This document shows positions 1-64,000 of a DNA stretch of 64,000 bases, piece by piece. This DNA is from Lophium mytilinum (taxonomy: Eukaryota; Ascomycota; Dothideomycetes; Mytilinidiales; Mytilinidiaceae): positions 1,459,032 through 1,523,031 of the forward strand of contig MU004182.1 in the NCBI GenBank assembly GCA_010093605.1, written 5' to 3'. The translations under genes and the position numbers were made by a program. Position 1 is the first letter of the stretch. The number at the start of each line of letters is the position of its first letter. The notes under the pieces are model-generated. The model ran no database searches, was not told the DNA's origin, and worked only from the letters and a program-made list of their open reading frames with translations.

Positions 1-674
1 CGATAGTGTACACCAGCAGACGCGGCAAAGTCGTCCTGAACGAACCTGAGAAAAAGAGCAGAAAAGAACTCGCACCATGCGTGAGCCGGCCCCGTTTATA
101 AGCGCCAAACCGTTCTCGGAGTTGCTAGAAGAAAGCATAGAACCTAAGAGATAATCCGAGCCTTCCCTAAGTCCAACCAATAGGTAGCATTGGGCCACAA
201 AAGTGAGACAACCTCCTGACCGACCAACGCCTGCACAAACCACTGCCCGAGCCATCATCGGATCACTTCCTTGTGCCCATCCGGCTCCGAGATCATGTAC
301 ATGAGCTTCGGTATGGCTGCCTCCCAAGAAGCCAATCGCTGCGCCAGATCATGACTGCCGGCGGAATCGTCAAGTGAACGAGCTCTTTCCGCATCAGCCG
401 GGCTGTCGCCACTCTCCGAGCATGGTGCATTGCGAGCCCGCCCTGACGTTCTTCGAATGAGTGTGTTTTTGTTGTTTTTCGTTTCGCTTTCTGACTTCCG
501 CAGCTCGTCTGAAGCCGATTCCCTTCGCGAGTTATCTGCGTTGGAGTCCAATTCGTTTAGTTGTAGTCCGTCTCTGAGTCGATGCTGACAAAGGCGTTCT
601 TTGTAAAGTTGATAGCTGCTGGGGATTATTGGAGCTCTTGTCTTTGGCAATTTAATCTATGAGGAGCAGCGGTG
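1..674. other. Left edge, no supported gene
   Basis: I see no gene here that I can support. This stretch lies downstream of the PPZ phosphatase stop codon. On the minus strand a reading frame at 255-650 is open but has no ATG near its start. A second minus-strand frame from an ATG at 258 stays open to the left edge and could be the beginning of a gene that leaves the window, but nothing in it is recognisable. Confidence 0.4.
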
Positions 675-2419
675 TTAGTAGCTCTGGGGGTATTGGTTTG
701 CGGGCTGCAGAGGCCAGAAGTCAGTTACTGGTCTAGATTATGTGGCGATAGATACAGGGAATAAATCAAAGTTGACGGCGGTGGCTCGACTTACCGGGCT
801 ATTTAGCATGCTCTGTCTCTTATTGCGGCTCTTTTTGATGTGGCTCTTCAGCGCACTGGAGTCGAGAGGCTTCAAAAGCTCAAAACTGCAAAGCAGCTCT
901 GCTGATACAGCCATGACGGCTCCCCAGTTGTCGAATTCGCCACAGTACTGTCCAAGTTAGCAAGTGAGAGTATCCGACGGGGAGTAATACGTACATTCGG
1001 TGCAGAAAAGACAGTCACTAAAATGCGATCGTTGAAAAACTCATAGCCGTCCTCGACAACCATGTGCGCTCTGCATACCAGATCAAAGTCATGCCGTTGC
1101 AGGAATTCCATAATGACCTTTTTGCCAAAACAGTAACTAACGCCGCGTTCGTTTGACTCCCAGTCATTCTCCATGTCTGCTGGGTCACTCCAGAGAAGAT
1201 CATTCAGCAACCCGTAATCAGGAACATCGGTTGGGCGCGCGATGTTATTGATGTCATCCATATGTGAAAGACTGGGAGAAAGTCCACCGTGAACACAGAA
1301 AATCTTTTGTGCAACGATGGCGGCAATTGGGAGGCAATTGAACGTGTCGACGAAAGCTTTCCAGACTTTGATATTACATCGTCGCTTGCACTCGTCGTAA
1401 AATCCATACACCCTGGTGACGTTGGCGCATTCGTGGTTGCCTCGCAGCAGGAAGAAGTTCTCTGGGAACTTAAGTTTGTAGCACATTAGCAGCAGGATAG
1501 TCTCCAAGCTCTGCTTCCCGCGATCAACATAGTCGCCAAGGAAAAGGTAATTAGAGTTCGGAGGAAAGCCACACATCTCAAACATGCGGATGAGATCAGT
1601 GTACTGGCCGTGGATATCACCGACTATCTTTACGGGCGCTGCCAATTCTAGCAGAGCTGGCTGGGTCAGAAAGACTTCTCTGGCGGCTGCACAGATGGCA
1701 AAAATCTCGGCGTTCTTTAGGCAGACCGTTTTGGTGACCTTGCCCGTGTATGCAGCATCCAACAACCTCTGGATCATGTCGTCAAGATCGATGGACTTTA
1801 ATGCACTGATTTCCATGGGTGAGCCAGAACCGTCTGCAGCAACTGGAGTTTCAGGCGCCCTAGGTATAGGTCGGTCTCCCTTTTTCAAGATGGAAACCCC
1901 CGGTTGCTGTGTTGACAAAGGCATCGGTACTCCGCTTGGAGGGGCATCCGAGACATGGTCTACTTCACCGGTACGCTGTGCCCGCTCTACCGAATCGTGG
2001 CCGAGGCCGACTGAGGCTGATTGCACGGGAGATGGTGGAGGTTGGGGACTATCGGCGAAGGTAGAACGGGCTGTGGTAATGTCGATTGTGGGCGTTTGGG
2101 CAGACGCAGTGGAATCTCGTCGCGATCGCGATACTCCAGATTTAGCACTGACTGCTGAGCGTGTAGAAGCAGCATCTGACTTGTCAATACCGCCATTGGC
2201 TGCGTCGCCGGCGAGTCCAGATATGGAGTTTCGAGGGCTCTCCGTTTTGCCTGTCCCAGGTATCTTGGACTTGATCGAACTGCGCAGCGATCGGGAAGAT
2301 TCTTTGGTATCGGATCTGTCGAATGAGCGGTAGTTCTCCCTCTCCAGTGCGGGACCGTCGCTGGAGGACTTCGCCCCCTCCCCTTTGTCCTTCTTCGTGC
2401 TGGATGGCTGGTTACCCAT
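675..2419 (-). CDS. PPZ1: PPZ-type serine/threonine protein phosphatase (PP1-like)
   Basis: This is a fungal PP1-related phosphatase of the PPZ class, which in yeasts acts in salt tolerance, K+ homeostasis and cell-wall integrity. The exons are 2419-995, 947-795 and 704-675 and give 535 residues. The N-terminus starts MGNQPSS, with Gly2 in a context suited to N-myristoylation. About 200 disordered Ser/Arg-rich residues follow, as is usual for PPZ. The catalytic half shows the metal motifs GDIHGQ, GDYVDRG and GNHE, then HGGLSPS, and [13 protein letters not shown] where PP1 has Gln at the Met position. After the first intron (948-994) the frame resumes as [12 protein letters not shown] and runs to [12 protein letters not shown] 90 bp intron (705-794) then leads to a terminal exon of ten codons ending PQSY. 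That last exon is my inference from splice signals and the expected C-terminus; reading through the donor would give a different short tail. Confidence 0.93.
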
Positions 2420-3959
2420 TTTCCAGGAAGCTGGCGATCAAAATTAGGGGTACGGTGTGTGCTTTGTGTATGCGAGCTAGTATAAGGGAATGTGGCGTTT
2501 GGAAAGCGCAGTCGAGAGTTCCAGATTCGCCGGGGATTGCAGCCTCTGTTCCTTCCGTGTCCTGTTGGTGCTACCCTCAGCTCAGTAATCAGTTGGCAGG
2601 CTGCAGAATCGGTATTGATGGTGACGAGGAGGCGTCGGTTATGGGGGTTTGTAGAGGCGGGAGAGGAAGGAGAGGTAGCGGGCTTCGACGGAGGCTGTAC
2701 TTATCGCCTTTGCGGGGCAGTGGCCACGTCGAGACAGCGGGGAGGTAGGAGGGAGAGAGTCGGCTGGAGGGAGGGGAGAGCGCCGTCTTGGAGCCAGATT
2801 CGATGCTGTTCGTGGGGACGGCCTAGAGCGGAGCGGAGGCGTTCATGAGAGCCTGTGAGGCTGATTGCGGTGATGACGGCAAGCGGGCGGCGGAGCGTCG
2901 GCGCGATACCAAGCAGAGCTATCTCGAGTACTGGCTGCCGGTCAGTGGGCGCTCAGCGTGCTGGGGCAAGTCGGCGTGAAGGTGGGCAAGCGGGCAGAGT
3001 CGCAGGCTTGACCGGTGAGAAGAGTGTCGGAGAGAGTGTCTTTGGGCAACCCGAAGGCTATCGGTGTACGGTTGGGCAGCGGACTGACCGTGGAGCAGGG
3101 CCGTGTTGGCAATGCGGCAGCAGAAGGTGCTGGGAGGGGGAGATGGCGATTTGCAGGCGTGGCAGGGCGACAGCAGAGGTGTTGTCAAAGAGGGGAGCAC
3201 AGAGGGGAGAGGTGTTCAGTAGCACAATCTCTCTTGGCTGGCAGTGAATTTGACAGTGCTCCGCCTTGGCGTTATGAGGGCCTCGACGCCTTTATCAAGC
3301 ATGCGCATGTGAGCCTCTTCTCCCATTTTATCTCCGACCTCACCGGAGCGCGGCCTCTAGACGCGCGGCTTAGGCCAGTCCGTGAGTCATCGAGCTCTGC
3401 AACGGCTTCATCACGCTCTCTGTCTGTCTATAGAGCTGCTCCCAGCCGAAGAGCCCGCGTCCCACAGCATAGGTAGGTAAGCACTGCAGTCGGCCAGTTC
3501 CTTTGTCTCCAGAACCCCCACACTGCTTGCTCGCCTAAATGCACCTCCAGCATCCTTCATCCTCCAATCGCTTTTTGCCAGGCCGTATAGACCAGGCCTG
3601 TGGTTTGTCCAGCGACCCTTGACGTCCCTGCGTTGATCAAGATCTCCAAAAGCCTTTCAGATGCTTGTCTTGATCAGTTATCCGCACCGAGCCCGCGGAG
3701 CATGCCCAGATATCCGTTGGACGGAGATGGCAGACAAGCGAGGCGATGCATCGAGGCCTCACGAAGCTGCACCGTTTTACTGATATCACAACGAGAATGT
3801 GGTTCACGCCAAGGGCTCCAAGACGGACGCCAAGAAGGTCTTCCGACGACGTAGTCATGCGAACAAAGTAGGATTGGCGGGAACTGGTATAGCGGTATCT
3901 GATTTGTTCCTCTCTTCTTCCGTTGCCATCCAGCCCCTTCTTTCCCGTGGAACCCCTCC
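2420..3959. other. Intergenic: PPZ1 upstream region
   Basis: About 1.5 kb lies between the start of the phosphatase gene and the end of the aldehyde dehydrogenase gene, both on the minus strand. Several open frames occur, but they have no recognisable domain. On the plus strand the stretch around 2640-3250 is purine-rich, so the PPZ1 leader strand is pyrimidine-rich. I take it as the PPZ1 promoter and leader. No repeat or RNA gene was seen. Confidence 0.5.
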
Positions 3960-5771
3960 CTATAGCACCGTGCCAAGGTTGACGTGTACCGCTTTCTGTT
4001 CTCATTAGAGCTGCGTCTCCTTGGAGCATCGACACTCGGGAGAAACTCACTTTGTTGGTGTATGCCTCCAACCCAGCCTCTCCGAGTTCCCTGCCAATAC
4101 CGCTCATCTTCACTCCTCCAAAGGGAATACGCATATCCGAGTCGTTGCTCGAGTTGATCCAGACCATGCCAGCCTCAATCTTCCGCGCCACCCGATGCGC
4201 CTTGGTGATATTCTGGGTGAATACAGCACTTCCAAGACCGTAGGTTGTGTCGTTGGCGCGACTAATAGCCTCTTCCTCCTCCTTGAACGAACTGATGACA
4301 ACGAATGGTCCGAAGACCTCCTCGCGGAAGATCTTCATGGTATCTTTGACGTCACTGAAGATAGTCGGGTGGATGAAGAAGCCCTTTCCACCCACGTCCT
4401 TGAACGCTTCTCCCCCTGAGACTAGAGTAGCGCCCTCAGTCTTTCCTGACTCGATGTAGGACAGCACGCGATCGTACTGCGCCTTTGTGACTTGGGGGCC
4501 CTGGAAGGTGTCATCGGCGAAGGGGTCGCCGACTTTGCTGGCTGTAGACACGTATTCCTTGAAGGCAGAGACGAACTTGTCATAAACTCCTTCTTGGACG
4601 AGGATACGGGATGTAGCTGAGCAGACTTGGCCTTGGTTGTACATGATACCGATGTGCGCCCACTTGACCGCCTGTTCTAAGTCACAGTCGTCGAATATCA
4701 GTAGTGGCGACTTGCCGCCAGTCTCGAGGGTGATGTTCTTCAGGTTGACGGCAGCCATCTTCATGATCTCGCGTCCAGTTGCCGTAGACCCGGTGAAGGC
4801 GATCTTGTCAACATCGAGATGCTGGGCAAGAGCTGCTCCCGCCTTACGGCCCTCACCATTGACGATGTTGATCACGCCCGGGGGGAACCCGACCTCCTTG
4901 ATCAGGTTGGCGAGATAGAGAATAGACAGTGGTGTCTGCTCTGCCGGCTTCAAGACTATCGTGTTACCAGTGCAGAGAGCCGGGCCCAGTTTCCAAGCTG
5001 CCATCAAAAGGGGATAGTTCCATCTGCATATCGTTAGAAAGGTTAGAAATACATGGCGCGCGACTTACGGAATGATCTGCCCGCAGACACCAAGCGGCTC
5101 TCGAATCGTGTAGGCCAGCTTCGCGGGTGTTGTGTCGATGACTTGTCCGTGGACCTTGTCTGCAAATCCGGCGTAATACTTGAGCGTCGATACTGTCTCT
5201 GCCAGATCCTCGTTCAAGGCAACACTGTACGGTTTACCTACCTACACTTAGCTGATAGAAATTGGAGTATTCTCGCGGAGTCTTACCATTGTCCCAGGTC
5301 TCGATAGTTGCAAGCGTCTCCTTGTGTTTCTCAATCAGGGTTGCGAATCTGTACATAAGTTCACCGCGTTCTGTGGTAGCCATGTCGCGCCAAGCTGGGT
5401 CCTTGAATGCCTTGCGAGCCGCCGCAACAGCGAGGTCGACATCTTCAGGGCCGGCAGCGTAAACAGATACGATCTCTTTCTCATCTCTGTGCAGCTGTCA
5501 GCGATCTCGTCCGCGACAAAGCTGTTTGAGCCACTGACGTTGGGTTGATGCTTGTGATCTTCTCGCCAGACTTGGACTTCACCCATTCGTTGCCGATGAA
5601 CAAGCCAGTCGGCTGGGTATACTTGACGCCGTTTGGCGCGGTAAGCTCAACGTTTAAATCAGACATGGTGACACGCGTGCTCTGGAATCGTTCTGAACAC
5701 TGCAATAAAATGCCGAGAGGGGTGCGAGAAGCTGAAGAGACCCGAGAGAGTCTTTGTAGTAGCTTCAACAT
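3960..5771 (-). CDS. Aldehyde dehydrogenase, NAD(P)+, possibly mitochondrial
   Basis: It oxidises aldehydes to acids with NAD(P)+. Exons are 5771-5539, 5486-5287, 5237-5069, 5023-4051 and 3995-3960, giving 536 residues. Visible family landmarks are the active-site loop IIPWNYPLLMAAWKLGPAL, FTGSTATGREIM for the nucleotide fold, the general-base region LETGGKSPLLIF, the catalytic Cys in NQGQVCSATSR, and EVFGPFVV. The C-terminus AVHVNLGTVL appears only after removal of the 55 bp last intron (3996-4050). The segment from the internal Met at 5666 (MSDLNVEL) gives 501 residues, the usual family length. The upstream ATG at 5771 adds 35 residues rich in Arg, Leu and Ser without acidic residues until Glu27, like a mitochondrial presequence. 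Cytosolic and mitochondrial forms from two starts are therefore possible. The substrate class (acetaldehyde, betaine aldehyde or other) cannot be settled from sequence alone. Confidence 0.93.
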
Positions 5772-6344
5772 GGAGCTCCGGCCCCGCGATACGCGATACG
5801 GCAGTCTTCAAGTTGATATTTGCAATTGTTTCCAATCGCACTTTTCTAGAACGAAACCCCGCATGACGTTGCCGGGTCGAAATGCCTATCGCGGCTTCCC
5901 GCATATGGCATCTCCACTTAACAGATTATGGTTCATGCGGAAGGGAAATTGATATGACATACGCGCTTGACACCTGCAATGCCGAAGGGCATTAAAGGAT
6001 TATTGTAAATCTTGCATAGAAGCAAGTACTTTTAAAATCTTCAGGTTTTCATTGTCTACTTCGATCGGAAAATATGAAATAACTCCGTATAGCTATTCCA
6101 GTTAACAATCCGCGTGCTTTGACTGCTACTGCATTGAGTCTTTTCGCACTAGGTATCACGCAGCCATTTTAAGCCGTTTAATTTTACTGTAGGTAGACCA
6201 CCTCCGACAGCGCGGTCTACAGCTGTTTCTGGACCCTTCGTAGACGCCGCCAACTTGCCCCACTATAATTTATTTCCACAACCCCACGTCTCTCAACATC
6301 AACACCATTCCTCCACCTCCCACCACCCTACTAAACCACGCGCC
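5772..6344. promoter_or_regulatory. Divergent promoter region, ALDH / methyltransferase
   Basis: The two flanking genes start in opposite directions, so this 573 bp holds both promoters. The middle (about 5960-6200) is clearly more AT-rich than its surroundings. No binding site was identified with confidence. Confidence 0.5.
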
Positions 6345-7157
6345 ATGGCTCCCAACGATGCGCGTCACGACATGCTCACGAACCCCCCTCCGCCCGACGC
6401 GTCGATCGACCACTCCGCCGCCCTAGACTACTGGAACTCGATCCCCAACACCGTCGACGGCATGCTCGGCGGCTATCCCCACATCACGAAGGTCGATCTA
6501 CAAGGCTCCGCGAACTTCCTCTCCAAGCTCCGCCGCCAGCACCAATACCAGACCTCACCAAACTCCCCCCCCTTACCCGCAGCCGCCACCCCGCAGCTGC
6601 CCCGCGTCGCCGACTGCGGGGCAGGCATCGGGCGCATAACAAAGGGCTTCCTGGTCAACGTTGGCGTGCAGGTGGACGTGGTGGAGCCGGTGAAGAAGTT
6701 CACAGACGAGCTAGTAGCCGCGCCGATACCCCCGCTGTCTGGGAAAGTGGGCGAGGTGGGCGAGGTGTTCAATCTGGGGCTGCAGGACTGGACGCCGGCG
6801 GCGGGCGCGTACAATCTGATTTGGAATCAGTGGTGTGTTGGCCATCTTACGGATGCGCAGCTGGTGGAGTATCTGCGGCGGTGTAGGGAGGGTCTCGCGG
6901 TGCCGCCTGCGGGTGCGGAGGGGAGCGAGAAGCTGGCGGCGTTTCAAGGAGCGTGGATTGTGGTTAAGGAGAACATGAGCACGCATCCGAAGGGGGAGGA
7001 TGATTATGATGAGCTGGATAATAGTGTGACGAGGACGGATGCGAAGTTTAGGAGCTTGTTTAAGGAGGCGGGACTTAAGTTGGTGGCGACGGAGGTGCAG
7101 AAGGGCTTTCCGAAGGTCTTGTGCCCAGTGAGGATATATGCGCTGAAGGCAGAGTAG
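6345..7157 (+). CDS. TAE1: Protein N-terminal Xaa-Pro-Lys N-methyltransferase (NTM1/Tae1 family)
   Basis: This is an S-adenosylmethionine-dependent enzyme that methylates the alpha-amino group of proteins starting X-Pro-Lys after Met removal, such as ribosomal proteins in yeast. It has one exon and 270 residues from the ATG at 6345 (MAPNDARHD). The frame is open upstream, but this Met sits in a good context (CGCCATGGC) and gives the normal N-terminus. The cofactor motif I is VADCGAGIGRITKGFL. The family-specific stretch YNLIWNQWCVGHLTD follows about 60 residues later, then a substrate-side segment around VVKENMS and a C-terminal beta-hairpin ending in CPVRIYALK. The early segment ALDYWNSIPNTVDGMLGGY is also characteristic. 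An inserted Pro/Ala-rich loop lies at about residues 65-85. It diverges from the aldehyde dehydrogenase gene and converges on MED8. Confidence 0.93.
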   Translation: MAPNDARHDMLTNPPPPDASIDHSAALDYWNSIPNTVDGMLGGYPHITKVDLQGSANFLSKLRRQHQYQTSPNSPPLPAAATPQLPRVADCGAGIGRITKGFLVNVGVQVDVVEPVKKFTDELVAAPIPPLSGKVGEVGEVFNLGLQDWTPAAGAYNLIWNQWCVGHLTDAQLVEYLRRCREGLAVPPAGAEGSEKLAAFQGAWIVVKENMSTHPKGEDDYDELDNSVTRTDAKFRSLFKEAGLKLVATEVQKGFPKVLCPVRIYALKAE

Positions 7158-7770
7158 GACCCGGGGAGGGAGCTGGCAAGAAACGTGATAGTAGGTGGTG
7201 CATAAAAGGGTGGCAGTAATCAATGATACCCATTAGTAGCTGGATAAGGGCGCCGCTAGTTAGCAGCGCGGAATAGCATAGCGTGACAGTTTGCCCATTT
7301 GTGCAGACGGGTTGAGTACTAATTGTGGTGTTTCGACATCCTTTAGAATTCTGTATATGATTTATTTCTGCCGAGGTTTTGACCGACCCATTCTTTGGTT
7401 GGACCATTCTAGTCGGAGCTCAGGGTCTAACGTCAGCTGAGTCCTTATGAGTCCTTTACTTTCCATTCTCCAATACTAAGCAAACAGTATGCAGATGTAG
7501 GCCGTTCAGCGATCCCGTGTAAATTACGGTTTTGGGTCTTAGGCGTAGGGGGACTGAGCAGTCGAACTGTTTCGCCATTTGTTCTGCCATTTGTTCTGCC
7601 ATTTGTTCTGCCATTTGTTCTGCCATTCGTTCTGCCATTTGTTTTGCCATTATAGAGTGACTTCCAAGTTTACCAGGTCTCGTGGAAGGGTTTGCTTTTG
7701 TGCCTGCTTACACATCTTGGATTCCCCATCAAAATGTCAACCGACTTCACTTCGGCTACCGATGATTCAA
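7158..7770. other. Intergenic between convergent TAE1 and MED8
   Basis: This is the 3' region shared by two convergent genes. It holds a 12 bp minisatellite, listed separately, and otherwise no gene I can support. Short open frames across the minisatellite encode only repeated residues. Confidence 0.5.
7570..7650. repeat. Minisatellite, 12 bp unit, about 6.7 copies
   Basis: The unit TTCTGCCATTTG is repeated head to tail with single-base variants (TTCGCC, CATTCG, TTTTGCC). On the minus strand it reads as a run of Met-Ala-Glu-Gln codons, which explains the open frame there. Confidence 0.95.
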
Positions 7771-8694
7771 TCAGCGCATTCCCGCTGGAGCTTGTTGACG
7801 CTTTAACGCAGCCTGCTGGTCTCTCAGATCCTTTGCTCTGTCGACGACTTTCGGGACGGCTCCCGTGCTCATGTACGTCAACACGGTCCCAAGAGGCAGA
7901 CGTGGTGGCTCATTTTCCTTTGCCGGCGCCGCGTCCTTCATTGGCTCATCCTCTTCGTCTTCATCCTCACCCTCGTCGTCCTCATCCTCATCATCTTCGT
8001 CCTCTGCAGTGAAGACCTGCCGTGCAATGTCGTTTTCTGCTGGCCCGGCCCACTCCCAAAGCTCCGACACATCGTACTCATCTAGCCCGCCCTCCTTCTG
8101 GCCGACAGTAGGTCCTTCTCCAAACTCGCCCATTTCGCAGAACTTGCTAGCGTGACCGAGCCCTTCGCTGATCCAGTCTTCCACGTGGGGTTCGAGCTTC
8201 TTTCGTAGAAGTTGGTGGAGTAGGTTGCTTTGGGACTGTCCCGGGAAAGCGGCGAGTGGGTAAGAGTGCATCCTCTGTAGAGCATCGTGATTTGTTGCTG
8301 TCGATTCGAGGAGGAATGTGATGTTCCTAAGGAGAAGCGCAGATGACTTTTGAAGAGATGGCCTGGGATTTTGGTTAGTCGGATTCTTTGCCATCTTTTA
8401 GATTTGGCGGGAGCCTGAAACGCTTTCAAAGCAATGTTTCCTCTAGCCGGATAGGTTGAGAGCATTGAATGAGTTTGAAGTTGATCAAAGAAACAATGTG
8501 ACAGAAAGACAGGAGAGATCATCATAGAATGCCAAAGGTAGCGCAATAGAAAGCAATTACCAGTTAGGAAGAGGCTCATGGTGCATTAGATCCCCCTCAA
8601 TCACTTCTAGTGATTTGACCATCGCAGCTGCGCGATTGCGGGCTACATCTAGGGCTTTCAGGTCCTCAGTCGTCATCGAGGATGTGGACTGCAT
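7771..8694 (-). CDS. MED8: Mediator of RNA polymerase II transcription subunit 8
   Basis: It is a head-module subunit of the Mediator complex in the nucleus. Two exons, 8694-8561 and 8362-7771, give 241 residues. Exon 1 encodes MTTEDLKALDVARNRAAAM, the characteristic MED8 N-terminal helix. The join across the intron yields PLPNWPSLQKSSALLLRN, and the conserved core follows as YPLAAFPGQSQSNLLHQLLR then KKLEPHVEDWISEG. A run of about 30 almost purely Asp/Glu residues lies at around residues 165-195, followed by GTVLTYMSTG near the C-terminus. The single intron (8363-8560) is 198 bp, several times longer than its neighbours, but has a good CTAAC branch site and AG acceptor. It shares a divergent promoter with MPU1. 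Confidence 0.9.
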
Positions 8695-9167
8695 GTTGTA
8701 CAACAGAGACTCAGTTCAGAAGAAAGCTCGTAGACGAAAACCAAATCTCCAGAGGTTTCGAGCGCAGGTCTTGGACTGTTGTTTTACGAAGACGCCGATG
8801 TAGGTGGACTGGAGGTGAGTTTCGTGACCCACTTATAAATGATGACTAAACTATGTTTTAGTTTTGGTACTCAGGGTACTTTACAAAACATGTACTGAGA
8901 GGTTAAACCCGTCAAATGACTTCTCAACGCTATCAAATGCTCATCAGTAGTCTTTGCTAAGATACCCAATAAAACAATCAAACTCACACTCGTTTATCAT
9001 ATCTATTGTTCCATCGACGCATTCCAAGCAATTTATATCGGTCAGTGCCAACGGTGAATGCCGAGAAGGTCCGACCTCCCGCAAACACCATCATTTGTCG
9101 CGAGAACGAGCTAAATCTCACATCAACACCATTTATCGTCTTTCCAGTCTTCCAAATACCCACGATT
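8695..9167. promoter_or_regulatory. Divergent promoter region, MED8 / MPU1
   Basis: The 473 bp between two diverging start codons holds both promoters. An open frame runs into MPU1 from upstream, but the MPU1 ATG at 9168 gives the expected N-terminus. No specific site was recognised. Confidence 0.5.
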
Positions 9168-10116
9168 ATGGAATCCGCTCTGGAATCTGTTCGGTCGCTG
9201 CTCCAGCCAATAACTCATAATCTCCCCGCCCCGATCACCTCTGCCGGCCGCAGTCTGCTCGGCCCATTCTGCTACAAGACACTAGTTCTCGATATCGACC
9301 CGCTCACCTCACCGGAATGCCTCAAGCTCGCCATCAGCAAGGGGCTAGGCATCGGAATCATCGGCGCCAGCTCTATCGTCAAGATCCCACAGCTCCTCAA
9401 GCTCATCAACTCGCAGTCCGCCGCGGGGGTCTCCTTCCTCTCTTACCTTCTTGAAACCAGCTCCTACCTGATCAGCTTGAGCTACAATGTGCGACATGGA
9501 TTCCCGTTTAGCACGTACGGCGAGACGGCTTTGATTCTGGTTCAAAATGTGGTTATTGCCTCGCTGGTGCTGAAATACTCCGGACAGAGCGCCGGGGCCG
9601 CAGCGTTCATTGCCGGTCTTGCGGTGGCAGGCGCAGCCTTGTTCCAGGAGAATGTCGTTGATGTGAAGCAGCTGGCTTGGCTACAGGCTGGTGCGGGAGT
9701 GCTGGGTGTTGCGAGCAAGGTCCCGCAGATATATGCGGTCTGGAGTCAGGGCGGAACTGGCCAGTTGAGCGCATTTGCGGTATGTCCATTATGAACACCT
9801 TTTTCATTATGTTATCCCATGGATATGTGCTGATTTTCCCGTTCAGGTCTTCAACTATCTTGCCGGTTCGCTCTCCCGTATCTTCACCACTCTGCAAGAA
9901 GTCCCAGACCCGCTCATCCTGTACGGCTTCATTGCCGGCTTCACACTCAACCTCGTGCTCGCGGCACAGATGATTTGGTATTGGAATAGTAGCGCAAGCA
10001 AGAAGACAAAGTCGTCTAAGCTTGAGCGCCCAATCGTATCGGATAAGAAAAAGGCTATGGGAAGCAGCACAGGCACGAATAAGCCTAAGACGCCGACTAC
10101 TCGTCGAAGGGGATAG
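9168..10116 (+). CDS. PQ-loop protein, mannose-P-dolichol utilisation defect 1 homologue
   Basis: This is an ER membrane protein of the MPDU1 family, needed for use of dolichol-phosphate mannose and glucose in glycan and GPI assembly. Exons 9168-9779 and 9847-10116 give 293 residues. Two PQ-loops are visible: IVKIPQLLKLINSQSAAGVS near residue 65 and SKVPQIYAVWSQGGTGQLS near residue 185, each followed by hydrophobic helices, for about seven membrane spans. DPLTSPECLKLAISKGLG just before the first loop is typical of the MPDU1 branch rather than of cystinosin-like PQ-loop proteins. The C-terminal 45 residues are Lys/Arg-rich and cytosolic in character. The 67 bp intron splits the codon boundary between SAFA and VFNYLAGSLSR. 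Confidence 0.92.
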
Positions 10117-10636
10117 ATGAATGAATACTTCCCGGGGTTTCTTTTTCAATTGCTATCTGGCTTCCGACCATGTTCAGCTCTGCCTACGACAGGCTGTAGC
10201 TTCGTGTCTATCCAAATAATCTTCTTAAATTATAGCCTTTTATTCGAAATACTCAAGTAGCCTGAAGTGAAGACGACTACGTAAACCCCATATACCATGG
10301 ACGAGACGGCATGGTCACTGCTCAATAGAGATCTTGGCGTAAATTACGACTTGCGTCAGACTCACGATGTAGAATGGCAATTTAAGACCATTCACTGCAG
10401 AGTATCGAGTTTTCTTCACACACCAATCCTAAAAGACCAATAAGGTGTGTGTAATATTCATCGCTTAGTGAAATTTAATACAATATATCCAGCTCGAATT
10501 GCTCTAGTGATGACGACACGAAAATGCCGCGCAGTCACAAGGCAGCCGTCGCTCCTCCGCCGTCGCGTTAAGCTTCTTTAACCTACGAGACATCGACCTT
10601 ACCTCTATCCATGGCCCACAGGCCCAATGAACTACT
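10117..10636. other. Intergenic, MPU1 3' region and RAD2 promoter
   Basis: These 520 bp separate two plus-strand genes. I see no gene, repeat or clear regulatory motif beyond AT-rich stretches around 10210-10260 and 10440-10500. Confidence 0.5.
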
Positions 10637-13600
10637 ATGGGTGTCACCGGCCTTTGGACTGTGCTCCAGCCCTGCGCCCGTCCCATCAAGATCGAAACCC
10701 TGAACAAGAAGCGCCTGGCCGTTGACGCCTCCATCTGGATCTACCAGTTCCTCAAAGCCGTGCGCGACAAAGAGGGAAATGCCCTGCGCAACAGTCACAT
10801 TGTTGGCTTCTTCCGCCGAATATGCAAACTGCTGTTCTTCGGCATCAAGCCCGTCTTCGTCTTCGATGGCGGCACTCCCACGCTCAAGCGGCAGACCATC
10901 AATAACCGGAAGCAGAGACGGGAGGGCAGAAGGGAAGACGCTGTGAGGACTGCGTCGAAGCTGCTGGCTCTTCAGATACAGAGGCTTGCCGAGGACGAGG
11001 ACAAGAAGAGGAAGGATGCGCGCGACCATCCACAAGAGGACGAGGAAAAGCTTCCTGATGATCTCGTATACGTCGAGGAATTAGAGATGACGCCTGAGCA
11101 GCGCCAGAAGAACCGGAAGTTCAAGAAGAAGGACCAATACCACCTCCCCGAACTCGATGTCTCCCTCGCGGAAATGGGCGGACCGAATGATCCCAGGATC
11201 ATGTCGCTGGAAGAGTTGGAACATTATGCGCGGCAGTTCGATACCGGCGAAGACATCAATGTCTATGACTTCTCGAAAATCGATTTCGACAGCCCCTTCT
11301 TCGTTAGTCTGCCCGCCGCAGACCGGTACAATATATTGAATGCTGCAAGGTTGAGGAGTCGGCTTAGGATGGGATACTCGAAAGAGCAGTTGGACACTAT
11401 GTTTCCTGATCGAATGGCATTCTCGAAATTTCAAATCGATCGTGTGACGGAGCGCAACGATCTCACGCAACGCTTAATGAACATCAACGGCATGGCAGAC
11501 GATTCGATGTTTGGGGTCAACAGTGCAAATAGGGTTGCTGGAGAGAAGGGTCGGGAATACGTGCTTGTCAAAAATGATGGCGTTGAAGGTGGATGGGCAT
11601 TGGGGGTCGTCACAAATAAGGACGAGGGAGTCAGGAACAAGCCTATTGATGTAGACAGAATACCGGAATCCATCGATGTGGACGATGACGACTGGGAGTC
11701 CGAGGAAGAATTCGAGGATGTTCCTATCGCAGGTCTCAATCGGTTACCCAAACAGAATCGTATCCGTCCCGTATCAGAGCAAATGGAGAATGCTGTTCCA
11801 CGCCGGCGATATTCTCCTGGTTCACAGGATGCTTCCAAACGCCGCAGGCGTAAGCCTGCTGCAAAGGACTCGTTGTTTGTTGCCGAGGACGTCGAAGACG
11901 AGGAATGGGAAGAAGTTGATATTGGTCAAGGTGTTGACGACCTGTTTGAAGAAGCTCCTAGCGAAAATGATGACGAGGAGCTTCAGCTTGCAATCGCAAT
12001 GTCCCTTGGCCAAGATGAACCACAAGAGACAAACCCGGAGAGGGATGAAGAGGATGACTACCTCGAGGTTTTCCAGCAGCAACGCGTGGAGGAGACTAAG
12101 CCATTTTCTAGAGGCTCAGGGCTTGCGATTGCGCGTACTGCCAATATGCGTAGCAGTAAACTAGCCCCGAGAGGTGCGGCGAGCGAAAGTGACGATGACG
12201 GAATTGATTTTCAAGCTGCCCTCGCAGAGTCAAGGAAGTCCAAACGACCGCCCGCCGCTACGAATCAACAGGCTAAGAGAGACACCCTGGCACCTCCTTC
12301 AGTAACACAGTCAAGTCAAAGCAGTAAAGCGCCTGGTTTCGATGGCCCACTTCCTTTTGAGAAGCTTAATCTTGGTAGCTCTCTTCTAGGGAAGAAGAAG
12401 ATGAAAAAGCTGGAAGAAGCTAACGCAGGCGGATTTGAGAAGGAGCTGGAAGAAAAAGACAAACCTGAGCCTCTTCCGCCATGGTTTTCTGGAGATCTAC
12501 AAGAAGACATGGCCGCCCAGAAAGAGATAGAAAAGGAAGAGCGGCAACGAGACCAAAAGGCTCTGGAAGAAGAGTTCCAATTCCAGCAGCCGCCGAGGTT
12601 GCGGAAACACGATACGCTTGAGGTGATTGATCTGGAAGACTCGCAATCAAAGAGCCAGCAAGTCTTTGTAGTTGATTCTTCTGATGATGAGAAAGAGGAA
12701 GATATCGAGATGGAAGATGTGGTTATCCACGACCCTCCAATCAGCATGGGCGATCTGGCTGAGAAAGCGAGGGTATATCCACCTCCACCATTGCCTGCAG
12801 GGAAAGAATTTCCTAGGCAGCAAGCCTCCTTGCCCACAGAGTCTGCCAACGAAGACCAGAAGTCGGAGGATGAGGCCATAGACTGGTCCGAAAGCGAGGG
12901 AGAGGGGAGTGGTAACATTGAAAATGGCCTTGCTTCAACCACACTCAAATCCCCGAAACCTGCAGCACAACCATCAAAATCTCCGTCCCCTGAGTTTGAA
13001 GATGTGACAATTGATGGCGCACCAGCTCCGTTTGATCCCGGAGAACCCTCGTTCGCCGCGATTGAAGAATCGATTTCTACCGCAATTCCTCTTTCTGGCC
13101 TTGCAGACGACAACGCCCCTTTGGAAATCCCCGACGACGACGACTCAAGCGTCTACTCTGACCCCGAAGACGCCGAACTCTTCGCCTCCCTCGCCCAAGA
13201 AGCCGAAGAACACGCTCGTTTCGCCTCCACCCTCAATAGCACCGCTGCCCCGATAAACTTCGACCAAGAACTCAAACAGCTCCGCTCCCAGCAAAAGAAA
13301 GACCGCCGCGACGCCGACGAAGTAACCCAAACCATGGTAGCCGAATGCCAGCACCTCCTTACCCTCTTCGGCCTCCCCTACATTACCGCGCCCATGGAAG
13401 CAGAAGCGCAATGCGCCGAGCTCGTCTCCCTCAGCCTCGTCGACGGCATCGTCACCGACGACAGCGACACCTTCCTCTTCGGCGGCACGCGCGTATACAA
13501 GAACATGTTCAACGCCGCCAAATTCGTCGAATGCTACCTCCTCTCCGACCTAACCAACGAATTCGCCCTCACGCGCGACAAACTCATCGCCATCGCGCAG

Positions 13601-14419
13601 CTACTAGGCTCCGACTATACGACTGGCATCCAGGGCATCGGCCCCGTCACCGCCCTCGAGATCCTTAGCGAGTTCGACTCCCTCGAGAGCTTCAAGGAGT
13701 GGTGGTCCGGCGTCCAGACTGGCGTTATCTCGAAGGAGGCGGATAAGGGGAATCAGTGGCGTCGCCGCTTCCGCCGCACGAATACCGCGAAGCTGTTCTT
13801 GCCGCCTGGCTTTCCGGATCCTCGCGTCGCGGAGGCGTACTTCAAGCCCGCGGTTGACGATGATCCGCAGGCGTTCCAGTGGGGCGTCCCGGACCTTGAT
13901 GCTTTGCGCTCGTTTTTGTCGAGCCAGATTGGGTGGAGTGCGGAGCGGACAGATGAGGTGCTGGTGCCTGTGATAAGGGATATGAATCGGAGGGAGAAGG
14001 AGGGGACACAGGCGAATATTACGAGGTTCTTTGAGGGGAGTGTAGGGGCGGGTGCGTTTGCGCCTAGAGTGAGAGATGGGCCGGCTGGGAGGGGGAGGGG
14101 AAAGGGAGGTGCGGGGAAGAGATTAGGGAGGGCGTTGGGGAAGTTGGCTGAGAGGGGAGGGAAGGGTGTGAGTGAGACGGGCGATGTTGTTGGGAATGGT
14201 GCTGCTCAAGAGGATGTGGTTGCTGGAGAGGAACGAGGGAATGTTGATGGTCGGGCAAAAAGGAAGAAGGGTAAGGCGCCGTCACGGAATGGTGAAGCCG
14301 CATCAAGTGGGCAAGATAATGATGACGACTTGTATGCTGAGCCTCCAAAGAAGGCTCGCAAGAGTGCGAATGGAGGAGCAAGGGGGAGAGGGAGAGCTAA
14401 GGGAAAAGGAAAAGCGTGA
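10637..14419 (+). CDS. RAD2: DNA excision repair endonuclease RAD2/XPG
   Basis: This is the structure-specific nuclease that makes the 3' incision in nucleotide excision repair and binds TFIIH. One uninterrupted exon encodes 1260 residues. The N region starts MGVTGLWTVLQPCARPI and includes DASIWIYQFL and VFVFDGGTPTLKR, which supply metal-binding Asp residues. A spacer of about 800 residues follows, acidic and low in complexity, as is characteristic of XPG rather than FEN1 or EXO1. It includes a UIM-like segment at about residue 447 (DEELQLAIAMSLG). The I region (about residues 890-1060) carries MEAEAQCAEL, TDDSDTFLFG and LGSDYTTGIQGIGPVTAL, with the remaining catalytic acids. Next comes the PCNA-box-like NITRFFEG near residue 1130. 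The C-terminus is Gly/Arg/Lys-rich and likely a nuclear localisation region. It converges on KMT6. Confidence 0.96.
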   Translation: MGVTGLWTVLQPCARPIKIETLNKKRLAVDASIWIYQFLKAVRDKEGNALRNSHIVGFFRRICKLLFFGIKPVFVFDGGTPTLKRQTINNRKQRREGRREDAVRTASKLLALQIQRLAEDEDKKRKDARDHPQEDEEKLPDDLVYVEELEMTPEQRQKNRKFKKKDQYHLPELDVSLAEMGGPNDPRIMSLEELEHYARQFDTGEDINVYDFSKIDFDSPFFVSLPAADRYNILNAARLRSRLRMGYSKEQLDTMFPDRMAFSKFQIDRVTERNDLTQRLMNINGMADDSMFGVNSANRVAGEKGREYVLVKNDGVEGGWALGVVTNKDEGVRNKPIDVDRIPESIDVDDDDWESEEEFEDVPIAGLNRLPKQNRIRPVSEQMENAVPRRRYSPGSQDASKRRRRKPAAKDSLFVAEDVEDEEWEEVDIGQGVDDLFEEAPSENDDEELQLAIAMSLGQDEPQETNPERDEEDDYLEVFQQQRVEETKPFSRGSGLAIARTANMRSSKLAPRGAASESDDDGIDFQAALAESRKSKRPPAATNQQAKRDTLAPPSVTQSSQSSKAPGFDGPLPFEKLNLGSSLLGKKKMKKLEEANAGGFEKELEEKDKPEPLPPWFSGDLQEDMAAQKEIEKEERQRDQKALEEEFQFQQPPRLRKHDTLEVIDLEDSQSKSQQVFVVDSSDDEKEEDIEMEDVVIHDPPISMGDLAEKARVYPPPPLPAGKEFPRQQASLPTESANEDQKSEDEAIDWSESEGEGSGNIENGLASTTLKSPKPAAQPSKSPSPEFEDVTIDGAPAPFDPGEPSFAAIEESISTAIPLSGLADDNAPLEIPDDDDSSVYSDPEDAELFASLAQEAEEHARFASTLNSTAAPINFDQELKQLRSQQKKDRRDADEVTQTMVAECQHLLTLFGLPYITAPMEAEAQCAELVSLSLVDGIVTDDSDTFLFGGTRVYKNMFNAAKFVECYLLSDLTNEFALTRDKLIAIAQLLGSDYTTGIQGIGPVTALEILSEFDSLESFKEWWSGVQTGVISKEADKGNQWRRRFRRTNTAKLFLPPGFPDPRVAEAYFKPAVDDDPQAFQWGVPDLDALRSFLSSQIGWSAERTDEVLVPVIRDMNRREKEGTQANITRFFEGSVGAGAFAPRVRDGPAGRGRGKGGAGKRLGRALGKLAERGGKGVSETGDVVGNGAAQEDVVAGEERGNVDGRAKRKKGKAPSRNGEAASSGQDNDDDLYAEPPKKARKSANGGARGRGRAKGKGKA

Positions 14420-14768
14420 GGTTGTAAGTCTAGCGGATCACATAGATGCTATGGTCGTTAGAGTCTTTTCAAATACTTGCTTGGTGAATACTTCATAAGT
14501 AGGACTATCTATAATATCCAGTAATCATCTCCTGGAAGCGCACATCGCCTCATATATTGTGACCATGCAGGCTCTCGATGCTAGAGACCTCAAACCGACG
14601 GAGGTCAATGATATACATATCGAGTATGCGACATGGCCTAGTAAGGTCCAGCCATGCCATTGGGCAGCAAGGTAATCGGAATAGTCGATAATTGGAACTG
14701 ATCGAAAATGAACCAGGTGTGTCCGAAGTCGTAGAGAGGCTCTCTTACAGGGAGCCGAGCCATATAGC
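14420..14768. other. Intergenic between convergent RAD2 and KMT6
   Basis: The 349 bp hold the 3' regions of two convergent genes. Nothing else was seen. Confidence 0.5.
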
Positions 14769-17700
14769 CTAGTTGCCCCTCTTCCTCTTCCGGCTCTCCG
14801 CAACTGGGCTATTGTCTTGTCTCCTCTTCCTCCGGCTCCTGCTAACACTACGCGTCCTAACGTTCGGGCTCTCGACTGGTCTCTTCCGCAACGACTTCCT
14901 CAGACTACGTCTGTTCTCGCTCTCGGTGCGCCTAGGCCGTAGCCTTGAGTCGCGTGGTCGACCCCTCGTATCGTCGTCCGAGTCAGCTTCAAACTCGCTC
15001 CTGGCGCTACTACTTTCTTCGTGACCCGCGACTGCGTCGGCTTCGAACTCGCCTCCATCGTCGTCTTCATCCTTGTCTTCATGCTCTTCATCTCCTTCGG
15101 ATCCTTCTTCAATGTCGCTGGTGTTTGGAATTTCGGAAACTCCTTCAAATTCCGGTGCTGGTACAGGCCTTTTGCCTATCTTGAATTTCCTACCCGGAGC
15201 CCTCACAGCTTCGCTCTCGGCTTCGTCATCGGAAACCGACCCATCGGACTCGCCCGCAAGTTGTTGAGGAAGCTCTTCTTCGATGTCCTTCTTACTGGAG
15301 GTGGTGGCGCTGAGCTTACGACGCTTGTGTGAACGTTTAGGAGATGTGATACGGCCCTGGGCCAGCTGCTTTAGCATTTTGGCTTCTCTCGCCGGTGCAG
15401 TCTGCGCTATTCTCTCCTCCTTTGTTTTTACGGGTTTCTCGGTATTCGTACTGGCCTTCGAGGAAGACTGACGATGCTTTGAGGTAGACCGACGCGGCTT
15501 GGAAGGACTCCGGCTATTGCTACCCTCAGCAATAAGTTTTGGGGGCAGCATTTTTGTCGGGGACTCTTTCGTGAATTTCTTCAAAGTGCTTGTTTTCTCC
15601 TTCTTCCTCTTGACCGTGACGAGCTGCTTGCGTTTCCCGTTAGGGCCCTGGCCCTTCTCCCAAAATCCTTTCGTAACATCCTTCGGGTAGCCGTAGTTGA
15701 AGAACAGCTCTTCACCGACCTTGAGATCACGCTCGGCGTACATGCCGATGCGGGTAACGCCGTTGCACAGCATGATGTTTGGTTTGCAGTTGATGATCCT
15801 GTCATCACACGAATTGTTGATGAACCGGAATTTGTTTCCCGCATGGGTGGAGTCGATTTCTTGCTCTATTGACGTACCGCGTTAGTCTATATATCTCTGT
15901 GTTGACTCAATAACACGTACCTTTGTTAAGAGTAAAGAGATAATTCGTCTTCAGGTGCTGGTAAATCGCACCACGTCGTTCCGCCTCTCCGCGCGTGATG
16001 ATCTCGCCTTTATATTCGCCCAGGTATTCACCTTTCTTGACCTTTTCACCGACATAGAGCCCAAAGCCTTGGACCTCGGAAAGCCCGAGTATGGTTCGCT
16101 TTGGTAAGTTGCGTTGGATGTGCATGTTTACGCACTTGTTCTCGGCGTCGTTGTATCGAAGGGCTGGATCAACCACTTCTCCCGCACCACAGGTGCCACA
16201 TAGATCTGCATCGCACTCTCGATTCAGCAGTCTACACTCGCATTTGGTATCTTTGTCCCCCTTTTCTTTCGCACAAACGCGGCGCTTGGGATCTTTGGCA
16301 CAGCTGCAGCCACGAAAGCGTCTCTTGCAGGCTGGGGAACATGCACACGTCTTTTCGCATGCAAGTTTCTCCCGGAAGCATCGACAATGTGCCTCTTCGC
16401 AACTACCTTCATGGCTGCAAGGATAAAACGGGCGGCGTTTGTGGAGCATATGTGTTTCCGTCTTGGTAAGCCAAAAGTTGACGTTGACTTTAGGAGGCTG
16501 AATAGCAACTCCATTGCCGTTCATTGCGATAGCCTCCCTATGCTTGCGGGGTGCGACACTGATAACCTTCTTGTAGTTGATGACATCAGATTCAGAATCC
16601 GATGACGACTCTAGAGCTCTGTCTTTCTTGCGTCTAACTGCGTTATCAAGTATAGAACTGTGAGAGCCTTCTCGACTGAGACGGGAGGTGGAGCTGTGTT
16701 CGTCGTCGTCTGAGTCAGCTTCTGAATTCGGCTCCTCTCTGATCTCTCCGTGATACGGGCAATTATGTCTGCATGCGTTAGTGTTGCTTTCTAATAATTG
16801 TAGTTGACTAAGCCTACAGTGTGCAGACTCTACATGCACGAGTGCGGTATGTAAGTTCTTTTGTTGAGTCTGTGGGAAACTGCTGGACAGGAGCAGACAG
16901 CACCGACTGTGCTGTATCACATTGCCGAGCAATATGCCATATGCTGAATTTACAGAGCTTGAGAAACGCCGTGCAGGCAAATGCAGCTAGCGTCAGTTGA
17001 GAAGCCGAAGGTTCAGGAAGACTCGACAGAACCATTATCCACTTCTTGCCGGTCCGGTCGAAGTCTTCCTCGCAATGGGGCGCTCGTTTCAGTAACAAAG
17101 ACATATCTGAAGTACTTCCTGGAGCTACCATCTTGCACGCTGGCTCAATCTCTGCAATGTCGCTTTCTGGAGCGAGCAGCCAGAACAGAATATGTGTCCA
17201 GTCAATGCCGATTTCCTTGAGAAACTCCTGGGTGTATGGGCGATGAAGTCTGCATTGTTCCACCTGTAGAAGTCTTCGAGGACGTTGCTCGTTTACCATG
17301 TCAAAGCGCTGCTCCAACTCGTCCCAGAGGCCTGATTTGCCCAGCTTTTCCTCGTTCTCTTCTTCGGCGAAGTATGGCCAGTAGAGAAGCTTCTTGTTAT
17401 TCTCAGCAAGTACGTTATCCCTGAGACTGACAAAGTCGGTATACGGCGGAACGTTGACTGCGCTGGATTGGAATGGAGTTACTGGTATGCTAAGGTAAGA
17501 CCTAAGTGGTTTGTGACTAAGGTTATCGCTATAGAACTCTTGAGTGACGTTAATCATCTCGTCGTTGCGTCCATAACTTGTGGCAGTAGGAATTTGTATG
17601 CCTTTCAAGTCGGCAAAAGGCGATTTCTGCTGGAGAAATGCCTTCGGGATTGTGGGGTACTCCGTACAAAATGGGTACGATGAGCTTGCGGGGTTGGATC

Positions 17701-19118
17701 GCACTTCGCGCTCGAAAATCGTCCGATTTCGTGCAATTTTCTAAAGGAAACGTTAAGTCAAGACTAGGGAGATGACTGTTGTAGACACCCACCTTAACCA
17801 CCATGCACTCATGATCCTCGTGGAGGTTAGCAATGTGGCTGGCCAGAACCTCTTCCACCCGCGCCATCGAGGGGCTTCCATCTTCTGTACTGTAATTCCT
17901 GTCCATATCAAGAGAAGGCGCTGATTGCGGAAAGTGTTAGCTGGTATGAAGAAATATTCGTAGCGAAGTTGGGTTGTTGATGGATGTGGAAATCCGAGTG
18001 GCTGGGGTTACCTCACCTTCTATTGAGCCGTTATTCACTGCAGCTAGCGCGCTACGCTGCTGCGTAGCCTCAACTGCACCATTTGGAGACTTATCCTTTC
18101 TTGGCAAGTTGAATGAGTGTTGAGCCGATTCTTGCTCCTTTCTCTTGTCTATGTTATCACGTTGTGCACTGATGTCGCGACTTCGCTGGGCATCCCCAAC
18201 TGGTCGCGTAGCCTGTCGAATTGGAACCACAGTTTTAGGTGAAGACACGAGTTCGTTTGAAGGCGTCTTCTCACTAGGCTTTGCAGCGACGTTTGTCTGA
18301 AGTGACGATGTGGATGCACCCATGCTTTCCTTCTTTGATCTGACGCTCTGGGCGTGCTTCATGCCTTCAGCAACATGTGCCCTGTTCCCATTGGCTTGCG
18401 TGGTCTGGTCATGATTGGGTCGATGTTTTGGGACTCCGGGAAGATTCGAGTTCGCGATCCTTGCTTCGCGGGAATCTGTCTCCGTGGTCTGTGTGCTATC
18501 GCCAATTTGGCCACTTCCCCCAGGACGTGCGCTGATTGGCGGGGCAGCAGATGTGTCTATGGAAGGAGAATCAAGTCTTGCGCTTGGTGAGCCAACAGGC
18601 TTCGCGGAGTCGCGTACGATATTCAAGCTGCTGTGTCGTGACGAATAGTCCTTGTTGGAGCGATGGCGGCTAGACTCACTTTCTCGCGCGTGAGTCGACT
18701 TCCTCCGATGTGACAAAGACTGCTGATGTTGGCTTGTGTTACTAAGCTTGGTCCTGCTCTGCAATGGAGTTGAGTCCCGCTTCTGTGCTGATGCGCCTGT
18801 GTAGGAGCCAGAAGGAGCTACGTTAGAGGCTGTCAGAAGGCTGTTGGCATGGGCATTGACGTTCTCCGGCTCCGTGGCTTCTTCTCTCCAATGACGGTGC
18901 GACGGGCGTCGAGACGGGCCTTGCTCTCTTTGATTACCTAGTCGTCGGTCGCTTGAGGTAGAACCTCTTTCCCGGCGCGTTACGGTCGCAGTTTGGGCGT
19001 TTGGAAAGGGCGCAACAAAGTGTCGTCGCGCGGTAGGTCTTGCCGCGGGCTCGTCATCCGAAGAGCAGAGAGTGATAACTTCGGGGCCATCCCCAGTCAG
19101 GTCAATGACTTGGGCCAT
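14769..19118 (-). CDS. KMT6: Histone H3K27 methyltransferase, EZH2/KMT6 (PRC2 catalytic subunit)
   Basis: It is the catalytic subunit of Polycomb repressive complex 2, which sets H3K27me3 in facultative heterochromatin. Exons are 19118-18017, 17920-17793, 17740-16818, 16768-15921 and 15865-14769, giving 1365 residues. The start at 19118 gives MAQVIDLTGDG, whose VIDLT is a likely SUMO-interacting motif. About 370 disordered Ser-rich residues follow. The middle region contains VKKIARNRTIFE, and a Cys cluster is rebuilt across an intron as ACRVCTLHNCPYHG. The Cys-rich CXC/pre-SET domain lies at about residues 830-910. The SET domain, about 944-1070, shows GFGLYVGEKVKKGEYLGEY, KFRFINNSC and GEELFFNYGYPKD. 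Beyond SET there are roughly 295 further residues of mixed Lys/Arg and Asp/Glu character, whereas animal EZH2 ends soon after SET. The first intron (17921-18016) has an exact CTAAC branch site. Assignment to KMT6 rests on the CXC-SET order. Confidence 0.93.
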
Positions 19119-20238
19119 GTGCAGCAACCTCCTGTTGCTGGTGCCCACATCAAGCGCCAAAGTTACAGTACCTGCGACTTCAAAAATGTGGAAAGGCGCG
19201 CATGCGATCGAAGCTCTGAGGGAGGTGAAGCTGTAGCGGTGGTTTCGCGACGATGCGTTAGACTTGGCCCTAGGACTGAAAAGCTATTGCTAAAGACAGT
19301 GAGAAGTTCACTCCGGAGAAGGAAAAAGTTTGGAGGTGATGCAGGCGGTCGCGGTATGCAGCATGAGTGAGGTTGAGGTATTGTACGCGATCCGACAGCG
19401 CGGGCTCATGTGAGCTTAAGCGCTTTTGCTGTCCATTTGGCCAATCACAGCAAGCATCGCCAGTCATTCACATATGAGTTTCAATTGGACAGAATATTGT
19501 CATTTTGCAGACTATATACGGACGTCCTCCACATCAACACGGGACGGATACTTCTAGAGTAACAAAGCGCCCCGGCTCAAGCGCGTAGTTGCGGAACTAG
19601 ACGACCGCTCAAACCACAAACAACCACAAATAAAGCAAGGTACGGATGCATACAGTCTTCTCATCCGTCGGGACTGCATGAAATTCTGCCCTTATTGGCA
19701 CCGCTGCAGACAGTTGTCTGTGCCGGGACCGGTTCGTCGAAGATAGGAAGACCAAACGGAAGGTTAAGAGGGTAAGTATAACAGGGAACTCGTCCGCAAG
19801 GTGGAGAGCGCGCTAAATTAATTACACTTTCGGATTATGGAATGAGTGAGTACTTTCACCGTGGGAGTCTAACAGAGGGTCCAAGGTTCCAAGGTTCCTA
19901 TGTAGGCCTCCCTTGAACATAAAGTGGTAGTTCACTCCCGTCTGAGGTGGCCGAGACCTTATAAGCTTCCCTAAGTTATCGATTGGTAGGTTTTGACAAC
20001 ACAATGGGGCATCTCACACAGTGATATGCAATTGTACACAGTCCTAGAGGGAGTCTGCATCTTAAGTAAAGCGAATGTTCAATGTATACCCACACACTCG
20101 TGGACTGCCACTTTATGTGCCAGGAAGTTGCTGCTGGTTCACGTGACTGTCCGTGCACGACGCTTGTTTACATCCATTTTCAACAACACCATGCGCTTCC
20201 ACGGTCCCTCACCCCACTGCAGCCACCCACCACCCACA
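19119..20238. promoter_or_regulatory. Divergent promoter region, KMT6 / SPC7
   Basis: The 1.1 kb between two diverging start codons contains no supported gene. A short direct repeat (CCAAGGTTCCAAGGTTCC) sits at 19881-19898. The interval may hold leaders of both genes; no specific operator was identified. Confidence 0.5.
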
Positions 20239-23200
20239 ATGGCGACCGAAACCGACAAGGAGAACATCGCGGCGGGCCTCACTGCCGCGACGTCCTTCAA
20301 GCCAACTCCATCTTTATCACCGAAGAAACCCGCCAAGAAGACGCGCAGCAAGAGCATCGGACCGGGCGGGCTGGGAGCTCCAGAAGAGCCTCTGAAAGAG
20401 AACTCAGGAAACAGGCGCAAAGTATGTTCATGTTGTTGAATGTCTATTTGTTTGCGTCGTGCTAATTGCCCTACAGTCTGCCTTCATACCAGCAGTCAAA
20501 TCGATTCTAGCTTCCAACGATGAGGACGAGAAGAAGCGGCGGGAGGCGCGTCGCAAATCCCTCGGTATGTTCGCAATCTTAAAGATCATTGCTGGGCCTG
20601 TGCTAACGTAGATGCTTTAGCACGACGACGCGTTTCGTTTGCGCCCGAAGCCACCCTACACACCTGGGACGTGATCGAATACATGCGCGATGCCACCACA
20701 TCCTCATCTGCGTCTTCCGATGCGACTAGGCGGGCCTCCTCGGTATCTCAAGCCTCGAGTGCCCAATCTCCACAATCCAATGCTGCATCTCCAGGCCCGC
20801 TGTCAGATCCAGCGGAGCCACCTTCAACGCCACCGGAGCAGATCGAAGAGCCAGTGCCTGGATCGTCCCCTGCAAAGCAACGAGACTTGCATCAGAAGAA
20901 GCGTCGCCGCCGAAGCTCCGGAATTCCTCCAATGAACTTCAATAATCCAGACGACGCGTTTTCTTCCAGCCCCTTCAGTGGGAATGGTAGCTCTCCGACC
21001 GGAAGCGTGGAAATGGACGGCTCTTCTGACGAGGACATGGACGATACAATGATGAGCTTGGATGTGGGAGACATGACAGGGCGGAGCATTGGGTCCAGCA
21101 ACAGTGATTCTACAGGGACAAGCGCCAGGCTTGAGGAAGCCCTCCAACGCGCAGCAGCGCAAGCTGGAACTCGTGGTATCGAATTTGACGAAAATGGAGA
21201 CATTTCGATGGAAATTGCGGACGAGGAAGTCACTGCGGCATTTAAACCCTGGGCAAAGCGAACCGCTGGTGCACCAAATCTATCACGGACCCTCTCCTCC
21301 GCAGAAGATCAAGAGAACTTTGATCCATTCTCTCCAGCAGTCAGTTCAAAGCCCAAGCCTAGCTTTTCCGCTAGATTCGAAGAACCAGCAAGCGATGGTG
21401 AAGACATGAGTATGGACATAACTCGAGCTGTCGGCAAGATCATTCTCCCGCGACCACAGGATCCTACTTTAGACGATGTATCCATGGACCTGACAATGGC
21501 TCTGGGAAAAATTCAGCAACCCCAAATTAATACGCGTCAAGACGCCAGCAAAAGCCTCAAGCGCCGGCGCTCCTCCATGGCCGGAACAAACCAAGGTAGC
21601 CCAGCCAAGCGGCAATCCAGTCGTCGAAGTAGTCTAAGAAGGAAGGGTTCGCCTGCGGAGGAGTCATCATTCGGAGACGAAACAATGGATCTCACCATGG
21701 CAATCGGCGGCATTCAAAGTGAAGCCCCACAAGATGACGCTGATCGCCGCAGCAGCATTGACTTATCCTTTGGGGAAGAGACGATGGATTTCACGATGGT
21801 ACTTGGAGGGATAAAAGGGACAACGAACGCGGCCGACCTCCATGCAGAGGATGAAGATCAGGACGAGAACGAGGATCTATCTATGGAGTTCACCACCGTC
21901 CTTGGTGGTATTAGGGGACCTGCGACCCAGCAAACTACTCCCCTCAGGACCCTCATTGGGAAGGCTTCAACGCCTCAGGAAGAACCAAGCGCTTCCCCCA
22001 AGAAGTCTCCGGCACGCTCAAAGATTTCCGACCTTCAGAGCTCGAACACCTCTCCTACGCCCAAGAGGGTCGGACGAATCACTCCACAGAAGTCGCCTCG
22101 GCGGACTACAAGGAATAGTACTCCTGGTACCCCTGCTATATCTACTCCACAAGACAAATCAGTACCTGAGCTAGAGGCGTCTCCTTTCGCACGTAGGCCA
22201 AAGTTGCGAGATGAAACCATCACTACACCGAAAGGCAAGGCAAGTCAAAATGACCTAGATGATCCAATAAACGCTCCGATCCTCAACCGTCGCCTATCCG
22301 CAACACCAACTGTACACTTTAGTCCAATACCTCCTATTCGGGACGACCCCATTGTTAAAAACACTGCCGCTCTCTCGAACTCCATAAGGCTGCTTTCTAC
22401 ACCAAGGAAGCAAACACTAGCATCACCTACCAAGCGAGGAGCTACCCCAAAGACAACAACGACGCCCAAAAAGACGCCGACGCCAAAGAAAGCACCTGCA
22501 TTTCGAAAAAGCCAAAGTCCAAAGAAGCGCGTTGGGTTTGGTGAGACCTCTCCTGCTAAAGATGGCGAAGCGGAGCCAACAGAGAATGTAGAGGACGAAG
22601 ATGATATGGACCGCATTCCGCTACAAGAGTTCCTGGATATGACAAACATTCGCTTTATGGATTTGACTACCACGAAGCGTCGACACACTGCTGTTCCTGC
22701 TTCGTTTCATAGCAAGGGCTTGGGAGGATTTGAAGACATAGACGAAAAAGAGGAGACTTTGGAAAACTATGTCGCTGCGGCAGCATGTACAGTTCCGGAG
22801 TACGAGATGTATCAACACGTAAGTTTTCCTTTACTCCTGTGTATGCTATGCTAATCAATCCTCAGGCGTGTCACGAGTTGAAACGCTACATTTCAGGTGG
22901 CCGCGATATTGTTCGCCAAATTGAGGCTGACGTTCAAGAAGAAAACCCGGCGTTGTTCAATGAATATATGTCAGCTCCTCCGGATCAGCGCATTGTTATG
23001 GACAACCAGTTCAAGAACATGAAGACATATGCTCGCCTTCAAAGCAAAGAGATATGGTACGGTTGGCGGAGCACCTTGCTTCGGGACTTGAAGGCTGCGC
23101 TTCTCAAGACCGCGAGCGATTTCAACCGAGACGATGCACTTCTGAGGAAGCAGGAGGGCCTACTCGATACATCGCTACCCGAACTTGCTTCAAAGCATGC

Positions 23201-24211
23201 CAACTTGGAGATCGAGTGTAAACAACTCCAGCAACGCCAGGACGAACTTACCAGCTGCGATCGTGAGGAGCTCGAAGCAGCACGCGAGCAACTCGTTGCA
23301 TTCGAGGATGACATCGAGCAGAAGAGACGTCTTGTAGCATCTTTGAAGCAAGACTTGGTTGAGAAGGAATCTCGTATCGAAGCTGCGAAAGCCCGGAAGA
23401 TGGAATGTGCAGAGGAAATCAAAGCCGCCGATCGTGTAAGAGAGGAATGCCGCGGATGGTCCGCGTCTGAGGTGAACGCATTGAAAGGTAAGAGACTACA
23501 CTCATCATTGCACAGCCTATATAACTGACGATTTGTATAGCGAAAGTCACAGCTCTTGAGGAAGCTCATGGATGGAGCATCACGTCCGCTTCTTCCAGCC
23601 CTTCGACCATCACAATGACGCATCTCAATGATCTAGAGCTCTATTTCTATCCAGAGTCCTTTGCAACTGGCAAGAATACGCCGAACGGCTCCATATCGCT
23701 GAGTTACGTGGGCGACTCGGCAACACCACACCCGAGGCCGATGACGACAAGCAAGCGCTTCTTCCTCCAACTTCTTCGGGCACACCTTCAATGCCTTCCG
23801 CAGTCCGAGACACGCATTCCCGATCTTTTGAAGGTTATCAAAAACGGCTGGGCCACCGCTCGAGCTGTCGCCGAGGGTGTCCAATGTCTCTCGCACACCT
23901 ACATCACGGAAGAGTCAATTCTCTCAGACGAGCGCATTGCCATCCGCTCAGCCATGCTTCTTCCAACTCTCCAAACCAAAGTCAAGGTCACCTTCGAGGT
24001 CGGCGTTGGCATTGGGAATGATGGGGTTGAAACAAGCGTCAGCACAAAGGCGGAGGTCGTCTACGGGGAGAAGTACAAAGAAGACAAGATGAGGGAGTTC
24101 CTGAGCCAGTATGTTGGGGATAGCGTGAAAGCGGAGGAGGAGATGAAGGTTTGGGCAGATGCCGTGCTGGACCTAGCAAATAGGCTGAGATCGAGGGGAC
24201 GGAAGGGGTAA
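20239..24211 (+). CDS. SPC7: Kinetochore scaffold Spc7/KNL1 (Spc105)
   Basis: It is the outer-kinetochore KMN network subunit that recruits Bub1/Bub3 and protein phosphatase 1. Exons 20239-20421, 20477-20564, 20621-22818, 22866-23487 and 23541-24211 give 1253 residues. Soon after the second intron comes RRRVSFAPEATLHTWD, in which RVSF is the PP1 docking motif and the rest is diagnostic of fungal Spc7. MELT-type repeats follow: SMDITRAVGK (about residue 353), SMDLTMALGK (378), TMDLTMAIGG (445), TMDFTMVLGG (478) and SMEFTTVLGG (511). Ser/Pro/Lys-rich linkers with many Cdk-like sites come next, then MDRIPLQEFLDMTNIRFMDLT at the Spc7 core. A coiled coil spans about residues 900-1030. The C-terminal RWD-like domain has TMTHLNDLELYFYP and ends in basic residues. 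The exon-3 C-terminal join gives YQHACHELKRYISGG. Confidence 0.95.
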
Positions 24212-24800
24212 CGAGTTTTGGGCGAGAGGTTCCGTTGGTATTGGTAATGCTTTATGAGTTTTGATGATGGTAGGGGGTTTTTGGCGGCTTGTTGGTATGA
24301 TGCTCTTATTAGTTATGAATACCCTGGTCACTCTTTGGCTCATGAGCTCTTCGATTACGCGTTTGTGCACTTATTGGGTGTGATACGTCTTCTCTGATTT
24401 GCTTCTATTCATCATGGTGAAATTCTCTGTATCGCAAATTACCGAGTCAAGCAGTCATCCTACAACTGCTTTGATCATTCCGCACCAACTCGAAATGTTT
24501 CAAGTTAGGCCCGCAAGGCAAGGCCGCTGCTGGCCCCGAGGGCGCCAGACGTTAGGATGAAATATGGTGAATTCGCTCTACTCGTACGGGAAGCTTTCTC
24601 CCTTGAGCTCTTACTGACAGACTAACTATTGTGCTAGGTAAGCTGGTTTGGAGAAGGTTTGCTAACACGAATGAACAAAATACTGAGCGTTGAGAAGATT
24701 ATATGCTCTTTCCCGCCTCATTCAATCTGGTTCTGGCTCTGCCTGCTCTTCCTTATCATTGCCCTGTACGATATAGCTTTTTTGCCATGATCTGTAATGC
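24212..24800. other. Intergenic between convergent SPC7 and a Cys-rich membrane protein
   Basis: 589 bp with no supported gene. It contains the 3' ends of both neighbours. Confidence 0.5.
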
Positions 24801-25887
24801 CTAGCCGCAGTGTGCGACTGGTCCCTCACACTGTGAATTTACGCATTCGCTGAGAAGACTGACCGAAACCCCATCAGCATTGCAATAATACAATGCTTCG
24901 GATACATAGTTGCTCCAACCTAAATTTAGATTGGTAAGCTTGCATTCCATAAAACCTACTAAACGGATGATAGGAGATTCGGAGCCACTCACCAAGGTCA
25001 TTACCAAGATACCAGCCACAGTAAGTGAAGGAAGATCTACACGCTGTCCCTGCGACAGGTGACGGAGGGGCGTTGGCTGTGGTACCGCAGTGTGCGGTGG
25101 GCCCCTCACACTGTGACCCTACGCATTCGCTGAGCAGATTGACTGACAGCCCGCCAGCATTGCAGTAATACAATGCCGTAGATGTATAGTCGCTCCAGCC
25201 TAAGGTTTAGCTTAGTAAGTCTGGACTATAAAGAGCTTGCTGAGTAGATAACAGGAGATTCGGAGTTACTCACCAAGGTCATCACCGAGATACCAGCCAC
25301 AGTAAGTGTCGGAGGATGTGCACGCCGTCCCTGCGATAGGTGATGGAGCCGCGGTGGCTGTGGTAGCTGAGCCGATGGTACTGCTGGTTGATGGTGATAA
25401 TGATGATGATGAAAGAGCAGCAGTGGTAGCTGTGCTTGCTGAATTGATAGTACTGCTGAATGATGATGAGGAGGTAGCAGTGCTTGCGGAGTTGATAGTA
25501 CCGCTGGAAGATGGCGATGGAATAACGACTTTGTCCGAGTTTGATCTTGGGTCATTGGTTAGTCTTCCTTTTGAACACTTGTCTAACACTCCTGCTTTCC
25601 ACTGACTTCGCGTTTTTCGCTGCCAGCGAGCCGCCTACACCTCCGCCCACAGCGGCAGCTATGACAACTAGAGCTAACACGGCAAGAAGCCAGAACGTAG
25701 TCCTTCGTAGACCCAAGATCGTTGTTTTGTTACTCGTTCTGTCCCCTAGACCCCCGCTTTCGCCCTCTTTTGTAGCTGCATAAGTAGGAGGGGCAAGATA
25801 CTGAGGCTGAGGATATGCTGCATGGTGTCCCGGATAGTATTCAAGACCAGGTTGTTCAAGGGCTTGAGGAAGTTTTGAACCTGACAT
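24801..25887 (-). CDS. Single-pass membrane protein with duplicated Cys-rich extracellular domain
   Basis: I do not recognise a named family member, but the architecture is common in filamentous fungi. Exons 25887-25607, 25545-25274, 25199-24993 and 24919-24801 give 292 residues. A cytosolic Pro/Tyr-rich tail of about 65 residues ends in TTILGLRRTTFWLL. One membrane helix follows (LAVLALVVIAAAVGGGVGG), then GSLAAKN and a Ser/Thr/Ala-rich stalk of about 70 residues likely to be O-glycosylated. After it come two copies of a Cys domain. Each copy has GTAC-x-SS, TYCGWYLG-x-DLG, a phase-1 intron, W-x-x-Y, LYYCNA, LLSECV and SQCEGP-x-AHCG. The start at 25887 (MSGSKLP) is the first ATG; the frame is open further upstream only from a TTG. 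The role is unknown; a wall-associated or sensing protein is conceivable but not shown. Confidence 0.8.
24808..25367. repeat. Tandem genomic duplication, period 280 bp, two copies
   Basis: The interval 24808-25087 aligns with 25088-25367 at a fixed offset of 280 bp. Matching landmarks include the CAGTGTGCG start, the CACACTGTGA stretch, ACGCATTCGCTGAG, ATACAATGC, the intron with its branch and acceptor, and the CTGTGG stretch. Each unit carries one Cys-rich domain together with its intron. Confidence 0.9.
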
Positions 25888-26349
25888 TACAAGAGCCTGA
25901 GAACAAGTCAAGAATGCACAAAGCTGAAGAAGAGAGAAAACTGCCCATCGTAAGTCCGCGGCCAACGGCTCTTATCACCTACAAAGTCGACAGGGCCTAG
26001 AATCTAAGGTGCAGTTGCATCTAAGAATCCCTGCTTTTAGTATCCAATTGATGGTGGCGATGTTCAGCCTTGCAGCGCCTTTTCAGCCACTCCTCGTACA
26101 GCTGCACGCTTTCAGACTAAGTTTTACTAGCTTGTCCCACATGACCAACGCCGATTGCCAGAAGAAGCAATGATCTTTTTGAAGCTATCAATCTCGAGCC
26201 TGAAGTACGATGATATTCTGTTGCATGTCGGACTGATGAGATCTTAAAATAAAGCAAAGGGGTATCTATTTCATATGTAAACGCTGTCAAAAGCAAAAGG
26301 AATGTCATTCGTTGAGGACCACCTGTCACCACTCAAAAGCTGCCCGGGC
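25888..26349. other. Intergenic, promoter of the Cys-rich membrane protein
   Basis: 462 bp between two minus-strand genes with no supported feature. An antisense open frame overlaps its edge but has no domain. Confidence 0.45.
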
Positions 26350-27753
26350 TCAGCCTCTTCTCGTTGATCCACACGCTCCACACGTGCCGGCATCTCCAGC
26401 GTTGATGAACTTGCTACCTTGGCAGACATTGCTGCGGCATCGCCAATGGTGAGGAACGAGGCTTGTGTTTAGGACGTTGGAGCATACCACGCAGGTGAGA
26501 GCGGTGCTATCGTTGGCGAAGGAGCATATCGGGCAATCTAATGGTTGTGTCTGAGGGTTTGATTGAGGGCTGGGTTTGTAGCTTGTAGAGTTGGTCCTTG
26601 GACGGGTTTTGTAGATTTCGTCAAGATGAATGACGTTTGGTGATGGCGTAGCAGGAACTGAAGGCTGTAGTAGGCTTCTTTTACCCTCGCCTTTGGCTAA
26701 AGCAGATGCATTCAAGGTTGTCTTCTGATGCGCCTGGCGCTCTGCTGAGATTTTCGGATCCTGTGAAGCACTTTTACAGTCGTCCATATGATGGAGCTCG
26801 TTCATCTCGCGTCGTGCGTTGCCATCATTGTCATCTTCCCCTTCGCAAATCTTGACCAAGCTATGGCCCTCTTCGTCCGTCATCTTGGTACCATCCACAT
26901 CTATCGCAGCGTCTACGTTGTCCAATTCATAGTAATCCTCGTCGGTCTCGCTGTCTGAATCCTCCACCTTGATAGACACTTCTTCCTTGACCTCCTCCTT
27001 TTTGACAGGTTCGAACCTTGCCAGAGCAGCGGCCGCCCTCAATTCCCTTCCTCTGGCGCTTCCAGCCACCCTAGGCTTCCCCTTCTTGGCCACGCCGCCC
27101 TCCAGCTTCACCCTTGTTCCTTCATTATCTCCTAACGCCTTGCCGCCTTCTCCAAACTTCTTCAGAATTCTCCTCTGCTTCCTCTCTGCATAACTGACCT
27201 TCTCTTTGTCTTTCTTGGCCCGGCCTCTCTTTTTCCTTCTTCCATACGTGCCACCACACAAATGTTCAGGCACATCCCTCTCCTCCCCCCCAGCATGCTC
27301 AATGTCCCCATCTAGCAGATGTCTGCCCGGACCCCACATGCCCTCCCCTGTGTAACCTCTTCCCCACAGCCCCCTCAAATCCACCGCATACGCATCCCGA
27401 ACCTTCCAAAATGCCTTAGAGTGATTCATCTCCTTACAGTGCGCCAGCTCGTGGACCATGACCATCTCCACATATCGGAGACTCAGCCATCGCCCTTGCC
27501 GATCCTTGAGGACCAGCTGGATCACCTCGCCAGCATTGAAGTTGCGGCCGACAAACTCATTATTCGGCGGGAATTCTTCGAGGGCTTGTACGAGGATGCG
27601 GTGGGCTTTCATGAAAGGGTAGCAGATGGCGGCGACTCGGGAGAGGATGAGCGTGGCGGTTTCGGCGGTCGGGCCGGGAAGGGGCTTGATGAAGTTAATG
27701 AGCGCGTTGGGGCGCTGGGTGCGCTCGTTGATGCGCTCGAAGCCAAGAGGCAT
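26350..27753 (-). CDS. WLM-domain metalloprotease (Wss1/SPRTN-like)
   Basis: It is probably a DNA-dependent zinc protease of the Wss1 group, which removes DNA-protein crosslinks and acts on SUMO- or ubiquitin-marked substrates. One exon encodes 467 residues. The WLM domain covers about residues 1-190, with the zinc site MVHELAHCKEMNHSKAFW and the upstream GEVIQLVLKDRQGRWLSLRY. A Lys/Arg-rich linker follows (around GRRKKRGRAKKDK), then an acidic stretch with VKVEDSDSETDEDYY. A hydrophobic-acidic motif, VIHLDEI, sits near residue 375 and could bind SUMO. Two C-terminal Cys motifs are visible: a RanBP2-like finger (DCPIC...TCVVC) and a second Cys set (WRCRSNVC...CGACG). The His-Glu-x-x-His catalytic triad residues are all present. 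The start ATG at 27753 gives the normal MPLGFERINER N-terminus. Confidence 0.93.
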   Translation of the reverse strand: MPLGFERINERTQRPNALINFIKPLPGPTAETATLILSRVAAICYPFMKAHRILVQALEEFPPNNEFVGRNFNAGEVIQLVLKDRQGRWLSLRYVEMVMVHELAHCKEMNHSKAFWKVRDAYAVDLRGLWGRGYTGEGMWGPGRHLLDGDIEHAGGEERDVPEHLCGGTYGRRKKRGRAKKDKEKVSYAERKQRRILKKFGEGGKALGDNEGTRVKLEGGVAKKGKPRVAGSARGRELRAAAALARFEPVKKEEVKEEVSIKVEDSDSETDEDYYELDNVDAAIDVDGTKMTDEEGHSLVKICEGEDDNDGNARREMNELHHMDDCKSASQDPKISAERQAHQKTTLNASALAKGEGKRSLLQPSVPATPSPNVIHLDEIYKTRPRTNSTSYKPSPQSNPQTQPLDCPICSFANDSTALTCVVCSNVLNTSLVPHHWRCRSNVCQGSKFINAGDAGTCGACGSTRRG

Positions 27754-28428
27754 GGTGGGACGTGGGTTTGGTGATAGAGGATGGAAAGATGCAGGTGGCG
27801 CGGTTCAGCCTTGCCGTCGTTTGGCGCGTGGGTGACGCGAGATCATTCTTGCACTTTGTCCAACCGCCCCTCTAAAACAACGTAACCAACATCATCACAA
27901 GTACTGCCATCTCAGCCATTGCTCTCTTCGCAATGGTTCAAACCAATCGAACAATCCCAGTTCAGTCCGTAGACGTCGTCTGGTATGCTGAGAGAGCCCC
28001 GATTAGATGATAGCAATTCTGCCAATGCTAGGCAAGGTATCGAACGCTCGGAGTCTAGGAAACAGAAAATGCACTGCAGTACACAACTGCGATGAGGGTG
28101 CCTCAGAAGGCTAAGCCTGCTAATCATTGTTAGAGATAACCTCCTTTTCTTTCCGGCTTGCTTCTTTGGTTACATTGTTCAATATAATTTGTCTGTCTCA
28201 TCATCCGTCAACTATGCAGTATAACTTTCTCCACATTGTATACGGCGCTCAGCTGCCTATAAGTTGCCATTCGGCACCTATCGTTGCGGCTTCGTCACAC
28301 ACTTTGAAACCTTGAACTACCCATACCCAGTTACCTACCCAGAAGGCGCTGCTCGAGCAGCCATCCCAACAGAACTGTCCCACCAAGAAGTCGGTGCTCG
28401 ACCAGCCATCCCAACAGCACTTTCAGCA
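27754..28428. promoter_or_regulatory. Divergent upstream region, WLM protease / RING-like protein
   Basis: The 675 bp separate two diverging genes. In its right part the frame of the RING-like protein stays open upstream of the first ATG and carries a 45 bp repeat, so an unrecognised upstream exon is possible. Nothing else was recognised. Confidence 0.45.
28348..28424. repeat. Imperfect direct repeat, 45 bp period
   Basis: A stretch of about 32 bases at 28348 (GCTGCTCGAGCAGCCATCCC...) recurs at 28393 (GGTGCTCGACCAGCCATCCC...) with a few substitutions. The period is 15 codons and it keeps the reading frame of the gene downstream. Confidence 0.8.
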
Positions 28429-29478
28429 ATGGCACCGGATCCCAGCAAACAAGATGCCCCTGAAGTCCTGACGGCCCTCGAGAATCCTAAATATCCAAGA
28501 CAACTCCTGCATATTGAGGAAACCCTGGAACGTAAGTACGAGGATGCTATGTCCCGCTTTGAGAAAGAAGTCCTCCGGTGGAAGAGCCTAGGTCTAACCG
28601 TGCGTCTATTGATGAAATTCAATGTAACGCCCAGACCTACACGAGAAGACATGTTGAAGTGGGATCTTCCCGCAAATATCTCCTTGGATACATTCTGCAA
28701 AGAAGCGTCAGCTCTTCTTGATATGAAGATCGAGACCATGGCTGCGTTCCAGGCCGTCGTGAAACACAACAGGGAACATGAGTCAGAGAATCGTGTAGAG
28801 ACTGTAGCGTTTATGCTGTGGCGCCTCCGTGCGCTTTACCGGCAGCTAGCGACCGATACCACATTTGGTGTCGAGAAAGCTCCTACCAAGGCGGCAGAAG
28901 TCTTTGAGGGTTACACAAGGAGGACGGCGATCAGACTCTACAACGAGTTTCATAAGGTAAGCAGTGCCCTGTTCACCGCAGACCCCAACAGGTTCACAGC
29001 GGAGACCGTGATGGAGAACGCTGATCCCGATATTCAGAACCTCAACGGAATTGCCACTGAGATGCTTCTAACTGAAGCAAATGCTGATGTGTGTCCGATT
29101 TGTTTGGAAACGTGGAACTCAGAACACATTCCGTATAGGCTCGACAAGTGCAAACATATCGTCGGCGAACTTTGCATGGTAACATGGTTGAATTCAGCAC
29201 GCCGGACCTCGAACCTCTGCGTAAAATGTCGCGCCGAAATCATGGAGCTTCGACCACGCCGGCCGAAGCCGGCTCGAGTCCAACGTATGCTAGCAGTACT
29301 ATTCACTCTTCTAGAGGAATTGTACTACATCTTCGGCCTTTACAAGCCAGTGCGGACTGAATGGCTGTGGACGTTGAAGTATATCGAGGACAACGTCCGT
29401 TTCATGAGAGACGACCCTGAAACCAATGCAGCTTGGGCGGCCGGCTACAGGGTCGCTTTCATTCCAATACCTCATTGA
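28429..29478 (+). CDS. RING-like zinc finger protein, uncharacterised
   Basis: A single open frame gives 349 residues from the first ATG (MAPDPSKQDAPEV). The N-terminal two thirds are helical and charged and not recognised. Near residue 220 lies a RING-type motif: CPICLETW, then DKCKHIVGELC and WLN, then LCVKCRAEI. The pattern is C-x2-C, C-x-H-x5-C and C-x2-C. The usual fifth ligand after the His is a Gly, a variant that I recall from many fungal RING proteins. This suggests a ubiquitin ligase-like role, but the substrate and partners are unknown. The C-terminal 110 residues contain a Leu/Phe-rich helix (RMLAVLFTLLEELYYIFGLY). The frame remains open for about 55 codons upstream of the chosen Met, so the true N-terminus may be longer or spliced. 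Confidence 0.7.
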   Translation: MAPDPSKQDAPEVLTALENPKYPRQLLHIEETLERKYEDAMSRFEKEVLRWKSLGLTVRLLMKFNVTPRPTREDMLKWDLPANISLDTFCKEASALLDMKIETMAAFQAVVKHNREHESENRVETVAFMLWRLRALYRQLATDTTFGVEKAPTKAAEVFEGYTRRTAIRLYNEFHKVSSALFTADPNRFTAETVMENADPDIQNLNGIATEMLLTEANADVCPICLETWNSEHIPYRLDKCKHIVGELCMVTWLNSARRTSNLCVKCRAEIMELRPRRPKPARVQRMLAVLFTLLEELYYIFGLYKPVRTEWLWTLKYIEDNVRFMRDDPETNAAWAAGYRVAFIPIPH

Positions 29479-29622
29479 GTGCCTGTGGGTGACGGAATGA
29501 CTGGAGTTTCTAGGTGCCTAGGCGGCTAGCAAGAGTCTTCCAACCACCTCAACCACCTGCAACCTGAGTGGATACTTCACTTTCATTCCGCAGGCAATCC
29601 TGTTTTCATATGTTTAAGTACT

Positions 29623-29657
29623 TAGGCGTTCAGGCGTTCAGGCGTTTAGGCGTCAGG
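29623..29657. repeat. Short tandem repeat, 8 bp unit
   Basis: The unit CAGGCGTT and close variants (TAGGCGTT, TAGGCGT) occur about four times in a row. Confidence 0.85.
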
Positions 29658-29810
29658 TAAAGTAACCCTTCCTACCTCAAATTGAATTTTCCTTCAAAAA
29701 TCCTCCCTACTTGCCACTGAATCAAACAAATTGACTTCCCCTTGTTTTCTAAACTCTTCCAAGTTAAATCAATCACCATATTGAGATGACTTGCCACACG
29801 ACTTCTAGTC

Positions 29811-29978
29811 ATGACGGCCGACGGCAAGCCGCGCTGGAGCATCGGCGGCCGCTGGAACGACAAGATTTACGCCCGCCTCACCCCCGGCTACGAGGACAGC
29901 GTCGTCCACCCGACCAACACCTCGGGCCTGAAGCCCGACGAGAACAAGGCCTTCCTCGTTTGGGAGTGCACTGAATAA
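29811..29978 (+). pseudogene. Relic exon of an oxysterol-binding protein (OSBP/Osh) gene
   Basis: A 55-codon frame, much richer in GC than its flanks, reads as the late part of an OSBP-related lipid-transfer protein. The landmarks are WSIGGRWNDKIYARLTPGYE and, 25 residues later, KAFLVWEC; in full-length family members these lie near the end of the ligand-binding domain. The rest of the protein (EQVSHHPP signature, PH domain) is absent on either side. Just upstream is a splice-acceptor-like CTTCTAG, as if an exon had been copied with its intron edge. The frame ends at TAA after ECTE, where a functional protein would continue. I take it as a transposed or residual fragment; expression as a micro-gene is unlikely. 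Confidence 0.75.
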
Positions 29979-30500
29979 TGATTATGTATCAAAGAAGGTG
30001 AACGGCTTCGCAAGTGCGCTACCCTCACTGAAAATGACAAAAGTATCCGAAGATGTAAATGTAGACTAGTTCTAAATCCGAGGACAGCGTTCGGCGATAG
30101 GAATGGCCTGCTGTAGCTGACAAATGGAGTTGTGGCAGCATGGCTAAAGTTGTAATCTCCGGCCCCTACAAGTCACGTAAACACTCCATAAGTTCCTTGA
30201 AGGTGATGTTTGTTATCCTGAGAGATGATCGATGCCATGTTGAGAAGCCCGCGCGGGTGTTCCGATTGAGATTAGTGCATGTGCTAAAATCAACTATCGT
30301 CGCCGCTAGTCAGACACGCTAACGTGCAGCCCGCGTAATCCAACCCGATTGCATTCACAAGCTGCTAGCGATGGACTCCGCAGCTCACAGTTGGTTGATA
30401 CTGTCGCCGTATTAGCAAGAATTCCGAGTCCTAATATCTTTCAAATTACAAATCATCTCGGCCGGTCAAAATGCAGCTCCGGAGAGCTGGTTGTTGCATC

Positions 30501-30506
30501 TATAAG
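30501..30506 (+). promoter_or_regulatory. TATA-like site upstream of the NmrA-like gene
   Basis: TATAAG lies 100 bp before the ATG at 30601, in a spacing usual for fungal TATA elements. This is position-based inference. Confidence 0.35.
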
Positions 30507-30600
30507 AGCGGCCGAGCTCCGTTCTTTTGAGAGCCTTCACATCGGTTTCTTCTTCTTTACCAATACATCTATCTTTTTACCCCATCCCAAACAATACGAA

Positions 30601-31695
30601 ATGGTTGTTGTTGCAGTTATTGGAGGGACGGGGGCTCTGGGCAAGACAATAGTTCACGCGCTCAAAGAGGATGGAAAGCACGAGAGTATTGTGCTCACTC
30701 GAAAGGTAAGCATTTACGCGGGACTTTATTATATTCGTGGTCTGGATGCTGATCAGTGGCAGGTCCCAGAAGGGGGGAGTGCTGTTCCAATTTTTGCTGT
30801 CGATTACAACAACGTCGAGCAGCTCACCAAGATCTTGACTGCGAAAAATGTTCACACTGTGATTTCCACCATCACAATGCTCGACGGGACAGCAGCGCAA
30901 GCAGAGATCAACTTCGTGGCAGCGGCAGCTAAGTCATCAACTACAAAGCGTTTCGTGGCGAGCAGTTGGGGCACCGCCTCACCAAAGGACAAGTGAGTGA
31001 TGGATGAATAACTCCGAGACAAGGCTGTGGCTAACATCACCGTCTGCCAGATCTTTGCGGCTACCAGTGAATACATTCCGAGAGCAAAGCATCGAAGCCC
31101 TTCGCAAGACCGACCTCGAATGGACGCAGTTTCATGACGGCCTCTTCCTCGACTACTATGGCATGCCGCACGTTGAAACCTATCTCACTCCACTGGTATT
31201 TGCCGTAGACATAGCCAACAAAACGGCTGCCATTCCTGGCGCCACTGGCGATGAGCCGATTGCCTTTACCTACACTAAGGACTTGGGCAAATTCGTGGTT
31301 GCAGCGCTGAGCTTGCCAAAGTGGGATGAGGCTTTGCATTGCTATAGCGACTATGCATCGTTGAACCAGGTGATTCAGATTGCCGAGGAGATGACTGGTG
31401 AGCATCACGGCCCCAGCAAAGTTAAGGAAACTAACGGTGAGCAGGGAGCAAGTTCAAAGTCACCTATGACTCGGTTGAGAAGCTTCAGCGTGGCGAGATC
31501 ACCGAGCTTCCGTCCCACCCAGACTCGTATGAGTACTTTCCAAAGCCAGATCTCGCAGGGTTGTTGGCCAAGTTCGGGTTGTGGGTCGTCAATGGCCTCA
31601 TGTATGTTCCAAAAGAGGGGTCCTTGAACGAGCGATTTCCAGAGATCACTACCACGACGGTCAAAGAAGTGGTGGGTGCTTGGAAAGGCAAGTGA
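30601..31695 (+). CDS. NmrA-like / isoflavone reductase-like NAD(P)-binding protein
   Basis: This is an atypical short-chain dehydrogenase of the NmrA family, which either reduces small phenolic substrates or senses NAD(P). Exons 30601-30705, 30763-30992, 31051-31397 and 31445-31695 give 310 residues. The N-terminus VVVAVIGGTGALGKTIVHAL holds the GxxGxxG dinucleotide motif. VISTITMLDGTAAQAEINFV and KRFVASSWG follow the usual fold, in the place where catalytic SDRs carry Tyr-x3-Lys, which is not evident here. Later segments include TDLEWTQFHDGLFLDYYG and FTYTKDLGKFVVAAL, typical of the isoflavone reductase branch. The C-terminal helical part ends in VKEVVGAWKGK. It converges on a Zn2Cys6 regulator with only 123 bp between the stop codons. 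The substrate is unknown. Confidence 0.9.
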
Positions 31696-31818
31696 ATGGT
31701 CCACCACTAGATCTGCGATTTAAGGCCCAAACTGTGGAAAGATATGAGAATGAGGTATGGTAGTGGTGCAATGTAGCTGACAGAGATGAACTTTTCATTC
31801 CATCACTCGATGCAATGT

Positions 31819-33636
31819 TTAGACAAGGAGGATCGGGGATCCCAAGATGCTGAAACAAGATGCGAGGTTCCAGGTGGTGGCGTTCAGATGTGGTCTGATC
31901 CGCCATACCTTCTCCATAATTTGTCTTGCATCATCCAGTGCCCCGGCTGTGTAAACTTTGCCTAGGTTTGAGTATAAAGCTGTGAATGATGACTCCTCCG
32001 ATTCCAGGGCTAGACAGCCAGCGACACACAGTGGCCAGGCGAGAGCACGCAATTGGTATGATGGAACAGTGTGAAGCAGTTCGATGATCTGAGCAACATC
32101 AGTCCTAACTTCCGGATTAGATGATTGCCAGCCAGAAACCACGAGTGTGAGGTACAGCTGTGCTGCATGTGCCCAAATTAGAGTTGGTATGGAGGAATCG
32201 GAAGGATTGGGACCGGTGCTAAATGGCACGCGGTAGTTCGGATGCGATGGAAGACTGGCGGTAGAATTGATGTGAATTTCGAGGATGTTGTCCTTCAAAC
32301 TATTGCCAATGACCGAGGCGCGGTTAACCAGTTCTACGACAGAGAGGCTAGTAGCTTCGGTTCGCTCGCGTTTCCATGAGTTCAAGGCGGATATTTCGGC
32401 GATTGTAGTCACGACCCAATTGCGGCACCCAACAATGGTCGAGAGTCGGATTTCGGCGCCGCTCACAACAGACGTCCCGTCATCTATTCGAGCAAGAATA
32501 TCCGGATAATAGCTGATAAGTCTTGGTGATTCTTGAACTGCCGTGCTTGCCACAACATCGATAAAGATCAGTAAGCCGGCACAGAATCGAAAGCCGGCCT
32601 GGTCGGGTGACCAGATGTAATTGTCACGCCCGGGCTTGGTCCATAAAGGCTGTCCAATCTCTAGAAGTACCGCGGCGAGTTTTGACTGGCCTTGACCTTG
32701 GTAAGATGGATCAGAGCAGGCCATGATTTCCCCAAACAAGGCAAACGCAGGAGGGAGATGGGAATTCCATGGGGCAGATTTTCCCAATGCAGATTCGAAT
32801 ATGAGGACCTGGACGACGCTCCCCAAAATCTCTACTCTTTCCAGTTTTGTTGCCGGTGCGCCTTTCGAGTTTAGGTCCAGTGCTAAAATGTCTGTTCTGA
32901 GGCTGTCAAAACATTTGTTAGTCTGCTGCTCCACTTCTTTCCAGCGCAGTTGTTTACAGTCTGCGTGTTCTTCGCCACTGTCATCATCGGTGAGGGCCAT
33001 GGTGAAAAAGTAACATGATAGGCTAACAATGGAATGATATGCAATCTTGCTCTTCCCCAACAACAGCAGTAACCAGCTACGGCCTGTTTCGAGTACAGCG
33101 GGGCGATAGAATGGAAAAAGGGCGGGGAAAACGAAGTCGAGGTATTTCATAATGAAATCTGTTTCAATGGGAGAAGGTTGCCCCGCACTATCCGAGCGGG
33201 GATGATGTTGATGATCATAAGGCAGCAAGGTAAAAGGCGCAAGCTCATATGAAGTCGCCGAGTTGCTCGCTGGAGCTGATGTCTGGTCGCCGGACATGAC
33301 AGAGCCGATAGGTTCGGTCGACAACAGGTTGCTGGATACCATGATATTGGAAATGATGTTGAAATGATGAGAAGTGGTGTCATTGGTGACTCTGCTGGAG
33401 GCCTTTGATTTCTCTCTTCGATATGCTGAATTCCGCTTAATTTCATTCTTAAGCCATACGGTTCTCTGTCGTTGTTGCTCCTCTCCATCCATCCAAGCTG
33501 GCTTCGGTCCGTAATCACAGGAGATCTCTAGGCTGTCACAGTCCCCGCATCTTGGTCGAAGCTCGTCGCACTTTTTTCGACGCAGTTTGCACGTCCAACA
33601 GCCATCGATCTTTGCATGCCTTCTCGTAGCCGACAT
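31819..33636 (-). CDS. Zn2Cys6 transcription factor with fungal-specific domain
   Basis: One exon encodes 605 residues. The DNA-binding domain lies at residues 13-40 with spacing C-x2-C-x6-C-x6-C-x2-C-x6-C (CWTCKLRRKKC...CGDCDSLEISC), followed by a basic/Gln-rich linker (QQRQRTVWLKNEIKRN). The body, from about residue 150, matches the fungal_trans_2 type of regulatory domain (IETDFIMKYLDFVFPALFPF and the WLLLLLGKSKIAYHSIVSLS region). The end, ARQIMEKVWRIRP...LGSPILLV, is the usual conserved C-terminus of this type. The target genes are not known. The neighbouring, convergent NmrA-like gene is a plausible target by position only. Confidence 0.93.
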   Translation of the reverse strand: MSATRRHAKIDGCWTCKLRRKKCDELRPRCGDCDSLEISCDYGPKPAWMDGEEQQRQRTVWLKNEIKRNSAYRREKSKASSRVTNDTTSHHFNIISNIMVSSNLLSTEPIGSVMSGDQTSAPASNSATSYELAPFTLLPYDHQHHPRSDSAGQPSPIETDFIMKYLDFVFPALFPFYRPAVLETGRSWLLLLLGKSKIAYHSIVSLSCYFFTMALTDDDSGEEHADCKQLRWKEVEQQTNKCFDSLRTDILALDLNSKGAPATKLERVEILGSVVQVLIFESALGKSAPWNSHLPPAFALFGEIMACSDPSYQGQGQSKLAAVLLEIGQPLWTKPGRDNYIWSPDQAGFRFCAGLLIFIDVVASTAVQESPRLISYYPDILARIDDGTSVVSGAEIRLSTIVGCRNWVVTTIAEISALNSWKRERTEATSLSVVELVNRASVIGNSLKDNILEIHINSTASLPSHPNYRVPFSTGPNPSDSSIPTLIWAHAAQLYLTLVVSGWQSSNPEVRTDVAQIIELLHTVPSYQLRALAWPLCVAGCLALESEESSFTALYSNLGKVYTAGALDDARQIMEKVWRIRPHLNATTWNLASCFSILGSPILLV

Positions 33637-34031
33637 AGTTGTCGCCAGTCAACAGTTTTTGGCAAGATGAGGAGCCACGCCACGGCGGTGAAAGGCCGAA
33701 GCGGCCTGAAGCGCAGATATCCTGGCACGCAAGCTGTGAGCGTGTAACGTCGTGAACAGAACACCGAGACAGGGGCTGCAGGCACAGGCTGCGCGATTAG
33801 ATTACATTTTAAGCTACATCAAAGAGGTGTCTCGTATACTAGTCTGGTCTGGTGGTTGCTAAGATCAGATAGTATTGAAGTCGGCGTCCCGGAGCGCAGC
33901 GCAGGGCCACGCCGAGGCGCTCCTTCCCACCCCCCCCCCATTCTCACCGGGTGCACCATAACTGCACCCATTCTACTTACTATATTAAAGAATAGACGGA
34001 CGTTTTCATCATCTCTTTTCCTTCATCCCAG
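33637..34031. other. Upstream region of the Zn2Cys6 gene
   Basis: The 395 bp contain the promoter of the regulator and the left flank of a transporter relic. A C-run (CCCCCCCCC) lies around 33931. No gene was recognised. Confidence 0.45.
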
Positions 34032-34665
34032 ATCTTCTTCGACGGCGGCTTCACCGACCAACAGGCGTTGCTTGCCTCGACGGGTACAGGCATTATCAAT
34101 TGGGTCTTTGCGCTACCGGCTGTCTACACTATCGACGCCTTTGAGAGGCGAATTCTTCTTCTGTCAAGATTTCCATTGATGGCCCTTTGCCTTTTCTTCA
34201 CCGGGTTCTTGTTCTTGATTCCGGAAGGTAAAGGCCGTCTTGGGTGCGTTGTCACAGGAATTTGCCTCTTCATGGCAGTTTACTCTCCCGGAGAAGGTCC
34301 TGTACCATTCACATACTCCGCTGAAGCATTCGTAAGTTCCTTGCCGTCAGTTCTAGGGTACTGAATTTGGAATTTAACATCACGCAGCCCCTGTATATGC
34401 GCGACACGGGAATGTCCTTCGCAACTGCCACCTGCTGGGGATTTAACTGCATTCTCGCACTTACCTGGCCTGCTCTCGTCGAGGCGTTTACTTCTAATGC
34501 CGACAACGAAGCATGCGAAGTATTATGCGGCTATGATACCATGGTACATGAAAAAGTATGTGTGTAGAAGAGATGTTGGCCGCAGAAGCAGTTGTATGAT
34601 TTTGAATAGTTGGACGAAGGCGGAAATACAGGACGCCGCAAGACGCTAAGTATCAGTCTTCACCA
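34032..34665 (+). pseudogene. Relic of an MFS sugar transporter, C-terminal half
   Basis: The sequence encodes the second half of a major facilitator sugar-porter protein but cannot be expressed as one. An intact acceptor (CATCCCAG) starts the relic. It reads FFDGGFTDQQALLASTGTGI, then PAVYTIDAFERRILLLS, then YSPGEGPVPFTYSAEAF. A good intron at 34332-34387 is followed by PLYMRDTGMSFATATCWGFN and WPALVEAF. After that, family residues are missing and the frame shifts: IPWYMKKYVCRRDVG continues in another frame, and LYDFE in yet another, with a stop after it. The first six membrane spans are absent upstream. Decay by deletion and frameshift is clear, and there is no AT-bias like that of the large inserted block. 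Confidence 0.85.
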
Positions 34666-35110
34666 TAGGTACGCATTTCTTTTGGGCGTTCCATTTCTTC
34701 ATCAGTTCTAGAACACTTTCAATCCTCACCAGTCATTGTACTGTCTCCTGCAAAGCTATTCTCTCATCCTACGATCTACAATGCCACCACACTAGCCTTG
34801 TCCGGGAAAGTTGTCAAATCATCGAGCTGTATCCTGATCATTCTCTAATTTATTGTTTCCTAACTTGAATGCTTTGAAAGGCCGAAGATTCGAAGGTTTG
34901 CGGCGACGCTTTTGTTGTTCGCTCGATGCTCACTCGCTTCTAAAGATTGCGGTACCGCGTTTCTGTGAGATATGTTCCACGGTACTCTAAAATCTAAGCG
35001 GCACACAGCCTCCGACATCTGCTCAACATACATTGACAGTCACTGTCATCCGACCTACCCCAGCGTCTTTACCAAAAGATTCTCTGTCAAAGGCATCCTC
35101 AATCTTAAAC
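34666..35110. other. Intergenic
   Basis: 445 bp between the transporter relic and the next gene. I see nothing beyond probable promoter sequence. Confidence 0.4.
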
Positions 35111-36115
35111 ATGTCTCGCCTCCTCCTACTTCCCCGCGAACTCCGCGATGACATTATCAAGCTCGTCATAAACTCGTACTCCCCTCCTCCGCGCAATCCA
35201 CACGATCCTTTTGGACAGGCCAAGCTCAAGAGGCACCTCGATTGTACATACCACAAGGCGCCATGGTCGGGATCCTGCATCTTGTACGACCCTCGGTCCC
35301 ACGACTACCTGCCTAACTGTAGTGCTCTGCTACAGACGAACTGGAAGCTTCATCACGAGACTATGGAGCGATTGAATAAACTCCGTCCAAATTTTGCTCT
35401 GGACATAATGGTGGTGGACAACACACAACTATGGCCGAAATGGACTTCTATACCCATGGTCTCGTCGCATGTTGAAACTGTGACAGCACACATCCGCACT
35501 TTCAGGACCGAGGCTGGATGGCAAGGGTTCCTCGGTGGGCCCGGTGAACCTCCCTCTATGACATGGGCTTTTTACGATATCTTGAAGCGGTTTCTTAATA
35601 TCGGCCCGGTCGGCCCAGGGTACTCGGTCAACGAGATCGGGAGGGGTACCACAATTCAAACCCTTCAAATCGACGTTGTGTGTCCCAAGGACTTGCCCGA
35701 GGGAACGGAGGTCGCACCAGAGCAGTCCGGTGCCCAAATTTATTTCCCGGGACACATCCCCTTCGTCGAGGGGTTCTTGTACGATGAAAAGAAAAAGTAT
35801 CTGATGCATCCAAAATCGCTAGCTCGATTCCTGTGGTGCTGGCTGGAAGCTCTTCTACACATGGATCGGTATTCAGCTATTCACGGCGCCATACTTTTCG
35901 AACGAGTAGGTACAATCAGACTCATGGTCGATGGCGAGTTGTTTAAGGAGTGGAACCTCGCCACGCTTCTGGCTGCTTTTCCACTAGATGGGCCACCGCA
36001 GACGTTTGAACGAGGGACCGAGGCCGACTTTAAGAGTTGGCGAGAGGAGACATATGTGTTTCGGAAGCAAGCTGGGCTTCCAGTGATCAGACACGGGTCT
36101 GCGCAAGGAAGCTGA
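35111..36115 (+). CDS. F-box-like / uncharacterised fungal protein
   Basis: A single exon of 334 residues from the ATG at 35111. The opening MSRLLLLPRELRDDIIKLVI resembles the short hydrophobic F-box-like start (LP-x-E-x-R-x-x-I) of many expanded fungal families that are thought to bind Skp1. The remainder is not recognised. It contains no membrane segment, and its Trp/Tyr-rich segments (LARFLWCWLEALLHMDRY) look like a folded domain. The frame is open about 26 codons upstream, but only from a TTG, so the ATG was chosen. No intron is needed. Confidence 0.7.
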   Translation: MSRLLLLPRELRDDIIKLVINSYSPPPRNPHDPFGQAKLKRHLDCTYHKAPWSGSCILYDPRSHDYLPNCSALLQTNWKLHHETMERLNKLRPNFALDIMVVDNTQLWPKWTSIPMVSSHVETVTAHIRTFRTEAGWQGFLGGPGEPPSMTWAFYDILKRFLNIGPVGPGYSVNEIGRGTTIQTLQIDVVCPKDLPEGTEVAPEQSGAQIYFPGHIPFVEGFLYDEKKKYLMHPKSLARFLWCWLEALLHMDRYSAIHGAILFERVGTIRLMVDGELFKEWNLATLLAAFPLDGPPQTFERGTEADFKSWREETYVFRKQAGLPVIRHGSAQGS

Positions 36116-36481
36116 AGACGTATACCTTACTTCGTCTCATGACAATAGTGCGGTCTTGGAATTAAATAGTGGAAAAGTTGCAATTTATCCGACGGGCAAG
36201 ACACGAAGGGTTAGCACCAGAAATAGAAAGCACGGGGCTGTATCACCCTACGCGTTTGCTGGGAACGTGCCCAACTATACGTCGAAATCTTCCCGATGCG
36301 TCCATGCGCGTCTCCTGATCACCCGTGGGCAAGTGCTCGCTCACTCGCTGCCTTTTCTGAGAGCCGCATCTTCAACCGCCTGCAGCTTTCGTTTCATCAC
36401 TTTTCCTTCAGTCCGCAGCCCTCTCGAGTATCATCTACCCATACTTTGCGAGAAGGTACCAGTTCCTATTGCTGCTGTGCA
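36116..36481. other. Upstream region of the amidase gene
   Basis: 366 bp. The amidase frame is open upstream to an ATG at 36296, so the 5' part may be coding if that earlier start is used. I see no other feature. Confidence 0.4.
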
Positions 36482-37605
36482 ATGGGGCAACTCAATTCCC
36501 GCAGCCAGGCCCCGCTGGAGGACCCAGCTCTTGGCGGCTCCATTCGCCACATTGAGGAACTACGACTCTTCGAGCTTGGAGACGCTCGATATCTCGCTGT
36601 GCCTCTAGCTCGGGTTAGCCCTGTTCTTTGCTCGAGATGACCAGTCACTCACCTGCTCGTAGACAGTTCAGCTTCCATCCATTGCTGAAACTCCCACTGG
36701 CAAAATTTCTGTGACAGTCGTGTTAACTCCTCAGGGACAAATTCCGAACCAAACTTGGGTCGACAATAACTTCAAGGAGTGGTATGCGTCTGACGATGTC
36801 TTTCACCACGACTTCCTTGCCAACGTGGTGTTCGTCAGCGCGGAGACAGAGCCAGCTGGCCTCACTCAAATGTCTGATCACATGCGCCATACCTGGAATA
36901 CGAGCTGGTGTACCTCAGTTCCTCAGACTTCAGTGGGACCAGAAGTATCATCGGGCCCGTATGTATTTTGGAACGGTCAGCTTTGCAAAGCATACAGACT
37001 CTACGACGATACGAACCAAGCTTTCATCGTAGGGACGAAGCCCAAAACATCTACAGGGTGAGTCGAGTCATCATCTCAGATCATCCTACTGCCCTCGGCC
37101 GCTGACTTTTGGAGCAGTTTTGAGAATCTGCGCGTGAGTGGTGATTTTTACACGACCTTGAGCTTAGCTGTTCCATCACGCATCCCTCAGGATCGCAGCG
37201 CGATGAGACCTCTAGACGGGCTCCGATTTGCAGTCAAAGATGTATTTGAGATCGAAGGACTTCGGACTACTGCAGGATGTCGAGCGTACTACAGCCTCTC
37301 AAAACCCGCATCGAAAACCGCCCCAACCGTACAAAAGCTGATTGACGCCGGTGCCCAATTGATCGGGACGCTGAAACTGGGCTCTCTAATCACGAGAGAA
37401 GAGCCTACTGAGTCGACCGACTACCAGGCACCTTTCAATCCACGGGGAGATGGCTACCAGTCTGCTTGGAGCAGCAGTGGAGGAAGTGGTGCTGCTATTG
37501 CTGCGTACGATTGGCTCGACTTCACGATCAGTACAGATAGTAGGACTCGTAGCTTCACATGAGTTGTGAAATGTATGCTAATTTGGTACTAGCTACGGGA
37601 AGTAG

Positions 37606-37609
37606 CCGC
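37606..37609. repeat. Target-site duplication, left copy (CCGC)
   Basis: The four bases before the left LTR equal those after the right LTR (53590-53593). Removing one copy restores the amidase frame exactly. Confidence 0.8.
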
Positions 37610-37775
37610 TGTTGGCCCCTACTACGGGTGACGTTCTCTTAGTCAGCATAGGCCCGTGCACGGCAATGCCTTCTTCCCTACACTCTCTATATTAGCTAGT
37701 TATTATCTATACTAATAATATAACTTTCTATATAATACCTATATACTACCTTATAAGCTATATTAAGCCCTTTTA
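37610..37775 (+). repeat. 5' LTR, 166 bp
   Basis: It begins TGTTGGCCCC and ends CCCTTTTA where the partner has CCCTTTCA. It aligns gap-free over 166 bases with the right LTR, almost all differences being C/T or G/A. Its first 70-80 bases look unmutated and the rest is AT-rich. The sequence after it (TTTAGTATC) could be a mutated primer-binding site, TTTGGTATC. Confidence 0.92.
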
Positions 37776-38859
37776 TTTAGTATCTAATAAGAGGCTTCTC
37801 TAGCTTAATCTAGAGGTTTAAAATTCTAATACCTAAGAGAAGAAAGTTCTATAGTTTACTTAAGAGAGTTCTTAATACTATTAGAGTAAGAATTACTATT
37901 CTATAGTTTACCTTACTAATTAGATATTAATAAGGGTAATAGTTAATATTTAAGAGAGTTTTTAGACTAGTACTACTACTAACTTTAGAGAGAGCTCTCT
38001 AGTTAACCTTACTAGAAGAATCTAGGTAAGTTATTACTATAAAATAAAAGCTTATAATATCTAATAAATTTAAGTAAATATATAGTATCTATTAATAAAT
38101 AAATAAATTAACTTATACTTTCTAGTATCTAAGTTAGAAATAAAATACCCCTCTAAAAAAAGAAAGGTAACTCTCTATATTCTAGGTAGATTATTAGTAA
38201 CTAGAAGACGCCTTACTACTAAGTTAACTAACTATTAACTATAGAACTAATAATATAGAATTTAGAGAGCTACTATTTATAGTAAGCTTACTATCTACCT
38301 CTTCTTCTTATAGATAGCCGCCTAAGTACTATCTATTAGAGTACTAGCTTAATAAGGCGGATAAATTAGAAATTTTAGAATATATTAGTTATAGTAGGAA
38401 ACTTATAGATAAACCTATAGAAACTACTAGAGCTAGAATTATAGTTCTATAAAAGAATAATTTAGCTAAGATAGATAAGTCTATACTCTTTTCCCTTATA
38501 CTACCTAAACTATTTATCTTAATTCTAGAATAACCTAATACTATAATATTAAATAAGTTATTAGAGACTAAGTAAATTAATTTATCTATACTTAACCTTT
38601 CTAATAAAACTAAAACTATACTTAATCTATCTTCTACTTTAGATATTAATAACTATATAGTTAATATTAGCGGCTTAATAAAGGTATTCTATAACTAGAG
38701 TACTCTAAAGCTAGAAGAGCTAGCTCTACTAATACTACTAATAGTTAAGGTAACTACTTTATTATCTACTACTTCTATTACTTCTATAGAAGCTATTATA
38801 GTAATAGTAACTCTATTTCTCTTAATAGATAGTATATTACCTATCCCGCCTTTCTATAG

Positions 38860-41800
38860 TAAACTTAGAGAGAATCTAGCCTAGTTTCTCTACTATATAA
38901 GGCTCTATATTAGGCTAATATTAAAGTAATATAAAAATAAGAAAGATAAGAAAGAGCTATATCTAATAGATTTAATTAGCTATCTAGAAGGGAAGGTAAA
39001 GAAATATTATAATATAGTAAAGAGTAAAGCTAAAAGAAATTACTCTCTATTAGTTACTTTATTAGAGGAATAGATAAATATATAGTATAATAATAGCGCA
39101 GTTATAAAAGCTATTAAAGAGTTCTAGCAGCTCTTTTAAGGAGACTATACTATAGAAAAGTATATTAAATATACCTAAAAGATCTATAATATATTATTAC
39201 TAGTATTAGAAATATCTATCTTAGTAGTAAAAAGAATAGTAAAGAAGGTAAAATTAGAAAGAATTTATAGTATTGCGGGCCTAATATTATTATTAAGACT
39301 AACCTTTAACTTTAATAAAGCGGCGAAAGTATTACTCTTTTATAATATAAATAGTATTATTATAAGTCTTAATACTACTTAATTCTAACCCTTATTAATA
39401 AGTGTAGAGATTCTAAGAACTAAGAATAATTAGATATTCCTTATAATAGAGTTCTTAACTAAAGTAGTATAGTATCTTAGTACTATTAGGCCTCTATAGT
39501 TAATATTAGATCTAATTCTAGCGCTAAAGCTAATAGTAACTTATCTACTCTAAAACGCCTATCTATTCTAGAACTAATACTATAGTAAGTAAGACTAGAA
39601 AGCTCCCCTATTTACTACTACTATTAATAAGATACTAGCTAATCTAGAGGGATATATCTACTATAAGTACTATAAGGGTAGCTGTTTTAAATCTAACTAC
39701 TTTTATACTACTTTTAGTCTAGAGGAATATATATAATAAAAGAAGGTCTATAACTTAGGGCGTAAGGTAGCTAGTATTTTATAAAACTAAGGTTATAAGC
39801 CTTAAGTTATTATAGTAGCCTAACTTAAACTTTTAAATATAAATAATAGTAAAGATAATTTACTATAGGTATATATTTAGTCTATTAGCACCTAAGGTTC
39901 TAGAGTTAAAAAAGTAGTTAGGTATATCCTATAGTTATAACTAAGTAATAAGAGTAAAGAAAAGAGTAAGACTTCCTAATACTCTACTAAAGAGGAATTA
40001 TCTAGCAATAAATTATTAATAGCTAATATTATAGTAAATAAAAATAATAAGAGAGTAAGAGTTAAAGTAGACTTATTAACTAATTATAATAATAACTATC
40101 TAACTACTAAAGCTACTAAAAATATAAGATTATAAGTACTCTCTTTAAGAAAGTATACTATACCCTTCTAGTTTTAGATACTTTTTAAGAAGTTCTCTAT
40201 AGCTTCTACCGCTACTAATACTATAGTAGAAAAGGATAAGGTGTCTAAAACTACTAGTTATAAGTTAAAGTATAGTTCTTAGCTAGCTAAGTTTTACTAT
40301 ATCCGCGGTATAGAGAACGCCCCTCTCTTTAACCCTATTAAGGCTATGCTATAGAGGAAAATTAAGGCTAAAAATAATATTTAATAGGGTTACCTCTTAG
40401 ACTACTCTCTAAGGCTTACTAGAATAATTATATAAGCTTTAGTTTATCCCTCTAGTAAGTTAAAAGTAAAGTTATTATAACCTATAGTTAATATAAAACC
40501 TATTAAGGTTTCTTCTATCTCTATTAAAAAAGTTTTAGTATCTAGTAAAATTAAAAACTTCTATACTAAGGGTAGTATTTAACTTAAGTACTCTTTATCT
40601 TATAGAAAGAAATACTCTCTTAATTTTATTCTTCTAGATAGCGCCTCTAAGATAAACTTAATTAATTCTATAACTATAGACTAATTAAAGCTTACTTACT
40701 TACTATAGTAGCCTATAGAGATCTTAGTTACTAATAGTAGAATATATATTATTATAGATTTTATTAAGATAGACCTTACTATTACTAGCGTTTAAAGAAT
40801 TATTAACGCTTAGGTTATTAAAGGAAAGACTAACTATACTATACTTCTAGAATACTTATACCTATACTCTATAGTAGCGGAAGAAAGTTATTAAGACTAA
40901 GTAGTAACTTTTCTTAAAGTAGATAGAACCTGCGTACTAGTCCCCCGGGTTAATTATAAAATAGGTAAACTTATTAATAGTAGCTAAGTAAAGCCTTCTA
41001 GTAACTAAAAAGATAACTTTAACTATAACTCTAGATTAAAGGCTAATTCTAAAGCTAAGGTAGTAGACTAAGGGAACTATTTTATAAAATAAGCGTCTAG
41101 AAAGGCTCTATCTAACTCTAATAATACTAAGGAATTATTCTAGTTAGAAAAAGAGTTATATTACTAGATCTACTAAAGTCTAGCGGTAAATAGACTTATC
41201 TAGTTAACCTATATTTATTTAAAGTTAGTTATAATAAATTACTAAGTTAAGAAGAGATAGATAGATTATAGTTAATAAAGTTTAAGATATAAGCTAGAGA
41301 TATAAGGGCGTAAAGGGCCGCTTAGATTAGAGTTTCTAGTATTATTTAGAAACTTAAAGCTAAGGGCGCTACTATATACTAGAAAAGAAAATAACTATAG
41401 TAGATAGACTATCTAGAATTCTTAAACCTTTAAGTTCTACTACTTACTTTAATAACTTAGTTAAGGCCTTTACTTAGACTACTACTAATGCTAATACTAA
41501 CGGTAGCACTAATAATATAGAATCTAGCTATTCTATTAAAAAGAATTCTTAGTATATCTAGACCTATAATTCTAATTATAGTTCTATAGTATTCTACCTA
41601 TTAGATAGGGAAGTTTCTTTACCTAATAACTTTCTAGGTTACTATTCTTAGGCTATAATCTATTAAATTAAGTAATAAGTAATATATTACTAACTAGTTA
41701 AGTCTATAGAAGAAGGAATAATAACTTATTATTTAGCTTATATTAAAAGGAGTAGAAAGCTAAGCTATTATATTAGAGCTATTAATATACTAAAAGTACT

Positions 41801-43230
41801 TTAAGAGTTATATAATATTTATAGTTACTTTACTAATTAAATAGTTTTAAAGGTTACTATTAGAAAGTACTATTAGCCTATAAGGCACGCTAATATTATC
41901 TACTTCTACTAGTCCTGCTATAATTATTAAATATTAGGGCCGCTATAGGTAATATCCCTTTTACTATCTATCTTAGAACTGCAACCTTTAGACCTAATTA
42001 GTATAGATTTTCTAGAATCTATTTCTCTAGTTAGTAATAATAGAATAAAGTATATCTTAATTATAGTAGACTACTTTTTATACTATATCTAGGTAGTTAT
42101 AATACTATAAGTATAATCTTACTAAGTCTAGAACTTTATTAAAGGTTAAATTATTAAAGTTTTTAGCTTTTCTTATTCTATATACTTAGATAATAGTATA
42201 TAATTTACTAGAGGGGAGTTCCCTAGAGAGATAAAGAAAAATAGCGTTACTATACTATACGCCCCTTCTAGTTATTCTAGCTTAGTTAGTTTAGTAGAAG
42301 TATATATTAAGCTTATTAGAAAAGGGCTCTAAGCTAAACTTTAGAAAGATCTATTCTAGATTTACTAATAGAATAAACTTCTTCTAGAAATTACTTACGC
42401 TATAAATACCTAAGTACTCTATTTCTAAGAATTTACCCCGGCTTAACTTCTCTTTAGGTTTAATCTAAGGTTTAAGAATAATCCTATATTAATTAAGAAT
42501 AAACTATAGTTAACTACTATTTAATTAAATCTAATAGAGGATAGAAATAATTTTTTAGTAGTAGAAGCTCTATAGTTTAAGGCTAGACTAGCTAAAATTA
42601 ATAAAATGCAGTTATAAGTAATAATAAAGATGCTAAGAGCGTAATAAAACTTAGTAGAGAAGGCTAATTCTAAGTAGGTTTCTCTAGAGGTAGATAACCT
42701 TATTCTACTATACTAATACTTTCTTAATACTTAGAAAGAAAGAAAGTTAGAACTAAGATAGACGGGCCTATATAAGGTTTAATACTTTATAAATAATAAG
42801 AGCTTTATATTCCTCTAGAATATCTATACTAGTACTATTATTAGATAATACTACTTAGATAATCTTAAAATCTATCTCTCTTAGAATAATAGATTAAAAG
42901 AAGATTATATCTAAGTAATTAATAAATCTTATAAGATAGATACTACTTAGGCGGATATACTACCTCTACTAGATAATAAGAATCTTAATACTAAGGCGGA
43001 GTTAAAGGAGAAGGATATCTAGACCTTTAAGGCCCTGCTTAAAGGCAACTTATTTAAAGAGTAAGAATATAAATAGCTAAAAAACCTAGTAAATTACCTA
43101 GGCTAAGACGCGGATAAACCCCTTCTATTATACTAGATTTATTAAAAAGTAAATCTCTTTTAAATATAGATCTAATAGAAATTACTTATAAGAAATATAT
43201 TTCTATATAGTAATTAAAGGAAATAGTAGT
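38860..43230 (+). pseudogene. Degraded gag-protease-integrase polyprotein of the LTR element
   Basis: The frame is read through RIP stops. At 38.87-39.9 kb it is gag-like: a helical domain (LEENLAQFLYYIRLY) and then a Cys-containing knuckle-like motif near 39.67 kb. Around 40.64 kb LDSASKINLIN corresponds to a retropepsin DSG motif. At 41.87-42.4 kb an integrase appears: a Cys pair in QSCYNYQ, then LDLISIDFL, VDYFS, YLDNSIQF and VEVYIKLI, matching the D, D and E positions of the catalytic core. The tail (NLKIYLPQNNRLKEDY) continues to about 43.2 kb. Between protease and integrase there is only about 1.2 kb, and I find no reverse transcriptase YxDD-like motif in it. It resembles Ty3/gypsy integrases most, but the family is not certain. 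Confidence 0.7.
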
Positions 43231-46200
43231 AGGGAGAAACTATAAGTATACTAGGTATTATTAGATTAATTATTCTTATTAATTTTATACTTATAGTTAT
43301 AGTAATAGCATTTAGGTATTAAAGAAATATATTTTACTTAGAGAGAGACTGTAATATTAACTGTAAAACGGATAATAGTTTATTAAGAATATTAACTTAG
43401 TTATTAGAGATATTAACTGTAGGGTAAATAATAGTTAATAATAAGTTAGTATAAATAAAGTCTAAGATTAGTAGACCATAATATAGCTTATAAAATATCT
43501 CTCTTTAACCTCTATATAATATATAGTAATAGTAGATATAAGAGTATATAAAAGATATTAAGTATATTCTTCTTTTCTAATTATATAGCTATAGAGGTTA
43601 ATAACTATTATTAAAAGTATAGTTAATATCTTTATTATATATATAAGAATATTATTCTTATACTTATAGCGCTCTCCCTTCTTTTCTAGGCGGGAGCATA
43701 GTTATAGCTCTTAAGTAGAATAATAGTAGTTATATATAACTATTAAGTAATACTATAGATAATATTATTATTAAATAGTAACCTTATTAAATAAGGCGAA
43801 TACTATAAATAACCCTATATTATTTAATTATAGAGAATAGATAAGTAGTATTTAAATTAACTTTAGTAATACTTCTTAAGTTTATCTCTTTTAATTAGAT
43901 ATTTAATACTATCTACTCTCTCTTTAGTTTCTTTATAGTCTATAGTAAATAGATATTCTCTTAAATTACTAGTTCTCTATTATACGCTCTATATTATACT
44001 AAAAGCTTAGCGCCTACTTTAGAGTAATATAACTATCTTACTAATCTATAGAGGCGGTAACTACTAAAATCTATATACCTTACTCTACCTCTTAGACTTC
44101 TAAGCTTTAATAACTTCTTAATTTAGACCTTCTTTCTTAACTCTTACTCTATTTAGGCTATCTTTGCGCCCTAGTTATAACTAATTAAGCCTTAGATTAG
44201 TAAGAGATTATAGATTTAAGTCTAAAGTTTATTAGAATCTAGTTAAAATTACTCTTACTTCTCTAACGCCTACTAGGTTAATCTCTACTATAGAAGTCTA
44301 GACGCTCTAATTTTACTTCTTACTATTTTAGTAATATTTACTCCTCTAGTATAGAGAAGATAAATATTAGTAATACTATAGATAACGCTGCTATAAGTAA
44401 TAGTTCTTAAGAGAAGGGCCTTAAAGAGAATAGAAAACCTCTATAATTTATCTTTAGAGGAGATATTAGTATACTTATAGTTAATTATTATATTAAGTAT
44501 AAGAATCTACTATTTCTATTTATAGACCTATTATAATTAATACTAAAATCTATAGTTACTAAGATACGCCTATCCCCTCTACGCGCTTTACCTGCTAAGA
44601 AAGAGTTAGAATTAAAGGAACTTAAGCTAATTAGTAGTCTAGAAACTAGCTATATTCTTACTAAGAGTTCTAATATTAATAAAGCTATTCTAGAAACTAT
44701 AGAAAGTACTTTATCTTTAGAATATACTACTTCTAGAAAGAAGTAAAAGGTTACTCTTAAATAAGCTATACCTATATATAGCGCAGTAAAGAGAAAGGTT
44801 TCTTTTAGTACTTAAGCTAGAAAGCTATCTAGTATTACTCTAAGTAGGGTTAAGTTTTTAAAGAAGTACTTAAATATATTTACTACTCTAAAGATTATAA
44901 AAAAGGTAGCTTTAACTTTAAAGAAGTCTACCTTCTTAACTAAGACTATTAACTATAATGCGGTCTAAATACTTAAAGCTATTAAGTTTAATCTCTTAGA
45001 GTAACTACTAGATTTAGTTATTAATTAGCTAAATCTAAATAAGAAAAGAAAATCTTCTATACTAAAGCCCTATATATATATAGCTTAAAAAGCTTCTAAA
45101 GCTTCTATTACTAAGGCTAGTACTAGTTCTACTATCTTAAACTCTATTTCTTAGTCTATACTAATTAAGAAGGCTAATAAGAAAGCTTCCCCGCTATTTA
45201 AGAAAGAGGAGGACGCTAATAATAAGAATATAATAGATATAAGGCCTAATTTTTCTTATAGCCTAGGTACACTCTTTATATATCTAGGTTAAGATATTAG
45301 TATAGCTATAGTTAACTTTCTAGAAGCTTAGTACTTTAATAGCCCTAATATAGTAATAGAAAAGGTTATAGTAAAGCTAGAACTAGATAGAAATATAGTT
45401 AAGAATTCTAGAAAGTTTTAGAAAGAGGCTTTTTCTACTTTTAAGGTAGTACTTCTATTTAAAGTTTAATAAGCTATTACCTACCTCTTAGCTATTACTA
45501 GAAATAACGTTAATATAATAAGGAAAATAGCAAAGAAGGGCTAGGCGGGTTAGATAAAGAAGAACTTAAGTACTTATAGACCTAGAATAGATATATATTT
45601 TACTACTTAGAGTAATTTCTAGAAGTCTAGCAGTCTTTATAGTTATAGCTAGAAAGTATTAGAAATTAGTTAAGATCTCTTTAATACCTTATAGAATAAT
45701 ACTAAGTTCTATACTACTACTAAGTCTAAGGCTTCTTTTATAGTTACTACTTCTAGAGCTTATATAGAATAAGATTCTTATATTATCTAGTAGAATTAGA
45801 ATAAGAATAGATTAATAACTTATAATTTAATCTTTAAGAAGAGCTTTAACCCCTTATATTTAGTATAGATTAATTTAATATTTTATAAGTATACTATTCT
45901 ATATACTATTAAAGATAGAGCTATTACTCTAGAGTAGTTAGAACTTACTAAGCTAGGTAAGGTCTAGAAGTAACTTAATATAGTAGCTAAGAGTATTAGT
46001 TAGTAATAAGTTAATATAGAGAATATTATGCTTAAGGCCTAAAATACTAAGATAGCTAAATATAAGCTTCTTAACTATTAGATCTCTACTTAGGTAAAGA
46101 TTATTTCTTAGCTAGTATTATTATTATTATTATTATTAAATTCTATTACGCTAGTATAGCTCCTATTAGAGTTTATATAGCTATTCTATCTAGGCTAATT

Positions 46201-46990
46201 TATAAGGGGAAACTATTTACTACTAGATAGTATTTAGGTAAAAACTTTATCCTCTATTATATCTAGTAATAGGCGCCCTTCTTCTTTATATTTTACTATA
46301 GGGGATATATAGTAGGTCTATAAGAACTACTATAGAATAAGCTATTAAAATATATCTTTCTATATCTATTCTAGAAGGTTTATTATTATTCTTCTAGGTT
46401 TAGGCTAAGTAGAATCTAGATATAAGGCTAGTATAGAATTAGCGTAAGGGCCCGCGTATAAGTAGTATACTTATAGGGCCTTTATTTAAGGTAATAAGGT
46501 AAAATAAATAGTAGCTATATAGGCTATTAGAGATAGAAAAGCTATATAGTATATAGATAGTATATAGTAGAGATATATAGAAAGTATATAGTTTATAAAT
46601 AGGCTATAAGAGTAGAAGAGCTATAAGTAGCTATATAGAGTTTATAGCTATAGTAGTATATATAAGCCTCTATAGTATAGCTAATAGCTATAAAAGGGCT
46701 AAAAGTATAGAGTATATAGTTTATAGTCTATAATTAGAAAGTATATAGCTATTTATAGTAAGTATAAGTTCTTATAGTATAACTAACTAATAGTAAAAGA
46801 AAGAAAGCCGCGTATATATACTATTATAAAGTAGATAGGCTATTTAGAAATAGAAGAGCTATAAGAGATAGAAAGTATATAGAAAGTATATATTATAGAG
46901 TATATAGTAGAGACCTAAAGCTAACTATCTATACTAAGTACTAGTTAAAAGAGGGCGCTAAGGCCTACTATAGTATAATTAGGGGGTAAT
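43231..46990. other. RIP-mutated AT-rich stretch, unassigned
   Basis: This stretch is inside the inserted block. A plus-strand frame at about 44.1-46.0 kb reads as a Lys/Ser-rich protein when RIP stops are ignored, but I do not recognise it. At 43350-43480 short segments retain TG and CA (TGTAATATTAACTGTA and ACTGTAGGG) and repeat the motif TATTAACTGTA, so they may be the edge of a further nested element. A (TTA)n run is at 46114-46138. Confidence 0.4.
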
Positions 46991-47111
46991 AGTAAGGCTA
47001 TAGATAATAGTAAGGCTATTAGTAGTAGTAAGGCTATTAGTTATAGTAAGGCTATAGGTAATAGTAAGGCTATTATTTATAGTAAGGCTATAGGTAATAG
47101 TAGGGCTATAG
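46991..47111. repeat. Tandem repeat, 18 bp unit, about 6.7 copies
   Basis: Units begin at 46991, 47009, 47027, 47045, 47063, 47081 and 47099 with the shape AGTAAGGCTATAGGTAAT and variants. A related motif (TAGTAAGGCTATAGGTTA) recurs around 50660. Confidence 0.9.
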
Positions 47112-47216
47112 TATTAAGTAGAAGGGCTAGATCTACTCCCTTTCTATTTCTCTTACTATTAAGAGGTAGGGTAGTAGGTCTATTCTCTATAGAAACTATT
47201 TAGCTACTATCTTAGG

Positions 47217-50200
47217 TTTTTTTTTACTTTTATATATTTTCTTATATATCTAAGTTTTTACTTTTTTAAATAGTTTACCTTTACTCTTTATATGCCTCTT
47301 ATAGTTTATTACTATATAGTATAGTAATTAGAGGCTATACCTATAGAGGTAGGCTAGTATTAGATAGCCTAGTATCTATATATAGTATAGGTATCTATTA
47401 AGCCCTATATACTCTATTTATAGGTTTATAAAAATAGTACTTTTAACCTTTATAAGCCCTTTATATATAGTCTTCTATTATTTACTCTATTTAGTATTAA
47501 GGGCTAGCGTTAGTAGCCTATACTATTCTATTTTATAAAAGAACTTCTATACCTTCTTCTACCTTTCTTTATATTTATATTTAATTATAAATTACCTTAA
47601 GTACTTATAGGCTTTATTTAATTTATCTTTATATCTAGTATATAACCTTATAGCCTTTACTATAAGATTATAAAGTATATTATAGCAGCTAGAGCTATAC
47701 TTTAGCCTTATAAATAGTCTATAGTAGGTATAGATTTCCCTATATATATTACTATATACTATTTTAATATACTAGCGTACTAGCCCTTTATATATATAGT
47801 CCGCGTAAGCTACTATAAATTTCTCTAGTTTTAGCTAGAGTAGTAAGTATAATATTTTATATTCTAGTACTATAGTACTTATAGTCTTATATACTTCTAA
47901 AATTCTCTAGAGGTATTAGTTCTAGGCTATTTTAAGCTACTTAATCTTTATTTTACTAAGCTACTCTAGTATACCTAATATAGTATACTAGGTAGTATAT
48001 CTATATATAATAGTAGGCTAGACTACTACTAAGTATATAAGGCGTACTTTTCTAAAGCTAGCGCCCTAAGTAGATACTATAAGCTATATAAGTACCCCTA
48101 TCTAGGTTATAGCTTTATTCTTTATAATACTAATATATAGGCCCTATTTAAGCTTTAAGTCTATCTATATTTCTAGTACTTTTAGATCTATTATAGGGCC
48201 CTCTATAAAGCCTTATATATTAACTATAGCTTTTAGATTAACTTCTTTATAGGCTCTTATAAAGTATATTAGATAATATTTATCTAGTATAAATACTATA
48301 CTATACTTTCTTACCTATTCTATACATCTATTATAGGCTCTTTTAATAGCTTTATAGTTTACCTCTATAGTTCTACTATATATAAGAATATTTATATTAT
48401 TTATAAACCTATAGGCTATTATATTACTATTCTAGAGGGTTAGTAGTAGTATACTAGTAAAGAAGAAAAAGAGAATAGATAATAAGAAGAAGCTCTATAG
48501 AATACCTATAGTAACTATAATTAGTTCTACTATATAGTTTTCTATAAAGAGTCTAGTTATATAGTCTTATAGAAAGAACCTAGTAAATCTTATTATCTAC
48601 TTTAGTATACTCTAGACCTATAGATTATATATTATTTATTTATATAAGACTTAGTTAAATACTTCTAATATATCTAGGCTAAGAAGTAATACTATAAGCT
48701 ATAGGTTTTCTTTCTATATAGTATAGATTTATTCTATAAGAAGTTTAAGTACTATCTATATAAAGCGTTCTAGCTATACCCCTATTTAGCTAGGTAGTAG
48801 TATACTCTTTTTCTCTACTATTTTAGAGAGCCTTTTAGCTATAATATATTTAAATAGCTTACCTATTATTTCTAGTAGTATAATAGGCCTATAGGCCTTT
48901 ACTATTATATAGAATACTTTCTAGAGTTTATATAGAACTACTATAATTAATTCTTTAAAGGGGTAGAGATAGTATTCTCTATATAGGTACTTTATAAAGA
49001 AGTAAGTAAGTACTAGTACTAGTTATATCTTATACTTCTTTAAGAATCTATTTATAATTTCTATAATTCTAGAGGCCTTATCTAGCGTAATTTCTATTAG
49101 TACTAAGAGTATATTTTTTATAGTAACTTCTATAGAAGTAGTATATAGTTTTAGGTATTAGAACTCTTCTAAGTTAGATAGGTTAGCTTCTACTAGTAGT
49201 AGAAAGAACTATTTAGTAAGTATATATACTTTTATCTTATTATCTATATATAGGGTAGAGTTACCTAGCTAAAAGAGAGGGGGAAATTAAAGAGGGGGCC
49301 TTAATTTCTTTCTAACTATATAGCTCTATTTAGCTAGTTTCTATATATCTTTAGAGTTATTTATTACTTTCTCTACTATATAGTACTATGCCTTAGTACT
49401 CTCTTTCTATATAGCTCTTTTTTTATAGTTATATTAAACTTAGTATAAGATTTAGTTCTTTATAGAGTATAATAAGCGCTATATTCTATATACTTGCCTA
49501 GCTTATATACCTTTTCTAAGTACTTCTTAGTCTAGAATAGTAATATATATTATAAGGGCCGTATAATTAGTACTATAGTATTAATAGTAATTTTAATAAG
49601 TTAGTAGAGAATATATATAAAGTTATCTAGGTTTTCTTTTTCTTTATTATCTAGGGGGTTATTCTAGTTTTCTAGCTTAAGTAGTTAGGCTATAAGGTGC
49701 TTCTATATATTCTTTTATATAATATTCTTCTATAGCTAGTATAGAGGCTATTTAGTTACTAGTAGTAGTATAATATTAAATTCTATATATATAGGGCGGT
49801 AGTCTAAGTAATAGTTCTACTTCTCTTAAACTATATAGAATATTATATATTATATTAGCTATCTAGATATAAATATAAGGTTAATTATAGTCTACTATAT
49901 TTTTCTTATTTATATTTCTATACCCTTCTCTATAGCTAGAGTTAGGCCTACTTCTATTATAATATAAATAAGCTTCTTAGCTTACTCTTCTATACTAACT
50001 ATTTATATTTCTCTCTAGAATAGGTAGTATAGGTTTATATTACCTATAAGTATATACTCTACCTTTTTATATAGTATAGAGAGTAGTATAGCTATAATTC
50101 TATATAGCTTTAGATTATAGATATTATAAATTTAAATATTCTCTCCTCTAGCCTAGAGAAAGAGAGTAATAAGGTCTAGTAAGTAGTACTCTATAGTCTA

Positions 50201-52300
50201 TTAGCCTAGATTTAGGCACTTATTAATATATATATATATTCTAGTATTTAGACTTTCTCTATATAGTAGGTAGTATAATTTTATATATAGTAAGGTATAT
50301 TTCTAGATATTCTTCTATAGTTTTTATATAGCTAGCACTAATAGTTAGGGCTAGGCTGCCTTTACCTTCTTAAGAAACTCTTTTTAGGTTTCTTAGCTCT
50401 TATTAATATTATACTATATAATAGTAAGTATATTAGGTTACTCTAATATTAGGTATCTATAGAGTCTTTAGGGTTATTTATTATAGCCTAGCTAGCCTTA
50501 GTATAGAGCTAATAGCTTACTACCTCTTCTTTCTAGGTAGATAGTACCTAAGTTATATTAAATTATAATAGTCTAGTATTATTACTATAGGTTATTATCT
50601 AAGAGTAGTATAGTATTTTATAGGTAGGCTATAGAGTTTTATAGAAAGGCTACGGGCTATTATAGTAAGGCTATAGGTTATTATAGTTAGACTACTATAT
50701 TAAATAGAAAGTATATATTAATTAGGTAGTCTATATAGTATAGATAGACTATAGTACTTTATTTATCTTTAGTTATTTTAGGTTTTTATACGCGGTAAAT
50801 ATAGTAGATATAGAGGGGCGTTCTACTCTTTTTAGAGTACTACTATCTAGTATATTACTATTCTTAGTAGCCTTTCTCTTTCTACTTACTATATTAAGAG
50901 CTTATAATTCTATTATAGATTAGAATATTACTATACCCGGCGTACTATTAGTATTATTATTAGGGCTATTATTAGCCCTATAGTAGGTTAGCGCTATCTA
51001 CCTCTTTATATTAGCTTTTAGTTAAGTATTTTTTCTTATAGTGCACGCTATACTATATAATAGGTAGCTTCTCTTATAGTTAGTATACTTTTTAATACTT
51101 TTCTCTATGTATTATCTTATATTATAAGCTTCTACGCACGCTATATATACTGCCTTCTTCTTATAGTATTTAGTAATATATTTATAGCCCTAGTATTAGA
51201 AGTATTAGGTAGCTATAAAGCCTACCTTATACTTTATAGCCTCTAGTATATATTTATTCTATACTAAACTACTATCTATAATTTTATTTACTATTACCTC
51301 TATATCTATAGTAACTATAGCTAATAAGGCGCGCTATTTAAAGTTATTTCTAATAGCCTAGATTTAATTTAGGTGCTTCTATATAATTTTATATATAGCT
51401 AGGCCTAGATATAGTACCTTATTATCTTATATAATACTACTTTATAGTATTAGGTTCTCTAAGTCTATTTCTTTAGGTACTCTATATACCTTTAGAAGGA
51501 CCTTAGGTAGTTAGATTTATACTATTTTACCTAGAACCTTTATCTATTTCTTCTTCTTTAATAGGGCTTTCTTAGTAGTTATATCTAGTATATAGACCTT
51601 TATATCTTTACTCTAGAGCTTTCTAATACTATAGATCTTTATTATATTAGGCTCTTCTACTACTTAGAGCTTATAGATAATAGTTATATTTAAGTCCTTA
51701 TTTATTGCAGTGCGTTTCTTTTTATCTTTAATATATATAGTAATTTTATAGATAGTCTATATTATATACTCTCTATTTTCTATAGTCTTACTATTTCTTT
51801 CTACTACTACTACTACTATATAGGTTATTTCTTATATAGATAGCGCCTATATACTCTTTTATATTTTCTCTATTATTTTTATTATCTTTCTCTATAGTAT
51901 TTATTATAGGTCCTCTATAGTACCTAAGAGGCTAGCTAGTATACGCCTAGTAAAGTTCTAGAGGTACTTAAGAGTATTATTTATCTTAGGGTTAAAGAAT
52001 ATAGGCTTATTCTATAGAGAGTTCTATATACTATAGGCTTCTTTAATAAGTACTTAGACATTAGTATAGATATTCTACTTAGTCTTTAGTTAGTAGGTTT
52101 AGTTTTAGAATTATTATTAGTATTATTAGTAGTATTATTATTATTATTATTATTATTAATAATACTATATAATAGAGGTTATAATATATAATTCTACTAT
52201 AATACTACTAGTATAGCTTATAGAGCTCTAATACTATATATAAATATTTATAGAGCCTTAAGTAGCTTCTAAAGGCCCTTTTTAGGTTATATTTCTAAGG
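47217..52300 (-). mobile_element. RIP-degraded LINE (non-LTR retrotransposon), minus strand
   Basis: Reading the minus strand and treating RIP stops as lost CAA/CAG/TGG codons, a LINE is visible. At about 51.0-51.25 kb ORF1 has three zinc-knuckle-like sets (for example GYGHITKYYKKKA, then KKYTNYKRSYLLY with Cys changed to Tyr). At 49.9-50.6 kb the endonuclease shows YILIGNINL, where a catalytic GDFN is expected, and EYSR-like STIDLTF remnants. At 48.4-48.95 kb the reverse transcriptase shows AYRPI-LLE-GKLF, LSLDI, GIPQSSSLSPILFLFF and FVDDINIL positions. At 47.6-48.05 kb a C-terminal part with RLIY...VVQPTIIY and QNQYLQRILEVYK follows. A T9 run at 47217-47225 would be the poly(A) tail. The 5' limit is approximate and contains a (TTA)n run (52110-52165). 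Confidence 0.78.
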
Positions 52301-53423
52301 TGCTATAAATTTAATTATATTATATTTCTTTCTCTTAGCTAGTATTCTAAGTCTTAGAGTTTTAGAAGTTTATTAATAATTAAGGCTTAACTAAGAAGAT
52401 AATAGAGATATCTTAGCTTACTAGAGAGGTTACTATTATCTTAGCTAAGCTAATCTAAGCTAAGATCTTTTAGGAAATCTATAAGTTCTAAGGTAATTCT
52501 AGGCCCTTTTAGCTCTTTAATACTTATAAGAAGCTACTATATAACTTTAACTTTATAGATTATCTTACTAAGTCTACTAAGGCTATAGAATACTCTATTA
52601 CTTCTAGTACTAGTAGATCTTAGATAGAGACTAATAAGAATAGCTCTTCTTTTTCTCTTACTTAGCTCTAGAGAGATGTCTATTAGTTAGCTATTAAAGA
52701 AAGGGATTTCCTTAATAAGTTAGAGACTAATAATTTAGATTAGAAAGATAAAAAGAATACTAAATATTATTATATCTATAGGTAACTTAAGACTAGATAT
52801 TTTATTTAGCTTAGAACTTATTCTATTTAGAGTCTTATAGATTCTTAGATCTATTTTAAGATAGTTTCTTCTTTTAAATAGTAGCTTTTCTAGTAAATTA
52901 TCTCTAGAATATTCTTTTAAACTACTATAGATTCTAATTAACTACTTAGATCTAGAACTATTATTAAAATTATAGGTAATATCTTAAGATTTATAAACTC
53001 TTCCCGGTAGTTTAATACTTATTAGATTACTTTTTATTTTTAGGCTAAGAGAGTTTCTCTAACCCTTTAGTTTTACTATAATTATTTCTTTTCTTAGCTA
53101 GAAGGTAAACCTATAGGTTCTATATAAATAGTATATATTATTAACTATTACTAATTAATATTATAGGTTCTATAGATAATATCTTAATATTTCTCTACTT
53201 ATATAGATAGGTTCTCTTTTATTATTATAGCTAGGGGTTATAGAGTTTAGGTAAAAGTTATTTTATTAAGAGATTTTAGGTATAGGCTTTATAGTTTATA
53301 TAATTTATTAGCGTAGATATTTTTCTTCTTATTCTTCTCTTTTTCTTTTCTATTTTATAGGCTTAAGAATATTCTTTTAGTAGGCATTTAACTATATATT
53401 AAATAAGGTTTTTATAGAAGAAA
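52301..53423. other. RIP-mutated region before the right LTR
   Basis: AT-rich sequence with an open-looking plus-strand frame when RIP stops are ignored, not recognised. A purine tract (AGAAGAAA) directly precedes the right LTR and could be the polypurine tract. Confidence 0.4.
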
Positions 53424-53589
53424 TATTAGCCCCTACTATAGGTAACATTCTCTTAGTTAGTATAGGCCTGTGCACGGCGATGCCTTCTTCCCTGCACTCT
53501 TAGCATTAGCTAGTTATTACCTACACCAATAATACGACTTTCTATACAACACCCGTGCACTGCCTTGTGAGCTACATCGAGCCCTTTCA
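53424..53589 (+). repeat. 3' LTR, 166 bp
   Basis: It begins TATTAGCCCC (TGTTGG with RIP changes) and ends CCCTTTCA. It has exactly the length of the left copy. Here the inner half is RIP-mutated and the outer 90 bases look intact, the mirror image of the left LTR. Confidence 0.92.
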
Positions 53590-53593
53590 CCGC
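53590..53593. repeat. Target-site duplication, right copy (CCGC)
   Basis: It matches 37606-37609. The amidase frame resumes at 53594. Confidence 0.8.
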
Positions 53594-54869
53594 CGACCGG
53601 CTCTAGCCAATGGGTGCTTTGGACTCCGCGTGTCTAGTGATGCGCTTCCCTCTGAAGGCATCGTTCCATCTTGGTCGTGAGTATTTGTCAGGAATCTCTC
53701 CTATCGAATTGATGGTGTTGCCTAATGCGTATAGTTACTTCGACTCTCCGGCTCTCTATGGTAGAGACTTTTTGAAATTCGAGACTATCATCTGCACATG
53801 GATCAGCCTCGAGAAACAGACAGTGACTGAGGTTCGTATCTCGAAATGTTTCGCAGATCTAATCATCTAACGGCTCGCAGCTCCCCGTATCCCTTCTGTA
53901 TTTGAGCGACTTCTTACCTATCAAAAACGAAGTCCAGATGAAACTCATCGACGACTTTATTGCGAATGTTGAGTCGGCCTACAACATCAAAACCGAGAAA
54001 TTGTCCATTGCGGAGAAATGGAAAGCGACCAAGCCCGCTAATGTCGATGTGGTATCTATTCAAGAATATCTTCAGGATGTAGGAACCTTTCCCCAATCTC
54101 CCTTACTCTGCCAGTCCATTTTCGCTCATCAAAGCCAGGTTGGAGTCAACTCGTTCTGCTATGGGGTCTACCACGAGCTTGACTGGTTTTGGAATGAGTA
54201 CCAAGAGAAGTTTGACAAAGCTCCCTATGTCAATCCCGTCATGCAATGGAGATGGTGCGTTACCTGCTCGCTATCTGCACGGTTTGCTAAGGCCAAACAC
54301 AGGAAAGCCGCAGAAGATATTACGAAAGCACAGTACGACGACGCGGTAAATCGACTGCGTATTTACAAAGACTGGTTTCTTCAGGAGGTTATGCAGGTTG
54401 GGAAGCGTAACACCCTGATTGTATTACCCATAACATCCCAGGAGGTTGACTATAGGGATGTACCACCTGGGTAACTATGCTTCCCTTCGCTCATACCACT
54501 GCTAACACATGAAAAGACCGCCCACTGCACCGAATGCCTTTGATGGAATCTGGTTGGCACCGACGCTTGGCGCCCCAGAAGTATCTATCCCGAGTTTGTT
54601 TATCCAATCCATCCATTCATTTCATTACAGCTAAAAGTTCGAAGTTGGCGAAATGGAATATCACTCACGAGTGAGCGGGCGACAAGAACATCTACCTATA
54701 GTCGTCTCACTACTGGGTATTCCGGGTACGTGTTCGCATCAAAACTTCCAACGCCTTTGCTTACATTTGTCCTATAGGTTCGGACTTGAGTTTGCTCAAG
54801 ACGGTGCGCAAAGTGCTTGAGCACTCTGGGCGACCTCTTTCGGTCAAGGCTGGCTCGCGCATGTGGTAG

Positions 54870-55376
54870 GCTTCTGCCAATACTGGCAGCAAGTTGGGTC
54901 TGCGCTTGCGTGGATGAGAGTCACGACATAATGAGCAAGGAGCTTTGAAGTGGATCAGGATGCCAGCCTTACTTGTCTGCCAAAGTACTCGAGCTATCCG
55001 AATGACTCATTGTGGTACGCAAGTGCTCGCACCTCCATGCTCTTCCTCCGCCTTTCAGCCTGAGTGATCCTCAGTTGCAGACCGAATTTGAGAACTTCCA
55101 GACGAATTGCGAGCACGTCGACTAGGTTTATAGTGGAAGGCGCACAAACTAGGTGATTCTGTCCTTGACTTCCAAGTCTGTCCGCCTAGTTTACTCATCA
55201 TTATGCCCTGCTAATATCCTTATCACGTCTCTCTGAATCAGCACTGGAACCAACGCGGAATCGTTGATTTTACGACGCAATCAGGAAGATTTTGTAGCTT
55301 CTAGAGACCACGAAGACTTTCGAAATAAGATGAACGTTCTCCAAGATCATCAGGTTCATATCAATCAACACGGTAC
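54870..55376. other. Intergenic between the amidase remnant and a permease
   Basis: 507 bp between the ends of two convergent genes. No gene or repeat was recognised. Confidence 0.45.
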
Positions 55377-57212
55377 CTAATATACGTATCTAAAATGCAA
55401 GTTCTCCTTGTCCGTGAAATCTTTGAAGGCCAATCGATCGCCTTCGCGCTCATCCAAACCCAAACCGTCGCGTCTCTTATTTTCGCGACGCAATAGCACA
55501 TAGAGCACCAATGACAACAGTATGGTAATACAATAGCTATGAACATGGTCAGCAGTCAAATACTTCCCATAGCGTGATTGGGGGTTCTCGTCTTCTTACC
55601 AGATGATCAACCCCGTCCAAAGCTCGGGATAATGCTCGCTCTTCGTCTGACTCTTAATCAACTGCGGCCCAATAATATTGCCCACACAATACGCCACAAA
55701 GACCGCCGAAGCCATGAAACTCTTCTTAGTCTCGCCGGCAATATTCCCGGCACCGAGCCCAACTATCAAACCCACGACTGGGCCAAAGAACCCAATCAAC
55801 GAGTACCCAACCACAGGCGCAGCGGGGCGATGCCCCCATTTTGACTTCCAGATTATCACGAATCCCGCGATAACAGGCAGACAGCAGAGTAGAAGCGTTA
55901 TGATCCGGATATTGCGGTACCGCGAGCACAGCCACCCCGTCAATGGTATTCCAACCGCGCAGACGGCGCCGAGCGGGAACTGGAACAGAATGCTCTCGTA
56001 CGACGAGAAGCCGAATGTCGAGACGATTAGGGGGCCGAAGCCTGCTACAGCGCCGTTCACGGTGTACCTGTTTCGATTTAGAAATGCTGGGTTTGCGGAA
56101 TAGAAGGCGCACTCACGCTGACGCCATGATCAGCGCAATGAGCCAGACTTTCACATCGCAGCACGCCTCCCATATCTGCGCTTTCTTGATCTTCGGCGTC
56201 TTGATCCCCGTCTGACCAGCCCTCAGCCTCTCGACCGCCACGATGCGCTCGTCGGGGGTCAAGAACCATGCGTCTAAGGGCGAGTTCGGCAGGAAGAAGC
56301 AGCAGATGCCGAAGAGGAACGTCAGTCCGCCTGCGAGGACGTAGATGTACTGCCAGGACTTCAGCGCGCCGCCGTCGATTTTCGCGAAGCCGTAGTTCAG
56401 GCCGCCGCCGATGATCGTGAACCACCCCGTGCCGGAGAACCACCAGCTCTGTCGGAAAGCTTGCTCGGATTGGGTGTAGAAGCCGCTGATGATGGTCATG
56501 AAGGCGGTGGGGATGAGGGATTCGGTTACGCCTAGAGGTGGTGTTGGTGATCTGTTCTTCGTCAAGTCTTTGGGGAGGTTAGGGGGTTGCGTACCTAGGA
56601 AGAAGCGCTGGACTAGGAGGCCTTGCCATGTGGTTACTCCTGCGGTGGAGGCGCATATCACGGCCCATAGCATCACGACGGGGCCGAGGACTTGGCGCGT
56701 GTTGAAGTGCTGCAGGCTGTATGTCATGGGGTAGGAGCCGACGAGCTGGCCGAAGTAGAAGATTGAGGTTGCCCAGCTCAAGCGGGAGGTGTCTGTCGTT
56801 GGGGGCGTGACGGAGGTGTTTTTCACGGAGAGTTTGAGGTCGGTGGTCATGCCGAATAGGACGGCGCTGCCCAAGATGGCCTACATAGATATGCGAAGTT
56901 AGAGTCTGTAGGTAATGAGATGAATCTCATGTGTACCTTGTCGTAGTAGACCAATCCGTATCCTACAGCATCGATTTAGCCTTGTAGGATGGTAAGTTGT
57001 GGAAGAGAAATTTGGTATGTACCAATTACCATCACCGGCATCAGAAACCAGTCGATTTTTCTCAAGACTCGTCGTTCAAGCCCAGCATCGATAGATCGTG
57101 CTTCCTCGCCCACCAGGTCCAGAGCCGTCATGGTGGCGAAGTCTTTTTCTGCGCGACCGCTGGCTGTGTCATTGGCGGGTGCATCTGCACTCGTGATATT
57201 TGCGATAGACAT
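55377..57212 (-). CDS. MFS transporter, allantoate permease (Dal5/ACS) family
   Basis: It is a plasma-membrane anion:cation symporter of the Dal5 type, a group that takes up allantoate, ureidosuccinate, vitamins or other organic anions. Exons 57212-57023, 56962-56937 (only 26 bp), 56880-56595, 56531-56117, 56067-55600 and 55536-55377 give 514 residues. Landmarks are RRVLRKIDWFLMPVMVIGYG at the first span, YGLVYYDKAILG, SLQHFNTRQVLGPVVMLWA, GVTESLIPTAFMTIISGFYT, and the mid-loop SPLDAWFLTPDERIVAVERL. The C-terminal half starts TVNGAVAGFGPLIVSTFGF. The tail NKRRDGLGLDE with following DFTDKENLHFRYVY is the conserved end of this family. About twelve membrane spans are expected. The substrate is not determined by sequence. 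The neighbouring broken amidase hints at use of amide or ureide nitrogen, but that is inference. Confidence 0.93.
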
Positions 57213-58088
57213 GATAACAGAAAGGGCAGATCAAGCAATGCAAGTTGATCGTAAACACTTCCCGATTTTTCAGGAGGAATCCAATCTTTCGTCCTGAACA
57301 GCTTTGCCACCCGAGACCGTGAAGTGCTCAGGGAACGATTAGAACAGAACCCCGCACCTTACTTTAGGACAGGACTCCCGTATTAGACGTTAGATAAGTG
57401 ACCAACTGCTGGCGGGAGGATCGAAACTGTTCAACTAGAGATACGAAGTGCGAAATTACGGTGCTGTGAAAGCTAAAAGACCCCGCTACGTGTGTAGAGA
57501 GAACCCTAGTAGAAAAAACCGTAGAGCCATGGCGTGCCCCGCTGCTCAAACAATGAGGGGTGACAACCTTGCCCTGAGGGCGGTAACGTCGATAAAGCAT
57601 GTTGTCGTATACCATGGTTGTACACCTCATTTGCGCTGATTCCGTGCAGGGATTTGTGTTCACATGTCTCTGGAGGTCGGAGTTGGCATGACTTCACGTG
57701 ATCAATCAAAATATTACAGATCATCGAATCGATAAAACTAGTAGGAGCACTCGACTGCTCATGCTTTTCATACTCATTCATTGTTCTTTATACAACTCTG
57801 CTATCATAGTATTGACAAGAAAGCAAAATAAGGAAAATATCGATCCACTAAATCCCTAAGTAAATTCTCTTAATGTAGACATAGAAACAAAGCACCAAGC
57901 CTATCGGGGCTGCATCCAGCAAGCCCTCTCAAAAGCATGAACAAGAAGTCGGAAGCCCGACATGGACAAAGCAAAACCCATGACCTCGATGTGAGGTATA
58001 TGATGTCCCGGCGGTTTGCCTTGACCCCCTAGATATCCCACCCGGGCAGGAGAACCTTGGAAGCTCCGCGTAGGGAAATAATCAAGAC
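57213..58088. other. Intergenic, permease promoter and chitinase 3' region
   Basis: 876 bp. Short open frames occur with no domain. I see no repeat or RNA gene. Confidence 0.5.
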
Positions 58089-59653
<1,565 letters not shown>

Positions 59654-61651
59654 CTTGATCTCCGTGAAGGTTTGCCGATTCTGGAGAAAGTTGTGGGTGC
59701 TGGAGAAAGAAGGGTGGTTATAGCGAGAAGATATATATTCTACATAGCTCCGTCAAGCCATGTGAATGTCACTGTCGCGTGGCCGCGTGTTGTGGCCGTG
59801 GTAGAGCCCGTCACCGGAGTGATGCAACATTTGAAGGTCCCTTCACTGTGCGACATGGAACGTGGACGTACCTCTACAGTGGCTGCAAGAGCTACGACAA
59901 CATTGCGATCTTCCGCTGGGTGGTCCACTTGGGGCGTTGCCGCTATCGGAAAGGGAGATAGCGCATCGCAACGGGCCGGACCTGTGACATCGCAAGGGCA
60001 TATGTAGCGAGGGCGCTGCTCCAGTGAGCTGGCAACGAAGCTATCTTGACGATAAGAGCAGCTCTAAACGCCGAAGATGAATATTCAGTATCCTAGGTAC
60101 CTATAGATGTAACATTGCGGGCTGCTTGGGATATGCTCTGGGGTATGTATGCACTACGCGCGACGCGTGGTGTTGGTCATGGGCTATCGCGCCCTGTAAG
60201 TCTTTGATAAAGTTGCATAGTATTCTCCCCTATACCTAGCTAGGTGTGGTGGAGTGCATGGAGAAGGAGCCTTTTGGGGATGGAAGAGAAATATATTAAG
60301 TGGCGTTTGATAGACAGCGCCCGAATAGTGGCGTTTGACCATACTGTTTGAATGCTGGTGATTTGGCCGGGGGTATGAAAGGGGCCTACAAAGGAACAAA
60401 CACGTAAGAAAAGCAGCTGATCGGGTTCTGCTGTGACGAGGAAGTAACAACACATTGATAGTATCACATATAGGTCCAGTTAACATGCTTTGTGCCTCGG
60501 AAACTGCCATTAGTATGAAAATGATGGTAACTGGAGGCATACCTCCAGCATACATTTGCTAGAGAACGAGTATCTCCTAAAACGTCGAACGTGACGAGCG
60601 GATAGAAAATGACTGCAAAGACATCCCTGCGAAGGGTCACTCGGGAAAAGACACACCTTTGTTGCCAGCCTTGTAGTACTAGACAAGGTCAGGAGATTAG
60701 CCGCCGGCGCTGCTCTAGAGGTGGGATAGGGAACCGGCTATTGGGTCCGTCTGGAGCCGTGAACCGGAGCATCATCTTGTTTGGCGGCATTTGCTGTGTT
60801 CATGCAGGGCATGCTGGTAAAAGTCTGGAGATGGTGTTAGGAGCTGCGGGTTACGGTAACGATCCGCAGGGCCGAGATGGAGCCCGGCAAGGCTGTAGGC
60901 GAGAGGAAGCGATAGGTGAGGGTGCAGTAGAGTTGCAGGTACCCGCCAGCGAAGCACATCTGGCCAATGAAATGTAAGGGTCGAAGCTATGAAGCAACAT
61001 TCATAGAAAGTGAAGGTTAATATAACCTTGGAAGACATGTTACACTAGCCATGCTATGCTCTGGTACTACCTAAGACGGAAGCAATCTCGTCTCCACGCT
61101 ATTCGAGAGCGACTTCAGGGGGCGAAGGTACGGGGGTCACTCCAGGAGGTTATCTCGACCCCGCGATCACGGGCCACATCTCGCAGCAACGGTATCGCGA
61201 TTACCTACCCACATAGCGTCGATAGCGATAGGCCAGGTGTCGGCACTTGGTGTCATCTGCCGCGGGTCACCAGGGATACGGGTCATCCGAGAGGTGCGGC
61301 AAGCGAAGGTAAAGGTGTTGGAGACAGTGAAGTAGGTAAGAACGCAACCGTCTTTGGAGATGAGATGAAAGGAAATTAGAAGTATAGGGCGGCGTGATGA
61401 GACGGGATGCACGGATGGTGGTGAGAGAGGAACCGAGGACTTGCAGTTTTGATGCTAGTGCCAGAGTCCGTGCGGGGACATTCACCAGGCCCCGGAGTCA
61501 CGCAGCCTTACACGTGCATCGTCCGAATACCGTAGCAGGAACGCCATTACGCCTCCCTCCCTCACACAACAGAGATATAGCGTTTGGGTACGAGGTCCTG
61601 AAAGCTCTTGAATACAACAAAAGTGTATATATATGCCACTATGCTGTCGTT
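59654..61651. other. Intergenic, 2 kb, chitinase promoter
   Basis: It lies upstream of the chitinase and downstream of the next minus-strand gene. Several short frames exist on both strands but none has a recognisable motif or coding bias. A TATA-like site for the chitinase lies near its left edge. Confidence 0.5.
59730..59738 (-). promoter_or_regulatory. TATA-like box of the chitinase gene
   Basis: A TATATAT core lies about 78 bp upstream of the chitinase ATG on the coding strand (GAATATATATC). This is inferred from position and sequence only. Confidence 0.45.
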
Positions 61652-62359
61652 CTACTTCAAATTCAACTGATCTATTCTTCTCTCCTTCACCACCCTCCTA
61701 TCCATATTCTTCTGCGTCCCACTCACCCTCCCCGGCCTATACTTCCCCCCATACAGTTTCGCAGTATCTGCCTCATCCCTCACCCACAAGATATCATAAT
61801 CGCTCTCTTCCGTCATCGCAGCGTCCCTCTCATTATGATACCCCTGAACTACTCTGATCCCGTACCCCTCCTTCTCATACCGTTCTTCAACCTCTTTCTC
61901 TAGTCTCATAGCGTTAATTCGGACTTGTGTGGCATTCAATTTTCGATTTGCTCGTGGCATGTGCATGTATATCGTGATTCGGTCCGGTGCTACGCCGTGG
62001 TCGCGGAGGTAGGCGAGGCCCATCGTGTCCGCGCCGCCGGCATTGGACATGATGAAGGTGTCGCCGTGTGCAATGGCTGTGTCGAGGTGTGATGCGTACT
62101 GTGTATGGAATTGGGCGGTCGTTATGTCGATGTGACCCGAGATGAAGGCGACTCGTGGCCGTCTGCTATTTGCTGGATCTTTTTGGGGTAACCCCGTCGC
62201 TGGTGATTCAAGAACTGGTCTTGAGTTTGATTGTGGAGATATGTTTGTTGATGAGGCTATAGCTTTTGGGGATGGTTGAACCGTTGATTTGGGCTGTTGG
62301 GGAGTGGATGGCCTTCCTTTGCCAGCGACGGCTGCCCACGAGAGCGGTTGAGACTCCAT
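61652..62359 (-). CDS. SLOG-like Rossmann-fold protein, uncharacterised
   Basis: A single exon of 235 residues from the ATG at 62359. The first 65 residues are Ser/Pro/Gln-rich, beginning SQPLSWAAVAGKG. The folded part begins RPRVAFISGHIDITTAQF, resembling the SGHRD/SGSRD-like start of SLOG domains (the DprA/YpsA/LOG superfamily of nucleotide-binding folds). Further motifs support this: GDTFIMSNAGGADTMGLAYL, equivalent to the G-A-x-GAD loop, then DRITIYMHMPRANRK, and NERDAAMTEESDYDILWVRD, equivalent to the ER-x-x-M...D signature. Superfamily members bind nucleotides or their derivatives, but the function of the fungal group is not known to me. The family label is inference from motif order. 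Confidence 0.75.
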   Translation of the reverse strand: MESQPLSWAAVAGKGRPSTPQQPKSTVQPSPKAIASSTNISPQSNSRPVLESPATGLPQKDPANSRRPRVAFISGHIDITTAQFHTQYASHLDTAIAHGDTFIMSNAGGADTMGLAYLRDHGVAPDRITIYMHMPRANRKLNATQVRINAMRLEKEVEERYEKEGYGIRVVQGYHNERDAAMTEESDYDILWVRDEADTAKLYGGKYRPGRVSGTQKNMDRRVVKERRIDQLNLK

Positions 62360-63113
62360 TTGAAGAACGCGAAAGATGAAGGCAATCGTAAGTTCTTGAA
62401 ATGTTCACTCTTGACATCCCGTTGACTGTCGAATGGAGGCCATTCAGATATAAGTCAGATATTATGCGTGAGTCATCCAGCCACAAAGTTGACTCGTGGC
62501 TGTGCTGTAGGCATAGACATCTAGCACACGGGGCATAAGATCTATAGGTGACACGATTCTTTGAACCAGCCGTGCTGGGTGCGTATGCTACTGTTTGGTG
62601 TGCTTCAATGAGGTCCCCAGAATTTATTCGTGACGGAAGTTTCTCACTTTGGTCTTCACTGTTCTTCACTTTGAGCTATCTAACAAAACATTGAAACAGT
62701 CCAACCAGTGGCGTCAAAGCGTACACACAGGTGGGATTCCTATCACGTGCTACGCTTTCTCGCCGGGCGTGCCTGGGTAGTCCAATGAGTACACCGACCT
62801 TTCGAAGTCATAGGCCATCTTTAGTCCCTCAACTGAACCTTGCCTTACTCTATTGGGAGATTCTATGCAAAGAATTCTTGAAGAATACTGACTTCTAGAT
62901 CTCGGTGATCTCAATAGTGATGTTGAGATATGTCTTCATAGTGAAGGCGCTCACCGCATCTTGCAGGGCATACATCGTACGATGCGCACGTGTCTTAAAA
63001 ACTCTATCCGGAAATGACCATTCTGCCGGTACACGAAGTCCTCATGCGGACTACTTCTCTCTTCTCTCTGAAGTTGCATTCCTAACCCTCAACATCAACG
63101 TCAGTCTCCAAGG
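62360..63113. promoter_or_regulatory. Divergent upstream region, SLOG-like / DUF4267-like
   Basis: 754 bp between diverging start codons. An antisense frame continuing at 62208-62669 has no domain. No specific motif was recognised. Confidence 0.45.
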
Positions 63114-63509
63114 ATGGCTTTCCATCCTGGCCTCGGCCCAATCGGCACCCTCCGAACCTCCATCTTCCTCAGCTTCGCTTTCACGTCCATGGGCATCTTC
63201 ACCTTCGTCTCCCCTACTCAACCTAAAGTTTTCGGACTCCCCTCTGAGATCGCCACCCGGGTCTGGAGCCTCGTGAGTGTCCGCGACATCACCATGGGCG
63301 TGGCATACGGAGTCCTCGCGTGGCAGCGCAACTACGCCGGTATCAAAGCGCTGATAACTGCTCACGTTATCACTGGCGGCGTGGATGCGGCGACGGTGTG
63401 GAAGTATGGCGAGAAACCGAAGACGTGGGGCCACGCAGCTGGCACGACGGCGATGGCGGCCATTGTTGCGGGGTGGTGGTTGAATGGCAGAGAGGCTATC
63501 GAGTTTTGA
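63114..63509 (+). CDS. Small multi-spanning membrane protein, DUF4267-like
   Basis: A single exon of 131 residues. It reads as an integral membrane protein with three to four hydrophobic segments: SIFLSFAFTSMGIFTFVSP, then MGVAYGVLAW, then ALITAHVITGGVDAATVW, then GTTAMAAIVAGWWLNGREAI. The segment SVRDITMGVAYG and the Gly/Asp pair in GGVDAATV are typical of the DUF4267 type of fungal proteins. Function is unknown. The start ATG at 63114 gives a short N-terminus (MAFHPGLGPIGTLR). Confidence 0.85.
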   Translation: MAFHPGLGPIGTLRTSIFLSFAFTSMGIFTFVSPTQPKVFGLPSEIATRVWSLVSVRDITMGVAYGVLAWQRNYAGIKALITAHVITGGVDAATVWKYGEKPKTWGHAAGTTAMAAIVAGWWLNGREAIEF

Positions 63510-64000
63510 GGAGAAGAGGGGATGCTACCTCACCGATATGTGAGGCTGCCGACAGGTATCGTCTTCCAATCCATATCGCTTTATTCTAGCACTGACCGGC
63601 CAGTTAACAAGTCAAAGGGAAAATCCACTGGTCCTCATCACCATTGCGCACACTCCAGTAGACCGACTAGGGGCAAATCCTTATTCTTTGCGGAGACAAT
63701 AGAGGAAATAGTCGAACGGGGTTCTAGAGGGGGTTGGTTTGGCTAGACGCGGTTGCGGATAGATGCTTGCTCAACTTTGGTTTAGCGGTAACTAGTCGTT
63801 GCTTTCGGTGTCATCCACGAATCAGATAACCAATCTTTATGGACGAGTCTAATTATCACCCCCCTTTTTGCTACGTATCACCCCCCTTTTCACTCCATAT
63901 CACCCCCCCTACTTTTGACTAGCTCCGGGCCCGTATTTACATTGTTCCACCAATCAAACTCACTCGCTTGGCCCTCTTGTGCTCAATTCGAATTCAATCA
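63510..64000. other. Right edge, no supported gene
   Basis: 491 bp with short frames only. It contains the 22 bp tandem repeat listed next. Confidence 0.45.
63854..63917. repeat. Tandem repeat, 22 bp period, three copies
   Basis: Each unit starts TATCACCCCCC followed by a T-run and a variable end; units begin at 63854, 63876 and 63898. Confidence 0.9.

Follow-up and report, generated by a model that had tools for sequence, protein, structure and literature searches.

A nested, RIP-mutated transposon block inside an amidase coding exon of Lophium mytilinum

How can a gene be broken by some 16 kb of heavily mutated DNA and still present two halves that read as coding sequence? In the window analyzed here (the whole stretch of 64,000 nucleotides), the two parts of an amidase gene flank an insertion block, 37610-53589, which lies within a coding exon:

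36482-37609, plus strand: amidase gene, left part (exons 36482-36613, 36672-37057, 37118-37539, 37593-37609)
37606-37609, no strand assigned: target-site duplication CCGC, left copy, read from the sequence
53590-53593, no strand assigned: target-site duplication CCGC, right copy, read from the sequence
53594-54869, plus strand: amidase gene, right part (exons 53594-53676, 53735-53831, 53881-54254, 54303-54470, 54517-54593, 54645-54725, 54778-54869)

The broken amidase gene

Sequence inspection placed the left junction at 37609|37610 (...AGTAGCCGC|TGTTGG) and the right junction at 53589|53590 (...CCTTTCA|CCGCCGACCG), the gene being broken after codon 319, two codons past the probable nucleophile Ser317. 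The first-pass annotation had described these junctions, the CCGC duplication and an exon insertion next to the nucleophile, and all of this was confirmed when the coordinates were re-read. That unrelated DNA was joined by an assembly artefact is a practically negligible explanation, as a target-site duplication and matching repeat ends are found at both junctions and the block sits inside a 2.84-Mb contig.

The left part encodes 319 aa ending in ...TTGSSR, and the right part 323 aa plus a stop, beginning with RPALANG.... With the block and one CCGC copy left out, the joined exons were open as far as the stop codon at 54867-54869, and their translation revealed no internal stop; neither half showed a frameshift or had lost a splice site. 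The gene model has 9 GT-AG introns and a coding sequence of 1929 nt (642 codons plus stop). The halves were therefore otherwise open, as had been claimed, yet the coding length of 1869 nt given earlier had to be revised: a 57-nt stretch (GTGAGTGG...CCCTCAG, codons VSGDFYTTLSLAVPSRIPQ) is in frame within the coding sequence, and its VPSR motif was aligned in three of the four paralogues fetched (L056, L057 and L058; the alignment of the fourth, L055, begins downstream of the motif). This stretch is probably what the earlier model spliced out, which leaves 3 nt of the difference in length.

Assignment to the family was based on a match of the left half to Pfam Amidase PF01425 (aa 200-319, profile positions 42-156 of 445, E 7.1e-15). 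The catalytic residues, reported before as preserved, were all present in this domain, namely Lys213, Ser293 and Ser317 (codon 37601-37603), which we take to be the Lys-cisSer-Ser triad of the amidase signature family; in addition, the left-half motif DTTGSSR aligned with DTNGSIR of biuret hydrolase 6c62. The right half alone yielded no Pfam match, and a PDB search with it returned one weak row, a ribosomal protein (E 0.038). It is through the paralogues alone that this half is tied to the family: all four of those fetched run on into it (E 1.3e-21, 6.7e-11, 1.0e-46 and, weakly, 1.2e-4, the weakest alignment being that of L058). In L055, L056 and L058 the left and right matches abut, with no extra sequence between them, and in L057 the stretch around the junction was unaligned. 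A literature search for a subfamily name gave nothing of use.

Translation of the left half enters the left terminal repeat of the block and stops after CWPLLRVTFS, 10 codons in, for which reason the gene is predicted to be inactive, and amidase function at this locus would be lost. Nine further genome loci match the left half, so functional redundancy is possible.

Two elements in one block

The block had been described as one single 16-kb retroelement. This description did not hold: an outer element of ~9.8 kb (37610-46105 plus 52347-53589) is interrupted by a LINE-type element of 6.2 kb, and the homology to the family of the latter is bounded by a 14-bp duplication. The components are, from left to right:

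37610-37775, plus strand: left terminal direct repeat (LTR-like), beginning TGTTGG
37776-46105, no strand assigned: outer element, left interior, RIP-saturated
46106-46119, no strand assigned: inner-element target-site duplication (14 bp, TCTTAGCTAGTATT), left copy
46120-52332, minus strand: inner LINE-type retrotransposon (6.2 kb; 3' end at 46120, 5' end at 52332)
52333-52346, no strand assigned: inner-element target-site duplication (14 bp), right copy, a direct repeat at the breakpoint
52347-53423, no strand assigned: outer element, right interior, with purine-rich AGAAGAAA adjoining the right repeat
53424-53589, plus strand: right terminal direct repeat, ending CTTTCA

The inner element, RIP-saturated in the window, is multi-copy elsewhere in the genome. 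In the left-side genome search (best 40 of 77 candidates scored) all 64 non-self rows begin at 46091 or later, and in the right-side search (best 40 of 54) all 49 end at 52337 or earlier. Considering matches >300 bp, the start lies at 46107-46133 in 17 of 19 family loci (L007-L025) and the end at 52326-52337 in 10 of 11 (L029-L039). A 14-bp direct repeat was not obtained in any of 1500 random 60-nt pairs taken within the block (maximum 13). These data, together with an antisense reverse transcriptase (RT) in the inner part and an outer part for which no other copy was found, make a single element exceedingly unlikely, even if one terminal repeat pair bounds the whole block and the RIP signature is continuous throughout.

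RVT_1 was detected antisense in four family copies on C21, and a model built from three of them located the RT of the inner element on the minus strand at 47.8-49.6 kb (E 1.1e-97, a value that is not independent, as the copies were collected by DNA similarity); L019, a less mutated copy, matched RVT_1 with E 1.1e-19. The RT is presumably of the non-LTR type, judging by its motifs. Beyond the 14-bp duplication no terminal repeat pair was found at the ends of the element, which has a short (AAT)n 3' tail at 46120, read as (ATT)n on the plus strand. It thus combines an RT without LTRs with a simple 3' tail and a target duplication of the variable kind expected of LINEs, although L017, the only other copy checked, has no target duplication >10 nt. 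At the 3' end 17 of 19 loci agree, and many of the matches break off within the element; this may reflect 5' truncation, or else matches interrupted by RIP or nesting. The element resembles fungal LINEs such as those of the Tad1 clade, with which it shares an RT without LTRs, the short simple-repeat tail and a target duplication >10 bp. It differs from them in that no endonuclease was detected in the three minus frames of L019, which gave only RVT_1 and leaves the 5' 1.8 kb of the element uncovered.

The outer element is bounded by direct repeats of 166 bp, identical at 133 of 166 positions, with TG at 37610 and CA at 53588 and with CCGC on both sides, a duplication within the 4-6 bp typical of LTR elements. 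After the left repeat, TTTAGTATC could be a RIPed TGG-type primer-binding site, and the purine-rich AGAAGAAA preceding the right one may be a polypurine tract; a tRNA scan of the window gave 0 tRNAs. No gypsy- or Copia-type RT was identified. The stronger negative for the former came from our own gypsy RT model, whose best window rows were at the level of the reversed control; as a control, 15 of 15 RT pieces from which in silico mutation had removed every CA and TG were recovered leave-one-out (E <= 5.7e-57), some training rows being closely related and four Copia pieces being missed by the model. A Copia RT model of only four close members says little, and RVT_2 gave nothing in the block (33 of 33 candidates scored). 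A genome search with RVT_1 (best 150 of 173 candidates, 150 rows) had no row in the block and missed the inner RT too; likewise, the six-frame Pfam scan of the block (X at stops) is a weak negative, as it found no RT and also missed the inner one. Its sole row was SMIM5_18_22, below the cut-off (E 0.018, 15.9 vs 29.3 bits; the E limit was 1 in the first scan and 5 in the others). None of the 11 integrase (rve) matches from 13 candidates lay in the block; so few matches beside 150 RT rows genome-wide show that this search had low sensitivity. When the outer element was compared with itself, the terminal repeats were accompanied by short AT-rich matches only, and stop counts per frame did not single out coding frames. 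Its LTR nature is hence suggested by the ends alone.

In large retrotransposon derivatives (LARDs), a long interior that lacks pol is enclosed by LTRs. The outer element resembles them in its LTR-type ends, its long interior and the undetected pol genes. It differs in that neither several copies nor an autonomous partner with like LTRs was found, the repeats being found at two places only. Former coding sequence may be hidden by RIP, or may belong to a family too distant to be recognized. In the genome, each terminal repeat matched only its partner, no second copy of the left interior was found (one 139-bp match at 72% only; best 40 of 77 candidates scored in the left-side search), nor one of the right interior (best 40 of 54 candidates scored).

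RIP signature and its limits

The block interior has a GC content of ~25%, with observed/expected ratios of 0.04 and 0.04 for CpA and TpG and of 0.38 for CpG, and TpA/ApT is 1.82 in the block vs 0.68 and 0.78 in the flanks. The CpA/TpG depletion with TpA excess is that of RIP, a fungal defence that mutates repeats, described in parts of the literature on Neurospora and other ascomycetes as C-to-T change in repeats, mostly at CpA (PMC4352252, PMC11969663, PMC10787394). The block is like Neurospora in showing C-to-T type change mostly at CpA, and unlike it in that CpG is also depleted and that for one saturated component the assembly yielded no second copy. PF00145 matches, i.e. candidate RID / DIM-2 genes, were present at three places.

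Differences between the terminal repeats record where the mutation ends. Of the 33 differences, 32 are transitions and 29 lie in CpA/TpG/CpG context. In the left repeat the first RIP-type change with respect to its partner is at 37665 and the last surviving CA/TG site at 37681; in the right repeat the first surviving CA site is at 53446 and the last RIP-type change at 53469. The outer element is thus RIP-saturated up to ~55-145 bp from its ends. Beyond them, TA amounts to 70 per kb over the adjoining 200 bp on the left vs 32-41 further left, and CA+TG to 105 per kb over the adjoining 200 bp on the right vs 120-140 further right, each of these stretches containing an intron. Clear leakage of RIP into the amidase gene was not seen, and slight leakage is possible. 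The boundary is a sharp natural one, saturated inside and with no clear trace in the adjoining broken gene, where selection should not mask leakage; a literature search on RIP edges found nothing.

The outer element is odd in being RIP-saturated though no second copy of it was found, unlike the multi-copy LINE. The simplest reading would be that past outer copies were lost by segregation. A comparable situation is described in part of PMC11969663, where an 11-kb transposon present once in either parent was heavily RIPed in second-generation progeny in which it was duplicated. Alternatively, no second copy of the outer element ever existed, and RIP-type mutation spread from the LINE or between the terminal repeats via a Dim2-type pathway. 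The genome searches, which found no second outer copy, agree with this, as does mutation that fills the inter-repeat stretch and fades inside each repeat toward the outer side. Sections of two Neurospora studies describe a pathway that targets single-copy regions flanked by repeats (PMC12543289, PMC11969663), and RIP targets as small as 150 bp are reported in a section of another (PMC10787394). Spread from the LINE, however, must cover 8.4 kb leftward and 1.1 kb rightward, yet stop near both outer ends. As for the terminal repeats, they are 166 bp long and 15.8 kb apart, vs the 802-bp repeats and 729-bp linker of the tester constructs in the relevant part of PMC12543289, where one analysis gives an AT-rich k-mer shift in duplicated sequence that was absent from the linker. 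We regard such spread as unlikely overall. It seems rather improbable, too, that the 166-bp terminal repeats, or a nested repeat, triggered RIP saturation of a single-copy element, confined the mutation within themselves and left the host gene clean. If the outer element truly never had a second copy, the locus would bear on what triggers RIP-like mutation in single-copy DNA.

Nested insertion, RIP to saturation and a recent gene break, with the partner copy of the outer element lost, jointly explain the locus with high probability, as judged from one assembly, in which only the occupied site is present. An element of ~9.8 kb with LTR-type ends would have entered the amidase exon via a 4-bp staggered cut, and the minus-strand LINE-type element would then have entered this outer element with a 14-bp duplication. 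RIP would have saturated the whole block at CpA/TpG plus many CpG sites, presumably after the LINE insertion; for the outer element this would presuppose one or more additional copies in some past nucleus, absent from this assembly. Finally, RIP would have halted inside both terminal repeats, without clear entry into the gene.

Gene fissuring and the age of the break

Splitting of genes by transposable elements is described, in passages of PMC5915480, as "genomic fissuring" in Pyrenophora teres. The present locus is similar to the cases treated there in that an element lies in coding sequence, the fragments are still coding-like, and RIP leakage is a matter of discussion; it differs in that the insert consists of one element nested in another, and in that clear leakage into the gene was not seen. 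It is a well-preserved case of this known, ordinary kind of event. Gene counts are misled by such a locus, where a transposon nest has split a gene and the fragments are still coding-like.

It is very unlikely that the two halves are under selection, each as a functional small gene, in place of a decaying pseudogene. The lack of stops, frameshifts and splice-site losses would suit such selection, and split loci are considered possible sources of new small genes in part of PMC5915480; the left product, however, would have the triad but no C-terminal half. Under rough assumptions, the neutral probability of an undecayed gene is 0.02-0.39 (only 0.02 if all four non-RIP repeat differences are independent), and therefore a recent insertion suffices and selection is not needed. 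The insertion was probably recent enough for the gene halves to carry no further disabling change. Of the earlier proposal that the insertion was young or the gene recently needed, the first part suffices, 1929 open bases being unsurprising given youth, and the second has no separate support.

The first-pass annotation had also set the youth of the insertion against its RIP saturation. The saturation was observed. RIP can mutate a repeat heavily within a few generations. It also acts in the sexual cycle (PMC10787394, in part), and for these two reasons the RIP load is no clock. A tension between youth and saturation is not supported: outside RIP contexts only 4 of the 166 positions of the terminal repeats are different (4 of the 33 differences), and three of these four sites are adjacent.

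Nested structure of the block

The insertion interrupting the amidase gene had been taken in the first-pass annotation for a single 16-kb retroelement. It is instead a nest, since multi-copy homology was confined to its inner part and edged by a duplication of TCTTAGCTAGTATT. The features concerned are:

36482-54869, plus strand: amidase gene, split by the block
37610-37775 and 53424-53589: terminal direct repeats
37610-46105 and 52347-53589: outer element (8496 bp left and 1243 bp right of the inner element), with LTR-type ends
46106-46119 and 52333-52346: the two copies of TCTTAGCTAGTATT
46120-52332, minus strand: inner element, LINE-type
46986-47113: 18-bp tandem repeat within the inner LINE, about 7 copies, giving a six-residue repeat open on the plus strand

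In a genome search, the terminal repeats had no further match anywhere in the assembly, and the interior at 37776-44000 matched a single other place, on contig C1, over 139 bp at 72%. All 64 non-self rows of the segment 44000-49000 (best 40 of 77 candidates) started at or after 46091, while the 49 non-self rows of the segment 49000-53423 (best 40 of 54 candidates), one of which was a short inverted match within the block itself, ended at or before 52337; as only the best candidates were scored, copy numbers are lower bounds. Based on matches longer than 300 bp, at loci some of which overlap one another, copy breakpoints clustered at 46107-46133 in 17 of 19 loci and at 52326-52337 in 10 of 11. 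None of 1500 random control pairs contained a direct repeat as long as the one at these breakpoints (longest, 13).

The inner element, of 6213 bp, is classed as LINE-type because a reverse transcriptase (RT) was found, its 3' end is (ATT)n on the plus strand, and its breakpoints lie at the TCTTAGCTAGTATT duplication. RVT_1 rows were antisense in four family copies on contig C21, and a model built from three of these copies located an RT piece on the minus strand of the window (E 1.1e-97). On C21 (614 kb), which may be an accessory contig or one rich in repeats, numerous divergent copies of this family, less affected by RIP and mostly at 73-84% identity, occur together with 11 of the 20 best RVT_1 rows.

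GC content in the 200 bp outside the 3' end of family copies was at most 0.32 in 16 of 17 loci (L007-L023), and outside the right (5') end at most 0.35 in 11 of 11 (L029-L039), counts in which some loci overlap and some flanks contain further pieces of the family. L023 was the exception, L017 and L019 were GC-richer further out, and in part of the L015 flank hardly any G or C was counted, which masked letters may explain. The flanks were often lower in CA/TG than the LINE itself, a pattern to be expected if the family inserts into DNA that has already undergone RIP. Most copies of this LINE thus lie in AT-rich and probably RIPed surroundings, and its insertion into the outer element may have followed a first round of RIP.

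RIP and the nature of the outer element

In the block interior, observed/expected ratios were 0.04 for CpA and TpG and 0.38 for CpG, and TpA/ApT was 1.82. The terminal repeats differed from each other at 33 of 166 sites, 29 of them of the C-to-T type in CpA, TpG or CpG context; the remaining differences were three transitions in other contexts and one transversion, three of these four being adjacent, so that they may represent one event. In the left repeat, RIP-type changes began at 37665 and CA/TG sites survived as far as 37681. In the right repeat, dense surviving sites began at 53446 and RIP-type changes reached 53469. RIP therefore stops 55-72 bp in from the left end of the block and 120-143 bp in from its right end. 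Gene sequence to either side of the block had 105-145 CA+TG per kb. Within 200 bp of the block, TA on the left was 70 per kb, vs. 32-41 further left, and CA+TG on the right was 105 per kb; both stretches contain an intron, and slight RIP leakage into the gene is possible.

RIP is known to target duplicated DNA. The simplest answer to why the outer element, single-copy here, is RIPed is that it had another copy in past nuclei, since lost by segregation. PMC11969663 describes an 11-kb Neurospora transposon, single-copy in each of two parents, that was heavily RIPed in second-generation progeny carrying it in duplicate. Leakage of RIP from the LINE into the outer element is unlikely, because mutation would have to stop close to both outer ends. 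PMC12543289 describes a pathway that mutates single-copy DNA lying between repeats, yet k-mer analysis of its tester crosses showed a shift in the repeats and none in the linker, and the terminal repeats here are 166 bp long and 15.8 kb apart, making this route rather improbable.

No gypsy RT, Copia RT or integrase was detected in the outer element by six-frame Pfam searches, by genome searches with RVT_1, RVT_2 and rve, or by our own RT models. As a control for the gypsy RT result, 15 of 15 RT pieces from the genome, mutated in silico to zero CA/TG, were recovered leave-one-out (worst E 5.7e-57), a result that is optimistic for a distant family, since close relatives of some pieces were among the training sequences; the four Copia pieces escaped the gypsy model. 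These results agree with a LARD-like element, and a coding element of another kind is possible. The 139-bp match on C1, the only other DNA match found for the outer element (43832-43969 against C1:196408-196546, positions 1501-1639 of locus L027), has a second, collinear match of 31 bp beside it and lies where GC is normal. It may be what remains of the element, or host sequence shared by both places.

The split amidase gene and its age

Exons on either side of the block, modelled from splice signals and frame, encode a left half of 319 aa ending in TTGSSR and a right half of 323 aa beginning with RPALANG, the break falling after codon 319. Joined, they gave 1929 nt with nine GT-AG introns and the stop at 54867-54869; the joined frame had no internal stop, as first proposed, but exceeded the proposed 1869 coding bases by 60 nt. 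An in-frame stretch accounts for 57 of these and is probably exonic, because its VPSR motif aligned in three of the four fetched paralogues. Translation running on past the left half would add CWPLLRVTFS, encoded by the block, before a stop.

The match of the left half to Amidase (PF01425) has E 7.1e-15, covers profile positions 42-156 of 445 and extends to the last residue of that half. A piece of the left half matched 29 PDB sequences at E <= 0.001, with biuret hydrolase 6c62 ranking first. The right half alone matched no Pfam family; it aligned with the continuation of all four fetched paralogues.

Alignment of the right half with amidase paralogues of the same genome
L055: E 1.3e-21
L056: E 6.7e-11
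L057: E 1.0e-46
L058: E 1.2e-4 (weak)

Left and right matches abut in L055, L056 and L058, where DTTGSSR of the split gene reads DTGGSIR; in L057 the stretch around the junction was unaligned, the match stopping at DS, the first two residues of that motif. Lys213, Ser293 and Ser317 make up the triad expected in this family. The genome search gave 16 match rows, three from the split gene itself and 13 at nine other loci, all related amidases.

A rough clock was based on the non-RIP differences between the repeats (166 sites), assuming equal neutral rates, indels at 1/10 of substitutions and 36 splice bases. The number of disabling changes expected in the gene is 0.94 for one event, 1.88 for two and 3.76 for four, and the probability that none occurred is 0.39, 0.15 and 0.02, respectively. 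The open pair of halves is therefore compatible with a recent insertion and lends no separate support to the suggestion that the gene was recently needed. If all four differences were independent, the gene would be better preserved than expected, and the reason would be either that the insertion is younger, or chance, or some constraint.

The split resembles cases in Pyrenophora teres, for which PMC5915480 describes genes split by TEs into fragments that retain coding properties, as well as RIP leakage into neighbours; it is a clean new instance of known TE-mediated gene splitting.

Genomic setting

The assembly comprises 43.2 Mb in 24 contigs, with the window at 1459032-1523031 of contig C2. 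Short GT-AG introns, a RIP signature and fungal gene families (among them a Zn2Cys6 factor and Spc7) mark it as that of a filamentous fungus. The neighbours of the broken amidase possibly form a metabolic neighbourhood:

30310-30993, plus strand: NmrA-like protein
31822-33648, minus strand: Zn2Cys6 transcription factor
55599-56880, minus strand: MFS transporter
58123-58788, minus strand: GH18 glycosidase

Elsewhere in the genome, DNA_methylase (PF00145) gave four rows at three places (C4:951200-952137, C9:1580320-1581492 and C9:279457-279777), which are candidate RID/DIM-2-type genes.
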